From assembly GCA_009746045.1 (NCBI GenBank), contig RPFO01000516.1, positions 1 through 64,000 on the forward strand: a stretch of DNA of 64,000 nucleotides, read 5' to 3'. Below the pieces are notes generated by a model, which saw only the letters and a program-made list of their open reading frames with translations, was not told where the DNA came from and did not search any database. Source of the stretch: Mesostigma viride (Eukaryota; Streptophyta; Mesostigmatophyceae; Mesostigmatales; Mesostigmataceae). Made by a program: the position numbers and the translations under genes. Positions 1 through 64,000 of this stretch are shown piece after piece (position 1 is the stretch's first letter; the number at the start of each line of letters is the position of its first letter).

Positions 1-427
1 CTCCCTCCCTCCCTCCCTCCCTCCCTCCTCCCTCCCTCCCTCCCTCCCTCCCTCCCTCCCTCCCTCCCTCCCTCCCCTCCCTCCCTCCCCCTCCCTCCCT
101 CCCTCCCTCCCTCCTCCCTCCCTCCCTCCCTCCCTCCCTCCCTCCCTCCCTCCCTCCCTCCCTCCCTCCCTCCCTCCCTCCCTCCCTCCCTCCCTCCCTC
201 CCTCCTCCCTCCCTCCCTCCCTCCCTCCTCCCTCCCTCCCTCCCTCCCTCCCTCCTCCCTCCCTCCCTCCCTCCCTCCCTCCCTCCCTCCCTCCCTCCCT
301 CCCTCCCTCCCTCCCTCCCTCCCTCCCTCCCTCCCTCCCTCCCTCCCTCCCTCCCTCCCTCCCTCCCTCCCTCCCTCCCTCCCTCCCTCCCTCCCTCCCT
401 CCCTCCCTCCCTCCCTCCCTCCCTCCA
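1..427. repeat. (CCCT)n microsatellite
   Basis: Almost pure CCCT/CTCC repeat with a few 3-base slips. The complementary strand is (GGGA)n, which has quadruplex-forming potential. It runs off the left edge of the window, so its full length is unknown. Confidence 0.98.
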
Positions 428-646
428 TCCATGATGAAATTTGGTCGGGTAAATTGCAATAGACTCGCCTTTTGATGACGAACACGCCGATCTAATTTTT
501 GGCAGCCATTGCCCAGGATTTCGCAAGTTATCGCCAGCGGCCTGCCCAGCAGATCTCGCTATTTTTCTGCACATTATGGCGGCACCACGCATGTGATCAG
601 TGTGCCTGCGCCCCCTGCCCTCGTCTAGGTGCTATTAAACGTAGCT

Positions 647-1833
647 ATGGAGGTCCCCGCATCGTCTTCAGCTCTTGCCGCCGATTCTATTGATGCCCAG
701 ATTGCTGCAAACAAAATCGCCCACGACATTGTCGTCGCCAAGAACGCCGCTAACAAGCGATCCAAGACTTTGGAAGCAACTCCGATAGCTGCTGAAACCT
801 CCTTGCCGGACGCCATTTCTTCCTCATTCTACATGCCAGGCCAGCGTTTGAGCCTGGCAGACATCGATACCTTACTCGCCTACAATGACGCCGCTGTGAC
901 AAGCGTGCTGAAGCTCCGCAACGACAACGACGCCCCGATTCGCCACCCTAAGAGCGGCCAGGTTATGGAGGCTGCTTCGGATGAATGGCCTCATTGGATG
1001 AGCGCCAGCGTCGGCTTGCCTGTCTTATTTCGTGCTGCCCTGAACTTGTCGAGCTGCCGGCGACGACCATCGCCAGGCCAGCCCCCGCGACCGATGTTAA
1101 CGTGCAGCTGCAGGACGTCGCACAGTCTTTTACGACCGTGCAGGGCGACATTAAGGTCCTGACGGAGGCGTCTGCAGCTGCGACGGCACAATTGCTGGAG
1201 CTGAAGAAAGCCATGGCAGCCCCCGCCAAAACTACCACGTTTGCCGACGTCACCGGCAAGCAGTTGACCACCATCGTTCAACAGGCGGCCAAGTCTGCAG
1301 CTACCGCTGCGGTCACCCAGAATGCAGTGCAGCAACGCCAGCGCAATATGGTAATCAAAGGCTTCCAGACAGGCGCGGCAGCACATGAGACAGCACACTC
1401 ACTTGCCGAGGAGCTGCGCGGCCCAGCGTTTCTGGGGAAGATGCAGCTCCAGAACCGTGTTGTCATTGAACGAGCCATTCGGCTGCCAGGCCCTCCGGGC
1501 CTGGTCGTCGTCACCATGGCCTCCATGCACGACAAACGCCTCGTGCTGGGAGCACGTCGTCTGCTCCAGCCCGGCGACTTCAGCCTCGACGAGGACTACA
1601 CGCCGGCTCAACTGAAGGCGAGGAGCGCGGTGTGGAACAGCACCATCGTCCAGGGGGAGCGGCGTTGCCACCCTCCATCGCCTGACTACGTATGCATTGA
1701 GTCGTCCCCCTCTTCTTCCCCCTCTTTTTCAACCTCCACCGGCGGGCCGCTTCGGCCACTTGCCGCTTTCTCTTGGCCTGTTTTTGCGCGATGTCAACGG
1801 GATTTTCCATGGTGGCTGTACTTTCGCTCGTAA
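647..1833 (+). pseudogene. LINE ORF1-type RNA-binding protein, divergent copy
   Basis: Two overlapping frames make one protein. The first runs from ATG 647 to about 1030 (Ala/Ser-rich, with a segment reading RLSLADIDTLLAYNDAAV). The second runs from about 1030 to 1833. The second frame has an Ala/Gln-rich, probably coiled-coil stretch, then an RRM-like strand (NMVIKGF), a helix (HSLAEELRG), a second strand (RVVIERAIRLP) and a C-terminal domain with LDEDYTPAQLKARSAVW. That order (coiled coil, RRM-like, basic C-terminal domain with a TPxQLxAR helix) is the layout of L1 ORF1p, and it matches five other copies in this window. The switch of frame near 1030 suggests an indel. It probably binds element RNA. 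No endonuclease or reverse transcriptase follows it. The family assignment rests on motif order and on the other copies, not on a search. Confidence 0.6.
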
Positions 1834-1976
1834 TTACGGGTGGTGCATTAAGCGCAGGCTTTCGACCTTCCCTTTCAACACCAAACTACTCCATCATCTT
1901 GTGTAAGTTAGGGTCTTAGGGGCAGTGCAGCTTGTCTGGACGATCGATCATGCAGACAAGCACACGTGACCCTGAC

Positions 1977-2200
1977 CGAAATGATACCAAAAAAGGACAA
2001 ATGATTACCGATTTTTACCGATGATTACACATGATTACACATGATTACACGTACATGATTACCAAAAAAGGACAAATGATTACCGATTTTTACCGATGAT
2101 TACACATGATTACACATGATTACACGTACATGATTACCAAAAAAGGACAAATGATTACCGATTTTTACCGATGATTACACATGATTACATATGATTACAC
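1977..2200. repeat. 75-bp tandem repeat, 3 units
   Basis: Three units start near 1980, 2054 and 2129. Each has ATGATTACC, an A-run, GGACAAATGATTACCG and then several GATTACAC words. The unit ends carry shorter internal ATGATTACAC repeats. It has no coding potential. Confidence 0.9.
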
Positions 2201-2201
2201 C

Positions 2202-2800
2202 CCCGTATTACATAGGAAGGTGTGACTATGTACTCCACCCTATGTACTCCAAGAGTACATAGGGTGGCACACTATGTACTCCAAGAGTACATAGTCCGGA
2301 GTACATATGATCCGGGATTTCCGAATAGGGGACTGCCGACGCGGTGAGACACGCCCGTATTACATAGGAAGGAGTGACTATGTACTCCACACTATGTTCT
2401 CCAAGAGTACATAGGGTGGCACACTATGTACTCCAAGAGTACATAGTCCGGAGTACATATGATCCGGGATTTCCGAATAGGGGACTGCCGACGCGGTGAG
2501 ACACGCCCGTATTACATAGGAAGGAGTGACTATGTACTCCACACTATGTTCTCCAAGAGTACATAGGGTGGCACACTATGTACTCCAAGAGTACATAGTC
2601 CGGAGTACATATGATCCGGGATTTCCGAATAGGGGACTGCCGACGCGGTGAGACACGCCCGTATTACATAGGAAGGAGTGACTATGTACTCCACACTATG
2701 TACTCCAAGAGTACATAGGGTGGCACACTATGTACTCCAAGAGTACATAGTGTGGAGTACATATGATCCGGGATTTCCGAATAGGGGACTGCCGAACTCG
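2202..2800. repeat. 152-bp hairpin-bearing satellite, 4 units
   Basis: Units begin with CCCGTATTACATAGGAAGG at 2202, 2354, 2506 and 2658, an exact 152-bp period. Each unit holds palindromes of the form CTATGTACTC-CAA-GAGTACATAG that can fold into hairpins with 10-bp stems. The last unit diverges near 2796. DNA from 2800 to 3820 shows no gene and no clear repeat. Confidence 0.93.
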
Positions 2801-3820
2801 AGGCCCCCAGAGTACTAACTAGGCTGACTATGTACTCGAGTCACGACGCAGTGAGATACGCCAAGCCGCCCGAAGCAGATCTCTGCATGCGCCACGTGTA
2901 ACGAGGGTTCTGCTTGCGAATTCGAATTGCGATGAGCCGTTGCAGACGCGCCGCCTAGATGTTTGAATTTCATCAACGAGCCTTGAACGAGCTGGTAAAG
3001 TTTGCCTGCCCTTGCATCACCTTGCGCTGGCTATGCCGATTGCAGTCCAGCCGACTGATAGTGGTGAAAGAATAAGCGCCCCCCTAAACCCGCATGCTCA
3101 CGATGCTTGAAGAAAAAAAAGCAAAAGGCGCACTAGGATGCATGACAAGCCCTTTTGGAGCCCCAGTTTAGCATGATTCGGTCATCCGTTTCCAGCCATC
3201 GGCAGCGCCAACTCCGATACAGCTTACTATGGCGTAGTCGGTAGCCAGCTACACCGCTTTTCTTGCCTTTGTTACTACATGCAAACTTCAATTCGTTACA
3301 TCGTGCGCCTGCGGCATATTTAAGAAAGCGGCTGCAAGCGCACCTTGCTGAGCCAGGTACACAATGTCTTCAGTCAGCGACCGCGTATGCATGCCACGTT
3401 TAGTCGCATCGAGTCGCGTAGACAATGCGTTCCGGATTAAATTGTTCACCGTTCAATTGCTCAGCGCTGCCTGAATGCAGCGCGCTTTATTACTGATTCT
3501 GTCCTCTTTGCATGCATTGCAGTCGATTGTATGTTATTTTCACGTTGTCCATCTTTCCACTCGCTTTCATTGTTTACCAGATACCAAAAGTCTCCCACGA
3601 GGTAGGCGACACTTCAATCTCGCTTATTTTACACCTGGCACACCTGGGCTTCTCTGTATGTGCCGATGCCCATCGTAAGTTGTTGAACGTTTTTTGCCCT
3701 CCATGGTTGCCAATTTTACTAGGAGTTCTTAGGAGCTCTCTCTCCATTGACTTCTCTGTCTCTTTTGCTTTGGCCATGCCATGTTAGTGTAATGTCTTCC
3801 TTGCTGCCATGCTAGCGGGC
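2801..3820. other. unannotated stretch
   Basis: About 1 kb of mixed-composition sequence. Only short open frames are present, none with recognisable motifs. I see no inverted or tandem structure in it. Confidence 0.5.
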
Positions 3821-4975
3821 CCACGTGCTTGTTCCTTGTCAAAGTAGGGAGGCTCGCGGGGTGGGTGGCTGGTCATGCTTGTACCTTATCAAGGGAGGGG
3901 CCCACGTAGGGTAGGTGGGTGGGCATGCGTGTACCTTGTCAAGGGAGGGATTCACGTATGGTAGGTGGGTGCACGAGCTTGGTCCTTGTCAAGAGGCACA
4001 TACGTAGGGTAGGTGAGTGCACGTGCTTGTTCCTGGTCAGGGGAGGCATGGATGTGGGGTAGGCATGTGCACGTGCTTATTCCTTGTCAAGGGAGGGACG
4101 CACGTAGTGTAGGTGAGTTCATGTGCTTGTTCCTTGTCAAAGGAGGGGTGCACATAGGGTGGGTGGGTGCACGTGCTCGTTCCTTGTCAAGGGAGGCATG
4201 CATGTGGGGTAGGCATGTGCACGTGCTTGTTTCATGTCAAGGGAGGGATGCAGGTAGGGTAGGTGGGTGGGCTTGCTTGTTCCTTGTCAAGGGAGGGATG
4301 CACGTACGGTAGATGAGTGCACATGCTTGTTCCTTGTCAAAGGAGGGGGGCATGTGGAGTAGGAATGTGCACATGGTTGTTCCATGTCAAGGGAGGGATG
4401 CAGGTAGGGTAGGTGGGTGGGCATGCTTGTACCTTATCAAGGGAGGGGCGGACATAGGGTTGGTGGGTGCACGTGCTTGTTCGATGTCAAAGGAGGGACG
4501 CATGTGGGGTAGGCATGTGCACATGCTTGTTCCATGTCACAGGAGGGATGCACGTAGGGTAGGTGGGTGCACGTGCTTGTTACTGGTCAGGGGAGGCATG
4601 GATGTGGGGTAGGCATGTGCACGTGCCTATTCCTTGTCAAGGGAGGGACGCGCGTAGTGTAGGTGAGTTCATGTGCTTGTTCCTTGTCAAAGGAGGGGTG
4701 CACACAGGGTGGGTGGGTGCACGTGCTCGTTCGATTCTTGTCAAGGGAGGCATGCATGTGGGGTAGGCATGTGCACGTGCTTGTTCCTTGTCAAAGGAGG
4801 GGTGCACATAGGGTAGGTGGGTGCACGTGCCCGTTCGATTCTTGTCAAGGGAGGCATGCATGTGGGGTGGGGCATGTGCACGTGCTTGTTCCTTGTCAAG
4901 GGAGGGACACAACAGGGTATGTGGGTGGTTTTGCTGGTTCCTTGCCATGGGAGGGACGTAATAGGGTAGGTGAGT
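3821..4975. repeat. 50-bp minisatellite, about 22 units
   Basis: Units share GTGCTTGTTCCTTGTCAAGG, AGGGATGCACGTAGGG and TAGGTGGGTGCAC with a period near 50 bp. Because 50 is not a multiple of 3 and stop codons are rare, several frames stay open and give 50-residue protein repeats. These frames are a by-product of the repeat and are not called as genes. Two units near 4730 and 4830 carry a 3-base insertion. Confidence 0.92.
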
Positions 4976-5747
4976 GCACGCATCATTTTTTTCCTTATTC
5001 TCAGCCCATCAACTAGAACTTTCAGCTGCCAGTCCTCACTAGTCTACGACCGTAACTGCATTCGGGTTCATGTTAAATACGTTGCGTTTTTCTTGGACGG
5101 CATGGAAGATGCTGTCATTTTCAAGAGAGGGATGCACGTACGTATCGGTGGTGGTGCACGCATCGTCCCTTTTCTTACTAGTTGCCTGTGTACTAGAAAT
5201 TTCAACTGCTATTCCTCGCTACCGTATGGCCGTAACTGCATTCGGGGCATTTCGCGTTTTCTATGAGTGCGTGACAGTTGCTGTCTTACTTGGACAAAGG
5301 CGGAATGAACTGCAGGCAATCCGGAATGATTAAGACGGGAAGTTGGTCAACTCGCACGAAAAGCGGAGCCGCCATATGGACGGCGGTACCTTTCAAATCA
5401 ACAAGGGCGATTACCCCTGGCCGAGCGGACTTGAGGGTGACAACAGCTTCAAGACGCCACCCTCATCGGCCAGGGTTCTACTGCCGTAACGGCTTAATTT
5501 ATTACCTAAGATGTTCCGTGAACTTCATGTGCGTCATCTCCACGATTTCATCATGAAGCCCACGTTGACAACATCGGATGGAAGTGATTCGTGCAATTGA
5601 TTATTAATGACTTCTTAAACATTTTAATGAAATGCCTAATTCAAAAATGCATATTGAAAAGCACCATATCATGCAAGCCACTCACCATAGCCGGGGTCAA
5701 TGCATTTTAGAATTCGGGGCCATAACCCGGACAGGCTGCGTTGTAGG
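4976..5747. other. unannotated stretch
   Basis: Contains two diverged copies of a segment, near 5000-5070 and 5170-5250, that share the words CTAGTCTACGACCGTAACTG and TACCGTATGGCCGTAACTG. No supported gene is visible. Confidence 0.4.
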
Positions 5748-5760
5748 CATGGGTTACTAT

Positions 5761-7736
5761 TTTTTTTTTTTCCGGTGAAATGGGTGTTAGTTTATTTCCA
5801 TATAACAGTTAAGGTGACCCAGGTATGCCAAAAATAGCCTGAAATGCCTAGTTTTGCCTAAATTGGGGTGCCCGCATTAATAAGGCGCGCCCTGCGACCA
5901 AGGTAGCCATTGTACTGTAGATATATCGTCATCCGGCATACGTGTAAAGACCTGGTTCATGCCCATGAGTGCATGGAAGACTTCCAGGGGGCTGGGGGTG
6001 TCATTGTTAGGGCCCGGGTCCCATACTTTGTGTTGTTCCGTCGCCAGGAGCCAGTAACGACGCATAGCCAGGTTCCAAGAGGAGATAAACCGGCGGACCA
6101 CGGCACCTCTCGTGTACGCGGCACGTAACGTGAATACGGTCTCGTTGCGAACTTGCCATATGGTGTGAAGCATCGTCGTGCGTAGCCATATCCATGCCAT
6201 CTGGTTGGCTGTGAGGCTCGCGTCCCGTAATCCCGTGATGCCGAAAATAACCGTAGATAGTGTGACGGTGGTGGGGGGAGCTGTAATAGCCATCCACTTG
6301 GCCCATATACCCAGCAGCCATTGCCAAACCCCGGCGAGTTGGCAGTCCAGAAATCTGTGCTCAATTGTTTCATCTGGAAAGTTGCATAAGCACGCCGCCG
6401 CGTGGGAGTACCGGTGGTGCAATTGGGAATTGACCCCGATGGCCCGATGCATAAGCAGGTGCTGGACGTCGGTGGCCCGTTTGTCAACCAATGGGTGATC
6501 AACTGCCAAGGTAATGTTCTTGATCCAGGTGTAGCCCGGCCACTCGGGGTGCCAGCGCAGGCGACCCGGGTGCATCCTATGATTTTTATGTAGAAGTAGC
6601 CGGTATCCCCAGTCTGCCGTGTACTCGAAAAGGCACTTCGTCATGGGGGTGCCGCCAGATGTGAGGACCCACCCAAATTCTAGCGGGTCTAGAGCAAGCG
6701 TGTCCAGTCGCCCTTTGCCAACATGTAGCCATGTGGTGTCGCGTATCACTGTGGTGGGGTCCAAGGGTAACATGCACGCCTGTGACAGTGACCACGGGAC
6801 CACTCGAATGCGGTGACATTGAAATGCTGGAATGTAGGCGTACGATGTAATCAATTTGCCGAGAAGTCCTTGACCGTCGGGTGTCTCCTGGAGCAATTGT
6901 ATGGTAACGCCCGTCGACGCGACCGCAACGATGCAGCCCTTATGTATGGGCGTGTCGCGATCCGGGTAATAGCTCACCCATTCCCCGACTTGTAGGGGTT
7001 TGCGTGGGGTTGTCATGAGGGTATGCCATCCTGCGGGAATTGCTTGTAGAAGGTTGTCCCAAGCTGGTCGGCTGGGCATGTTTGCGATCCACGCACTGAT
7101 TTCCGTGTATGTTAGGAGGCGATATCGGTCACCGTCAGCCGCGTATAAATCGATGATTCGCGTAACCGGCGGGTTGGCCGTCAAAAAGCCCTCATATGGG
7201 TTGCGGCCGCTTAAAACACCAAACACATTATGCTCACTATCGCGCAGCAAATCATTGAAATATAATGGTTGGCGTGCCACCTCTTCCCGCGTGGTAGGGT
7301 GAGCAATTCTGTCCGGTTTTAGGTTCTTATAACCTTTCCACATACGTGCCCAGTACCATGATAAGCCTTTATACGAAGTGAGCGCACATGTAAGTATTGC
7401 TGCCCCCAAGTGCCATGATGTACCATTGTTGTGGGTATAGGTTGTGGCGAAAGCTTCTTGTGCCAACATACAACCAGGGTGTGCGTTTACGCCTATGAAA
7501 GCGGTTAGGATCTGTTTGGTGTACACTGACCATAAGCGCCACTCCATATTATGTAAGCCCAAGCCTCCTTGAACCCATGGCATATAGGACATGTCCCGAT
7601 CGATCCATCCCGGCACCGTGTGTGTTATGATACCCTGCTGTTTCCAAACAAAATTGCTGCCGATTCGTTGGATGATCTTGGTGGTGTACTCGTTAGGTGG
7701 GTGACCTTGGCAGTAGTAGAGCACTTTGGGGAATAA
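5761..7736 (-). mobile_element. 5'-truncated LINE (L1-type C-terminus)
   Basis: A non-LTR retrotransposon copy lies on the minus strand. Its 3' end shows as an 11-base T run at 5761-5771, the complement of a poly(A) tail. It is flanked by CATGGGTTACTAT at 5748-5760 and again at 7737-7749, a 13-14 bp target duplication typical of target-primed reverse transcription. Only the part downstream of the reverse transcriptase core survives. It was inserted into the GTAAC-rich repeat that continues at 7737. Confidence 0.88.
5877..7736 (-). CDS. LINE ORF2 C-terminal fragment
   Basis: About 620 residues remain open. The start of the frame has the post-reverse-transcriptase region typical of plant L1-like ORF2 (MPWVQGGLGLHNMEWRLWS, with the GGLGL core). 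The middle is Trp-rich. Near the C-terminus is a zinc-binding reverse-transcriptase-associated domain (ATDVQHLLMHRAIGV, then CLCNFPDETIEHRFLDC). Fingers and palm motifs are absent because the element is 5'-truncated. The same protein is found, more diverged, at 29369-33356. The frame begins at the truncation point, not at a real start codon, so this copy cannot be functional. Confidence 0.85.
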   Translation of the reverse strand, partial: LFPKVLYYCQGHPPNEYTTKIIQRIGSNFVWKQQGIITHTVPGWIDRDMSYMPWVQGGLGLHNMEWRLWSVYTKQILTAFIGVNAHPGCMLAQEAFATTYTHNNGTSWHLGAAILTCALTSYKGLSWYWARMWKGYKNLKPDRIAHPTTREEVARQPLYFNDLLRDSEHNVFGVLSGRNPYEGFLTANPPVTRIIDLYAADGDRYRLLTYTEISAWIANMPSRPAWDNLLQAIPAGWHTLMTTPRKPLQVGEWVSYYPDRDTPIHKGCIVAVASTGVTIQLLQETPDGQGLLGKLITSYAYIPAFQCHRIRVVPWSLSQACMLPLDPTTVIRDTTWLHVGKGRLDTLALDPLEFGWVLTSGGTPMTKCLFEYTADWGYRLLLHKNHRMHPGRLRWHPEWPGYTWIKNITLAVDHPLVDKRATDVQHLLMHRAIGVNSQLHHRYSHAAACLCNFPDETIEHRFLDCQLAGVWQWLLGIWAKWMAITAPPTTVTLSTVIFGITGLRDASLTANQMAWIWLRTTMLHTIWQVRNETVFTLRAAYTRGAVVRRFISSWNLAMRRYWLLATEQHKVWDPGPNNDTPSPLEVFHALMGMNQVFTRMPDDDISTVQWLPWSQGAPY

Positions 7737-8218
7737 CATGGGTTACTATTATTACTGGGGCATAACCGGCCCCGTAACCACCGCAGTAGCCAGGGTCAAC
7801 TACTGGGCCGTAACTACCGCAGGTTACGGGACGGTTGACCGGCGGACCCGTAACCAGGCCAGTAGCCAGGCCCGGTTATCAGAACTGGTCCCGTAACCAT
7901 GCCGGTAGCCCATCCCGGTTCTCAGAACTGGTCCCGTAACCATACCAGTTTACCGCCCGGTAACTTCTACTTGGGCCGTAACCATGACCGTAACCCAGAT
8001 AGGTTACGGGCATGGTTACGGCTCCAGTAAAAGTTACCGCCCAGTAAACGTTCCGGTAACTATTACCGCCCGGTAACCATTACCGGCCGGTATTTAGTCT
8101 GTTGCATTCCGGGTTACCGGCCGGTAACCTGGCCGGTAACCTTAAACGTACATGGTTACTGGCCAGTAACCGCCCCGGTAACCTCAACCGGGGCGTTTAC
8201 GCCCCGTAAAATTAACTC
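7737..8218. repeat. GGTTAC/GTAACC-rich degenerate array
   Basis: Dozens of GTAAC words in both orientations occur in 480 bp (CCGGTAACC, GGTTACCGG, CCCGTAACCATGCC). Spacing is irregular, mostly 10-25 bp. The array begins on the left of the LINE near 5690 and continues here, so the LINE landed inside it. No coding potential is visible. Confidence 0.8.
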
Positions 8219-8575
8219 CTAGTGTGTCTTCTTGCTGACCTCAAGCCCCACTGCACGGGCCTCGATAGCCAGGCAGTCAAGCCATGTCTGCACGTGCCCA
8301 GTGTCCTCGAAGAGGGTGGTGTCGTCTGCGTATATGATGTCTGCCAGCCGAATCTCCGTGTCCGCTCCGCCATGCCAGAATTTGTTAGCAACCTGCACCC
8401 CTGGTTCCCTACCCACGATGTGGGAAAATCGCTTGCGCGCCTGAATCATTACGTATTCGACCACAATAATGAACAGGTAGGGCGACAGCACGCAGCCCTG
8501 CCACACACCCTTCTGTAAAGGGAAATAAGAACATAGCATGTGGGTAGTTCGATTACGCGGCTTCCTCCACCCCAT
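8219..8575 (-). pseudogene. reverse transcriptase palm fragment
   Basis: A 118-residue frame holds two adjacent reverse transcriptase motifs: GVWQGCVLSPYLFII (palm motif with conserved QG and LSP) and IIYADDTTLF (the YADD catalytic box). The GVxQGCVLSP form resembles RTE/CR1/R2-like non-LTR elements. The large LINE at 29-36 kb instead has a GDCLSPLLF form, so this is a different family. Both ends are broken and no flanking domains are present. Confidence 0.8.
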
Positions 8576-8589
8576 CCATCATGGAATAT

Positions 8590-9132
8590 GTGCTACATGA
8601 TCTCCCAACGGAGGCATGTTATAATTTAATTTAATTTAATTTTTTTAATGTGGGGAGCATATGTAACACATAGCCCTGAGAAGGGGCATCTATGGGTTTT
8701 TATAATACAATCTGGGCTACAACCTGCAGGTGGAGGATCGATGTAAATTATAACTGTCACCTGCTCGATCGGGGTACAGAATGTGCAACTAGCTACACCA
8801 CCATGATGCATGATGGATCATTCATAGCCCCACGAGGCAGCCACGAGCCACGAGCCACGAGCCACGAGCCACGAGGTAGCCATGGCTGACGGCGGCGCTA
8901 ATAACTTTGCACGTTTGGGCACCAAATTGGGCAGTGAATATCAAGGAGACAACCAGCGCAGGCCAGAAATCGGGAGAATCCGGACCATGGTAGCTCAAGC
9001 CTGCCGTTACCTTGTCCGCGTTTTCGAGTCGTTCAGGATGATGAATATGAATGGACGATGAATATCACTAATCGCTTCGTCTTTCTAAGACGCACACGCT
9101 GATATACTTTCCCGAAACTAAAACGCAATATT
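8590..9132 (+). mobile_element. 5' leader module of ORF1-only element
   Basis: The sequence around 8590-8700 (TGCTACATGATCTCCCAACG, a TTTAA repeat, GGAGCATATGTAACACATAG) recurs at 39115-39180, 47531-47610 and, inverted, at 49280-49345. The second half, with GGAGACAACCAGCGCAGGCC, recurs at 24177-24282 and, inverted, at 41310-41430. A short GAGCCAC repeat sits at 8839-8870. It is probably the untranslated leader of the element whose protein begins at 9133. Confidence 0.6.
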
Positions 9133-9840
9133 ATGGCGAGCAAACGCACCTCGACGCAGCGCAGCATAGCGGCAGTGCTGAGCCCTGCAGCTGCGCAAGA
9201 AGTTACGCCTAGAGTTCCGCCGCCGGCCCGGCCTGGAATGCAGCAGCACCACTTCCCAAGAGCTAGTTAGTGGTACACATTCTGCCCCTTCTTCGGCCTC
9301 GCCGTCGGCCTCTCCTGAGCCCAATTAAGCGCAGTCGACCCACCGAGCCACCCTTCCAGTTTCAAGATTTCACCATCCGCGAGCCACACTTTTGCAGAAA
9401 GGTCCGAGTGACCAGCTGCACGTCCTGTTTCAATGGGACGTGGGACACGCTTTTGGAATTGTGATACCAACTCCACAGTCGGGAGGGCCGCGCGGCCTTT
9501 GCCTGCCGTCCGGTGGCAGCACGACCGCTGTGGCTGCAAAGCTGCATGCCCACCCTCGCCCGTTACTCAGACTTGCAACAAATCGCCCTCCTCCGACGCT
9601 CTGCCGTCCAGATCTTTTCCCCCACCGCTGTGACCGACACCATCCACGACCTCCTTAAGGACGTCGTCAAGCACCACGTGACCCCCCTCGCTGCAGATGT
9701 GGCAGCGATGGGCAGCACGCTGGCTGCTGAGCTCCCTCACCTTTCCGCCACCGTCACCTCCACCTCCACCCTCCTCGCCTCCACCTCCACTGCTGCCTCC
9801 ACCTCCACGTACCGCCGACATCATGAGCGGCCCAGCTCCA

Positions 9841-10333
9841 GGCCGGGCCCACTTCAAATGTTCCGCCGTCCAAGCCAAGTGTGTGACACTTTTTCGCTAT
9901 TTTCGCAAAAAAAAAAAAAAATTTCGCACGAGTTCGCGTGATTTTCGCGTGATTTTCGCAAAATTTTCACACATTTTCGCACGATTTCGCACGATTTCGC
10001 ACAATTTTGCATGATTTCGCACGATTTCGCATGGATTTCAACCAAGGGTCGTTTTGGGGAGTGACGTTTGACAAAATTTCGCATGAATTCACACACGTTG
10101 TGCACATCAAAATTTTTTACCGTCGACATTTTTCACATGAAATTTCGCACGATTTCAGCAAATTTCGCACAAATTCGCACGATTTCAGCAAATTTCACAC
10201 GATTTCAGCAAATTTCGCACAATTTCGCACGATTTCGCACGACGAATCACTCTGCAGAGTGACGATCGTCGAAAAAGTCAAAAAAACGACAAAAAGTGTC
10301 ACACTTTTCGGAACATTTGAAGTGGGCCCGGCC
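9841..10333. mobile_element. 493-bp MITE built of TTTCGCACGA words
   Basis: The ends are perfect inverted repeats of 25 bp starting GGCCGGGCCCACTTCAAATG (9841-9865, and inverted 10309-10333). A second shared inner word, GTGTGACACTTTTT, follows. The element is flanked by TCCA at 9837-9840 and 10334-10337, a 4-bp target duplication. The interior is a degenerate array of TTTCGCACGA and TTTCAGCAAA. No transposase is encoded, so it must have moved in trans. Confidence 0.85.
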
Positions 10334-11238
10334 TCCACGACATCGACAAGCGCCTCCACGACCATATGCACGCCATCGCCATCGCGAGTGCCTGCAAAAC
10401 ACCGCAGGCCTCACCACCCAGGCGGTCAAGGACATCGCCGCCAAGCCAGCTAGCCCTCGCGTTTGCCAGGCAGGCGATGCTCCCCCCCAGACCTGCCCAG
10501 GCGGACATGCTGAAGCACCACACCACCTCGATCACCACACCACCTCCACCACCTGGACACCATCACGGCACAGCTCAAGCAACACACGCGCTGGACTCCG
10601 CGAGGAGGCCGACCTCACGAAGCTCAGCCACAATGTCATATCGTCAATTGAGCACTAATTCGACCAGCCGGCAGGTGAGAACTCGGAGTCTCTTCTCATG
10701 GCGCGACATTCTTATACCCCTGGGCATGCATGCAACTCACTGGTGCGGCTGTCGGCTGTCCGACGTCGATCCCCGCGCGCCGGGTAAGGCTGGCCCGGCT
10801 CCCCTGCGGCTCCTCACGTGTACACCGGGTTGTTATGTACGCCGTACGAATGCGATAAAATGCGGGATAAAGCATATTATGGGCCTCGACGTATTTTACG
10901 CGTATTTTACGTCTGACCACGCGGTTTGGACTTAGAATTTTTCGGGGGTACCAGCGGGCAGCGGGCACTGGCGCGGTGCCCAGGTTCTGGGCGCGGCGCG
11001 CTCACTGCACATTTGAGATTTTTACTACTAGAAGTAGATGCGTACAGTTCTTTTCATAAAGCGCAAGCCTTGCAAAATGTTTGGCCGGTAGGAGACAGCT
11101 AGGACTAGGTACATAACGCATAATAACAGTGTGCCAGCAAATGCATGCCAGCTGTGCTACTGACGGTGTAATGCAATATAGCGACGACGAGGCCAGTGCG
11201 ACTGTGCGACAGTGTGCAGCCATTTTCGATTTGCAGCC

Positions 11239-11841
11239 ATGAAGAAGAAAGGGCCTGAATGGGATTTCGTTCTCGAGAAGAAAGAAGCAGTCACAGATGC
11301 TGTTAGTAACAAAACGCAGTTTGTGTCGAATAAGTTCTGCTCATTTTGCAACAAGAAGTTCTCATACGGGGCGGGGGCAATCAGCGTATTCCGAGTCCGT
11401 GCACACTTTGCCGGAATCGCAGGGGAAGGGATGTTACCCTGCGACAAAATTCCACCGAATATCCGGAGCAGGTTTCTCAGGATGTATAACAACAAGTCGC
11501 AGCAGTCAGACGCCAAGAAGCAGCACAATTTGAACAGGGCAATGGCGGAGATGGGAGGGGCTGCGCCGGCTGACTTGTCGTCGGTTCCCAGCAAAGGCCA
11601 GCTGAGCATCACCAAATGGCTGGTTCCCGTCGACGAGAAAGGTGTCCAGCTGCTTGCTGCCGAATTTTTTATCGAGAACGGCATTGCCTTCAATGCGGCT
11701 GAGAGCGCCTCTTTCAAGCAGATGGTGGCCGGCATGATCCAGTACAAAGGAGGGCACGTCACCCCTCCTTCTCGGAAGTTGTGTCTTATGTCCTCTCATG
11801 CATTATATAGTGGATGGCTTTCCTTACAATCAATTAATTAA
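11239..11841 (+). pseudogene. hAT transposase N-terminus (BED finger + DUF659 start)
   Basis: About 200 residues are read from ATG 11239. Residues 34-37 are CSFC and a His follows in VRAHFAG, giving a BED-type zinc finger region. A linker rich in Asn/Gln/Lys follows. Then comes QLLAAEFFIENGIAFNAAES and FKQMVAGMI, which matches the opening of the DUF659 region of plant hAT transposases. The similarity ends at about 11775, where GTTGTG could be an intron donor with a TTGCAG acceptor near 11868. The catalytic DDE and dimerisation domains are missing, partly because of the MITE inserted at 11889, so this copy is inactive. Confidence 0.72.
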
Positions 11842-11884
11842 TTGAATCCTTACTATTCCCGTTGCAGCATGCTCCCCCCTGCAT

Positions 11885-13236
11885 TTAACCCATAGTCCGG
11901 GAATGGGTTTTTGGCATTTTTAGACCCCTGAAAATGGAAAAAATCATAACTCATAGGCCACAACTCCAAATACCCCCAACCAAGGTGCTAGGAGTATCTA
12001 CACTTCAAGGGCTTTCAGAAAATGCAATAATATCCCGAGTCTATTCAGTGCTTTGCAAGATATTTACTGCCAAAGTTGGACAAAAGACGATCATTTTCAG
12101 GCAAGGGAAATCCCCTTAGTAGTTTACCCCTGCAGGGAGGGCTGTAAAAAATTATTCTGGGGTTGGACAATGTCAATAGATAGTGCCACCATGCTTTCCT
12201 TGGGTCAGACCGCACGGATAGCCCATCTGACCTATATAATGCGCTCACTTACGTGTGTGGGTTACGCGCGCGTAAGCAGCCATCCATCAAATGCCACACA
12301 CTTATGCATTGTATACAGCCACATAGGACTGTAAAAAGTGCTGGGAAACAAAGAAGTGCTAAACCAGCACTAACGGAATGGCATCCTCCAAAGAAACACC
12401 ACAAACTGAGCAGATTTGGGGCTAATAGCACTCATACAGCAGGCATGGAAACTTGCTGCAAGAGGCACTGATACACTCGTGCAAAATGGATGTATAAACG
12501 ACAGATTCCCGTGCAAACGACATGCAAACACGTTGCCGTACCTGGCTTGATCACGACCTTGCCGGGTTCTGCTGGCCGGGACCCTCATATCTCACACTGG
12601 CTAATGCTTTCCAGGCATAGGCCGCCATAGCCGCATAATGCATGCATCCAACATTATTACCAGGTTGATGTTCTGTGCAAAGATGACCTATAAACGTATC
12701 CGAATTCACAGGGACGCTGCTGCGGATGTCCCGTACCAAAACTGGGTGCTCGGGCTGGCGCAGACTGCCGGGCCATAAGAAGAAAATCGAAATATGGCTT
12801 GCCATTACTTATCTGGTACTGACGACGAAGAAAGCAGTAATGTCCTACCTGTATTTTACCAATGCTATACATCTGGCCACCCCTGACCTACGAAAATCAC
12901 GCATCATCATTCTGAGCAACATTCTGAACCATTACAAGCCGCGAGACGCAAAATTTCCTTGATAACGGCAAGCTAGCAGCCATATCTCGTTACGCGCGCG
13001 CGCGAGTGAAAATTTCCCGCCAAAGTCACGTGATACTGTCTCAATACACGTTGTATTTACCAGGCTATGGCGAATATTACCCCCAAACCTATGCATCACC
13101 TTCGTCCTTAAGTGTTCCCAGACCCACCGGACCACTGACATCCGTCACAGGCGGCGCGGCGCTCCGGGAATTAAGCGCCGCGCCACCGGGGGTCAAATGG
13201 GGCGATATATCGCCCCATTTCCGGACTATGGGTTAA
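11885..13236. mobile_element. piggyBac-like MITE (TTAA target)
   Basis: TTAA at 11885-11888 and 13233-13236 flanks a 1344-bp element. Its ends are inverted (CCCATAGTCCGGGAATGGG on the left; the complement on the right has one mismatch). A TTAA duplication and CCC ends are diagnostic of the piggyBac superfamily. I find no transposase frame inside. The right end also carries GGGGCGATATATCGCCCC, a perfect 18-bp palindrome. Confidence 0.85.
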
Positions 13237-13885
13237 CAAATCATAATCAGATAGGATTGCAGGGCATAAATGGAAGATGTTAATAAATAATATATAAGCA
13301 TATACACCAAATTTTAGTTGTAATAACTGCATGACCATCATCAAGGAGCGTGCTAATTGGGTGACTGACAATTGGACCACAAAAACTGTCGCGCATTTTA
13401 CCACCGCGTATTTTATACCCCCCACGTATAATACGCGTATTTGAAGTCCACGTATTATACCCCGCACACGTATTTTCCAACCTGGCGTGTACATGGCGGA
13501 TAAGCTGTCGATCGTTTCATAAATGCCGCAAGAAGCTCTCGGGGACTTCCTACGTGTACGCTGCATGGACGACGACTTGACCCTGGCCCAGCAACAGCGG
13601 CGACGGGAGCTATGGCCGACCTACCACCAGCTACGGCAGCTAGAGCGCAGGGGGGAAACCGGTATACTGGAGGCCACTGAGGGGACGTCATCCACGTCGA
13701 CCACAAGCCCTGGCAGGCGCCCCCCGGCTGCACCACCCCAGCAAACCCTGCAATCTTGGGAATACAGCATGCAGTAGTCTAGCTTAGTCAGGCTTGGCTT
13801 AGCACGTGACCCTATATGCGCATGTGTGCCTACAATGGGACTCTCCACGGATGATGAATTTAGCTCAGCCTTGCCTATGCAGAGA

Positions 13886-14335
13886 GGGTGGTGCTGCGTC
13901 ATTTCCCCCAGAAGCCAGGTGAGCCGTGAGACGTCAACCTCCCTTGCCGACGAGCTGAAGGACCAGCTCCTTACCCTCATGCATCCAGGCCTGGTAGGTG
14001 AGGTAGAACTGCGTGGGTACGTGCCACCGCCTTCCCCACTCACGGGATAAGGCGGCTTCCCCACCAGTCCTGCTCACCTTCCCCTCCGGCCTCCCGTGAG
14101 GACAAGCAGCGGTTCCTCTCTCGTCGCAAGCGGTTGCACGACCTCACCTGGACGCTGGACGACGACCTGACCCCCGCTCAGCAGCAGCAGCGACGCGACG
14201 TACCTGTGGCCTGAGGTACCTGTGGCCTGAATACCTCCGCCACAAGCAGGACCCCCAGAAGCCCAAGGTGTACTGGAGGGGCGGGGACCTGATGATTAAC
14301 CACAAGATGTGGACGCCCCCAGCGGGCTAGAATAG
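13886..14335 (+). pseudogene. ORF1p-like protein C-terminal fragment
   Basis: Starts inside the RRM-like domain (GTGCTGCGTCATTTCCCCCA encodes VLRHFPQKP). It runs through DELKDQLLTLM, a KQRFLSRRKRLHDLTWTLDD helix and the YWRGGDLMINHKMW terminus. It is closest to the copy at 40400-40797, with several indels and a small duplication (GTACCTGTGGCCTGA) at 14200-14230. Its 3' flank is interrupted at 14704 by the 8.92-kb element and resumes at 23869. Confidence 0.7.
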
Positions 14336-14460
14336 CTAATAGCCCTAGCTTGTATCGACATTGGTAGTCACTGCCGCTATGGCAGCCATGCTTAGAATGT
14401 TTGCCTAGCTGTGCCAACTTAATTACCTAGTCACGTGCACCGGCCGCTCACGCACGGTAC

Positions 14461-14704
14461 ACAACCAGCCATAGCCTTAGCTTAGTCCTTGTACAGCCAT
14501 GCAACGTCCTGGCTATGATCAGATTACTTGCCCACGCTCCTTGTTATGCCGTGCTCACATGGGTCTTATATTGCACCCACAGACTGCCGGATCGTTAGCG
14601 TGTCCGTTTAGCTAGCGTGCCCGAATGCAGCTGTGGCATGCCTTAGGCATGAAGGAGACTGGGGATCTCTGCCCTTTCTCCTGTTGTGCACACACAGGGA
14701 TTAA
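14461..14704. repeat. left copy of 244-bp direct repeat
   Basis: ACAACCAGCCATAGCC to CACAGGGATTAA. Read base by base it appears identical to 23625-23868. It belongs to the 3' region of an ORF1-only element. The related locus at 40920-41163 has one copy only and differs at many positions. Confidence 0.95.
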
Positions 14705-14719
14705 GGGGACATGACACAT

Positions 14720-16840
14720 TGAAAGTGCACTTTTCTGGAAAACAGACCTGTGCATGGGATAAAAATCCGGTTATGCTTCCAAACCATAAATATGTGAAAA
14801 AAAAAAATTTCCAGCCACTTGGGGGTGGTACTACCCCCCAGCATGACCCAGTTATGAGCTAAAAATAGAAAAAGACGCTATTTTTGGCCGATTTTTCCTA
14901 GGAGACTGGGCAAACCAAAAGTGACCAAACCACATATTTTCCTAAAATCCCCACCCTTGCAAATAAATCTGGCTACTCAGGACCACAAAATAAGCACGTT
15001 TAGACTATTTATAGGGTTTAGCCCAAAACACGTATTTTTTTGGTCCTAAAAAAATAAATCAAATAGTAGACACATGCAAAAATTCCAGTGATGATATTTA
15101 TACTAGGCCTAGGGTGGGAATTTCACTCTCACAAAGTTTGAGCTCATTCTGAGCACGTTTACTCATGTTATTAGTGTAAACATGCAAAAAAAAAATGACA
15201 GAAAATCCGGGTTATGAGCACAAACAACACCCCTTTTACACCCTAGCCAACCACTAACTGGGGCAAACCAGGTGCAATTAATTAATAAAATGTATCATAA
15301 AGCTTGCCACCAAATTACAGGTCATTCTGACCTAGTTTGCCCCTAGTACATCATGTTATAGCTGCCACCCTGCATGCTTGGTACACTGTGGCATGAGGGA
15401 CACCATAAGCACATTCCTAAGCTTGCCCCCTGCAAATTGGGCAGAAGCACGTAAAGAAAATGCTAGATGCTTGAAGAAGACATCCACCGACAAAATCATT
15501 ACGCACGCAGGCATGACCACTTGCGGGAATCACCTCATAGCTAACACCCAGTCATGATGCTAAAGGATAAAAGGGCCATCCTCATAATAAGCACCTGATC
15601 CTTATCATCTAGGAAGCCCCAGCCATGTGTAATGAAAGCAAAACATATTGGAAGGAGATAACTATATAACACATGCTCACCTTCCCTACAACTTCACACC
15701 TTGTTTTCCAGCAGGCTGAAGGGCCAAGACAAGCGTTTATGAGCTCGCCAGCTCCTTGCAACGTTGATGCCGCTCCCAGGCAGCTAGGGTCCTTGACTAC
15801 GCAATATACAACAATGTCTACCATATGAAAAACTCCATAAAAGAAAGTGAAGTAGAGCCGCAAAACTGCCCGATCAACTCTTGCTAGCTTTAAGAAGCAT
15901 GGCATACGCAGGATAGGGCAAAACATTGAAACCTGCGAAAACAGATAGCGCAACTGCAACAAGTGGCGAACAAAATAATAGCAAGAACACCCGGAATCGG
16001 CGCCAAAGCTTCATGCCAGGAACATTTAGAGCGCAAACCGACAGGGCGGTGACATGCGGCAAATGAACGTACCACGGACGGCTTTATTTCCTACCCAGGC
16101 GCGCGAGACAGCCAGCCATCCATGGATGGCTTGACCGCGGATCGCGCAGGCCTGAACGATATCATTTCAGAAATGACGGGAAATGGCCGCAGATCGAAGC
16201 CGCTTAGGATGTTTTCACGGTTTCCATTACTAAACGCTTCTTCCTGCATCAATATAATCCACAAATCTTAAATTCTACAGTCGCAGGCACGCATTCTAAA
16301 TTAATATGTGCGGCCAGATTTTCGGATTAGACCCCCGTGCAAATCTGGATTAACCCGTGTTTTTTTAATTAGAACGCGATATATCGCGTTGTAAGCTTTT
16401 TTTAGAACGCGTATAGCACCTAAGGAAATTTTTTTTTCATGGTCATGTATATACTTTCCTGAAAGCCCATAAATCAAAGGATTTTTTGAGCTACTCAGAC
16501 CTACAAACTGCTTATTCATTAGAGAGATACACTGGTTTGAATACAGGGGGGTCACAACGGTATGAAAGTGCCAAAAAATGCCCTTATAAGCCCTGCACGG
16601 AGCAAAAGAAGTCCAAACATGCTAGATATTGGTAGGCAGCATGTTCAGGACTCTAGTAGAAGGAATTGATTTTCCCAGATTTTTCTGACCTCAGTTGGTC
16701 TATTTTTGGCAGGTCTATTTTTAGCGATTTTCCAGATTTTAATACAAACAAATGCCTTCTTATATGCAAATAAAGAGCTTCTGACCTGGCTGCTTGCCAG
16801 TAGGCTCACGCCCATGACTTCCAACTGTGCACAAGGTCCC
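14720..16840. other. non-coding left arm of the 8.92-kb element
   Basis: AT-rich with A-runs and no supported gene. It contains the perfect 18-bp palindrome AACGCGATATATCGCGTT at about 16372-16389 beside AACCCGTGTTTTTTTA. That word recurs inverted near the right end of the element at 23355-23370. These are plausible transposase-binding or structural subterminal repeats. Confidence 0.6.
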
Positions 16841-16844
16841 ATGG

Positions 16845-17385
16845 TCATCTGACCCCATTTGGTGACAAATTGCCATCAAATGCTAGCAAAAACGCACGTT
16901 TTTCGCGTTTTTTACCACATATTGTTGCGGTTTCCATGCAAGATGTGCCCAGTTGAGCCTGGAAATTTGCATGCATGCTTAAAATCATTATTCTAGACAT
17001 TGCACAAAAATCCAGGTTCATACTATATCAGTTGATGACAGTTTGTCACCAAATGTTAGCAAAAACGCGCGTTTTTCTCCTTTTTCGCCCCAACTCATCG
17101 CAGTTTCCATACAAGATGTGCTCAGTTGAGGCTGGAAATTTGCATGCATGCTTATCACTAACAGTTTAGACATTGCTCAAACATCCAGGTCAATCAGGTG
17201 TCATTTGATGGCAATTTGTCAGCAAATTGTACCGAAAATGCGCGATTTTTGCATTTTATACAAAAATTAATGGCAGTTTTCATACAAGGCGTGCCCAGTT
17301 GAGGCTAGAAATTTGCATGCAGGCTTGACATCACTAGTTTAGACAATGCACAAAAATCCAGGTCAATCAGGTATCGTTTGGTTGG
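16845..17385. repeat. about 175-bp tandem repeat, 3 units
   Basis: Three diverged units share TTTGATGGCAATTTGTCA, an AAAAACGCGCGTTTTT-like palindrome, a TTTCCATACAAGATGTGC word, CAGTTGAGGCTGGAAATTTG and CAAAAATCCAGGTCAATCAG. They lie downstream of the transposase-like gene. Similar words appear at 49700-49960 beside the second gene copy, so the repeat travels with the element. Confidence 0.8.
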
Positions 17386-17752
17386 GTTATATATGCAACA
17401 CATGCCAGTTTCGCTTCTAAAACGCTCACAAATTGAGAGAACCTCCATAGTGCAATATGGTCTACTTCCATTTATATGGCTTGATAACTGTAAAAACCTT
17501 TCATCCATGATGCAATACAACTTTTGTGACACATAAACAATAATTTATTCATATAAACATTGGCTGGACCCAGCTGGCTGTATACCCAAGTGGCCACCCT
17601 GAGGCGATTCCTACGGAGGGGCTTGCTGAAAATAAAATTGGCAGCTGTCACAGGGGCTAGAAGGACTATTCTACACCCACAGCATGCACAGTAGTCCTAA
17701 ACCCTGCCTGGATATGCAACAATTATAGCACACCAGCCATGAGGATTGAGAG

Positions 17753-20082
17753 TCACTCGGCAGGTGGCACGGCGGCGATGCGTTTGCGCGCCCTCATTTC
17801 GGTGTCACTAGGGGGGAGTGGCACCTTCTTGGACAGGTGCTGCCTGACCTTGTCCGCCTTCATGCCTTGCATCAACATGCCCACCGCCATGTTCTTGCCC
17901 TTGGCGTCAGGGCCCAGCTTGGAGCGGTGGTTGGTGCAGGCCTTGGCCTCGGTCTTGCGCACGGAGTGCATGTGCTCCAGCCCCTCTTGAGAGAGGAGGC
18001 GCAGGTCCCCAAACTTGAGGACCTGGGAGGGGATGTGGCAAACAAGATCATGCATGTACGTTGTCACAGCCTCAGGCGTGGCGATTGTCAAGAAAGCATT
18101 GAAAAAAAGCTCTGCATGCTCGTACACCAGATCAGCCTTGGCCGCCCTGTTGGCCCCCCCGGACCATCGTCCTGGAATTCTGGGTCAGAGAGTTCGCCCC
18201 ACAGCAGACCCAAGCTCTGCCAGGCAAACATGATGTTATCCCTGCTTCCCGTGAGAATGCTCCCCAGTTTGTTCACGCACGTCTCATACTTCTGTAGCAA
18301 GGAGATGGCCTCCCTGCCTATTATGTTGGGTTTCTCGGGAGCTCTAGCCGTGGCACTCTTGGAGGTGGCCTTCACGTGCTTGGCCTTGAGATACACCCCA
18401 CACTCCTCATGCAATGTTTTGAGCATCTCCTCCTCCTGGCTTTTCAGCAAGTTTGCCAGTAGGGTGTGGTCAACTAGGGAGCACACGACATTGAGCAGGA
18501 GGTGGAGGATGCAATCAGGGTGGTCGTCGTGCTCGATGGGAAGAATGGGGGTGCAGCCCCACCGCTGGCCATAGTGATCTAGGGCATGTGCAGCAGCCTT
18601 GGTAGGGCTGGGCCTTGTACTTGCAAGCTGGGCCTGCGTGGTGAATGTGACTTTGCATCCTACGCACTTGAAGGGCCCTTGCTTCTCGACATCCCAGACG
18701 TGGGCCAGCTGGCAGGCTATGGTTGTGGTGCGCAGGGGGTATTTCTTGGACTCTTCCAGGTAGCCGAACTTGGCTTTAGGGCAGAGGCATTTGTTGCAGG
18801 GGAATGTATGTGCGCATGTGCTCTGCCCCCTTTCAGCGTTGACGTAGTGCTTGTCTCCCCCCCCTATCACCCTTGTAAGGGGCACCACCCTCAGTGCGTC
18901 GGGGAGAAAGATGCCCTTGTCCTTCATGATGGTGATCAGTTCCCCTAACGTACGCGTGAATGCACCCTTCAACACGTCGTGGTTGCTGTCACAGCCCTTG
19001 TACACAGCCACTGCGCACAAATTGAACGGCGATTGGGCCTTCACCATGAGCTTCAGGTGGGGATCGCTGGGTGTGATGTTGGCGGCTATGGTGGTCTGAC
19101 TACAACCACGGGTGAGGTGGGCTCCATCTACCTGGATCTGAATATCAAACCCACCCGCCAGGTCCAGCTGCACATCGCACACCTTCTCTATATGCGTGAT
19201 GGCCTCAAGGACTCCCGCCTCTAGGCTGGCACTAACAAAGGTACCATCCTCATTCTGCTCCATACCCTTAGCCTTAGCAATCTCGTCATCCAGTTTGTGC
19301 AACTCATAGTTGGTGGGCCACTCAGGGAAGGGCACACCTTTCACGAGTTCCCGTGGCACCCACTCCCCCCTCTCCTCATCCCAAGTGTGACTCAGTGACA
19401 TTCTGAAAAGGTATACATTCCTCCTACTGAGCCTGAACCTCTTGATGAGGCACATCAACAACTCGGGATCCCATGCAGCCTCCATCTTGGCCTTAAGCTC
19501 CCTAGCCAACGTGGTGGCATAGCCAGACTGGTCAAACACGGCTTTGGCTATCTCAGGGTTTGCCTCGAAATACGCGACCAAAGCCTCTACCTTCACTTGA
19601 TCGCCATCATACCGAGAATCCAAGAACCTCTGCACATCCGCCGTGAGCCGCTTGGCCACCCTACCACCGTGGAGGTCAGCAGATGCTGCTAGGCCTACAG
19701 CCCTCTTCTTAACCCTCGTGTGCACGGTGGCCTTCCCCTTGCCCTTGCCCTTGCCAGCATTAAGGATGCCCCTATAGGTGCTGCCACGCTCCCAGCCATC
19801 CTTGACCTTGTGCGTTAGAAGCTCTTCCAACTCATGCACTCGCCCAACCAGGCGGTTAGCATTAGCTTTTGCCTCATCCCTCTCTTTGGTGAGAACTGCA
19901 ATCCTATCTTGCAGCTTAGCAACAATGCGTGGTTGTGCGTGTGCTTCTGGGTGAGCGGCAGTGGCGTTGGGAGTAGGGGGGCTGAGCACGTGAGCGCTAG
20001 TGCTGTCTTCTTGACAAACAACCCCCCCGCACCCCTGAGACTGTGGAGGTTGGCCATCTGGCTTGCTTAAGGCTGCCCACAT
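17753..20082 (-). CDS. RAG1/Transib-like transposase, catalytic exon
   Basis: One protein in two frames, broken by a missing base in a G7 run near 18160. Counting residues from the in-frame ATG at 20100, the N-terminal part has a coiled coil (about 55-95) and a GKGKGKGKA stretch (117-124). A candidate RNase H-fold core follows: QIQVDGAHL (D325), YKGCDSNHDVL (D371), then FPCNKCLC (C435, C438) and FKCVGC (C479, C482). After the break come YMHDLVCHIP (HxxxxH) and DLRLLSQEGLEHMH (candidate E). RAG1 and Transib share this order: D, D, CxxC, HxxxxH, E just after a GxLxxxSxEG segment. I infer a DDE recombinase; the match is by motif, not by search. A related copy at 50560-52225 conserves all these residues except the lead D325 region, which reads QVMADAASL. 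The frame ends at 17753. Confidence 0.65.
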
Positions 20083-20164
20083 CTGCACACATGAAGTCAT
20101 GCATCATAGGGAGAGAAAAAGGCACAAGCAATGCATGAGAAATGAGAAAGCAAGTGACACATAC
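20083..20164 (-). other. probable 82-bp spliceosomal intron
   Basis: On the minus strand GTATGTG follows GATAATAG at 20164, and a pyrimidine-rich tract ends in TGTGTGCAG at 20083. Both sides are coding-like. The 5' exon frame closes at TGA TAATAG just before the donor unless a nearby homopolymer indel is corrected, so the exact phase is unsettled. Confidence 0.5.
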
Positions 20165-21264
20165 CTATTATCAAGAGGGCAGGCTTGGGTTGTTTCGCTG
20201 CCGCTGGCGACACCACGCGTAGTCATTGGCCCATTTACCCTTGCCTCTGGCCAGCAAGCCCAGCCTGAACTGCCTGAATGCTGGTGTTAATGACGCCCTC
20301 TGCTCATCGGTCAGGGTGTCATCATGGGTGGCAAATGCAGCTTGGGTGCCGGCAGGGGGGGCAGCTGGTGTGTTGGCAGCTAGGGGGGAGCTTGCGTGCT
20401 GACAGGGGGGGCAGCTTGTTGTGCATCAGCGTTTGCCGCCCGTGTGGCAGCACGGGTAGCTGGCCTAGGCTGGCCACGTTCCCTCTCGCCGCTCTCACGG
20501 AATGGCACCCTCTCCACAAACCAGTAATTCTCGTAGACAGGGATTTCCTTAAAATGCTTGAGGGCAGATTCTTTGAGCGAAGGAGGAATGGTGGGCACAT
20601 ATGCAGTGGGCTTGTTGGTCTCCAGAGCGCGTGCAGCGGTTAGGCGCCTAAGGAAGGCACCCATTGCCTCGGGGTTTTCCCTACCACCAACCTTGTTGGC
20701 CACAAGGTCAGCCATGTCATGATCCCTTGCCATGAGCACAATGCCCATGTTGTTCAGGACGCACCAGCTAAAGCGAATCAACAGCTTTGTTATCCCCTCC
20801 CCTGTCTGCGTCCATAACAACTTCATGGGCGGCATGACTGCGGCAAGGCTGCCAGCCGACAGCACCTTATTGCCGTTCCAGCACGGCCCCTCCCTTGAAT
20901 CCGAGTGCAAAATCTGCTTGATATCGCTCGTCTCTAAAATGAGCCGCACAGCCCTGATGCGAGCAAATGGCTCGTCAACATGCTGTCGCTCGCTGAAACT
21001 GACGCACTTCCCGAACCTTGAAAACATGACGGAAAAGAGAGACTCGGGGAATGGGGATATGGTAAAATACTTGTCTGCCACAGGTCGGGATTTCAAGAGC
21101 GAGTGAATTCGCCGCTCAATATGCACATACCACTCCGTGACGTCGACCACGGTCTTGCATTTCATGTCCGTGTCGCAGACTCGGCAGCAGAAATTGCTTG
21201 CGGCATTCACATGCTCGCCGCAGTTTGTGCATGTCCGGAGGTTGGTCACCGCCCCTGAGGCCAT
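20165..21264 (-). CDS. N-terminal exon of the transposase-like gene (zinc ribbon)
   Basis: Reads from ATG 21264 (MASGAVTNLRTCTNCGEHV). Residues 11-35 have CTNC and CCRVC pairs, a zinc-ribbon pattern. A 230-residue globular region follows (WYVHIERRIHSLLKSRPV, ARIRAVRLILETSDIKQIL, WTQTGEGITKLLIRFSWCV). Then comes a PFRESGERERGQPRP basic tail with Ala/Gln repeats. A frame shift in a G-run near 20400 leads into TDEQRASLTPAFRQFRLGL up to about 20170. It has the same strand and spacing as the catalytic exon and probably forms one protein of about 1,100 residues with it, close to the length of RAG1. I do not recognise the globular part. Confidence 0.55.
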
Positions 21265-23610
21265 GGGCGTCTTTGGAGCCCAGAAAGCCTGCATGAAACA
21301 TGACGTTCGGGGCAAACGCAAATATATACGAATTATGGGTCTGTCAAGCCTGAAGCAGCCGTGAAATTGGTCGGAAACACGCGGTAGCTCGGGAAAAAAA
21401 ATTGGCAGCGGTAATGAAAAAAGTCGTTCGGTCAAAGTCTTTAGAATTAAAAAATGCGTCGTTCATGACCAATAACCCGATCTTAGGGCGCACTTCATCG
21501 GGAAAATTTTTTGCTGCAGTCAGGTGGGGTCGAGAGAAAATCTGCGAACAAACAAGGACCCACCTTTGAATGGCGCAAGATGCTGTTCGATTCCGCAAAT
21601 TTTATGGCGAAAAAAAAATACTGGTGGATCGAATAACACCGTAGGAGGATGAGCGTAAAATTTCAGCCTTGATAATGCCTTTTTACACGCCCAGCATCGC
21701 CTGCCAGACCGCCATGCCAGTCGCCCGGAATTCGGTCACCGTCGTGCACCCGCACACCAAAATTCGCATTTCGCGCCACTTTTCGCCGGGGTACCGCTTA
21801 CGAGGGCAGATTTTGGCGGGGCTCGTACCGTTGTGGTCTGACCATGACCGCGATTTCTTGACCCACAAGTCATGCGCTTATTCACAAATGGTTCATGAAA
21901 AAAATCTGGCTTCTTGCACGAGCTATGGGCAACATATGCAGGCTCTGTGAAACAAAACTCAGGCCCATTGGGCCACTGGAGCTATTTTTCATTAGCATCA
22001 CAATTACAACGCAGTACAACGCAGTGGGAAACATGAGAGCCCTTGACAACATTACGCAACGACCCGAGCCCCATAAACGGGGCCATAGTGAGCTTGGAGG
22101 GTCAAAACGTTGAACATAGGCGTTGTATAAGTTATACAGCATCAAACATGCATCAAACATCATGACTGGATGACCTAATATGACTGAATCAGGCAGCCAT
22201 AGCCAAAGCATCATCCACTCTCACAACGTGTTGAGCACATGCCTCGTGGGAATGGAGGTGCTGGGTTTTCATTCCATAACGCGTGCAATACTGAAAGAAA
22301 GAGGCACGTGTAATGCAAGGCTTGGATAGGTTGAGTGATCCATGAGCTTACATGCAGGCAAAGATGACGCTGGAATGCATGCTAGCAAATGGTGGCAAGA
22401 TGCTAACAACACATGATTATACACCATGATTATGGGCACCCAGCTGATCTTCTTGCACAATCAACGCAGTATAAACCATCAACATCCAATCCTCACGATA
22501 TATGCACGGCTTGACGACGTATACAGCACCTACATACTGCACAACTGCAACCTGCTATGGCTGACATGCAAGCAACGTCGAGTAGGATGGCGGTCTTAGA
22601 GAGGCTGGGCAGAGGTCGGTAGAAATAAGTGGAAAACTGGCAGAAACTAGGTAGAAACACGATATACTTACGCCTGCAAGCACTATTGAGCCGGTGGCAG
22701 AGGCCATTTCCAGGAAAATACAGCATACCGTAGCAATAGCCACGGTCACGCCTTACGCTATTTGCAGGCACCATCATGCCCGGAGCTACCCAATAAAAGT
22801 CTGCACAAATCTCGGTTTAGCCGAGAGTCCGGGCGTTCGGAATGAATAAACATGTGTTAAGAAGTCGAAACACCATGGAAATACCAAGCATGGTGCCGCA
22901 GCAGACCCGAGTCTTGACGTAATAATATGTATGCCGGTTTCCAGGGTTTCCGCATGAAAGTTGGGTGAGAAACTGGAAAAAACTACGTTTTCTTTGCCCC
23001 AGTACCTCAACAAACTCGTAGAAACCTAATTATCAACCTTTGAACGCATCATCATGGTCGTGCTACCCAACAGCCACTGAAATTCGCGCGAAAACTGGCG
23101 AGATCTACCTGCCGCCATCGCCGTCGTCTTCACCTTCGTCCCGCGAAAATGCCTGATTTCAGTGGTACATATTTGTTTGCAGCTGTCACAAAAAAAATAC
23201 CAAAAATACCAGGATTTTTTCTTGAATTCTATGAGATGTTTCTGACCTGTCTTGAAAGTTTCAGACCAAAAATCGCATGTTTAATAGGTTTGCCACGTGT
23301 CAGATTACAACGCGATACATCGCGTTCTAACCCTACAACGCGATGTATCGCGTTGTAAAAAAACACGGGTTAAGAAAGGCACCGACTTTTCAAATTGTGC
23401 ATATCTGGCTATGAAATATCATACTAGAACATCGTTTAAAACCACCGGCGTACATTTTTCGCTTGTCGCCTGGCCGATAAGGCAAATTTTTACGGAACAC
23501 ACGTCGCCATGGCCACCTCCGCACGAGGTGTGCGCATTGTGCACCACAATTTCACGGTCCGGGGGTACCGACGGTACCGGCGCGAATTTTTTGGCGCCAA
23601 AAAATTCCGA
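21265..23610. other. right arm of the 8.92-kb element, no gene seen
   Basis: About 2.3 kb upstream of the gene, so it probably carries its promoter. The segment 21837-22200 is repeated at 41717-42102 in the deletion derivative. The segment 23285-23370 has two AACGCGAT(A/G)(C/T)ATCGCGTT palindromes. A GGTACCGACGGTACCGGCGC stretch lies just inside the right end. Confidence 0.55.
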
Positions 23611-23624
23611 TGTGTCATGTCCCC

Positions 23625-23868
23625 ACAACCAGCCATAGCCTTAGCTTAGTCCTTGTACAGCCATGCAACGTCCTGGCTATGATCAGATTACTTGCCCACG
23701 CTCCTTGTTATGCCGTGCTCACATGGGTCTTATATTGCACCCACAGACTGCCGGATCGTTAGCGTGTCCGTTTAGCTAGCGTGCCCGAATGCAGCTGTGG
23801 CATGCCTTAGGCATGAAGGAGACTGGGGATCTCTGCCCTTTCTCCTGTTGTGCACACACAGGGATTAA
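23625..23868. repeat. right copy of 244-bp direct repeat
   Basis: Appears identical to 14461-14704. It starts at the base after the right inverted end of the 8.92-kb element and continues without a break into the rest of the ORF1-only element (AAAAGCACTTTGGTGCTCC). The ancestral target can therefore be reconstructed by removing the element plus one repeat. Confidence 0.95.
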
Positions 23869-23878
23869 AAGCACTTTG

Positions 23879-23931
23879 GTGCTCCGTGACTCCCCAACGG
23901 GAGCACGTGTTTAATGAATTAATTAATTAAC
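23879..23931 (+). other. 3'-terminal hairpin and (TAAT)n tail of ORF1-only element
   Basis: GTGCTCC (23879-23885) pairs with GGAGCAC (23900-23906) around the loop GTGACTCCCCAACG. A TTAATGAATTAATTAATTAA tail follows. The same hairpin and tail occur at 39053-39114 and 41175-41228, which fixes the 3' end of the family. Confidence 0.8.
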
Positions 23932-24650
23932 TATGCAGAGAGCTCCTCTCCTCTGGTGAGAACCCATGCCCTAGCCATTGTTTAGCCATGCATGATCGAT
24001 GATCTTCCACCCTCTGTCGCCTTACACTGTAGGTGCTGGAATACATAGCACTTGGTACAGGTGCACCTTGTGCACCCCGAGCAGGAGTAGTTTACACCCT
24101 ACCTTTGCAGGAGGTCTAGCCCAGAATGTATTTAAAGCCATATGCGCCCCGGCCTTCTTAGGGATATATATCAAGGAGACAACCAGCGCATGCAGGCCAG
24201 AAATCGGGAGAATCCAGACCATGGTAGCTCAAGCCTGCCGTTATCTTGTCCGCGTTTTCGAGTCGTTCAGGATGATGAATATTCTGATCAGGCACTCCGC
24301 AAAGGTGAAAACCATTTGCGTACGTTCAGTGCCGGGCCGCGGAAAACGCGGAAAAACGCGATCTGCAAATGAATCCGACCGGAATCGAACTGGGGACCTC
24401 TCGCACCAACTTTCTGATGAATATGAATGGAGATGGAAATGTGGAGCCTTGTGCGTTGAAATTATGGCTGGCTTACGTGTTATAGAGCGACTAGATGACC
24501 TAGACGGTGGGGGCGAAAATAGCTTGCTTGATCAGGGCGTGTGTTTCGAGCCTAACTGGCCGGGAGTGTCTAGTGGTGAGCACCATTGCTGCGATCTGGG
24601 ATATATATGTTCTACATGTACTCCCAACGGAGATATGTTACAATTTGACT
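23932..24650 (-). mobile_element. leader-type segments of ORF1-only elements, inverted arrangement
   Basis: From 23932 to about 24165 the sequence matches, in minus orientation, the leader seen at 39130-39390 (AGAGAGCTCCTCTCCTCTGG, a GGTGCACC box, GCAGGAGGTCTAGCCCAGAATGT). From 24170 to 24510 it matches 8937-9060 and, inverted, 41232-41430. The block ends with an ATGTACTCCCAACGGAGATATG word at 24615-24636. No protein is encoded. Confidence 0.55.
24283..24414 (-). mobile_element. 132-bp tRNA-derived SINE fragment
   Basis: TGATGAATAT at 24273-24282 and 24415-24424 is a 10-bp target duplication, and the related locus at 9030-9050 lacks the insert. On the minus strand the insert begins with a tRNA 3' half: TTGGTGCGAGAGGTCCCCAG then GTTCGATTCCGGTCGGA. 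This contains a B-box-like GTTCGATTCC (Pol III promoter element). The T-stem does not pair well and the 5' half is missing, so this is not a functional tRNA. Confidence 0.65.
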
Positions 24651-24699
24651 AATTCTTTTAATGATGGATCATGCATCCCGATCATGCGCACACGGGGCG

Positions 24700-25110
24700 A
24701 CATGCATGGGGCCGGAGATGGCCTAGAAGGCCTGCATGCATGACATATATGGGGGGGCCCAGACCCCCCGTTTGCCTCCTACGGCAATGTGGGGCCCTAC
24801 AGGGTCATCCCCTTTGTCTTGAGGAGTTCGGGGCCGGCCATGGGCCCCAAGACGGCGGAGTTTTTCCACGAGTGCTGCCAGGGCCGCGAAGACCGCCTCG
24901 ACCTCGAGGGTCGATCAGACCGCGCCCCGTGGTCTGCCCGCACGTGGTCCTCGTATTGGCGGCAGCGCCTGCCACTCGCCCTCACTCGCCCCGCGGCACT
25001 CGCCGCACGTACCGGGCCGACTTTGTCGCGACCCAGGCGGTCTAGATCCCTCCCAGGCCTGCATGGTGGGCCGGCAGCGATGTTGCTGCGTGTCGTAGTT
25101 TTGTGATGTA
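24700..25110 (+). other. GC-rich open frame of unknown nature
   Basis: A frame from 24789 to 25106 is open for 105 residues (GPKTAEFFHECCQGREDRLD, then WSSYWRQRLPLALTRPAALA). It lacks a clear ATG and family motifs. It follows a GGGGGGGCCCAGACCCCCC palindrome. The Arg/Pro-rich composition comes from high GC. It may be a relic of an element ORF, and I do not assign it a function. Confidence 0.25.
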
Positions 25111-26440
25111 GTTAGTTGTACCTTGGCAGTGCCCTACTAGCCAGTTTGATACTACCAGTTTGACACCTCGAGTTTGATAGTAAGTGAGATAGATCTTAAT
25201 ATTTAAACACAGTCTGGGTTGGTGGAAAAACAGCCATCGTAGTTGTCATGGGTAGTGGCCTGCCACTTCAGTGGGTGCAGAGAGGTTTATCTACATTGAC
25301 GCACCCATCTCAACCATCCAGCTCATGCCACGATGCCATCTTGCACGTTGTCGATGGCAGGTACCGGACGTGACAACCAATATGACACTTGTGCAGGCTA
25401 ATGCCTTTGTCATTGCATGGCCACCAGAACGTGTGTCACAGGCCTCCACAAGAGCATATTTCTGGCCTGCGCTGGTTGTCTCCTTGATATCCTACAATAC
25501 AGCCAAAGACAGGTATCCTACAGTCCTCGATAAGGGTTATATTCCACAGTCCCACAAAGGGGATGTCGGTACCTTCGCATCTTCAATGGAGCATTTTGTA
25601 CAAGACACAAAAGGGGCTCGTCCCATAATCTTCCCTAAGCGAGACTAACCTACTCCCAGCGGGTCAAGGGTTTGCACCCGGGCTGCCAGGCAATCCAAAT
25701 AACATGGTGCTATGATGAGATAATTGCCAGACATAAGCAGATAAATACCACAGAGGGTGAATCAGCCGATCACGCGCATTAGCCCTGTTTGACCGTATAC
25801 CGGTGGCTCGTATGTCATACCCCAGGGTGATAAATACCCTTGTCCATGCAGCCAGGAGGATAAACCTCCGGATTCCCAGCACATGCCAGCCCGCGATGCT
25901 AGTAATTGCGACCTGCCCAACCATAAAATCCATAAATAAGCAACACCTAGAGGCTGGGAGCTCCCCCCCCCCCCCCCCCCCCTGCCCCCCCCGGTGTTGG
26001 CTCCCACGCCCTCAGCGACTCCGAGCATAAGGCCATGATTGACTGACCCACCGCAACTCCCAACTCGGACAGCTTGTTGCGGGCAGGCAACTTCAAACGG
26101 CGCAACAGCTAGTAACCAACATCCAATCGCTGAGCAGCCAATGACGGGCGCCCTCTGATTGGCTGCCCACAAATCATGGGCCGACTAGGGCCGAATGATC
26201 AATAATACATCCCCATATTCCTGACCTGGCCGGGACCGATCCCGTGTCCGGGGATTATCTCCTGCCCGAAGAGGGTAGCCAGGTCTCGGCGTCCCCTGTT
26301 CAAAAAAAAAGAAAGTCAGGCAGGCAGCTCGCTTACTAGGCAGGCAGCTCGCTAGGGGAGGAGCACCCATTTCGCCAGCCTATGCGAGGGCGAGCCCCTG
26401 AAGTAGGAGACGGAATTAGCCAGGGGGAATTTCCCTTGCC
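25111..26440. other. unannotated stretch with a poly(C) run
   Basis: A plus-strand frame at 25271-25648 is open for 125 residues (FIYIDAPISTIQLMPRCHLA) without recognisable domains. A C-run lies at about 25962-25990. A short duplicated word, CAGGCAGGCAGCTCGCT, is at 26320-26355. No supported gene. Confidence 0.35.
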
Positions 26441-26499
26441 CTAACATGCAGGTGGCACCAAGCGTGACCAAGGATTACCCAACCGTAGGAGATTGCCCA

Positions 26500-26710
26500 C
26501 AGCTGGACAAGAGCTGGCCCTCAGCTGGACACGAGCTTTGCCCATGGCTGGACAAGAGCTGGCCCTCAGCTGGACACGAGCTTTGCCCATGGCTGGACAA
26601 GAGCTGGCCCTCAGCTGGACACGAGCTTTGCCTACGGCTGGACAAGAGCTGGCCCTCAGCTGGACACGAGCTTTGGCCACGGCTGGACAAGAGCTGGCCC
26701 AACGTCTCAC
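26500..26710. repeat. 45-bp minisatellite, about 4.5 units
   Basis: Unit: GGCTGGACAAGAGCTGGCCC then TCAGCTGGACACGAGCTTTG then CCCAT. The 45-bp period is a multiple of 3, so frames on both strands stay open and give 15-residue repeats. I treat these as non-genic. The array sits about 270 bp beyond the 3' end of the IQ-motif gene. Confidence 0.88.
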
Positions 26711-26983
26711 CAAGTGCAAATGGAAGTCTCTCTCGCTGGTGCCAACCCCCTCGCTGGAAGCCAACCCGTTTAGTAGGGCCGCTCCTGCGAACACTCTCGC
26801 TAGGGCCACCCCTGAACCGCCCGCACCATCCAAAGCTCCCCCCCAGCATGCCCCGAGCTTGATCAAAGCGCAGAGCATGCCCGAAGCGCACATGCAAGCT
26901 TCGCGGCTCAGCATGCGAGCAAGCTCCTCTAGCTAAAGCCACGTTGCGCCTCTCGCTAGGGCCATTCCTTGCGAACGCGCTGG

Positions 26984-28517
26984 TTAGGGCCGCTCCTGAA
27001 TCGCCCGCATGCGCGCACTCTTCCGTGCCAGCTCGGGCGAGAGATGGAACACGGGTACCTGCTGCGGCATGTGCTGCAGCGCTGCCAGCTCCTCCAGGTG
27101 GGCTCGCCGCCATGCGCGCACCCTCTCCTTGCGATCCGTGGCGAGTGCCGCGTCGTGGGCTGCCTCCCGCGCACGCTGGTGGTGGTGCGCCGCCATCGAC
27201 GCAGGGTCCCTGCCTCCACTCATGTTCCTGCGGTGTGCCGCCACCACCGCTACTGCCCCGGCGGTCGCCGCCGCCACATCGCTTCTGTCGTTCCCCAGCC
27301 CCAGCGCCTTCATGCGTTGCTCCACGCAGTTGGAATGGCACGAGGTTCCCCGCTCGAATTGCCGTGGGGTCAACCGAGGGGGGAAGTCTGGCTCCTCGTC
27401 CGAGGCCCCGAGCGAGCGCCCCGGTTGCCGGGAGGTCTGGGACGGGTACAGGACATGGGTCGGTTGCAGGGAGTGGGACCGGTAGCCGGGGTCCCTGCGG
27501 GGGCTCCGGTCAGCCAGTTTGCGGGGGTGGGCGGGGGGGGAGCGCTTTGCGCCCCCCCGGGCGGAGCTCTTTGCGGCTGCGCTGTTGGCCTTGTGGACGG
27601 CGAGCCCGCCCACGAGGCGGCGCTGTCGGCGTGCCAGCCACTTGCGGAAGTGCCGCTGGATGACCACGGCCGCCTTGATGATCTTGCGGTTGTGCTTGAA
27701 GCGCGCGACGGAGCTGTCGAGCAGGCGCGCGTGGAACTCGCGGTCCTGCTGGCGCCGCAACGCCTCGCGCTGGATTGCCCGCGCCGCCAGCTGCTCGTGT
27801 TGCGCGTTCCAGGCTGCGTACACGGGGGAGGAGCGCCACTCCTTGAGGAGGTCAGCCGCCGAGGGGCGCGAGGGGGGGGGGGGGGTTGGTTGGTGAGCTG
27901 GCGATCTCACGAGAGGTCAAGTAACCGGGCGAGCCCGGGTGCACGTGCCGGTGGTACCGCGGGGTGTAGAAATGCTGCCCGTTGCTGAGGATGTGGAGGT
28001 TGTGGCCGGGAATGGAGGGGGGCGAGGGGGACCTGCGCGGCGCCCGGTCGGTTTGAGACCCGGATTGGCCTGTCCCGCCGTAGATGTCGAGTGCTGGTGT
28101 CGTGCTGGGCCTCCTGGAGTCGCCGACGCTGTAGGCGGAGGGGTAATACGCAGCATTGCCGCTGCTCTCTGCAAGCGACCCTCGGTGGAAGCCAGGATGT
28201 TGCCCATGTGGCATGCACGGCGGATGCGGCTCGGCAAGTTGCGTGGATTGGTGGAGAGGGCTGCAACCGTCTGCCTTACCAAGGGAACGGCTGGAATTCG
28301 AAAAGCCATTCTCCGTCTCCGGATTTCCCTCAAACGCTCGTGCTGCTCTCTTCGGGCGCGGGGAAAGGAAGGGCCGAACGCCATGTTGCGGATTTTCCCA
28401 AGGGCGCGGGCTGCCCTTCATGTCATGTTTAAAACTCCAGAGACTGGCATCTCGTTGGCATCCACCAGCCTCTGAACCGCGCTCCGAATCGTAGTTGTGT
28501 GATGAAAAGTTTGTCAT
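26984..28517 (-). CDS. IQ-motif protein (probable host gene)
   Basis: Begins at ATG 28517 (MTNFSSHNYDSERG) and reads as one intronless protein of about 510 residues. This needs one frame change at the G14/C14 run near 27871-27884. The N-terminal 200 residues are Ser/Pro/His-rich and look disordered. After the run come AADLLKEWRSSPVYAAWNAQ, a helical Arg/Gln stretch and AVVIQRHFRKWLARRQ. The last is a textbook IQ motif (IQxxxRxxxxR), so calmodulin or a myosin-type light chain is the likely partner. A basic Ser/Arg region and a long helix (HHHQRAREAAHDAALATDRK) close the protein at 26984. Two open frames joined at a homopolymer favour a real gene with a sequence error or a hypervariable run. 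I cannot name the family. Confidence 0.65.
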
Positions 28518-29268
28518 TCATTCGTTTGCTGATTCCCAGGGGTGTACAGGAAAGAAACAAACTCCCGTTTAGATGCCAAGACAAAAAAGTGCCATTGATC
28601 CGCCGCTCAATCGATGACTGAAACGATCCTGATTGTTGTCCATCGCGAATTGCCCTGGATATCGTCACACTATTATAGATCGAGCAGCTCAATAAAATTT
28701 TGCGCATTTACGGATTATTGCCGCTCAATGTACAGCCCGCTTGGCAAATTTGGCATTTGCCCCTGATTTGCCCAGGTTTGGCCCGAGCCGTAAGTACACG
28801 TGCGCCCACGTTTTCGTATCCGTTCCAATACACCGCTTCGCTACTTACGCAATCACCTATTTGTCCTGTCGGACAACCAGCGCAGGAATAAACTCAACTC
28901 AACTCAAGTAATACCTATAATGGGATCAGAGGGGGTTCCTGCGGCTTCCCTCGGTTCATGCCTCATGCTGCGCAAAATCAGAATCATTCTCTGAGTTGAG
29001 TCACTTGCTGGTGCTTGATGAGTGACATGACTCAATGACACGTGATGTGATCGGTGGCAATCAGTCAGTCAGTCAGTTTGTCAGTGACCATGTGATCATG
29101 ACATGTTGTTATTGTTGGGTTAACAACAACAGGCCAGTAATCGGTAAAAGTAGTAGCGACAAATAAGAGGTATTTACTTAGCTACGGAAGAATCTTTCCA
29201 GAGGCGAGCTGTGACGTCATGCCTGTTCTATGCTCTATCCCTGTTCCTCGCACATGTTGCTCGAACTT
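28518..29268. other. intergenic, upstream of the IQ gene
   Basis: Probably carries the IQ-gene promoter. Contains CAACTCAACTCAA at 28891-28903, an AGTCAGTCAGTCAGT run near 29065 and a GTTGTTATTGTTGGGTTAACAACAAC inverted word near 29105. No gene seen. Confidence 0.45.
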
Positions 29269-29368
29269 GGCAAGGAGCCAACTTTTTCCAGGTAAATAGG
29301 TGTACGTTTATTCCAAATATAGCCAGTAGGTAATCCCTGCTAAGCCTAGGGTATCAAGATGTCAGTGG

Positions 29369-30767
29369 CTAAAACGGAGCCTTACTAGACCACGGAAGCC
29401 ACTGGACTTCTAATGGGTTGTCATTGGGCATGTGGGTAAAGATCCTGTTTTTGCCCATGAGGTCATGAAAGATCTCAAGTGGGCTGGGCTTATCCTGGTC
29501 CGCGCCAGGGTCCCAGATTTTGTTGTGTTCATTTGCAACCATCCAGTAGCGTCGCATGCCGGAGTTCCATAGGTAAATGAAGCGTGAGAGAACCCCAGCT
29601 TTGTCGAAAACTGTGCGCCTATTGAACACCACATCGTTTCGCACCGTCCAGATTGTATATAACATGCATGTGCGGAGCCAGATCCACGCTTGTTGTGAAA
29701 AGGTGAGCTCAAGGCCAGGGGTGCCAGTGATGCCAAAGATAATTGAGGGGGTAGACACCGGTATGATAGGCTCAGACGTCCAGGCTGCCCATAAACCAAT
29801 CAACCGGCAGGTCCAAACTCCCTGGAGGTTACACCATAAAAATCGGTGTTCCACAGTTTCAGTGGGGTTGGTACATAAACATGTAGCAGGGTGTTGAAAT
29901 CGCCGGTGGAGGATCTCCCCGACCCCGATGGACCGGTGCATCAAGAGGTGTTGTACGTCGGTCGCGCGGCGATCAATCAACGGGTGGTCAGCGGCGAGGG
30001 TGATGTTGCGGACCCAGGTGTGGCCAGGCCACTCAGTAGCGCCCCAGCGTGTCCGTCCAGGGTGGAATTGATGGTTTTTATGCAAGAGCATTGTGTAGCC
30101 CCACTCTGCCGTGTACTCGTAAAGGCCTTTTACAGTTCTGCTGTCACCCTGATTTAGCACCCAGCCAAATTCCACTGGATCCAATGACAACATGTCCAGG
30201 CGGGTTGATCCCACATGTAGCCAAATAATAGCAGCGTCTGGAAGGTTGGGGTTGGGTTGGTATACACATGATTGTTCAAGGGACCAAGGTACAACCCGAA
30301 TCCGGTGGCATAGCTGGGTGGGGAGGAACACCACTGCAGTTGTAAGTTGAGCCAGACAGCCATTGTGGCCGCTCAGCGGCGCCAGTAGTTGAACGTGCAG
30401 GGTTCCAAGGGGGAGTTCTGCGATCACCTTCCCCGAGCATGTTGCGGTCGTGCTGTATGGACAAAAGCAGCACCATTCACCAGCTTTATAGGGGGCACGG
30501 GGAGAAGTCATGAGTGTGTGCCAGCGGCCCGGGGGTATGGCTTGTACTAGCGCGGCCCAGGCAGCCGGCATAAGTAGGCATATTGGGGACCCAAGCAGCC
30601 AGTTCGTTATATGTTAAGAGGCGGTAGCAGTCACCGTGGAGAATATACAGGTGGAGAATAGTTGTTACAGGGTGGGGGGATGTTATGAAGCCTTCATAGG
30701 GGTTAGGGCCACTTAAGCATCCAAAGGGGCGATTAAGGGGGTTGAGGTATATATCATTAAAGAATAG
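29369..30767 (-). pseudogene. LINE ORF2 C-terminal part
   Basis: Continues the ORF2 protein after the nested element. Includes WLHVGSTRLDMLSLDPVEFG, LLMHRSIGVGEILHRRF and the zinc-binding segment CLCTNPTETVEHRFLWC, colinear with 5877-7000. A frame change near 30560 separates it from the part ending at the insertion. It ends at 29369 with VQWLPWSSKAPF, matching VQWLPWSQGAPY of the other LINE copy. Confidence 0.82.
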
Positions 30768-32542
30768 TGTCCATCTTCCCAGTAAAAGTCCTAAATTTAG
30801 GACCAAGTGGAATTAAAAATATATATATGCAAACATTAAAATTTGACCCTGGCATTCGTGCCCATGACAGATAACACACTTTTTTAGTTTCTATCAAAAA
30901 CCTGGGGTCAAATAATTACATTTAGTGCATGAATGGGCCCTGCCACCTGCCAGACCTCAAAGCGCGAATTTGGCCAAAATGTGGGTTTTAGGACCATTAG
31001 GACCAATTATTGTCAACGCATGACCATGCTATCCACACGGTCCCTTGAGCATCTTACAAGCGCTAGGGGACCCTACGAGGCCTTGGGATGGCGGGGCAGC
31101 GTATAACAAGGCCATACCCTGCTGTGGCTGCCTCTATATATACGCGTGATTAACGGTGTCACAGATGGTGCAGGTAATGCAATATAGGGTTGCATGGTTG
31201 CTGAGGTTGCCCGGCTTGAACATGGCCCACCCCTTGCGGTAAACTTTCTCTAAGCATATGCCAAACCTTCTTTGACATCACGGACATGCTGGCCACCACC
31301 CAGCGATGAAAAAACATTGCATTTGCATTGCAACTAACACATGAATGCAGCCAAATCAAGTTACAAAACAACGTTGTGCTAACATGCAACGCTTTGTGAG
31401 CGAATTCAGGGTGCATGTAACACGTAAACCATACTGTACATACTGTCTGAGAACACCCTGAACGACTGCAGGCCATAGGACCATGGTTTATAACTAACAC
31501 ATGAGTAAAACTGCTCTTACGCATGTGTGTTTTAGCTGCAGCGGACGACGAAGATAGAGACGTAAAAAATTGTATGACGTAAACCAACTATGTGTGACAG
31601 TTATGTGCACAGAGAGCGTCCCCTCTTTTTAGGCATAGCTGGCTGACTCAAAACACCACGACAGCGTTGCCAGTTACACTCATGATCTAGGACAACCCGG
31701 CACTTACCTGCTACTTACGTCGCCTCATTCCAGATGGTTGCAAAAAAGTCGCTGAAATCCGCAGCGAGGTCAGCTTTCCGAGAGCTGAGCGCACCAAAGC
31801 TGGCCAACCGGTTCGACAATGATATAAACCACGCTTGTGCTGCGTTCTAGGTCCAAGAAATACCGAAAGTGAAGACCTATAAGGTGCGCTCGCTGCCCAG
31901 CCTGAACGTCCCTAAAACATGGTCGACAATGGAAATCGGGCAAGAATATCACGGCCCAGGCGCTCCCATGTCAAATACTCCGTTTCTAAACTCCAGACTA
32001 TAATAAAAATCGTCCACAAAAATTTCCTGGCTTGATTCGCACCACCATTGCTAATACACTAACATGTTTGTGCCAAAATCTACCCTCCGCGAGCAGGCGA
32101 TCTGCGACCCATTTGTGTTGTGCCGCTGTGATACAGCGCTACACATAAAAACTTGCGCAGAAAATATTCACAGCCTTTAAGCATAACTAACAACCTTTCG
32201 TTTTTGCTACTGGGCGCCCGAAATGATAAACGCACGTGAAAACGCCGGCCACGATTGTCAGGTCGCCATATCCACCTCACTTCATTCCCGCACCCACTTT
32301 TTCGCTCCAAAATCGGTTATATTTTTGGTCGAGGTACCTACTTTCCCGCCATTATACCTGGTACCCGGGTACGGAATCCGGGTACCATGTGCCGGTACCA
32401 CGGGTCGGGTACATCATGCCGGGTACGGTCCACATGGGGTACGGTCCATATAGTGACCCCCCCCCCCCGGTACCTCGGTTATAGTGACCACTAGGACGAT
32501 TTAGGACAAAGTCCTAAATTTAGGACCGTGGGATGATTAACA
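30768..32542 (-). mobile_element. 1775-bp inverted-repeat element, copy 1
   Basis: Flanked by ATAG at 30764-30767 and 32543-32546 (4-bp target duplication), and removal restores the LINE. The ends are imperfect inverted repeats (TGTCCATCTTCCCAG and, complemented, TGTTAATCATCCCACG). Each is followed by the 16-bp palindrome GTCCTAAATTTAGGAC (30788-30803, 32511-32526). Inside are a GGTACC-rich stretch (32330-32450), a C-run and a 142-residue frame at 31159-31587. A nearly identical inverted copy lies at 42110-43882. It is probably a non-autonomous DNA transposon. Confidence 0.88.
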
Positions 32543-33554
32543 ATAGGGGTTGGCGTGCAACTTCCTCACGTAGTGTGGGGAATAATAGGCGGTCGGGTTT
32601 AAGTGCCATAAAGCCTTGCCATATACGAGCCCAGTACCAAGGAAGACCTCTGGTGAGCTTCGGGGAGGGGAGGCGAGCAGTAAGCAGTGCGGCTCCAGAG
32701 TGCCAGGAAATACCATTGGAGTGATGAGTAAGACGTGAGAGGGTTACACGTGCCAGAAGACATCCAGGGTGGGTGTTGACACCAATGTGGGCAGAGATAA
32801 CTTGTTTGGCATACACAGACCATAAACGCCATTGCATATTGTGTAAGCCTAGTCCTCCAAGAGGCCACGGCATAAAAGACATTGACTCTCTGATCCATCC
32901 GTGTACCTGGCGGCTGAGATCGCTCGATTTTTTCCAAACAAAGTTATGCCCCAGTCGTTGAATAAGAGACACGGTGTGTTCATCCGGTGGGTGGGCCTGA
33001 CCGAAGTACAGCAGCTTGGAGAACAGCAGCTGGTTCGTAACGAGGACCTTGCCCCGGAGGCTGAGGCGGTGTACGCCAGCCCAGCGGTTGGCCACCTGTT
33101 GTACACCAGTAAGTTTGCCCAGTTGTTGTGATTCGTCGTATAAAAAGGTTTTGACTTCCAATAACCTCCCTTCGGCTGTCCGACCGATAGGGCAGTTATG
33201 CAAAAGGTGGTATCCTCCTGGCGGGACCCATGTCACCGCCAGGTTAGTAGGTTGGAGAGTCGGGTTGGTTGTTCTGCCAATATGCAAGCCCGTGGACTTT
33301 TGCACGTTGCAGCGTTGTTGGGAGGCGGTACAGTATGTAGATATGTTCTCAAGCACAGCATCAACATCACGCAGGGAGGTGCAAATGTTAGTAGTGTCAT
33401 CGGCGTAAGCAGTTTGAAACAGACCACGTGTGTGGTGAGGGAGGGGGTAGCCTTGAATACGGCTGTCCTGTTGATGAAGAAAGAAGAGGCCAGCGTGAGC
33501 GAGCAGAAAGAGAAGGGGAGAGAGACAGTCGCCTTGTGGGAGAGAGCGTGTGCT
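32543..33554 (-). pseudogene. LINE ORF2 reverse transcriptase palm and thumb
   Basis: Contains GDCLSPLLF (palm), TAYADDTTNI at about 33390-33410 (the YADD box) and VQKSTGLHIG. The post-RT GRTAEGRLLEVKTFLYDES and GGLGLHNMQWRLWSVYAKQ segments follow. Frame changes near 33540 and 33380 break the protein. It ends at the target site of the nested 1775-bp element. Confidence 0.82.
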
Positions 33555-33559
33555 ATGGC

Positions 33560-34141
33560 CTATTGGGATTTATGTCCATTAATTAGTAGGTGCCAAGTGA
33601 GGGATTTGATCATGCCTAGACTGACCTTAATAAGTTTAGGTCCAAATCCAAGCCCGTGTAGTATAGCCTCGAGGTATTTCCAACATATGCGGTCGAATGC
33701 CTTTTCAAAATCCCAAAATAAAATAAGACCTATAATATTGTTGCGCCATGCGTCATCAACAATGTCCATGATCATGGTGATGCTGTCGCTGATGTGTAGG
33801 TTGGACCTGAATCCAACTTGTTCCGGGCCGATCAGATTATCTAGTACACTGTAGAAACGGCGTTGCAAGAGTTTGCTGGCTAGTTTGTAAGGGACTGTGA
33901 GCATGCGAATGGGTCTATAATTTTTCCAACTTGTTTTATCCCCTTTTTTGTGTAAGAGGATGAGGATTGTTTCCGACCACTGGCCCACAACAGTTTCGGT
34001 GTTCCAGATTTCCAGGATGCATTGGTATAGATCCCTGCCTATGAGGGGCCAGAACGTTTTAAAAAACTCTACTGGAAGGCCATCTGCACCAGGTGCGCTA
34101 CCGGTTTTGAGATGTTGGAGTGCTAGAGATGTTTCTTCCAT
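33560..34141 (-). pseudogene. LINE ORF2 reverse transcriptase fingers
   Basis: Carries LKTGSAPGADGLPVEFFKTF, LLHKKGDKTSWKNYRPIRML, GPEQVGFRSNLHISD and ILFWDFEKAFDRICW. These are the ordered fingers and palm motifs of L1-type reverse transcriptases, the last with the first catalytic Asp region (FDFEKAFD-like). It ends at a stop after NGHKSQ and continues in another frame in the next segment. Confidence 0.88.
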
Positions 34142-34155
34142 AGTGGGGCTGGCGT

Positions 34156-35559
34156 CTAGTAGAGCTTGTTGTGACGGAGAGAGGCGGTGGGGAATTGCAT
34201 CGAGGATTTTTTGTGTGGCTGTATTTGCAGAGGGGTCGGGTTCTGTCCGGAACAGGGTGGAGAAAAAAGCATGTCCAGATTGTAGGATGTCTTGGGGGTG
34301 GTATGGGTGCCAGTCTCGTCTGTAATTTCTGTGATGGTGGTTTGTGAGCGCGGGGGTGGGATAAATGCAAAGAATTCCTTATTCATTCGTTCACCCTTGA
34401 CATGCCACCATGTATTTTCCACATCTAGGGCTTCTGCGTGGCGTTCAAGGCGTAGCTTATCCATCTCAGTCTGGCACAGTTGCAGTCGTGTTAACTCGTG
34501 CGGGGCTAGGCGGGGTTTGGATTGCAACATAGTAATAACGCGTTTGTAGTAATTGTAGTCTTTGCCTTTTATGCGGCGTTGTTCTAGATCGTAGGCCTTA
34601 GAGGAGTCAAGGATGTGCGAGAGGCATGCTTGCATCCAGAGAGTAGTGCTTGGGTATTCTACTTGCTTGGTTTTCCAGTCCCGCCATTGTTCTCGGACTA
34701 GGGAGCGAAAGGCGGGGTCAGCCAGCAGCTTTTTATTGAGGCGAGGGACGCCTGGTCCTCTGGGGGGGCTGGAGTGATACACCATGGTGAGAAGGCAGGG
34801 GTAGTGATCAGAAAAAACTGTGGAGCGTATGACCTCTGCGTGACAAATGAGGGATGCCCAAAAAGGTGACATAAATATGTAGTCTAGACGGCTAGTGATG
34901 CGGGTGCCCTGACGAGTGGACTCTCGAGTATGCAGATGGTCGCGAGGTTTGATAACATCCTGTAGTGAGAGGCGTGTGAGGTGGTTGGCTAACGAGGTCG
35001 TCTCAAGCCCAAGGCCATGGTCTAGGTCAACATTAAAGTCACCCATTAGTATGACCTCATGAGATTGGTCCAGGAGGGGGGCAACCATAGCAAACAAATC
35101 ATCAAAAAATTTTATACGGTCAGAGTGTTCGTTGGGGGCATATACCGATATAATATAGCCAGTCTTACCGCCCCAGGAGATGCATTGCCGGGTCCAGCGA
35201 CCCTGCCATGTGTTGGGAGCAGTATCTGTGTGCTGGGCCCATGGGTGCAGTTGAACATGAGGGTGTGGCGGACGTCGATATTGTAGCAATGCAGTGCCTC
35301 CACTAGTCCCCCGTGCCCATGCCCATCTGCGTTCCATGTCTGGGGTGCGTCTTGTAAAGGATTGTAGCGCTTTGGCGTCTATTCCAGGAAATTTATGTTC
35401 TTGTAGGCCTACCCAGATTTCATGAGATGGGCCGACATAGGGTTGGGTGATACTGGCTAGTTGTGCCTGGAGCGCAGATATTTTAGACTGTCCCTGGGTG
35501 CGAACACCATAAGTATTTAAACCCTGAACGTTCCAAGATATTATAGTAAGTTGACTCAT
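34156..35559 (-). CDS. LINE ORF2 apurinic-type endonuclease domain
   Basis: Starts MSQLTIISWNVQGLN at ATG 35559, an expected ORF2 start. The APE-type endonuclease residues are in order: SWNVQGLN (Asn), LQEHK (catalytic Glu), SVYAPN, MGDFNVDL (Asp and Asn), SRLDYIF and SDHYPCL (Asp and His). This nicks the target DNA for target-primed reverse transcription. The linker (PRLNKKLLADPAFRSLVREQW and LEQRRIKGKDYNYYKR) matches plant L1-like ORF2. The frame closes at 34156, just before the reverse transcriptase frame, apparently by a small indel. No ORF1 is seen upstream. Confidence 0.9.
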   Translation of the reverse strand: MSQLTIISWNVQGLNTYGVRTQGQSKISALQAQLASITQPYVGPSHEIWVGLQEHKFPGIDAKALQSFTRRTPDMERRWAWARGTSGGTALLQYRRPPHPHVQLHPWAQHTDTAPNTWQGRWTRQCISWGGKTGYIISVYAPNEHSDRIKFFDDLFAMVAPLLDQSHEVILMGDFNVDLDHGLGLETTSLANHLTRLSLQDVIKPRDHLHTRESTRQGTRITSRLDYIFMSPFWASLICHAEVIRSTVFSDHYPCLLTMVYHSSPPRGPGVPRLNKKLLADPAFRSLVREQWRDWKTKQVEYPSTTLWMQACLSHILDSSKAYDLEQRRIKGKDYNYYKRVITMLQSKPRLAPHELTRLQLCQTEMDKLRLERHAEALDVENTWWHVKGERMNKEFFAFIPPPRSQTTITEITDETGTHTTPKTSYNLDMLFSPPCSGQNPTPLQIQPHKKSSMQFPTASLRHNKLY

Positions 35560-36451
35560 AAGTTAGTAGAAGGGGAGAGAATGCAGAAGGATGCGAGCGT
35601 TGGCGTACCTCTCATGCCTTGGAAGACGACGCACGCGCCCGCTTGGTTGCGTCGGCTGTGGTGACCGTTGGCTGCGCCCGTTTGGCCGAGGGGTCGTCCT
35701 GCGCTGTCGCTTCCTCGAGAGAGCCAGTTGAGGAGGGCATCATGTCGAGATCATGGGGTAGGACCGGCAGCCGTGCCGCCGGAGCAGGTATGACAACGAG
35801 GACAACAGGAGCAATAAAGAGTTAGATAGCGAAAAAAGGTGTCCCATTCCAGGGGTTATGCTGGGGGGAAGCCTGCATTGCACCATCCGTGACTGCAATG
35901 TCAGGTTGGGTCTGTATCGGGTGTCATGGTGACTTCCGGTCACCGAGTTATGCGAGAGCCTGTTCCTCAGCAGGATCGCATGGTTAAAGGTGTAAAGGGT
36001 GAGTAGAAACAGCACTACCAGGAAGCGTCCAGCTTCCTGAGCTGTTCTACCACTATTCCAGGTCCATTTGTAGGAGCCAACTTTTTCGGGGAAATGGGTA
36101 TATTTTATTAGCCAATTATGGACCAAAGAGGTGAGAGGGGAAATGAGTATCAGCGAATCCTAATGAAGGTGGGCACACACACGTGTGGCGGTGACAGGTG
36201 AAAGGCAAGGAGCCAACTTTTATTAGCCAAGGTCCGCAAGGTCAAGGTCTTACAGTATAAAAACTCGCAGCAGTTCAGCAAGACACTCGTACTTTGGTGA
36301 GTCCTGGAATAGCACAGCCCTGACTCCTGACTCCTGAGCCCAACAATGAGCCGTAGGTACTGATTACTGCAGTCGATACGTGGTACCTAACGATATTCCT
36401 ATTGGTTAATAAAAAATACCCATTTACCCGGAAAGTAGGTAAGTACTTACA

Positions 36452-36759
36452 TAAATTGCAAACAGCAGAAAATGTTTTCAGCAGACGACATGACAAAGGC
36501 TGGCATGACAAAGGCTGGGCGCGGCGTTCGGACGTAACAACGTTGAGGCAGGCCAGGGGCAGGCACGTAAAAACACGGGCAACGGGCCATGGGCCACGGG
36601 CCGCGCGTCGGCCGTCGGCCCAGCCATTCCTGCATTATAGGAACGTCATGCCAGCCTATGCCAGCCTTTGTCATGCCGTTGTTACGCCCGAACGCCGCGC
36701 CCAGCCTTTGTCATGCCAGTCATCGTCTGCTGAAAACAGATTCTGCTGTTTACAATTTA
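36452..36759. mobile_element. 308-bp foldback MITE
   Basis: The two arms (about 36452-36535 and 36675-36759) are inverted repeats of about 80 bp with a few mismatches. They include AAACAGCAGAA, GTTTTCAGCAGACGA, GACAAAGGCTGG and GCGCGGCGTTCGG. The spacer is GC-rich (GGGCCATGGGCCACGGGCCG). No coding potential. It lies 0.5 kb upstream of SufE. Confidence 0.78.
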
Positions 36760-36809
36760 CTCCATATCAAGTAACGTGCGTGTTTGCAACTTGCCCGTTG
36801 AAACTCTAC

Positions 36810-37002
36810 GGCGGAGCCAATTTTCGGAAGAACCTCACCCTTATGCTTGCAAATTCGGGACAAATTCGGTGGATGTATGTATGTATGGATGGATGGATTG
36901 ACGGATTTTCATCCCCTATTCCTATGTTTTCTCACGTGTACGGCCTTATAAGCTTCGCCAATTCTGGCGAACCTAACGGTTCTTCCGAAAATTGGCTCCG
37001 CC
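36810..37002. mobile_element. 193-bp MITE next to SufE
   Basis: Perfect 25-bp inverted ends begin GGCGGAGCCAATTTTCGGAA (36810-36834, inverted 36978-37002). The core has a (GGAT)n-like stretch. No convincing target duplication was found. The open frame of SufE extends back to this element but has no ATG before 37289. Confidence 0.8.
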
Positions 37003-37288
37003 AGATAAATTATTTCGTTCCCTTCCTGTTCCCATCGCCTCACAGCAACTCATTTTTTGCCCACGTGCATTCAAAGGCCACGAAAGTCCAAGCCACCAAG
37101 TCCTGGCTTATGTTATATTGGAAAGTAAGATAAGGCATTGTCAAGCCTTTCCTATTGGTACAAGGGTAGAAGCAAAACTTTCTCTTCAGAAATATTTCCT
37201 GGTACAACAGACAGGCAAGAGTCAGGTGTGCCGTGTCTGTCTCCAAGCGGAACCTCGGCTTACAGCTGTAGCCTTGCAGCTTGTCACA

Positions 37289-37966
37289 ATGATGCGTACA
37301 GGGACGGCTATCCGTGCTAGCTTGGCATCTCCATGGTGTGTCGAAGCAAAAATGTCTGCAGCGTCGTCGGTCCGCGGATGCCGCCCATACTCCGCCGTCT
37401 CCCGTGAATCTTGCCGGCAAAGCTTGAAAATTTCACTGACCGCCCCGCTTAAAAGCCGCATGAACTACACTGCGCTGTCGACGCGCAGGTCATGCTCGTC
37501 GAATCGTGTGACGATGATGACCCAGGACGTCGAAGACCTGCCAGAGGCGCTGCAGGCCATTGTCCGAGGTTTCCAAATGGTGCCAGACCCCATGGAGCGC
37601 TACAAGCAGCTCCTTTTCTACGCCTCCAAGCTTCCGCCCATGCCCGACGAAGACCATGTAGAAGAGAACAAAGTCAAGGGATGTGTGTCCCAAGTTTGGG
37701 TAAAACCCCGGATGGAGGACGGGAAGGTGTACTTCACCGCGGACTCTGACTCGCAGCTCACGAAAGGACTGGCCGCACTTCTTGTCAAGGGCTTCAGCGG
37801 CGCAAAGCCCGAAGAAATCGTCCGCGTCACGCCTGACTTCATCCAGATGCTGGGATTGAAGCAAAGTCTCAGCCCATCCCGTAGTAATGGCTTCCTTAAC
37901 ATGCTGAAACTGATGCAGAAGAAAACAGTGGAGCTATATATGGCTACACAAAAGGACACGGCTTAA
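37289..37966 (+). CDS. SUFE: SufE-type cysteine desulfurase activator, plastid
   Basis: 225 residues from the first in-frame ATG (MMRTGTAIRA). SufE accepts persulfide sulfur from the desulfurase SufS/NFS2 and boosts its activity in plastid Fe-S cluster assembly. Residues 1-77 are rich in Ser, Arg and Ala with few acids, a likely chloroplast transit peptide. The SufE fold follows: LPEALQAIVRGFQMVPDPME, RYKQLLFYASKLPPMPDE, then VKGCVSQVWV with the sulfur-accepting Cys132. Next come FTADSDSQLTKGLAALLVKG and VTPDFIQMLGL. It lacks the C-terminal BolA domain of Arabidopsis SUFE1, so it resembles a single-domain form. No intron is needed. The frame is open back to 36992 without a Met, so an upstream exon is possible but not required. 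Confidence 0.93.
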   Translation: MMRTGTAIRASLASPWCVEAKMSAASSVRGCRPYSAVSRESCRQSLKISLTAPLKSRMNYTALSTRRSCSSNRVTMMTQDVEDLPEALQAIVRGFQMVPDPMERYKQLLFYASKLPPMPDEDHVEENKVKGCVSQVWVKPRMEDGKVYFTADSDSQLTKGLAALLVKGFSGAKPEEIVRVTPDFIQMLGLKQSLSPSRSNGFLNMLKLMQKKTVELYMATQKDTA

Positions 37967-38654
37967 ATGCGTTCACCTGGCCCATCGCTGTTTTCGGCAT
38001 CGTGACAGCCTGCCCTTTTCCCTTAGCCATTGTCCCGAATCACAGATTTTGTTGGCATTGTCTGTACCACGTGCGTCCACGTGATCCAGGAATTGTTGTC
38101 TCGCTTAATATAGCACTTTTGGTCCGCATCTGGGAAAATGCTTCGAGGATGAGGACAGATGGGCTTGACATTTTGAGGCTAATAGTTCATGATAAGTGTG
38201 AATATCGCTTATTAACTTATACTGGCGCAATATCTCATGTATTCCGGGGAAAAATGGCATTATAATTACAGATTCCTGGCAAAGGAGTACTTGCACGCAA
38301 ATTGTTGGTATAAGAAGTGCTTTGATTGAGTATGGCGCCCATGCTGGCCTGCTAGAGGATATGGGTCACATTGCCAAAACATGCTTGTGATTTAGGCCAT
38401 GCATGATGAGCCTGACTTTGCGGTAGTCCGGCTGACATGATCGATATGCAATTCATACATGACTGTGGTCTCTTTGATACATGACTGTGTGTTTGATTTT
38501 TCTGCGTGCATGCACCGATGGTGGCCTGATCCAATCGATCATTCCGGATCGATCATTTCTGGCCGCCTACGCTGGTTGTCTTATATATTGCCAATTGTCG
38601 ACAATCTGCATGCATGCATTTTTTTTACACGTGGCAATCAATTAATAAGCACGT
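37967..38654. other. SufE 3' flank, no gene seen
   Basis: AT-richer DNA with an ACACGTG word, GATCGATCATTCCGGATCGATCATT near 38540 and GCATGCATGCATTTTTTTT near 38610. It probably holds the SufE 3' UTR, but I could not fix a poly(A) signal. Confidence 0.4.
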
Positions 38655-38755
38655 GATTTTTTTAAAAAAAATTAGAACGCGATATACTGCGTTGTGAGCT
38701 ATTTATAGAACACGTCATAACATCTAGGGAATATTTTTTTCATGGTCATGTGTAT
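38655..38755 (+). mobile_element. fragment of deletion derivative of the 8.92-kb element, left part
   Basis: AATTAGAACGCGATATACTG and TTTTTTTCATGGTCATGTGT match 16355-16455. The match resumes at 41602 after an insert. TGGTCATGTGTAT is present at 38743-38755 and 41602-41614, a 13-bp duplication made when the intervening ORF1-type elements inserted. Confidence 0.75.
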
Positions 38756-38779
38756 TAATTAAAAAAGCTAGTCGAGGAC

Positions 38780-39114
38780 ATGGGGGGCCTAGGCCTCTCC
38801 GTGATTTGGAAGAAGATGATGGACAAGGCCAAGTGGGCCCAGGTCATAGAGGACAACGAGCCCCCCCCAGTGGGGAAGCGCCCGCGTGTGCAATCCCGCG
38901 GCCGGGAGGCACGCCAGATAGCTCCCCCTAGGGCAGCGTGCCTAGATAGATGTTGTAGTTAGAATGCTGCTAGATAGATGTAGTATGTAGCCAATGTAGA
39001 TAGATTAGACCGGTAGGAATGCTTGCACCCATCCATCCATCCATCGGGGTTAATGCTCCGTGACTCCCCAACGGGAGCACGAGTCTAATTAATTAATTAA
39101 TTAATTAATTAATT
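38780..39114 (+). mobile_element. 5'-truncated ORF1-only family member, 3' end
   Basis: A short frame (GGLGLSVIWKKMMDKAKWAQ, 38780-38962) precedes an untranslated segment, a CCAT repeat and the family's terminal hairpin (39053-39080) with a long (TAAT)n tail (39085-39114). The protein fragment does not match the other copies, so it may belong to another member type. Confidence 0.45.
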
Positions 39115-39443
39115 AGGAACATAACTCCGTTGGGAGTGTATGTAGCACATATCCCAGAGAGGGGGCAATATGGCTTTTAATACATTCTAAGCTACTTCCT
39201 GCAAGGGTGGGAATGTAAACGACACTTGCTCTAGGTGCACCAAGGGCACCTGCACCCCCCAGAGTCTCAAGCAACACCCAACTAAGGGGAGCCTGTCATG
39301 GGGGGTGAAGATCATCATCAAGGAGACAATCATGGCTATACAAGAGCTAGGGCATGGCGTCTCAGCAGAGAGTGACTCCCTGCATGGGCACTGCACAGTG
39401 AAATAAAGCTAGGCATCATCTGGAACATGCGCCCTGATCAAGC

Positions 39444-39824
39444 ATGCTGTTTCCGGCCCCAGCCCAGCATGCCGGCTCCCAGCCCAACCCACTCGCCATC
39501 GTCCTTGCCCAGCCGTCTGGGCCTGCCAACCCACCGCCAGCAAACCCATCGCCCAGCGCCTCGCCCGAGCCCAAGAAACCCTGCCACGAACCCAAATGGC
39601 GAAAGTACCTACCAGATTACGAACGCTTTTCTTTCACCAACTGGCTGGAACTGACCAAAGACGAATGCGCCGAAATAGTGCGTTTCTTATCACAGGAACG
39701 CAAGCTCCATGGGGCCGTAGGGCCCATCCCCGCCGACGACCTGGAGGCGTTCCTTGCCGGCCAGGCCAGAGCTCCACCACCGCACCGCCATCATGTGCAG
39801 CTACTTCTGGACAGCTACCTATGA
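39444..39824 (+). CDS. ORF1a of ORF1-only element (Pro-rich)
   Basis: 126 residues. The N-terminal half is Pro/Ser/Ala-rich (NPPPANPSPSASPEPKKP), then WRKYLPDYERFSFTNWLELT and ECAEIVRFLSQERKLHGAVG, which looks folded. The SASPEPK signature recurs at 44260-44300 and 9295-9320. The in-frame start is weak (the first codons are not ATG in every reading), and the true ATG may be 39468 or nearby. The stop TGA (39822-39824) overlaps the next ATG (39821-39823). Function unknown; it may be an accessory or RNA-packaging region. Confidence 0.5.
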   Translation: MLFPAPAQHAGSQPNPLAIVLAQPSGPANPPPANPSPSASPEPKKPCHEPKWRKYLPDYERFSFTNWLELTKDECAEIVRFLSQERKLHGAVGPIPADDLEAFLAGQARAPPPHRHHVQLLLDSYL

Positions 39825-40797
39825 GCACAATTGTCGCCAGGATCCGCACCCCAGCCCAGCCTGTGCGGCCGACAGCCACATCGGCTTCCTCCCTCTGCAA
39901 GGATGACATCCGAGCAGTGCTGGAGGAGCACGTGACCTGGCCGTTGGCCGAGAAGCTGACCTCGCTGAACACCACGCTCAACACGGTGGAGGCCCAGGTC
40001 TCCAATGTGGAAACCAAGGTCGTCCACAAGCTACAACCCCAGTTCACGGCGCTGCACACCGCGGCGCAGGCATCTGAAACGCACGCTGCACTTGTCTCTC
40101 GCCTCAACCAGGTGGAGGGCAAGTGCGGCGTGCTCATGAAGAAGCTTGAAGCCATCACCGCTCACACCGAGGCCCTGGCCTCACAGGTCCCAAAGATAGC
40201 GGAGCAGACGGCCACCATCGCATCCCAGCCACCCCGGCTGGATGCTGGCGACCTCCCGCCCCTCTCCTATGCGGACCTGCTGCGGTCAGCGACCGCCTCC
40301 ACCACCGACGCCATCGCCACGAAGCTCCAGGAGCTGGAGGACCACCGCCAGGCCAACCAACGGGAGGCCACCGACCGCGCTCGCCGCGAGTGCCGAGTGG
40401 TGCTGCGTCGTTTCCCCCAGAAGCCAGGTGAGACGTCAACCTCCCTTGCCCGGACGAGCTCAAGGACCAGCTCCTTACCCTCATGGGCCTGGTAGGGGAG
40501 GTAGAACTGCGTGGGTGTCACCGCCTTCCCCACTCACGGGACAAGGCGGCTCCCCCACCAGTTCTGCTCACCTTCCCCTCCCGTGAGGACAAGCAGCGGT
40601 TCCTCTCTCGTCGCAAGCGGTTGCACGACCTCACCTGGACGCTGGACGACGACCTGACCCCCGCTCAGCAGCAGCAGCGACGCGACCTGTGGCCGGAGTA
40701 CCTCCGCCACAAGCAGGACCCCCAGAAGCCCAAGGTGTACTGGAGGGGCGGGGACCTGATCATCAACCACAAGATGTGGACGCCCCCCGCGGGCTAG
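39821..40797 (+). CDS. ORF1b, L1 ORF1p-like RNA-binding protein
   Basis: Starts MSTIVARIRTPAQ. Residues 30-115 form a long coiled coil (DDIRAVLEEHVTWPLAEKLT, LNTTLNTVEAQVSNVETKVV and on), the trimerisation region of ORF1p-type proteins. The RRM-like domain begins RECRVVLRRFPQKPGE. A 2-base insertion at about 40447 (CCCGGACG against CCGACG in the 13.9-kb copy) shifts frame. The protein then goes on from 40483: VGEVELRGCHRLPHS, a strand PPVLLTFPSREDKQRFL, and a C-terminal domain TPAQQQQRRDLWPEYLRHK ending YWRGGDLIINHKMWTPPAG. The order coiled coil, RRM, CTD is that of L1 ORF1p. Confidence 0.72.
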
Positions 40798-41209
40798 ACT
40801 AGCTAATAGCCCTAGCTTGTATCCATTGGTTGTCACTGCCGCCATGGCAGCCATGCTTAGAATGTTTGCCTAGCCGTGCCAACATACCTAGTCACGTGCA
40901 CCGCTAACCCACGGTACACAACCAGCCATGTAGCCTTAGCTTAGTCCTTGTTGTACAGCCATGCTACGTCTTGGCTATGATCAGTTTACTCGCCCACGCT
41001 CCATGTTATGACATGCTCACATGGGTCTTATTGCACCCACAGACTGCCGGATCGTTAGCGTGTCCGTTTAGCTAGCGTGCCCGAATGCAGCTGTGGCATG
41101 CCTTTGGCATGAAGGAGACTGGGGGTCTCTGCCCTTTCTCCTGTTGTGCACACACAGGGATTAAAAGCACTTCGGTGCTCCGTGACTCCCCAACGGGAGC
41201 ACGAGTTTA

Positions 41210-41601
41210 ATTAATTAATTAATTAATTCCGGCCCCACCGTCTAGGTCATCTAGTCGCTCTACACGTAAGCCAGCCATAATTTCAATGCACAAGGCTACA
41301 CATTTCCATCACCATTCATCTTCATCATCCTGAACGACTCGAACACGCGGACAAGATAACGGCAGGCTCGAGCTACCATGGTCCGGATTCTCCCGATTTC
41401 TGGCCTGCGCTGGTTGTCTCCTTGATCATCTGGAGTGTGGCACATCATAGGCACACATGTACATCATTAAAAATGCTAGGCATCAGCTGGTGTAGTGCCT
41501 GTAGTAGGCGTGCATGTACAAGGCCACGGTCTAACTACTATTCTACACTACTGCTGCTGTATTCCCCTAAGCTGGGGCGTCTGGAGTCGCTGGGGCCGCG
41601 G
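41210..41601 (-). mobile_element. inverted 5'-truncated ORF1-only fragment
   Basis: On the minus strand it starts in the C-terminal codons of ORF1 (CAGCGACTCCAGACGCCCCA, as at 47360). It then passes AGTAGTGTAGAATAG, GTACATGTGTGCCTATGATG, the GGAGACAACCAGCGC leader-type block and a tRNA-like A-box region (CCGTCTAGGTCATCTAGTCG). It meets the plus-strand element tail-to-tail at the (TAAT)n tract. Confidence 0.6.
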
Positions 41602-42109
41602 TGGTCATGTGTATACTAACCTGAAAGCCCATAAATCAAAGGATTTTTTTGAGCTACTCAGCCCTACAAATTGCTAATTCATTAGAGAGGTACACTGGTT
41701 TGAATACAGGGGGGTCTGACCATGACCGCGATGTGTTGACCCTAGGTCACAAGTCATGTGCTTATTCACAAATGGTTCCTGAAAAAAATCTGGCTTCTTG
41801 CATGAGCTATGGGCAACATATGCAGGCTCTGTGGAACAAAACTCGGGCCCATTGGGCCACTGGAGAGCTATTTTTCATTGGCATCACAAACACAACGCGG
41901 TACAACGCAGTGGGAAAAATGAGAGCGCCCTTCACAACATGACGCAACGACACGAGCCCCATAAACGGGGCCACATGAATGAGCTAGGAGGGTCAAAACG
42001 TTGAAAATAGGTGTTGTATAAGTTACACAGCATCAAACATGCATCAAACATCATGACTTGATGACCTAATATGACTCATCGAATCAGGCAGCCATAGCCA
42101 AACACATAC
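41602..42109 (+). mobile_element. deletion derivative of the 8.92-kb element, right part
   Basis: 41602-41716 matches 16440-16548 and 41717-42102 matches 21836-22200 in the same orientation. About 5.3 kb, including the whole transposase-like gene, was therefore lost at a single junction. The second inverted copy of the 1775-bp element then inserted at 42110. Confidence 0.78.
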
Positions 42110-43882
42110 TGTTAATCATCCCACGGTCCTAAATTTAGGACTTTGTCCTAAATCGTCCTAGTGGTCACTTTAACCGAGGTACCGGGGGGGGGGGTCACTA
42201 TATGGACCGTACCCCATGTGGACCGTACCCGGCATGATGTACCCGACCCGTGGTACCGGCACATGGTACCCGGATTCCGTACCCGGGTACCGGGTATAAT
42301 GGCGGGAAAGTAGGTACCTCGACCAAAAATATAACCGATTTTGGAGCGAAAAAGTGGGTGCGGGAATGAAGTGAGGTGGATATGGCGACCTGACAATCGT
42401 GGCCGGCGTTTTCACGTGCGTTTATCATTTCGGGCGCCCAGTAGCAAAAACGAAAGGTTGTTAGTTATGCTTAAAGGCTGTGAATATTTTCTGCGCAAGT
42501 TTTTATGTGTAGCGCTGTATCACAGCGGCACAACACAAATGGGTCGCAGATCGCCTGCTCGCGGAGGGTCGATTTTGGCACAAACATGTTAGTGTATTAG
42601 CAATGGTGGTGCGAATCAAGCCAGGAAATTTTTGTGGACGATTTTGATTATAGTCTGGAGTTTAGAAACGGAGTATTTGACATGGGAGCGCCTGGGCCGT
42701 GATATTCTTGCCCGATTTCCATTGTCGACCATGTTTTAGGGACGTTCAGGCTGGGCAGCGAGCGCACCTTATAGGTCTTCACTTTCGGTATTTCTTGGAC
42801 CTAGAACGCAGCACAAGCGTGGTTTATATCATTGTCGAACCGGTTGGCCAGCTTTGGTGCGCTCAGCTCTCGGAAAGCTGACCTCGCTGCGGATTTCAGC
42901 GACTTTTTTGCAACCATCTGGAATGAGGCGACGTAAGTAGCAGGTAAGTGCCGGGTTGTCCTAGATCATGAGTGTAACTGGCAACGCTGTCGTGGTGTTT
43001 TGAGTCAGCCAGCTATGCCTAAAAAGAGGGGACGCTCTCTGTGCACATAACTGTCACACATAGTTGGTTTACGTCATACAATTTTTTACGTCTCTATCTT
43101 CGTCGTCCGCTGCAGCTAAAACACACATGCGTAAGAGCAGTTTTACTCATGTGTTAGTTATAAACCATGGTCCTATGGCCTGCAGTCGTTCAGGATGTTC
43201 TCAGACAGTATATACAGTATGGTTTACGTGTTACATGCACCCTGAATTCGCTCACAAAGCGTTGCATGTTAGCACAACGTTGTTTTGTAACTTGATTTGG
43301 CTGCATTCATGTGTTAGTTGCAATGCAAATGCAATGTTTTTTCATCGCTGGGTGGTGGCCAGCATGTCCGTGATGTCAAAGAAGGTTTGGCATATGCTTA
43401 GAGAAAGTTTACCGCAAGGGGTGGGCCATGTTCAAGCCGGGCAACCTCAGCAACCATGCAACCCTATATTGCATTACCTGCACCATCTGTGACACCGTTA
43501 ATCACGCGTATATATAGAGGCAGCCACAGCAGGGTATGGCCTTGTTATACGCTGCCCCGCCATCCCAAGGCCTCGTAGGGTCCCCTAGCGCTTGTAAGAT
43601 GCTCAAGGGACCGTGTGGATAGCATGGTCATGCGTTGACAATAATTGGTCCTAATGGTCCTAAAACCCACATTTTGGCCAAATTCGCGCTTTGAGGTCTG
43701 GCAGGTGGCAGGGCCCATTCATGCACTAAATGTAATTATTTGACCCCAGGTTTTTGATAGAAACTAAAAAAGTGTGTTATCTGTCATGGGCACGAATGCC
43801 AGGGTCAAATTTTAATGTTTGCATATATATTTTTTAATTCCACTTGGTCCTAAATTTAGGACTTTTACTGGGAAGATGGACA
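42110..43882 (+). mobile_element. 1773-bp inverted-repeat element, copy 2 (inverted)
   Basis: Same element as 30768-32542 in opposite orientation, two bases shorter. It is flanked by ATAC at 42106-42109 and 43883-43886, a different 4-bp target duplication, so each copy inserted independently. The 142-residue frame (43064-43492) differs from copy 1 by one residue (TVY against TVC), which shows recent activity. It has the same subterminal GTCCTAAATTTAGGAC palindromes. No transposase motif was recognised. Confidence 0.88.
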
Positions 43883-44420
43883 ATACCTGCACATATTGCC
43901 GGATATAGTATATGTGCTACATAATTACATATACTCCCAATACGAGCCACGAGCCACGAGGTAGCCATGGCTGGCGATGGAGCTCATAACTTCCACGTTT
44001 GATCACCGAATTCAGCTGTGAGCTGATATCACAATCGCTTCGTCTTTCTAAGACGCACATGCTGATATAATTTCCGAAGCTATTACGCAATATATGAAGA
44101 GCAAACGCTCCTCGACGCAACGCAGCCTGGCGGCTGCGCTCGGCAATGAAAATACGTAGACCTGCAGCTCCGGCTGCAGCTTCGCCCTCAGGTCCGGCAG
44201 GCAGCGGTGACACTAGTTGCGCACTGGTGGTCGCCCAGCACCAGGGCTCCCGGGCTTCATGCCTCGCCTTCAGCCTCGCCTGAGCCCAAACGCAGCCGCC
44301 CAACCGAACCTAGCTGGTCTGAGTACTGTCGCCTACCGTGCCGAAGCCTCCCCCCTTGGCCCCATGAGCGGTCTAAATGCATATCCACTGCAATTACCAT
44401 GCGGGCAAAGACCAATAAAT
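43883..44420 (+). pseudogene. ORF1-only element leader and N-terminus
   Basis: GAGCCACGAGCCACGAGGTAG, then AATCGCTTCGTCTTTCTAAG and AGCAAACGCTCCTCGACGCA match 8838-9200. A protein start (SKRSSTQRSLAAALGNENT) and an ASPEPKRSRPTEPSWSEY segment follow, with no usable continuous frame. It ends near 44400 without the coiled-coil region. Confidence 0.6.
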
Positions 44421-45011
44421 TCAGGGAACCAAATAACATGGCTCTATGCCTCCCTAACATAGTCAAACAAGGTCAGCCAAGCTCATTAGGCCTCCCTTTT
44501 CACTTACGGAAGATGATGTGTGGGCTCTGCCCCACTGGCAGCCACCCGTTGCAAGAGCAGTTCCTACCGACCTTTATGACATAACGCTTAACAAGATTTT
44601 GTTATTCACAAATAAAATTGAGAATACATTTTAGCCAAAACCAATGTTCATCAACAAGAAAGACTGGCTAATTCCAGCCCCTGGCCGGCCCGCCTAGCTT
44701 CTAGCAAGCAAGTCCGGCATGTCCAATATACCATGAACATCCGCTACCCGCTCTCCTTACGGAAGTTGGCCTTGTCCGGATGTATGCCATGCAACACCCA
44801 GCCAACCGCTCTCACCCTAAGCTACCGACTGTCAGTGCCCAGGCGAATCTACCATACTGGTAGTCCCTGCGACGACTGTCCTCGAGACAAATCCAAAAAG
44901 GCTTATTAACTTGTATGCCGGCCTATCTCGCCTCGACCCATGAAAACAATCTCGCAACCATGACGGAGGTTGCGGCCGGGTTGTTCTACTAGTTAATCAC
45001 ATGAAGACAAC
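44421..45011. other. unannotated stretch
   Basis: Mixed sequence with no supported gene and no clear repeat. TTGTTCTACTAGTTAATCAC lies just before the next MITE. Confidence 0.4.
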
Positions 45012-45012
45012 T

Positions 45013-45461
45013 GAAACAGTTGGCGGCGGACCGGTCTACTCGTGGTAGACCCGGTCACGTAGATCGACCCCGAATAAAACTTTAAGTAGCGCAATCGATA
45101 GATCTCGCCGAGAGGATTTCAGATCATACCTTAGGTACATAATAGTACATTACGGTAAAGTGTGATTACGGTTACAAAACTGGTGAAAATGGCTCTGACG
45201 TCAATCATTGACGCCAACCAAGCCGTAAGTAAAGAATGGGTAGTTGGACAGGGGGGCATGAGGGGGGGTCCAATCTCAAGTATAAGTAGCGCAATCGATA
45301 GATCTCGATGAGAGCATTCAGGATCAGCCTCTAAAGTGCCCAAAGATGTCCGATTTCGGGAATTACGGGTCAAAACCAAACGTCATCTAAGCCAACAATT
45401 AAATAATTTTCCGAAAAGTGCATTTTCGGCTGTAGTAGACCGGTCCGCCGCCAACTGTTTC
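45013..45461. mobile_element. 449-bp MITE
   Basis: Perfect inverted ends of 28 bp begin GAAACAGTTGGCGGCGGACC (45013-45040, inverted 45434-45461). AACT flanks the element on both sides (45009-45012, 45462-45465), a 4-bp target duplication. Two internal direct repeats share AAGTAGCGCAATCGATAGAT (45089 and 45288 regions). No protein. Confidence 0.78.
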
Positions 45462-45465
45462 AACT

Positions 45466-46300
45466 GCGTCGTTGTGAAGTGAAAACTGAACGAACAACGA
45501 CCACAATGGCCGACTGTTCATCCTTTTAACCTGCACAAGCTGACCTTTCCAACATGACATCAGCCAGTGACGACCAAAATACGCTGAACAAGGTTCCGCA
45601 AATCTAGCATGCGCTTTTTAACGTTAGATCAGGTGCTTGCCTGACACAAACCAAATCTCATGAACAAATCTTTCCCGGCCAAGCACAAGCTAAACAACTT
45701 GTAGATATTTTGCAACACTAAAAAGCGCTGCCGCAATCAGAAATTAACCAGGCTAAATTGCCGGCCACCTCAGGCACCGCTGCTCAAAGCGTGCTGACCG
45801 TTCGCGACGTTTCACGTGTAGCCCTGGTCGTTCTCCACAAAGTCTGGTGCCCCTCGCTGTAGTCCTGGCAGAGCACGCGATCACTGGCCCGGCAGCCAGC
45901 CCAACATGCCTGGCCTGCCTTAGTGGCGCGCGCCAGCGCCTGGACTGCCCTGGTGACGACCGGTAGCCACAATCCCCCCCTAGCCCACTGCCACAAATGC
46001 AAACGCACTTGCACTTGGACAAATTCAGAAGATCCGCCGACCATTCAGCGGACGCGTGATTCCGCGGCGCGGCGCCAAGACAAAGCGGTAAAGTAAACCG
46101 CAAAGGTTCCACGGACGTAAAAGTCACGTCACAATAGTTTACCCGCGCGTAAATAAGAACGTAATGGACCGGCACGCGACAGAACGACTTTGACGTTAAC
46201 GAGTGATTTTCCACCTTCGACGTCAACAGACCCAGCTATTTCGACAGGCCACACATCCGGATACTGAAGCTCCTGTTTTATGGGTCGTATGCCTCCCTTC
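45466..46300. other. unannotated stretch
   Basis: A minus-strand frame of 157 residues (45753-46226) is open but Cys/Arg-rich without pattern, and is not called. CACGTCACAATAG and GGCGCGGCGCC words occur near 46070-46130. Confidence 0.35.
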
Positions 46301-47530
46301 TTGACCTGTGCTAGCGCCTCCAACGCCACAAATGCTTCCGCAGCCAGTCCGGCTGATGGCCAGTTTCAGCTCCGCGCAGCTGACCTGTCTGGCTGGTCGC
46401 GACCGCGCCTTCAGCTTGCCGCCCTCTTTTCCATCCTTCAGCGTGCTTCCGCGGACCTCTGGCAACCCGTCCCCTTGACCGAATCCACCCTCCTCCTCCA
46501 CCTCCACGCAGCCATCTCACAGCACGTGACGCCCCTCGCTGCAGATGTGGCAGCTGTACATGTGCATGGGTCCGCGGACGCTGGCTGCTGAGCTCCCCAC
46601 CATCCCCACCGCCACTGCCACCCAGCTCCTCGCCTCCACCCCCCCCCCTCCGCCTCCACCGACTCCATCACCGCCCAGCTCCGCGACATCGACCAGCACC
46701 TTAAGGACAATATGCAATCGCCCTCGAGGTCCTGCAAAACACCGCAGGCCTCACCGCCCAGGCGGTGAAGGATATTGCCGCCAAGCCGGCCCGCCCCCGC
46801 TGCATGGCCTGGCTGGCGATGCTCCTCCCATCCCGACCTGGGCGGACATGCTTAAGCAGCACACCACCTCCGGCCACCACCTCCGCCGTCGCAGCACAGC
46901 TCCAGCAGCAGACGCTCGACCTCCGCGAGGAGGCCGAGCACGCCAAGCGCAGCCTCAACGTCATCGTCAAGAACTTCGACATGGAGGAAGGTGAAAATTC
47001 CGAGAAGCTTACGCGTGCGTTTGAGAGAGAAATCCTTGGTCGCATGGGCCTTAATGGTGAGATCGAGCTGGTCGCCCACCGCCTTCCCCGCGCGCAGGGG
47101 CGCCCCCGCTCCTCCTCACCTTTCGGAACCCGGCGGACAAGATTTCTTTTCTCAGACGCCGCAAGCGGCTCGAGAAGACTCGGACCTTCACCCTTGACGA
47201 CGACTGGACCCTGGCGCAGCAACAACGGCGACGGGAGCTATGCATGCCGCCGACCTACCTCCAGCTCCGGCAGACCAAGGCGGGGCAGCCGGTGTACTGC
47301 ATGGAAGGGCGGCCATCTACGTCGGCCACAAGCCCTGGCATGCGACCCCCGCGCCCCCAACGACTCCAGACGCCCCAGCTTAGGGGAATACAGTGCTGCT
47401 CAGTAGTAGTGTAGAATAGATAGACCGTGGCCATGTACATGTAAGCCTCCTACAGGCTCTATACCAGCTGATTCACAAGTCTTATTTAGCCATGTACATG
47501 TGTGCCTATTCATTAATTAATTAATTAAGA
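46301..47530 (+). pseudogene. ORF1-only element, ORF1p-like relic with (TAAT)n tail
   Basis: Shares the CGCTGCAGATGTGGCAGC block with 9.69 and 48.03 kb. A frame at 46765-47100 carries LQQQTLDLREEAEHAKR (coiled coil end), SLNVIVKNFDMEEGE (first RRM strand), LTRAFEREILGRMGLNG and IELVAHRLPR. After a shift the DDDWTLAQQQRRRELCMPPT-like helix and an IYVGHKPW terminus follow. The tail ATTAATTAATTAATTAA lies at 47514-47530. Several indels make it non-functional. Confidence 0.68.
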
Positions 47531-49020
47531 ACATAGCTCCGTGGGGCCGAGCATATGTAACACATAGCCCTGAGAAAGGGGCATCTATGGGTTTGTAATA
47601 CAATCATGATTGTATTACAAGGGTGACAACCTGCAGGGCGACAACCTGCAGGTGTAGGATGTACAACTATCACCTGCTCTGTGTGCACAAGGTTCACCTG
47701 CACCGCCATGATGGTTCATGCCTCCTAATCGAGCTCACACAGGGCGGCTTGGGGAGAGGGCCTACTAAAAGGCCTGCATGATATATTATGGGGTGGAAGG
47801 TATATATGGCTAGGCTATAGCTGGTGTACACATGGCATCTCAGCAGAGAGTAACTCCCTGCATAGGCACAGCATGGCTAAATTCTTAATGCAACATCCAT
47901 GGGAGGTCCCATTATAGGCATGGCGTGGCTAAATTCTGAAGACATCATCCATGGGGGCCATTATGGGCGCACATGCGCGTACATCCGCTCACTCCTCAAG
48001 GGACAAGGAGGCCCTCGAGCAGCACGTGGCCCCCATCGCTGCAGATGTGGCGGCCATGGGCAGCACGCTGGCTGCCGAGCTCCCCCTCCTCTCCACCATC
48101 TCCACCGCCACCTCCACTCTCCTCGCCTCCTCCACCGCCACCACCCCCACCTCCGACGCAATCACCGCCCAGCTCCGTGACATCGACCAGCGTCTAAGTT
48201 AAGGACAACGCCATCGCTATCGAGGTTCTGCAGAACACCGCAGGCCTCACCGCCCAGGCGGTGAAGGACAATATTGCCGCCAAGCCAGCCCCGGCTGGCC
48301 TGGTCGGCGATGCTCCTCCCATCACCACCTGGGCGGACATACCACCTCCATGCACCACCTCCGCCGTCGCAGCACAGCTTCAACGGCAGACGTACGCTTG
48401 ACCTCCGCGAGGAGGCCGAGCTCGCCAAGCGCAGCCTCAACGTCATTGTCATGCAAGAACTTCAGTGGCCATGGAGGAAGGTGAAAATTCCGAGAAGCTT
48501 GCACGTGCTTTTGAGAGAGAAATCCTTGGTCGCATGGGCCTTACTGGTGAGATCGAGCTGGTCGCCCACCGCCTTCCCCGCGCGCGGGGTAAGGCAGGGG
48601 CGCCCCCGCTCCTTCTCACCTTTAAGACCCCGGCGGACAAGATTTCTTTTCTCAGACGCCGCAAGCGGCTCGAGAAGACTCTAGCTTCACCCTTGATGAC
48701 AACTTGACCCTGGCGCAGCAACAACGGCGACGGGAGCTATGGCCGACCTACCTCCAGCTCCGGCAGACCAAGGCGGGACAGCCGGTGTACTGCATGGAAG
48801 GGCGGCCATCTACGTCGGCCACAAGCCCTGGCAGGGGACCCCCGCGGCCCCAGCGACTCCAGACGCCCCAGCTTAGTAGGGGAATACAGCAGTAGTAGTG
48901 TAGAATAGATAGACCGTGGCCATGTACATGTACGCCTCCTACAGGCACTATACCAGCTAAGCCACGCGCTTTATTTAATTAATCATGTATACGTACATGC
49001 GTGCCTATGATGTGCCACAC
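47531..49020 (+). pseudogene. ORF1-only element, next head-to-tail copy
   Basis: Starts immediately after the previous (TAAT)n tail with AACATAGCTCCGTGGGGCCG. The leader runs to about 47950. The protein can be traced in pieces: VAPIAADVAAMGSTLAAEL, TAQAVKDNIAAKPAPA, LDLREEAELAKRSLNVIV, FEREILGRMGLTGEIELVAH, PPLLLTFKTPADKISFLRRR and LAQQQRRRELWPTYLQLRQ. It is about 90% alike by eye to the upstream copy but has different indels. The two copies are therefore independent insertions, not a recent tandem duplication. Confidence 0.68.
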
Positions 49021-49567
49021 TCCAGATGATGCCTAGCTTTATTTAGTTATGTTGTGCCCATGCAGAGAGCTGCTCTCTGCTGAGATGTCACGCTCTAGCT
49101 TTTGTCTAGCTAAGCTGATCTCCCCCCCCATGACAGGCTCCCCCTTAGCTGGGCATAGCTTGATTGATCATGGGGATGCAGGTGCCCTGGCGCACCTAGA
49201 GTGCTCAACTGTTGTTTACATTCCCACTCTTGCAGGAAGTAGCTCAGAATGTATTATAGGCTCATATGCCCCTTCTCTGGGCTATGTGCTACTACATATA
49301 CTCCCAACGGAGTTATGTTCCTAATTAATTAATTAGTTAATGCGCGTGAGCCACATGCTAGGCTAAGCCTGACTAATCTACACTACTGGTATATATTCCC
49401 TAGTCTGAGGTGGCAGGAGGTGCCTGCGCCAGGGCTTGTGGTCAACGTGGATGACCGCCCCCCTCCAGTATAACGGCTTCCCCCCTGCGCTCTGCCGGAG
49501 CTGAAGGTAGGTCGGCCATAGCAGTCGCGTCGCCGCTGTTGCTGGGCCACTGGTCAAGTCGTCGTCC
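49021..49567 (-). pseudogene. inverted ORF1-only fragments
   Basis: 49378-49567 (minus) encodes the intact ORF1p C-terminal domain: LLWPTYLQLRQSAGGKPLYW and IHVDHKPW. Its (TAAT)n tail is at about 49322-49340. A leader of a further minus-strand copy follows at once (49345 down to 49050). The same tail-to-leader arrangement is seen at 39114 and 47530. Confidence 0.65.
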
Positions 49568-50559
49568 ACAACGGTCTGAAAGTGCCAAAAAACACCCATC
49601 TTACTCCTCCTACTAGCTGCAGTTATATTCAGATGATGGTCAAACTTGGTGGCAAGCTTCCTTATGATACCTAGTTTTAATGTGCCAAGTTGCACCTTGG
49701 CTGGTTACATGGTGCTTACTGAACGGTGACGTCGAAAAGCATTAAAAACGCAAAAAATGCCAATTTTATTCATTATTAATTGCACAAACATCACAAATCA
49801 TGTCTGCTTGACCTGTAAATGGGTAGATAACTTATTTACATCACATTTAGCTTACCTACCAAATTGCACCCGAGTTAGACACGGTTTGGAAAGCAATTAT
49901 GCTGTCAAACGTCACACAAAGCCTATTTTAGGCATTTTAGTTGATGCCTCCATTAATGCAAATGAGCTTAGATTCACCTAGAAATTGTTAAACACATCAT
50001 TTGTGAAGTATGAAGCCTAACTAGGAACTTGCATCTTACAATTAATTGCAGTTAATGACAATATTCTGCTGTCACATGTCACCGCGATGCCAAATTAAGA
50101 CATTCATTACACCGTAGGTGGTGGGAATGATCTCAGTTTGGCTTGAAATCTGGCAGGCAGTTATGCTGCACCATGCTACACAAGTCTCCCAAGTTTTACT
50201 GAGATTGCACATCAGATGGCGAAAAAACTGTGACGTGCATGTGCCAGCAGCCAACAACTCGCACTTCCTAGAAAGTGCACACCTCCAAGCAAGCAACTGA
50301 GGTCCTAGTGAGCTTAAACTTGGTACCACTCTGTATAATGATATACACATCAATGAGAACGAGACATCCAGCAACTAGCCATCGTAAAATCACCAAGTTG
50401 TGACATGTGAAAGCATAAGAATGCCAGTTTATTCGTCTATCTATAACACACATCAATAACACATGGAGAGCCCACTGGCCACCATTGAAGAGCCCTCGCA
50501 TGGCATGCATGCAAACGTCATGCTATGCCTTCATCAAGCTGCATGCCCTGCACGTCGAC
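49568..50559. mobile_element. non-coding 3' flank of the second transposase-like gene
   Basis: Starts at a sharp junction with the ORF1 fragment (CACAACGGTCTGAAAGTGCC), which matches 16555-16580 of the 8.92-kb element. Words from the 175-bp tandem repeat recur here in diverged form. The left inverted end GGGGACATGACACAT is absent, so this copy is truncated. Confidence 0.5.
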
Positions 50560-52225
50560 TCATTTTGCTGCAGCCCGCATGTGATCCAGCATCCTCTTCC
50601 TTGCTCGTTGTTCCGCATAGGAAAGTGGCATGCAGAGTCGGTGTGCCAACTCTTGGCGCACCATGCCAGCATGCATGCTCTGCGCAAGTACGTGCACCAA
50701 CGCCCATGGCCCTTCCACGCTTGTCAGTCCCAGTTTTGACACGCTTGTTAGAGCGGTGTGCATAGGTCACCTTGTTCACATGGTGGAGGTGTTCTAAGGC
50801 CTCCCCCGAAAACAGGCGCAGGTCACCCAACTCACGAATCTGAGATGGGATGTGGGCCACCAGGTCGTGCATGTATGTGGTGACATGCTCGGGGGCAGTG
50901 AAAGAGATGAAAGAGGCAACATAAGTGGCTGCCAGCTCCTCTACCTCGGCTGCCTTTGCCTCCCGCTTGGGCCCCCCTGGCCCATCATCATCAAAGTCAC
51001 ACAGGGCCTCCCAGACATCCTTCAAACCCTGCCACACCCTGGTCAGCTCCTCCCTGTCCACATGCGACTCTGCATCCTCATCAGCGTTGTGCTGGCAAAC
51101 AATGTTCACACACAGATGGAATTTGTCCAGCAAGGTCTCAGCCTCCCTTCCAATGACATGTGGCTTCTCAACTGCCTTAGCACTGGCATTCTTAGATGGT
51201 GCTTTCACATACTTCTCCTTAATAAACACGCCCATCTCATCATGCAACACCTTCAGCATTTCTGCCTCCTCGCCCTTATGCATCCGTGCCATGATGGTCC
51301 TGTCCAGGAGTGCACATACATTATTGAGAAGGCAGTGAAGAAGACAGGTTGGGTGTTCACAGTGCTCAACGGGGAGGAGAGGGGTGCAGCCCCACTTCTG
51401 GCCAAAGTGGTCCCGGGCATGCTGCCCTGCCTTGCTCTCGTTCCTTGGCTCTGTGGCTCTGAGCTCTGCCTGGGTATGGAAAACCTTGCCGCAGTGAGGG
51501 CTGGGGCACTTGAAAGGGGCAGTGGGATCAACCTGCACATCGTGGGCTAGCTCCCTAGCCAGCTGCACAGTGCGGGGTGAGAAGTGCTTGGATGCCTCCA
51601 GGTCACCGAACTTGGCCTTGGGGCATGTGCACTTGTTGCAAGGGTACTGGTGTGAGCATCCTGCTTGCCCTCTCTCTGCATTCACATATGCCTTGTCCCC
51701 CCCCCGAGCATCCTGACAACCGGCACGCGCCTCCCATCACCTAAGTGCACCCCCTCCGCTTCAAGGACCTCCCCATACTCTCGGATGAGCCTAGCATAGC
51801 AGGCCTTTAGCGCACCATGGTTGCTATCAGAGCCCACATACATGACCATGGAGTGCAGGTCGGTGGGGGATGACATCGGACACCCCCTTGCCAGCTCCAG
51901 GTCTGCAGGCAACACATGGATGACTATGGAGACATACTTCTGGCTGCGAGAGAGTGAGGCTGCATCTGCCATGACCTGTATCAAGACGCCATCCTCATGC
52001 AGGACATTGCCAAACTTGTTCTCAAGGTGGGTGATCTCCTTCTCCAGGGCATAATGCAGTGACCTGCTCACAAATAGGCCATCATCACGCTGCTCTACTT
52101 GTGCTGGGACGATCATGGACTGCCGCAGCTTCTCCAACTCATAAATACTAGGCAGCATGGGCATCTCAACGTCCATGACTTTCACCGGTACCCAGACCCC
52201 CTCCTCCTCGTCATAGGTGTGAGAC
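50560..52225 (-). pseudogene. second RAG1/Transib-like transposase gene, cut by LTR element
   Basis: Colinear with the catalytic exon at 17753-19400. It starts mid-protein at SHTYDEEEGVWVPVKV, where the gypsy LTR begins. It keeps MYVGSDSNHGALKACYARLI (second D), GGG then YVNAERGQAGCSHQYPCNKC (CxxC), FKCPSPHCGKVF, WGCTPLLPVEHCEHPTCLLH, YMHDLVAHIP (HxxxxH) and DLRLFSGEALEHLHHV (E). The first D region reads VLIQVMADAASLSRSQ, so alignment there is uncertain. One base appears missing in a G9 run at 51697-51705, and a second shift lies near 50710. Protein divergence from the first copy is large (about half of residues by eye), so the two come from different subfamilies. Confidence 0.68.
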
Positions 52226-52803
52226 TGTTACGCCGCGGATATCTACCTCCACCTCTACCTCTAATGGGCCTGATACTACCTAAACTGGTCAGGCCTCCTC
52301 TACTTAACCCTCTGGCGAAAGACGAACGTGACGGAGCTGATCTCAATGCATTAACGTAAGTGTTACTATAATACGCCATACAACCATTTATCAAAACCCG
52401 TTTACTCCAGGAATAGAGGAAGGAAACACAACTACACTGCCGTGACCCAAGCCTATATGTGTTAATTCATTTAACACACGCCGAGTGCACACACAAAAGG
52501 TAGGACGCGCATAAATGGTCACCAACGGTCCAACACGCTAGGGCCGACATGGCCCTCGCCTACAGATGCACGCTAGACCACTACATCTACTGATGCACGC
52601 TGGTCCACTACATTCTACCACAGGATAAGGACCACTAGTAAAGTACGCGGCGCGGCGCCCAACAGCACCCAATGTACCACAGTACTGTTACGAGGACAAT
52701 AATAATGTCCCGGTAGGAGCCTAAACGTAAACCTAGGGACAACCGAGGCAAAAGACCTAATTTACGTCCGTAACTACAACGAATTGTTACGCGACGTAAC
52801 ACC
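52226..52803 (-). repeat. 3' LTR of Ty3/gypsy element
   Basis: 578 bp, TGTTACGCC to GCGACGTAACA, with the inverted TGTTACG/CGTAACA ends expected of an LTR. It follows GAGAC (52221-52225), half of a likely 5-bp target duplication whose partner lies outside the window. A polypurine tract (minus strand, G-run with flanking A/G) abuts it at 52804-52822, fixing the orientation. Confidence 0.85.
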
Positions 52804-53171
52804 TCCCCCCCCCACAAAGGTAGGGAGCCCTCTCCCTACGTACAGGGAGGAAAACAAGGGGTAGGAAACCTAATGCACCCAGCACACACTAACACAGTCA
52901 GCAGGCCATCCAAGATACAAGGCACCAATAGTTCACACGGTCTCCACCACCACGCCTGGAGGTGTAGGGTTAGCCAGCACCAAGCCTGGTGGTAGGTTCC
53001 CCTAACTGCCTGGAACAAAGTCCTTGCCGGGGGGAACGGCACTGGGCAGGACACACAGAGTAAACCAATCAGCACCAAGGACCAAGAACGACCAGTCAAC
53101 TGGCCAGAACATGAGGGCGACTCTACATACCGGAGGGACAACACCCTCAGGTCGGGCCTAAGGCCCTCTAT

Positions 53172-56100
53172 CTAATGGCCATCCGTCTGGTAGGTACCGC
53201 GGGAGGCCAGCAGGACATCCAGGTAGGCCTGGTAATGGGCCACATCCTCAACATTGTCATGCCTATCTACGGTGAGGAAAACATCGGCCCACACGCCGTC
53301 AGGAAAGAGGCCCAGGAAGGCCCAGTAATACCTATGCTGCGTGAGGACGACCTGGCCACGGGCCCAGTCCAAAAAGCCACAGGCAAAGAGGCGAATGAAA
53401 GGCTCTACCGCGATCAGGCAAAGGGCCCGCAGGAGGAGGCGATGGTACAGGGGTCACACGCAGTATCGCAACAAGAATCGCAACTCAAAAAAAAAATTTT
53501 TATCATCCACTTCGATTAAGGGCAGGTATGGGCACACCATGGCACCTTTACTTTTCAAAAGTGATGTTTGGATGAAAAATGGGAGCGTGCTCGAGTATCG
53601 CAACACCTAGTTCCGCAACTGAAAACCCACCAATTCTAGAGTTCCGCAATGCAACAGAATCGCAACAAACCTGGCAAGTATACCAAAAGTACGCCGTACA
53701 CGTGCGCCGGAAGGAATAAATTGTCGCCAGTCGGCGTGCAGGATCCGATATGTACTTGCAATAGTTACCGCCGTTGACGATTGATTGGCCGCGCGGTGTT
53801 CAGTTCAGTTCAGTGGGATTCATCGCGCAGAAGTCAGTGCAATAATGAACAAAAACATAAGTGTGCCGCCTCTTCATTGAATAATCAACGACCTATAATT
53901 AGTCTACAACCACTAACTTTTCGTTATCAAACAGTTCCCTAATCATCACGCGCGTCATCGTCTCGTCATTGCGCGTCATTACCCCGTCATTGTCCCGCCG
54001 ACATTACACAGCTATGGTCTTGAGGTATAGTCGGCGCCGTGGCATGTTAAACAAACTGCGTTGTTTCATTCACAGTGTGGTTTCATTATGTCGCTCTTTC
54101 GAACGGGGATGCATTAGGCAACAATACTGGACAGATTCTGAAAGAGGGTGTGTTTGTGAAGTGGGGATGGCAGCGGCCCAGCATTTGCTGGCCGTGCGGG
54201 TGCAACTTTGAGGCGACTACATATATCGCCCTGAACCGTCTTTGTTAAAGCGGTGAGACAGTCCAGTGTTACAGTCCGGCCGCAGGCCGGGCAAGGGAAA
54301 TGCTGTGTTCACCCTGATGCTGCGGGCCGAGGATGGGTGGCTGCATGGAAACGTGAATGCTTGCATCGAATGGATGGCGGTGTCTGCATGCATGGATTGC
54401 ACGTGAATGTTCGCAGGATGGGTGGTAATTGCATGGATGCTCGCAGGATGGGTGCTAATTACACGAATCGATATTGCATTAATGCTTGCAGGGATGGATG
54501 GTGTTTGCATGCGTGGATACGTGAATGCTTGCAGGGATGGATGGTGTTTGCATGCATGGATACGTGAATGCTTGCAGGGATGGGTGGTGTTTGCATGCAT
54601 GGATACGTAAATGCTTGCAGGGATGGATGGTGTTTGCATGCATGAATGTGTGAATGCTTGCATGGGTGGATGGTGTTTGCATGCATGGATGGGTGGTGTT
54701 TGCATGCATGGATACCTGAAAGCTTGGGGTGGATGGTGTTTGCATGCATGGATACGTGAATGCTTGCATGGGTGGATGGTGTTTGCATGCATGGATGCGT
54801 GAATGCTTGCACGGATGGGTGGTGTTTGCATGCATGGATACGTGAATGCTTGCCTGGGTGGATGGTGTTTGCATGCATGGATACGTGAATGCTTGCACGG
54901 ATGGGTGGTGTTTGCATGCATGGATACGTGAATGCTAGCATGGATGGATGGTGTTTGCATGCATGAATGTGTGAATGCTTGGGGTGGATGGTGTTTGCAT
55001 GCATGGATACGTGAATGCTTGCGTGGATGGATGGTGTTTGCATGCATGGATGCGTGAATGCTTGCAGGGATGGAAGTGATTGCATGCATGGATACGCGAA
55101 TGCATGCATGAATGCGACCGAGGACAGTGTAAGCACCTTTTAGGGATTAATATAGTGGTGAATATGGGCAGGCCCCCTGACCCATGTGAGTTATACATGT
55201 ATTCAAGGAGACAACGATTCCAGTCCATGGCAGGATATATAAAGGATACCAACCCCAAGTCGGTGGGGGTATGCATGTGACCCAATTCAGTACAAGTGTA
55301 ATAACAGTGATTCGGGCCGTGGTGTCAGCAACCCTGTCACTCAAGGTTACATTATAGATACTCATTCCATCTCCGCCTTCACATCATTGAGGATGTAATA
55401 TACGCGACAACTATTAATGTTCGCATGGCGGTCACGCGACGCCTGATCAACGCGTAGCGTCTGCGTGTCGTAATTTAATTTTTTAATATTAATGCACAGT
55501 CACCATTTTACCGCGTGCTGGCCTGCACTTAGCCCTTGGATGACCAGTGTGTAACTCTACCCCTAATTATGGCTGGTTGCACCTTGCATGATAATGTCCA
55601 GAAACCAGCCTGATAACAATCTAGTGTCCATACTGGGACCAAAGCACACGCATATAGGGAGTTACTTCGGGGTCATGTCATTAGTCATGTTGCAATGTCC
55701 TATATGTCCTATGGGTGCTAAATACAGCACTAATCTCAGGGGGTGCACGGGTGCGATAAAAAAGACACTTACAATGCAATGTTAAGTGATAATGCAATAT
55801 TGGACGTCTTCACAAACCAAGGCCCAAATGCACACGTAGCAAGGGGGTGCAAGGGGCGGTGTTACCCATGCATCCAGAACATGAGAAATGACCTCCATTT
55901 GCATGCCTAGGATGAAAATATACAAACACTGCATCGAACTTCTTTTCTACGTCAGCAAGGCACTGGGGCTTCCATAGATGTTGCACGGACTGCACAACTG
56001 CACAGGCGTCCTTTACTAGCAAAGCCAAAAGGCTGACAAAAAACTGGCCATGATACCATCTTTCCTGAAGAATTTAGGCAATAGAAACCATCGTGCTACC

Positions 56101-58904
56101 ATCTACAACTCCTTTAGATGTTAAATCAATCGTCATTCTAGAAAATTAGGTACAGACGCAGCTAATCATGAACAAAACTGATGAAAATCTTACGACGACG
56201 GTTGTACAAAACCACAACCACAAACTAGTACACAGGAGTAGTAAGTTAGCGAACTTAACACCACAAACCTTCAACAACGTGTCCGAGATTACTTACCGAA
56301 TGATATAACGACTTTACCTTGTTGACGGTATCCGCAGGTACACTAAACTGCGCCATGCCGAAACCGCAAAAAGAAGGCTAGCGGAAAGCTAGCAATCTCA
56401 TGACAGAAAGGCAATCTCATCACGGCGTCGAGACTTTCCTGGCCCTGAACGATGATGAAATACGCGAAATACATCATACGAAAACTACTGGTTGCGAAAA
56501 TTTCAATGATACAGAAGCTAATAACAAGTGCTGCCTTTCATCGTCACCCCCGTGATGATTAACGCGTGTAGACGCAGTAAAAAGTAAAAACCAGCCCGAG
56601 ATAATGTGCGCATCATTAGATGTTGCGCGACTGCGGCTATAGCATTTTTCTGACGCCGCTCATTTCAGTTCGGTTGATTCTTCGCGCCGGTCAGCCAAGG
56701 AGTGACATACTTCACGTCGGGGTGTATCTTTAGTTGCGATACCACGCGTTTGCCGTTTCGCAACTTTTCGTCCAAATCGGTCCTCGCAAGAATCGCAACA
56801 AAAGTGTTTTTTGGTCCTCCTGGAAAGTTGCGTAGTTGCGATTCTTGTTGCGATACTGCGTGTGACCCCTGTACCGGATCCGAGGGCGCATACCCGTCGG
56901 GAAGAACAGGTCCACCAGGGGCTCCACGTTGGACGGCCACAACCGGATGTGCCGCACCTCGCGGGAGCGCCACCGACGAACACACTGTCGCGACCCGAAT
57001 GTCTCTAGGTAGTCGCTGTCCCGAGGAGGAGGGTGACCACGGGAGTCTAGACCCTGGCCCGGGATAGGCGCCGGGCGGCGGGCATCCCACTCAAGGATGG
57101 GCTGGAGGACCGTAGTGTACGCCGCACCCGGCACCGCAGGAAACTCTACTGTAAGGGCATCCGAAGCCATAATGCCCAGAGGGGGAGGGTAAGCCCACTG
57201 GAACCCACCGTAGGTGTCTAAGTCGTTGTGGCGCCTCGCCCAGCGATACAGACGCGCCGAACCAGGATCTCACCCTCGAACACCGGATCAGCTAAAATAA
57301 CCATGTCGAACGGAGGCCGATCAGTCTCAATGGGTAGGCCACGATCCCGGGGCGCCCGACACACCTGGGAGAACCCGTAGGACATGGGAGAGATGGCAAG
57401 CTCAGCAGAGGCGCGCGGCAGGTCACACTGTCGGCAGGCGAGTGCGGACATACCATACCCCGGAATGGGCGTGTCACGCGACTCCGGCGTCGCGTGCACC
57501 ACGGAAGGAGCCCTGTCCCGATCACCCTGGGACAACTCCGGAGGGAATCGGCAGCGCGGGTGGCGCGAGGATCCTGACCGGTGGACCGAACAACCGCGGC
57601 CAAAGACCGCGAGGCCGAAGGAGGAGGGACCGGAGCAGGGGCCGACGCAGGGGCAGGAGCCGACACCGACGCAGGGGGCACTGGTAAAACAGGAGGTCGC
57701 GCCGGACCCGAAGCCAGAGAGGGCCGTGACGGACCCGCCATCGACGCAGGCGCGCCGGTCTCCGTTGCCGGTGCACCCTCAGGCCACATATTGAAGATAG
57801 GGCCCGTAGGGACAGGCAGACCGGCATAAGATTGGTTACCATCCAAGCTCCAGTCGGGCACCGGGATCCTCTGCGGGGGACCACCCTCCCAAAGCCTGGG
57901 ATGATCGCCCGTGTCGCTGAAGAAACCACGAACTGGCTGTGAGGGCGCAGCGGACGGCCCAGAGGGGGCGACGACGGGCACAGCCGAAGGGGCTGAAGCT
58001 CGCGCCGAGGCGCGGGAACGTCGGCCGCAGGCACAGAGGCAACCGGAGGTGTCGGAACCGCAGCAACCGAAGGGGTAGGGGGCGCCGGCGAAACCACAGG
58101 TGCCGAAGAAACCGAAGGGGTAGGGGGCGCGGACACCACAGACACCCCACCTGGCGTGGCCGGAGTCTGCGCTTGGGCCGCCAGGAAGGCCCCGAACGCC
58201 GTGGTCAGGGACTGGATCTGAGCCTGCATAGCCGAGACCGTCGCCGAAAGAGGATCAGGCAAACCCGAAGGGGTAGGCTCTACTGCAACACCCGGGTCGA
58301 CCGAGGGGACGACGGGACCGGAGAGGGAGGAACAGACGCCGAGGAGGCGGACGCAGCGCTCGAGGCAGAATAATCTGGAGTATAATGTACCTCGGCTGGG
58401 GCGCCCGAAGGGGCAGGACCACTAACCGCTAGTCCCGCCGACTGATCAGCTATCTCCATGAATTCTACGGCCCGTAAAAGGTCGCAGGGGTTCTCATCTA
58501 CCTCAGCATCACCCTCAGCCGGAAGCCAAGGGAACACCTCCCGTAGGCAGGTACGGCCCACAGGGTGGAGAGGTAGGAGAACACACGGCAACACCGGAGA
58601 ACCGCATCTATCTGTCCCAAGGCGGGACAGCTGGAACCACACCCCAACAAACAGTGTCCGGCATCGTCGAACCCGTGCAGGACAAGCTGGTGCGGCTCAT
58701 CAGGGGAAGGACCATACCACGTGACCCCGAAGAGGGCCGCCCTGACTAAGCTCGCATGTTGGGCCTGAAGGGCCGGCTGCACAACGCCACCCGGTAACAT
58801 GATCGCGACACCCAGCGGCCCGGAAGGGCCTCGAAATACAGCTCAGGGTCCGGTAGGGGCAGGGACGGCAGCGGGCTCTCAGCCGGAGGGGTAGGCTCTG
58901 TCAT
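53172..58904 (-). CDS. extra ORF 3' of pol (interrupted), unknown function
   Basis: Starts at ATG 58904 (MTEPTPPAESPLPSLPLPDP) and can be followed in several frame-shifted pieces. One piece has MIADQSAG-like acidic text and another (MPDPLSATVSAMQAQIQSLT, from 58262) a helix plus a long Pro/Val/Ala repeat. After 57300 come EGEILVRRVCIAGRG and WPSNVEPLVDLFFPTGMRPR. The nested element splits it at 56871/53448. Removing that insert with one TA keeps the frame into HRLLLRALCLIAVEPFIRLF and AHYQAYLDVLLASRGTYQTD, with a stop at 53172. It sits where env-like or accessory ORFs occur in some LTR elements. No membrane protein pattern is clear and I assign no role. Confidence 0.45.
54335..55110. repeat. 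43-bp minisatellite, about 18 units
   Basis: Unit GGATGGTGTTTGCATGCATG plus GATACGTGAATGCTTGCA(GGGAT). Some units are shortened. Reading frames of up to 290 codons on the minus strand (ASIHVSMHANTIHPCKHSRI) are products of the repeat, since all three frames give versions of it. It lies inside the 3.42-kb element. Confidence 0.9.
55111..56833. other. non-coding right half of the 3.42-kb element
   Basis: No frame longer than about 75 codons with any pattern. CGCAAC words cluster from 56735 onward. No further structure recognised. Confidence 0.45.
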
Positions 58905-58980
58905 GACGGCTGCGGAGGGGAGGGGACAACCAACCACCCGTCGACAGCAGACATAACATAAGAGAGGAGAAGGCCTACGA

Positions 58981-60117
58981 CTAGAGCTTGTGCAGGGTTT
59001 TATATTCCTGCAGCAGGCGACTACACCCATCTAGCTCACTCTCCGTATACCAAACCTTATCTACTTCACTACGAGCATACATCCACTTCACTTTATACTG
59101 ACGCTGGGTACCGCGGCCCTTTTTGATATCTCGATGGGCCACGATGCTTTCTACTTCGTCTTCTACTTCCCCAGTGTCAGGATTATGCTCTAAAGGGGCA
59201 GGCGCTAACTCCCTGCCAGCGAACGTACTAGGGTGGTACAGTTTAAGCTGGCTCCTATGGAAGGTGTTTGAATGCGTTTGCCAAGAGGTAGGGATATCGA
59301 CTTTATACAAGAAATTTCCTACCCTAGACAACACATGGAAGGGTCCTAAGAAGGCAGGCCTAAGTTTGACCTTCAGTTCTGCTTCAAACTTATGAGCAAA
59401 ACGGCCAACACGGGGGCCTTCTACTAATACTAGATCTCCTATTTCTATCTCAGGTGCTCGTCTATCTAAGGAGGCACGCAACCTAGCAAGGTACTTAGCC
59501 TGAGCTTTTTGGTACCCTGAGATCGCGTGGTCATGAGCAGTTTTCATTCTATCTAGTAAGGACTGTACACCTTCTACAGTATCTCGGGACACATCATCCT
59601 TGTCCCGTAGAGGACTAGCTAAGAGAGAGGTAGGGGTAAGGGGCTGTCTACCAGTATCTAAGAAGAAGGGCGTATATCCATGCGCAGCTTGGGGACAATT
59701 GTTGAGGGAGAACTCTACCAAACATAAATAATCCTCCCAATCACTACCCGAGCCATTAACATAGTGCCTAAGCGCTTCTTCTACTACTCTATTAAGACGC
59801 TCTACTAAATGAGAGGAGGAGGAGTGGTAGGCAGTACCGTAGGTAACCTTGGTACCGATGGCAGCGAAAAACTGCTGCCAAAAATCTGAGGTAAATAATT
59901 TATCCTTATCACTAATAAACTGCCTACTCAATCCATGATATCTATATACATTATTGAGGTATAGGCGTGCGCAATCACGTGCGGTGAGTTCTAAAGGACA
60001 CGGCACAAGATGGCACATACGAGTAAAACGATCTATGAACACAAGGATTTGGGCATTGCCCCTATCATTCTTTCTAAAAGGTCCTACAAAATCCATCATG
60101 ATAGAATCCCAAGGCAT
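58981..60117 (-). CDS. gypsy integrase core and chromodomain
   Basis: 378 residues from ATG 60117. The DDE integrase core shows IMMDFVGPF (first D), RQFISDKDKLFTSDFW (second D) and YHSSSSHLVERLNRVVEEAL (E). The usual HPQTDGQTE segment is replaced by HSSSSHLVE. A C-terminal region follows (EIGDLVLVEGPRVGRFAHKF and RPAFLGPFHVLSRVGNFLYK), which is the GPY/F module. It ends in a chromodomain-like segment (VESIVAHRDIKKGRGTQRQY, KVKW, VWYTESELDG), placing the element among chromoviruses that target chromatin. It joins the upstream zinc-finger part after a 1-base frame change at about 60117. Confidence 0.92.
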   Translation of the reverse strand: MPWDSIMMDFVGPFRKNDRGNAQILVFIDRFTRMCHLVPCPLELTARDCARLYLNNVYRYHGLSRQFISDKDKLFTSDFWQQFFAAIGTKVTYGTAYHSSSSHLVERLNRVVEEALRHYVNGSGSDWEDYLCLVEFSLNNCPQAAHGYTPFFLDTGRQPLTPTSLLASPLRDKDDVSRDTVEGVQSLLDRMKTAHDHAISGYQKAQAKYLARLRASLDRRAPEIEIGDLVLVEGPRVGRFAHKFEAELKVKLRPAFLGPFHVLSRVGNFLYKVDIPTSWQTHSNTFHRSQLKLYHPSTFAGRELAPAPLEHNPDTGEVEDEVESIVAHRDIKKGRGTQRQYKVKWMYARSEVDKVWYTESELDGCSRLLQEYKTLHKL

Positions 60118-61690
60118 GATGGGTCAGGCAAGGTCCTAGGTTCTGCTATCTGTCCTACATTATTGGGTTTCATTTCCTGGCAAGATTGACAAGTTCTAAC
60201 ATACTCATCTACATCCTTATAAAGGGAAGGCCAGTAATAAGAGCGGGCTACTAGGTCCCGTACCCGTTTACCACCCTGATGAGCAGCTAAGTCATGCAAC
60301 TCAAAGAGCAAGGAGGAGCGACAGATAGGAGGGACATACAGGCGCCATTGAGGGGGAGAATCTGCTATCTGCACATATAAAAACCCACCTACAAATTTAC
60401 AAGGGTGCTTGCCTAATTGTTGGGGATGTGCAGCAATGGCAGCTAATGCTTCCGGCTCAGTGGCCGTAAATCTACTAATAAGGCGTTCAAGATCAGAGGT
60501 AGGCATCGCTACAGAAGTATCCAGAACAGGTTTAAAGAGATCTCCTACCGCCTTGCCAAAGAGAAGGGGAGGTCCTAGAGGGACTACGTTTTCATAAGAC
60601 TTTCCTGACCTAGTCGCTATATGGCTAAGCGGTATAGAAATTTTATTTTTCCCCTCCCCCCCCACCGAGGCCACAGGAAGGGCCTCACACGGGAGAGAGA
60701 GTCCTACGTGAGAAAGGAGATCAGGCATGCGAACAGCTGTATGAAAGAGGTAGGCATAGGATTCATCATCAGGTAGTTCACCATAAGGGGTTACACCCAT
60801 AGTAGTAGGAACTAGAGTAGTATTGAGAACATCAAGGTCCTCGAAGAAGGAATAGTCTGCACGACGAGAGAGTGCATCTGGTACTATGTTATCTACACCC
60901 TTGACATACTGAAGTTTAAAAGGGGAAAACTGTGCTAAAAATTCCATCCAGCGCGCTTGCCGAGGGGTAAGGTTGGGTTGGGAGAGAAGATGGGTAAGGG
61001 GACGATGATCCGTTTGGATAACTAACCTATAAGGATCTAGCTCACAGGGTTCATTCAGGCAGACATCAAATTGAGCACCTTTAAGGAAGTGCTGCCACGC
61101 GTGGCAACAATACACCACAGCTAAGAGTTCCTGCTGGTGGACGGGATAGTTACGCTCCGCAGGGAGCATTGTCCTAGAGATATACTCAATTGGCTGTAAG
61201 CCCTGACCCTGATCCTGGAGAAGGACACCACCTATAGCTACTTTACTAGCATCTGTAGCCACAACAAAGGGTTTAGTAGTATCCGGTAGGATGAGTACAG
61301 GAGGGGAAAGGAGTAGGGATTTTAGGCACTGAAAAGCCGACTGACATTCACTACTCCAAACAAAGGGGATATCCTTCTTTAATAAATGATTAATAGGGGC
61401 TGCTATAGTTGCGAAACGCGGGATAAAACGCCTATAGTAAGAAGCAATTCCTAGGAAACTACGTACACCTTTAACGTCGGTAGGAGTAGGCCATTCCTGA
61501 ATTGACTTAGTTTTATCCGGGTCGGTAGCGACCCCGGCATCTGACAGAACGTGCCCTAAAAATGGGACACTCCTACCCGAACGCACTTTAGCACGGCGCG
61601 CCCACAAAGAATTTTCAGCCATTATTTCTAATACTTTCTTTAAATCACGTAGGTGCGTTTCAAAATCAGGAGAGTAAATAAGAATATCAT
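60096..61690 (-). CDS. gypsy reverse transcriptase C-part, RNase H, integrase zinc finger
   Basis: Opens with AYLDDILIYSPDFETHL (YLDD catalytic box, codons at about 61686-61697). Then come FLGHVLSDAGVATDPDK and RSFLGIASYYRRFIPRFATI (thumb and connection). RNase H has FVVATDASKVAIGGVLLQ (D), YPVHQQELLAVVYCCHAW (E) and LVIQTDHRPLTHL (D). VDNIVPDALSRRADY follows. The HHCC integrase finger is LHDLAAHQGGKRVRDLVARS with CQSCQ. The frame stops at 60096 after a shift. The D, E, D set looks intact. Confidence 0.92.
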
Positions 61691-63111
61691 CTAAGTAAGC
61701 TTGAGCACAAGAACGGTCATGCTCAGATAAAGAAACAGAGGAGAAGGAGGATCCTTTAGATCAGAGGACACCTGAGGAAGATGAGAATTTCCCATAACAG
61801 GTCTAAGCACTTCATTCATTAACATTTGAAAAGAGGCAGGCGAGTTACAGAGTCCCATAGCCGCTACTCTAAACTGGTAATGACCAAAAGGGGTAGCAAA
61901 GGCGGTTTTATGGCAATCCTCAGGAGCTATCCGCAACTGCCAAAAACCATCCGCACAATCCAGTACTGTGAAACAAGTGGAACCTTTAACCTTATTAAAT
62001 ATATCATCAATACGAGGTAGAGGGTATTTAGATTTCACAGTAATATCATTCAACTTCCTATAATCAGTAACTAGGCGAAACTTGCCATTTGGCTTAGGAA
62101 CTAACAGGACACCAGCTGAGTAGGGGGAGTTACTAGGCTCTATCAATCCTGCTTCTAATAATGACACTAAAATCTGTTTTAGTTCCTTTAACTCGGTAGG
62201 GCCCATTCTATACATCGGAGAGTGCGTAGGAACTGCACCGTCCTTGATAACTACACGGTGTAAAACAGAACGAGGAGGAGGATAAGAAGGAGTCTTTTCT
62301 TCAAATACTTTTGAGGAATCTATCACAGCCATGTATCTTACTATTTCATTTTCAGTAAATCCTACTCCTATTGTATCCACTGTATTTACATCTATATCCA
62401 CACTATTATTAGTGATAGGTATCTCTTGTACTTCTAACTGAAGGAACATACATAATAGGTATCCATTTTGCTTTAATTCAGAACGTAATTCGTCATTTGA
62501 CATTAATACTTCAGGTATAGGTCTTACAGGAGGATCAACAGGTGTAGGAGGAGTAATATCTACCAAGGATAAATTTTCCAATCTATAATGACGTTCAGGT
62601 ACCCAGTAAGAGCTATCTGGAAACCAAATGACCATGGTATCATAATTAATAGTAATCTTATTATCCTGGTGCCAATCTAATCCTAGTAATACATCAGCGG
62701 TAGTGATAGGGCCTATAGTGGCCGTCAGGTTGACAGTACGTCCTTGTATAACCATGGGAAGGGACACCGTACCCGGGGAATGACTGGTGCGACCATCAGC
62801 ATAATGAACAGTAACGGGTTTGGTGTGAGGGGTAGGGACTAGTCCTAAACGCCTAACTAGGGCCTCGCTCACAAAGGAGCTAGCCGCACCGCTATCTACC
62901 AACACAGAGACATTCAAGAGTTCATCAGCATGCAAGAAGGGGTCTACAACAGTGTGAGGGACGGTTAAACCACCATTCAAGAACATAAGAGGACGCACAC
63001 GTAGTGGTAGGGAAGATTCAGCTCCTACAGAGGTTATAAAAACAGGCAGGCAAAAATTTTTATCTGGGGTACTATCTAAGGACCTGTCCAGGTTACCCCC
63101 GGCTGACAGGC
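61691..63111 (-). CDS. gypsy protease and reverse transcriptase N-part
   Basis: The aspartic protease motif is VLVDSGAASSFVSEALV (DSGA), with ILG-type VLLGLDWHQDNKITIN downstream. The reverse transcriptase has MYRMGPTELKELKQILVSLL, AGVLLVPKPNGKFRLVTDYR, YPLPRIDDIF and CFTVLDCADGFWQLRIAPED (first catalytic D, here LDCADGFW in place of LDLxxGYH). FATPFGHYQFRVAAMGLCNS and PASFQMLMNEVL follow. A shift at about 61780 leads into the YLDD segment. About 30 extra residues lie between NEVLRP and YLDD compared with typical Ty3/gypsy RT. Confidence 0.9.
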
Positions 63112-64000
63112 CTACTGTTCCCCCTCCCCCCCCAAATCCATAGGAACTAACCCCGAAGAAGACCCTGGCGAAAAAGCCACTGCTGGAGGGTCACGAGGGA
63201 GCGAAGAGGGTGCGGGAGCCTGATTATCATAGGGGAACCCTGGGGATCCTGTCTGCACAGCATTCAGCCTACTAGGGGTAGCTGAAGGAATGCGTCCTGA
63301 AGTAGGACGAATAGGAGCACGCTGAGGGGTACGAGGAGGGCGAGCGTCGGGATGAGGGGGAGCACCCGAAAGGAACTTGGGGCACTCACGTTTAAGATGA
63401 CCTACTTCCTTACAATGATAGCATGTGATATGAGAGACATCAAGGGCTGAAAGGTCAGTAACACAGATATCTAATTCTTCTACATAGGAGTTCTCCTCCT
63501 CAGGGGTAAGGATAATATTATTAATACGGGAACGGGTAGGAAGAGAAGGGGTGGTGAAGAAATCTGCTACACGCAAGAGATGCTGGCGCACATGCTTGAG
63601 GGGCAGATCAGTAAAACGGTAGGCAGAGAACTGGCGCTTGACTTCACGTAATAAGGGTCTACTGAGGCCTTGAGGAAGCGAGCACGTACTTCTGCACCCG
63701 ACAAATCCCTAATTCGTACCATCTGAGCATCAAACTCTTTCATATACTCCTTAAATGATTTAGTACCCTGCTGCAAGGTACCAAAGGCTAATCTATCCTG
63801 CCAATCTGAATCAGGAGGGACTAAATGGTTCTCTAAACGCTTAAACAATTCTGCTACAGAGTTAGGGTAGGCATGAGAGGCCAAAGACTCACACTGAATG
63901 AGGTTAGCAAGCTCAGGAGTAATACAGGTTGTGAGATAGTGAGGAACTAATACAGCATCAGAAAGACGCCACCTATTATGATTCTGCCACGACTCTGTGT
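63112..64000 (-). CDS. gypsy gag, partial (off the right edge)
   Basis: Two overlapping frames (63567 to beyond 64000, and 63112-63591) make one protein with a 1-base shift at about 63660. The capsid-like part has LAFGTLQQGTKSFKEYMKEF and LSGAEVRARFLKASVDP, typical of the retrotransposon gag domain. The nucleocapsid has the zinc knuckle CYHCKEVGHLKREC (CX2CX4HX4C), then a Pro/Arg/Ser tail ending GGEGEQ at a G-rich tract next to the protease frame. The N-terminus continues past the window. Confidence 0.9.

Follow-up and report, generated by a model that had tools for sequence, protein, structure and literature searches.

Within the window, the 64,000-nucleotide stretch of Mesostigma viride contig RPFO01000516.1 that was analyzed, mobile DNA lies between two 244-bp segments, 14461-14704 and 23625-23868, that are identical in every letter, and a perfect 15-bp inverted repeat adjoins both of them (Table 1). 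A preliminary description of the locus had reported both features as well as a related locus with a single, diverged segment, and all three are confirmed here. This paralogue (40391-41260) is collinear with the joined flanks (up to 14460 and from 23625 on) and contains the 244-bp segment once, at 40920-41164; over the 244-bp part, 231 columns are identical, 9 are mismatched, and 9 are gapped. The two repeats have a 245th base in common (C at 14460 and 23624) because the outer element ends in C, and their last four bases are TTAA, the real target of the element family. The inverted pair alone would not be decisive, as exact inverted pairs of at least 15 bp within 12 kb number 65 in the window, many of them inside repeats; a 244-bp identity with the perfect 15-bp pair bordering it exactly far exceeds chance.

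Table 1. Features of the duplicated segment, the nested elements, and their host copy
Feature	Position	Strand	Remarks
Host LINE 12-bp target-site duplication, left, CTATGCAGAGAG	13875..13886	+	Exact repeat of 23931-23942; adjoins the ends of the paralogue homology
Host LINE-type copy, left part, 5'-truncated	13887..14704	+	Colinear with 40397-41164
D0, original copy, 240 bp	14461..14700	+	Identical to 23625-23864
TTAA target, canonical left junction TTAA/GGGG	14701..14704	+	80/87 family ends adjoin TTAA
Left terminal inverted repeat GGGGACATGACACAT	14705..14719	+	Perfect match to reverse complement of 23610-23624
Outer Kolobok-like element, left part	14705..16353	+	1900 bp together with 23374-23624
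Second TTAA element with TTAA duplication, ends CCCGTGTTTTTTTA	16350..23373	.	18-bp perfect inverted repeat including TTAA; TTAA duplicated
Third element, ends ACAACGGTA	16554..21834	.	GGTC duplication at 16550-16553 / 21835-21838
Outer element, right part, including right terminal inverted repeat 23610-23624	23374..23624	+	
D0, second copy, aberrant right junction CCCC/ACAACC	23625..23864	+	240/240 identical to 14461-14700
TTAA entering right flank (AAGCAC...), empty-site-like	23865..23868	+	Identical to paralogue across the junction
Host LINE-type copy, right part and ATTA-rich tail	23869..23930	+	Matches 41165-41226
Host LINE 12-bp target-site duplication, right	23931..23942	+	Exact repeat of 13875-13886

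The host of the outer element is a single 5'-truncated LINE-type copy, bounded on both sides by its own 12-bp target-site duplication; the presence of this duplication on both flanks means that the flanks are one locus. The segment had been placed in an older “ORF1-only element”; it does lie inside one older insertion, but that insertion is the truncated LINE-type copy with its 12-bp duplication. Several other origins of the repeat were rejected. Long terminal repeats of a retroelement do not fit, as in the paralogue the 244 bp run colinearly within a LINE-type copy, and the two repeats agree fully with each other but not with the paralogue; a mixture of two paralogous LINE copies, produced by assembly or ectopic recombination, is incompatible with the same 12-bp LINE duplication on both flanks; and a second 5'-truncated LINE insertion is dismissed on the grounds that the 62 bp added by the right copy are precisely those missing from the left one.

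The 8920 bp between the repeats (14705-23624), previously taken for one inverted-repeat element, do have perfect inverted ends but are a nest of three, in which the outer Kolobok-like element contains a second TTAA element, with presumably piggyBac-like termini, and this in turn contains a third. An empty site of the third element is provided by a relative at 41602-42102. The third element contains a 670-aa open reading frame (ORF; 18088-20100, minus strand) that has no Pfam match at E values up to 10 and no convincing solved relative (best E value, 0.48); among the best 8000 candidates scored, it has three relatives, all named Mesvir1. The ends of the outer and inner elements showed weak similarity in six comparisons, two of them involving the second TTAA element: 57, 19, and 8 of 500 shuffles were as good in three comparisons, and 300 to 490 were as good in the other three; the inner right end had been taken 4 bases short, and the result was not used. 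For seven further insertions in the window, whose ends were set from alignments, the duplications measure 4, 4, 12, 11, 4, 4, and 13 bp.

The outer element, 1.9 kb in length and lacking a long ORF (the longest one listed encodes 117 aa), belongs to a Kolobok-like family that targets TTAA. The 4-bp TTAA duplication is common to this family and to the Kolobok superfamily with its nonautonomous T2-MITE members. piggyBac elements also duplicate TTAA and have CCY...RGG termini; assignment of the outer family to piggyBac was rejected, since TTAA fits but the GGGG...CCCC termini do not. With TTAA directly outside, these termini agree with the 5'-RR...YY-3' (GG...CC) pattern that is given as distinguishing Kolobok from piggyBac (PMC9587614), and the GGACATG motif in a terminus of Xenopus Kolobok, as described in PMC6004289, is also present in the window element. 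A further copy, L036, which is a candidate autonomous partner, has the same terminal inverted repeats, a TTAA duplication, and end regions that are 91 to 93% alike. L036 codes for matches to Pfam PF20700, “Mutator-like transposase” (E values of 1.5e-14 and 3.5e-12), a profile that we take to be linked to Kolobok; a PHD finger gave a weak match under its cut-off, and no piggyBac transposase profile was matched by the two L036 ORFs. Compared with Kolobok, the window element is distinguished by its 1.9-kb length without a long ORF and by the aberrant right junction of the window copy.

The 15-bp end occurs 87 times in the M. viride genome, and TTAA adjoins it in 80 cases (raw counts, repeats included); the search was keyed on this end itself, and the sample is therefore limited to copies that carry it. 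There are 38 facing pairs, corresponding to 36 independent loci after L064 was merged with L062 and L053 with L037 (both flanks in common); the single end L077, on contig C1175, was merged as a repeat of the left end of the window element. Exactly TTAA is duplicated in 34 of the 38 pairs and, the window excluded, at 32 of 35 independent loci. The family comparison covered 34 of the 37 other pairs, leaving out three whose ends are 19 to 35 kb apart; the outer element matches 33 of these 34 whole copies over 1888 to 1900 of its 1900 bp. It differs at 15 of 1897 positions (0.8%) from a consensus of the 23 copies shorter than 2000 bp, in which both L062/L064 and both L037/L053 were kept; the remaining 11 copies are longer, and L036 has a different interior. 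In other sequence collections, an extended version of the end pattern yielded 1 match among viral_contigs and 2 among genome_contigs.

These counts refute the proposal that a 244-bp target-site duplication is a property of the element. A comparison of the flanks of other copies, as suggested in the preliminary description, covered the 37 facing pairs besides that of the window and yielded no long repeat adjoining both ends; the remaining 11 ends are single. A transposase making widely staggered long cuts, with 244-bp duplications as a family property, would account for the precision of both ends and for a duplication with the polarity expected of target-site duplications; however, with exactly 4 bp (TTAA) duplicated at the great majority of the other independent loci and a right end that is not at TTAA, we consider it extremely improbable. 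In flanks of up to 600 bp, offset shared stretches occur in two pairs, L052 (17 bp) and L068/L069 (89 bp, belonging to a repeat that includes a tRNA-like stretch), both of which have TTAA at both ends despite these stretches. Other ends without TTAA are those of L040, L055, and L059 (paired) and L081, L082, and L084 (single); no direct repeat longer than 16 columns was found for L040 and L055 over about 2.5 kb of flank, and no common 14-mer was found for L059 over 600 bp. Besides short matches, the 2.5-kb comparisons gave an inverted, not direct, repeat of 266 columns (84%) between the two L040 flanks.

In the window element, only the right junction is aberrant. The left junction is of the usual kind and is also found on contig C1175, whereas the right end is joined at GGTAC/ACAACC, where there is no TTAA, and 240 bp that duplicate the sequence preceding the left TTAA separate this end from the TTAA on the right. 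If a tandem 244-bp duplication had preexisted in the target and the element had entered the TTAA closing the first copy, D0-TTAA-D0-TTAA would be converted into nearly the observed structure, but a canonical insertion would have left ACAACC separated from the right end by TTAA, which is absent; in addition, the paralogue has a single copy and a repeat border on TTAA would need chance, making such a history very unlikely. Two family insertions 244 bp apart on two homologues, joined by crossover or haplotype mixing, would give the observed order free of footprints, and the 12-bp duplication of the host permits allelic exchange. Against this, the second insertion would have occurred at GGTAC/ACAACC in a family whose ends rarely lack TTAA, M. 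viride CCAC 1140 is reported as homozygous by k-mers (PMC7027972), and for NIES-296 a “haploid genome” comprising 5 chromosomes is described (PMC6947507); we give this scenario very little credence. Equally poor prospects attach to alternative transposition or unequal recombination with a second copy beside D0 that was later excised: reversed-ends transposition has been invoked for three natural hAT-associated direct duplications in maize, but those duplications, as described, retain a second element copy or a piece of it (PMC3744419), whereas none flanks either D copy here, and both D copies agree with the paralogue at their outer borders, without a footprint.

We favor insertion at TTAA with a right end that was cut or never joined and was repaired by copying 240 bp from an element-free version of the site, a reading to which we assign a probability of roughly 0.7. 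The left end joined TTAA at 14701-14704 in the usual manner, as the sequence shows, while the right end may have remained unjoined at insertion (one-ended insertion) or may have been the only end cut when an excision was later attempted and aborted. Repair synthesis would then have lengthened the right chromosome end (TTAA-AAGC...) by about 240 nt to the left, with a copy of this site that lacked the element, e.g., the sister chromatid, as template, and the extended end would have been joined end to end with the intact terminus of the element. The predicted product, L-D0-TTAA-[element]-D0-TTAA-R, is the structure observed, and by this route the “244-bp duplication” would be 240 bp of repair synthesis plus TTAA. 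D0 is identical to the local copy at 240 of 240 positions, and the sole other LINE copy compared over it, the paralogue, is diverged, which makes this site the probable template. The right end of the outer element is intact to its last C, which points to a transposase-made end, with a possible microhomology of one base. Of the insertion alternatives listed in the preliminary description, repair-coupled insertion is thus favored, as the left junction is canonical and the right one is not, and an intrinsically long duplication is abandoned. The proposed outcome has been seen once, since the paired TTAA-less copies L040, L055, and L059 have no comparable direct repeat.

No element-free allele or canonical right junction of the locus was found; among the 40 of 7522 candidates scored, the sole full-length match of the right flank was the window. 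The aberrant junction CCCC/ACAACC has one exact match in the genome assembly, and redundant contigs exist (C1175 repeats the left side and stops inside the element; the flanks of C2032 equal those of C1912, and those of C1702 equal those of C91), as might be expected if a chimeric read or mis-joined path concealed a true locus with a plain TTAA duplication and the right junction CCCC/TTAAAAGC. However, the junction coincides with the last base of the element, a position that random chimerism would not favor, the window contains no N, and C1175 shows the left junction independently; we regard an assembly artifact as unlikely. As a tentative extension of the repair reading, Kolobok-type ends may undergo one-ended insertion or excision with sister-chromatid repair synthesis, leaving occasional duplications of hundreds of bases despite a 4-bp enzyme, which appears possible rather than probable.

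The supposed 244-bp target-site duplication can be struck from the list of unusual insertion chemistries. It also suggests a reading rule: where the target of a family is fixed, as with TTAA, a junction without the target indicates a misrepaired end. On the repair reading, such events would be easily counted across a genome, since TTAA would be retained at one junction and missing from the other; if more half-canonical junctions with local repeats are found, they would provide a natural tally of how often one-ended transposition and its repair occur in an alga. We know of no experiments on one-ended transposition in Mesostigma viride.

HERV-K (HML-2) is a retrovirus family that is not known to have a fixed target sequence. 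Like the window family, it combines short duplications with rare copies carrying long direct repeats; flanking repeats of 111 and 250 bp are shown and up to 450 bp estimated in the account of PMC5488345, whose authors also discuss “pseudo-TSDs” arising from later rearrangement. Unlike HERV-K, the window family has a TTAA specificity that reveals one abnormal junction only, and the same repair route, if true, could account for the rare long HERV-K duplications. In maize, reversed-ends transposition is described with direct repeats of 116 to 1262 bp beside hAT elements, and two of the three cases have one junction without a matching target duplication (PMC3744419); the mechanism as presented there requires two element copies, whereas one is present in the window. 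Long direct repeats around an insertion are also reported from Helicobacter pylori, in that case for a bacterial gene insertion with a long target duplication (as cited in PMC2869330).

The 8920-bp inverted-repeat element (14705 to 23624, hereafter the outer element) lies between two 244-bp segments, 14461 to 14704 and 23625 to 23868, that differ at none of 244 positions, and its 15-bp ends GGGGACATGACACAT form a perfect inverted repeat; the preliminary description was right on this to the base. The paralogue, a related LINE-type copy in the window, holds the segment once. Its region 40391 to 41260 aligns with the joined flanks (sequence up to 14460 plus sequence from 23625) with the junction unbroken, and over the 244-bp stretch it has 231 identical, 9 mismatched, and 9 gapped columns. 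Since the paralogue holds the segment once and differs from it, and the flanking copies do not differ from each other, the segment was duplicated at this locus, recently or with later homogenization. The host of the arrangement is a LINE-type retroelement copy, and the 12-bp duplication on either side of it assigns both flanks to a single insertion event and a single locus. Mixing of two paralogous LINE copies is excluded by the same duplication, the paralogue having one of its own.

Features of the window and of one related locus
Feature	Position	Details
Small inverted-repeat pair	11885-13236	TTAA flanked; ends CCCATAGTCCGG
Host retroelement, LINE type	13887-23930	ATTA-rich tail ends at 23930
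Duplication bracketing host	13875-13886, 23931-23942	12 bp, CTATGCAGAGAG
Second element	16350-23373	ends CCCGTGTTTTTTTA; 18-bp perfect inverted repeat including its TTAA duplication
Third element, DNA transposon-like	16554-21834	ends ACAACGGTA; 4-bp duplication GGTC
670-aa ORF in third element	18088-20100	minus strand
Relatives of second element	38670-38755, 41602-42102	split by insertion 38756-41601 with 13-bp duplication
Paralogue LINE copy	39462-41226	own 11-bp duplication
Two LTR-like copies	30768-32542, 42110-43882	TG...CA, ~1.77 kb, opposite orientation; 4-bp duplications ATAG and ATAC
Long imperfect tandem arrays	3822-4939, 54395-55059	units of 50 bp and 43 bp
ORF with SufE domain	36992-37966	E = 7e-45
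L036, 34th whole family copy	C25:833615-837443	3829 bp; same ends as outer element, TTAA duplication

The exact 15-bp end was searched for in the 440-Mb assembly, where the window sits on a 150-kb contig (C1302), and the flanks of all matches were compared. The 87 occurrences make up 38 facing pairs and 11 single ends; TTAA adjoins 80 of the 87 ends and is duplicated exactly at 34 of the 38 pairs. Two pairs were merged as second contigs of counted loci, as was the single end on contig C1175, a second contig of the window's left side. This gives 36 independent loci with two ends; leaving the window aside, 32 of 35 have TTAA on both sides, which refutes the earlier reading of the 244-bp repeat as a target-site duplication proper to the element. 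At the three exceptions (L040, L055, and L059), only the left side has TTAA. Direct repeats in the flanks of L040 and L055 (~2.5 kb) did not exceed 16 columns, and those of L059 (600 bp) have no common 14-mer; the L040 flanks form an 84% inverted repeat. The ends L068 and L069, a pair 35 kb apart, both have TTAA; in addition, an offset repeat containing a tRNA-like stretch is present in both of their flanks. TTAA is missing at three single ends (L081, L082, and L084), which cannot show a duplication. At L081 (C1579:7036467-7040067), the GGGGACATGACACAT end passes through its CCC into an apparent CCCATAGTCCGGG terminus of the other TTAA family, resembling a fusion of two element termini at common C residues.

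Without its nested insert, the outer element measures 1900 bp, and the longest ORF listed in it has 117 aa. This copy is matched by 33 of 34 whole copies over 1888 to 1900 bp at 95 to 99.6% identity, has 15 differences in 1897 positions from a 23-copy consensus, and is a member of this TTAA-duplicating family. L036 has only the end regions in common with it (91 to 93% alike). Two overlapping ORFs of L036 match the Mutator-like transposase family PF20700 of Pfam (E = 1.5e-14 and 3.5e-12), a PHD finger is weak and below the cut-off, and L036 is plausibly a candidate autonomous relative. PF20700, which presumably includes Kolobok transposases, has 148 matches listed in the Mesostigma viride genome. 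For separating Kolobok from piggyBac, the signature given in an excerpt of PMC9587614 is a TTAA duplication together with 5'-RR...YY-3' termini.

A normal insertion is expected to read D0-TTAA-element-TTAA-AAGC, with D0 denoting the 240-bp segment 14461 to 14700, whereas the order observed is D0-TTAA-element-D0-TTAA-AAGC. Thus, the left junction is canonical and the right one carries 240 extra bases, the right end being joined at GGTAC/ACAACC, a site without TTAA. This end is complete to its last base, with at most 1 base of homology at the join; the outer borders of both segment copies are those of the paralogue, and an excision footprint is absent. A tandem repeat present before insertion would have left a TTAA at this point, and none is there; a crossover between two insertions requires that one of them stood at a non-TTAA site; and alternative transposition, as far as the account in PMC3744419 goes, would leave a second element. 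An assembly error is possible, as the right junction has just one witness in the assembly (one exact match by exact search, which an error-bearing unpolished second contig would escape), but the fact that it falls precisely on the element's last base speaks for biology. Redundant contigs for the same loci do occur (C1175, C2032/C1912, and C91/C1702); C1175 is 98.35% identical to the window with 47 gap columns in 3037, the differences being nearly all gaps, as in an unpolished contig.

The duplication most probably arose by repair, as a singular event, at one terminus of an ordinary Kolobok-like element. An ordinary TTAA insertion would have come first, with the right end either staying unjoined (a failed insertion) or being cut alone later (a failed excision). 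The right-hand chromosome end would then have been lengthened by ~240 nt, with an element-free copy of this site as template, and joined to the element. We infer that an unjoined or cut right end followed by templated extension is the simplest single history. A local template is indicated, since the D0 copies agree at 240 of 240 positions and the paralogue differs; for other LINE relatives the comparison covered the adjoining left part, where the copies scored (40 out of 6172 candidates) are 83 to 88% identical, C1175 aside. There are published precedents for long direct repeats next to mobile elements whose duplications are usually short (PMC5488345, PMC3744419). For HERV-K, repeats of 111 and 250 bp were confirmed against the empty allele, with estimates up to 450 bp; the alternative offered by the authors is rearrangement giving a "pseudo-TSD" (PMC5488345). 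Likewise, hAT-associated duplications of 116 to 1262 bp are described in maize (PMC3744419). A limited title-level literature search on long duplications beside transposons found no Kolobok case.

The 8920-bp stretch is a nest of elements, the second inserted in the outer one and the third in the second. A 25-bp near-palindrome is repeated near the ends of the second element, and the third element has an empty site in the relative at 41602 to 42102. Its 670-aa ORF has no Pfam match; three relatives were found, all called Mesvir1, and the ORF is identical at 377 of 378 residues, over the compared part, to a protein of Mesostigma viride bearing that name. Elsewhere in the window, the inverted pair enclosing the two LTR-like copies is 99.3% alike, and the ORF with a SufE domain stands host-gene-like amid transposons.
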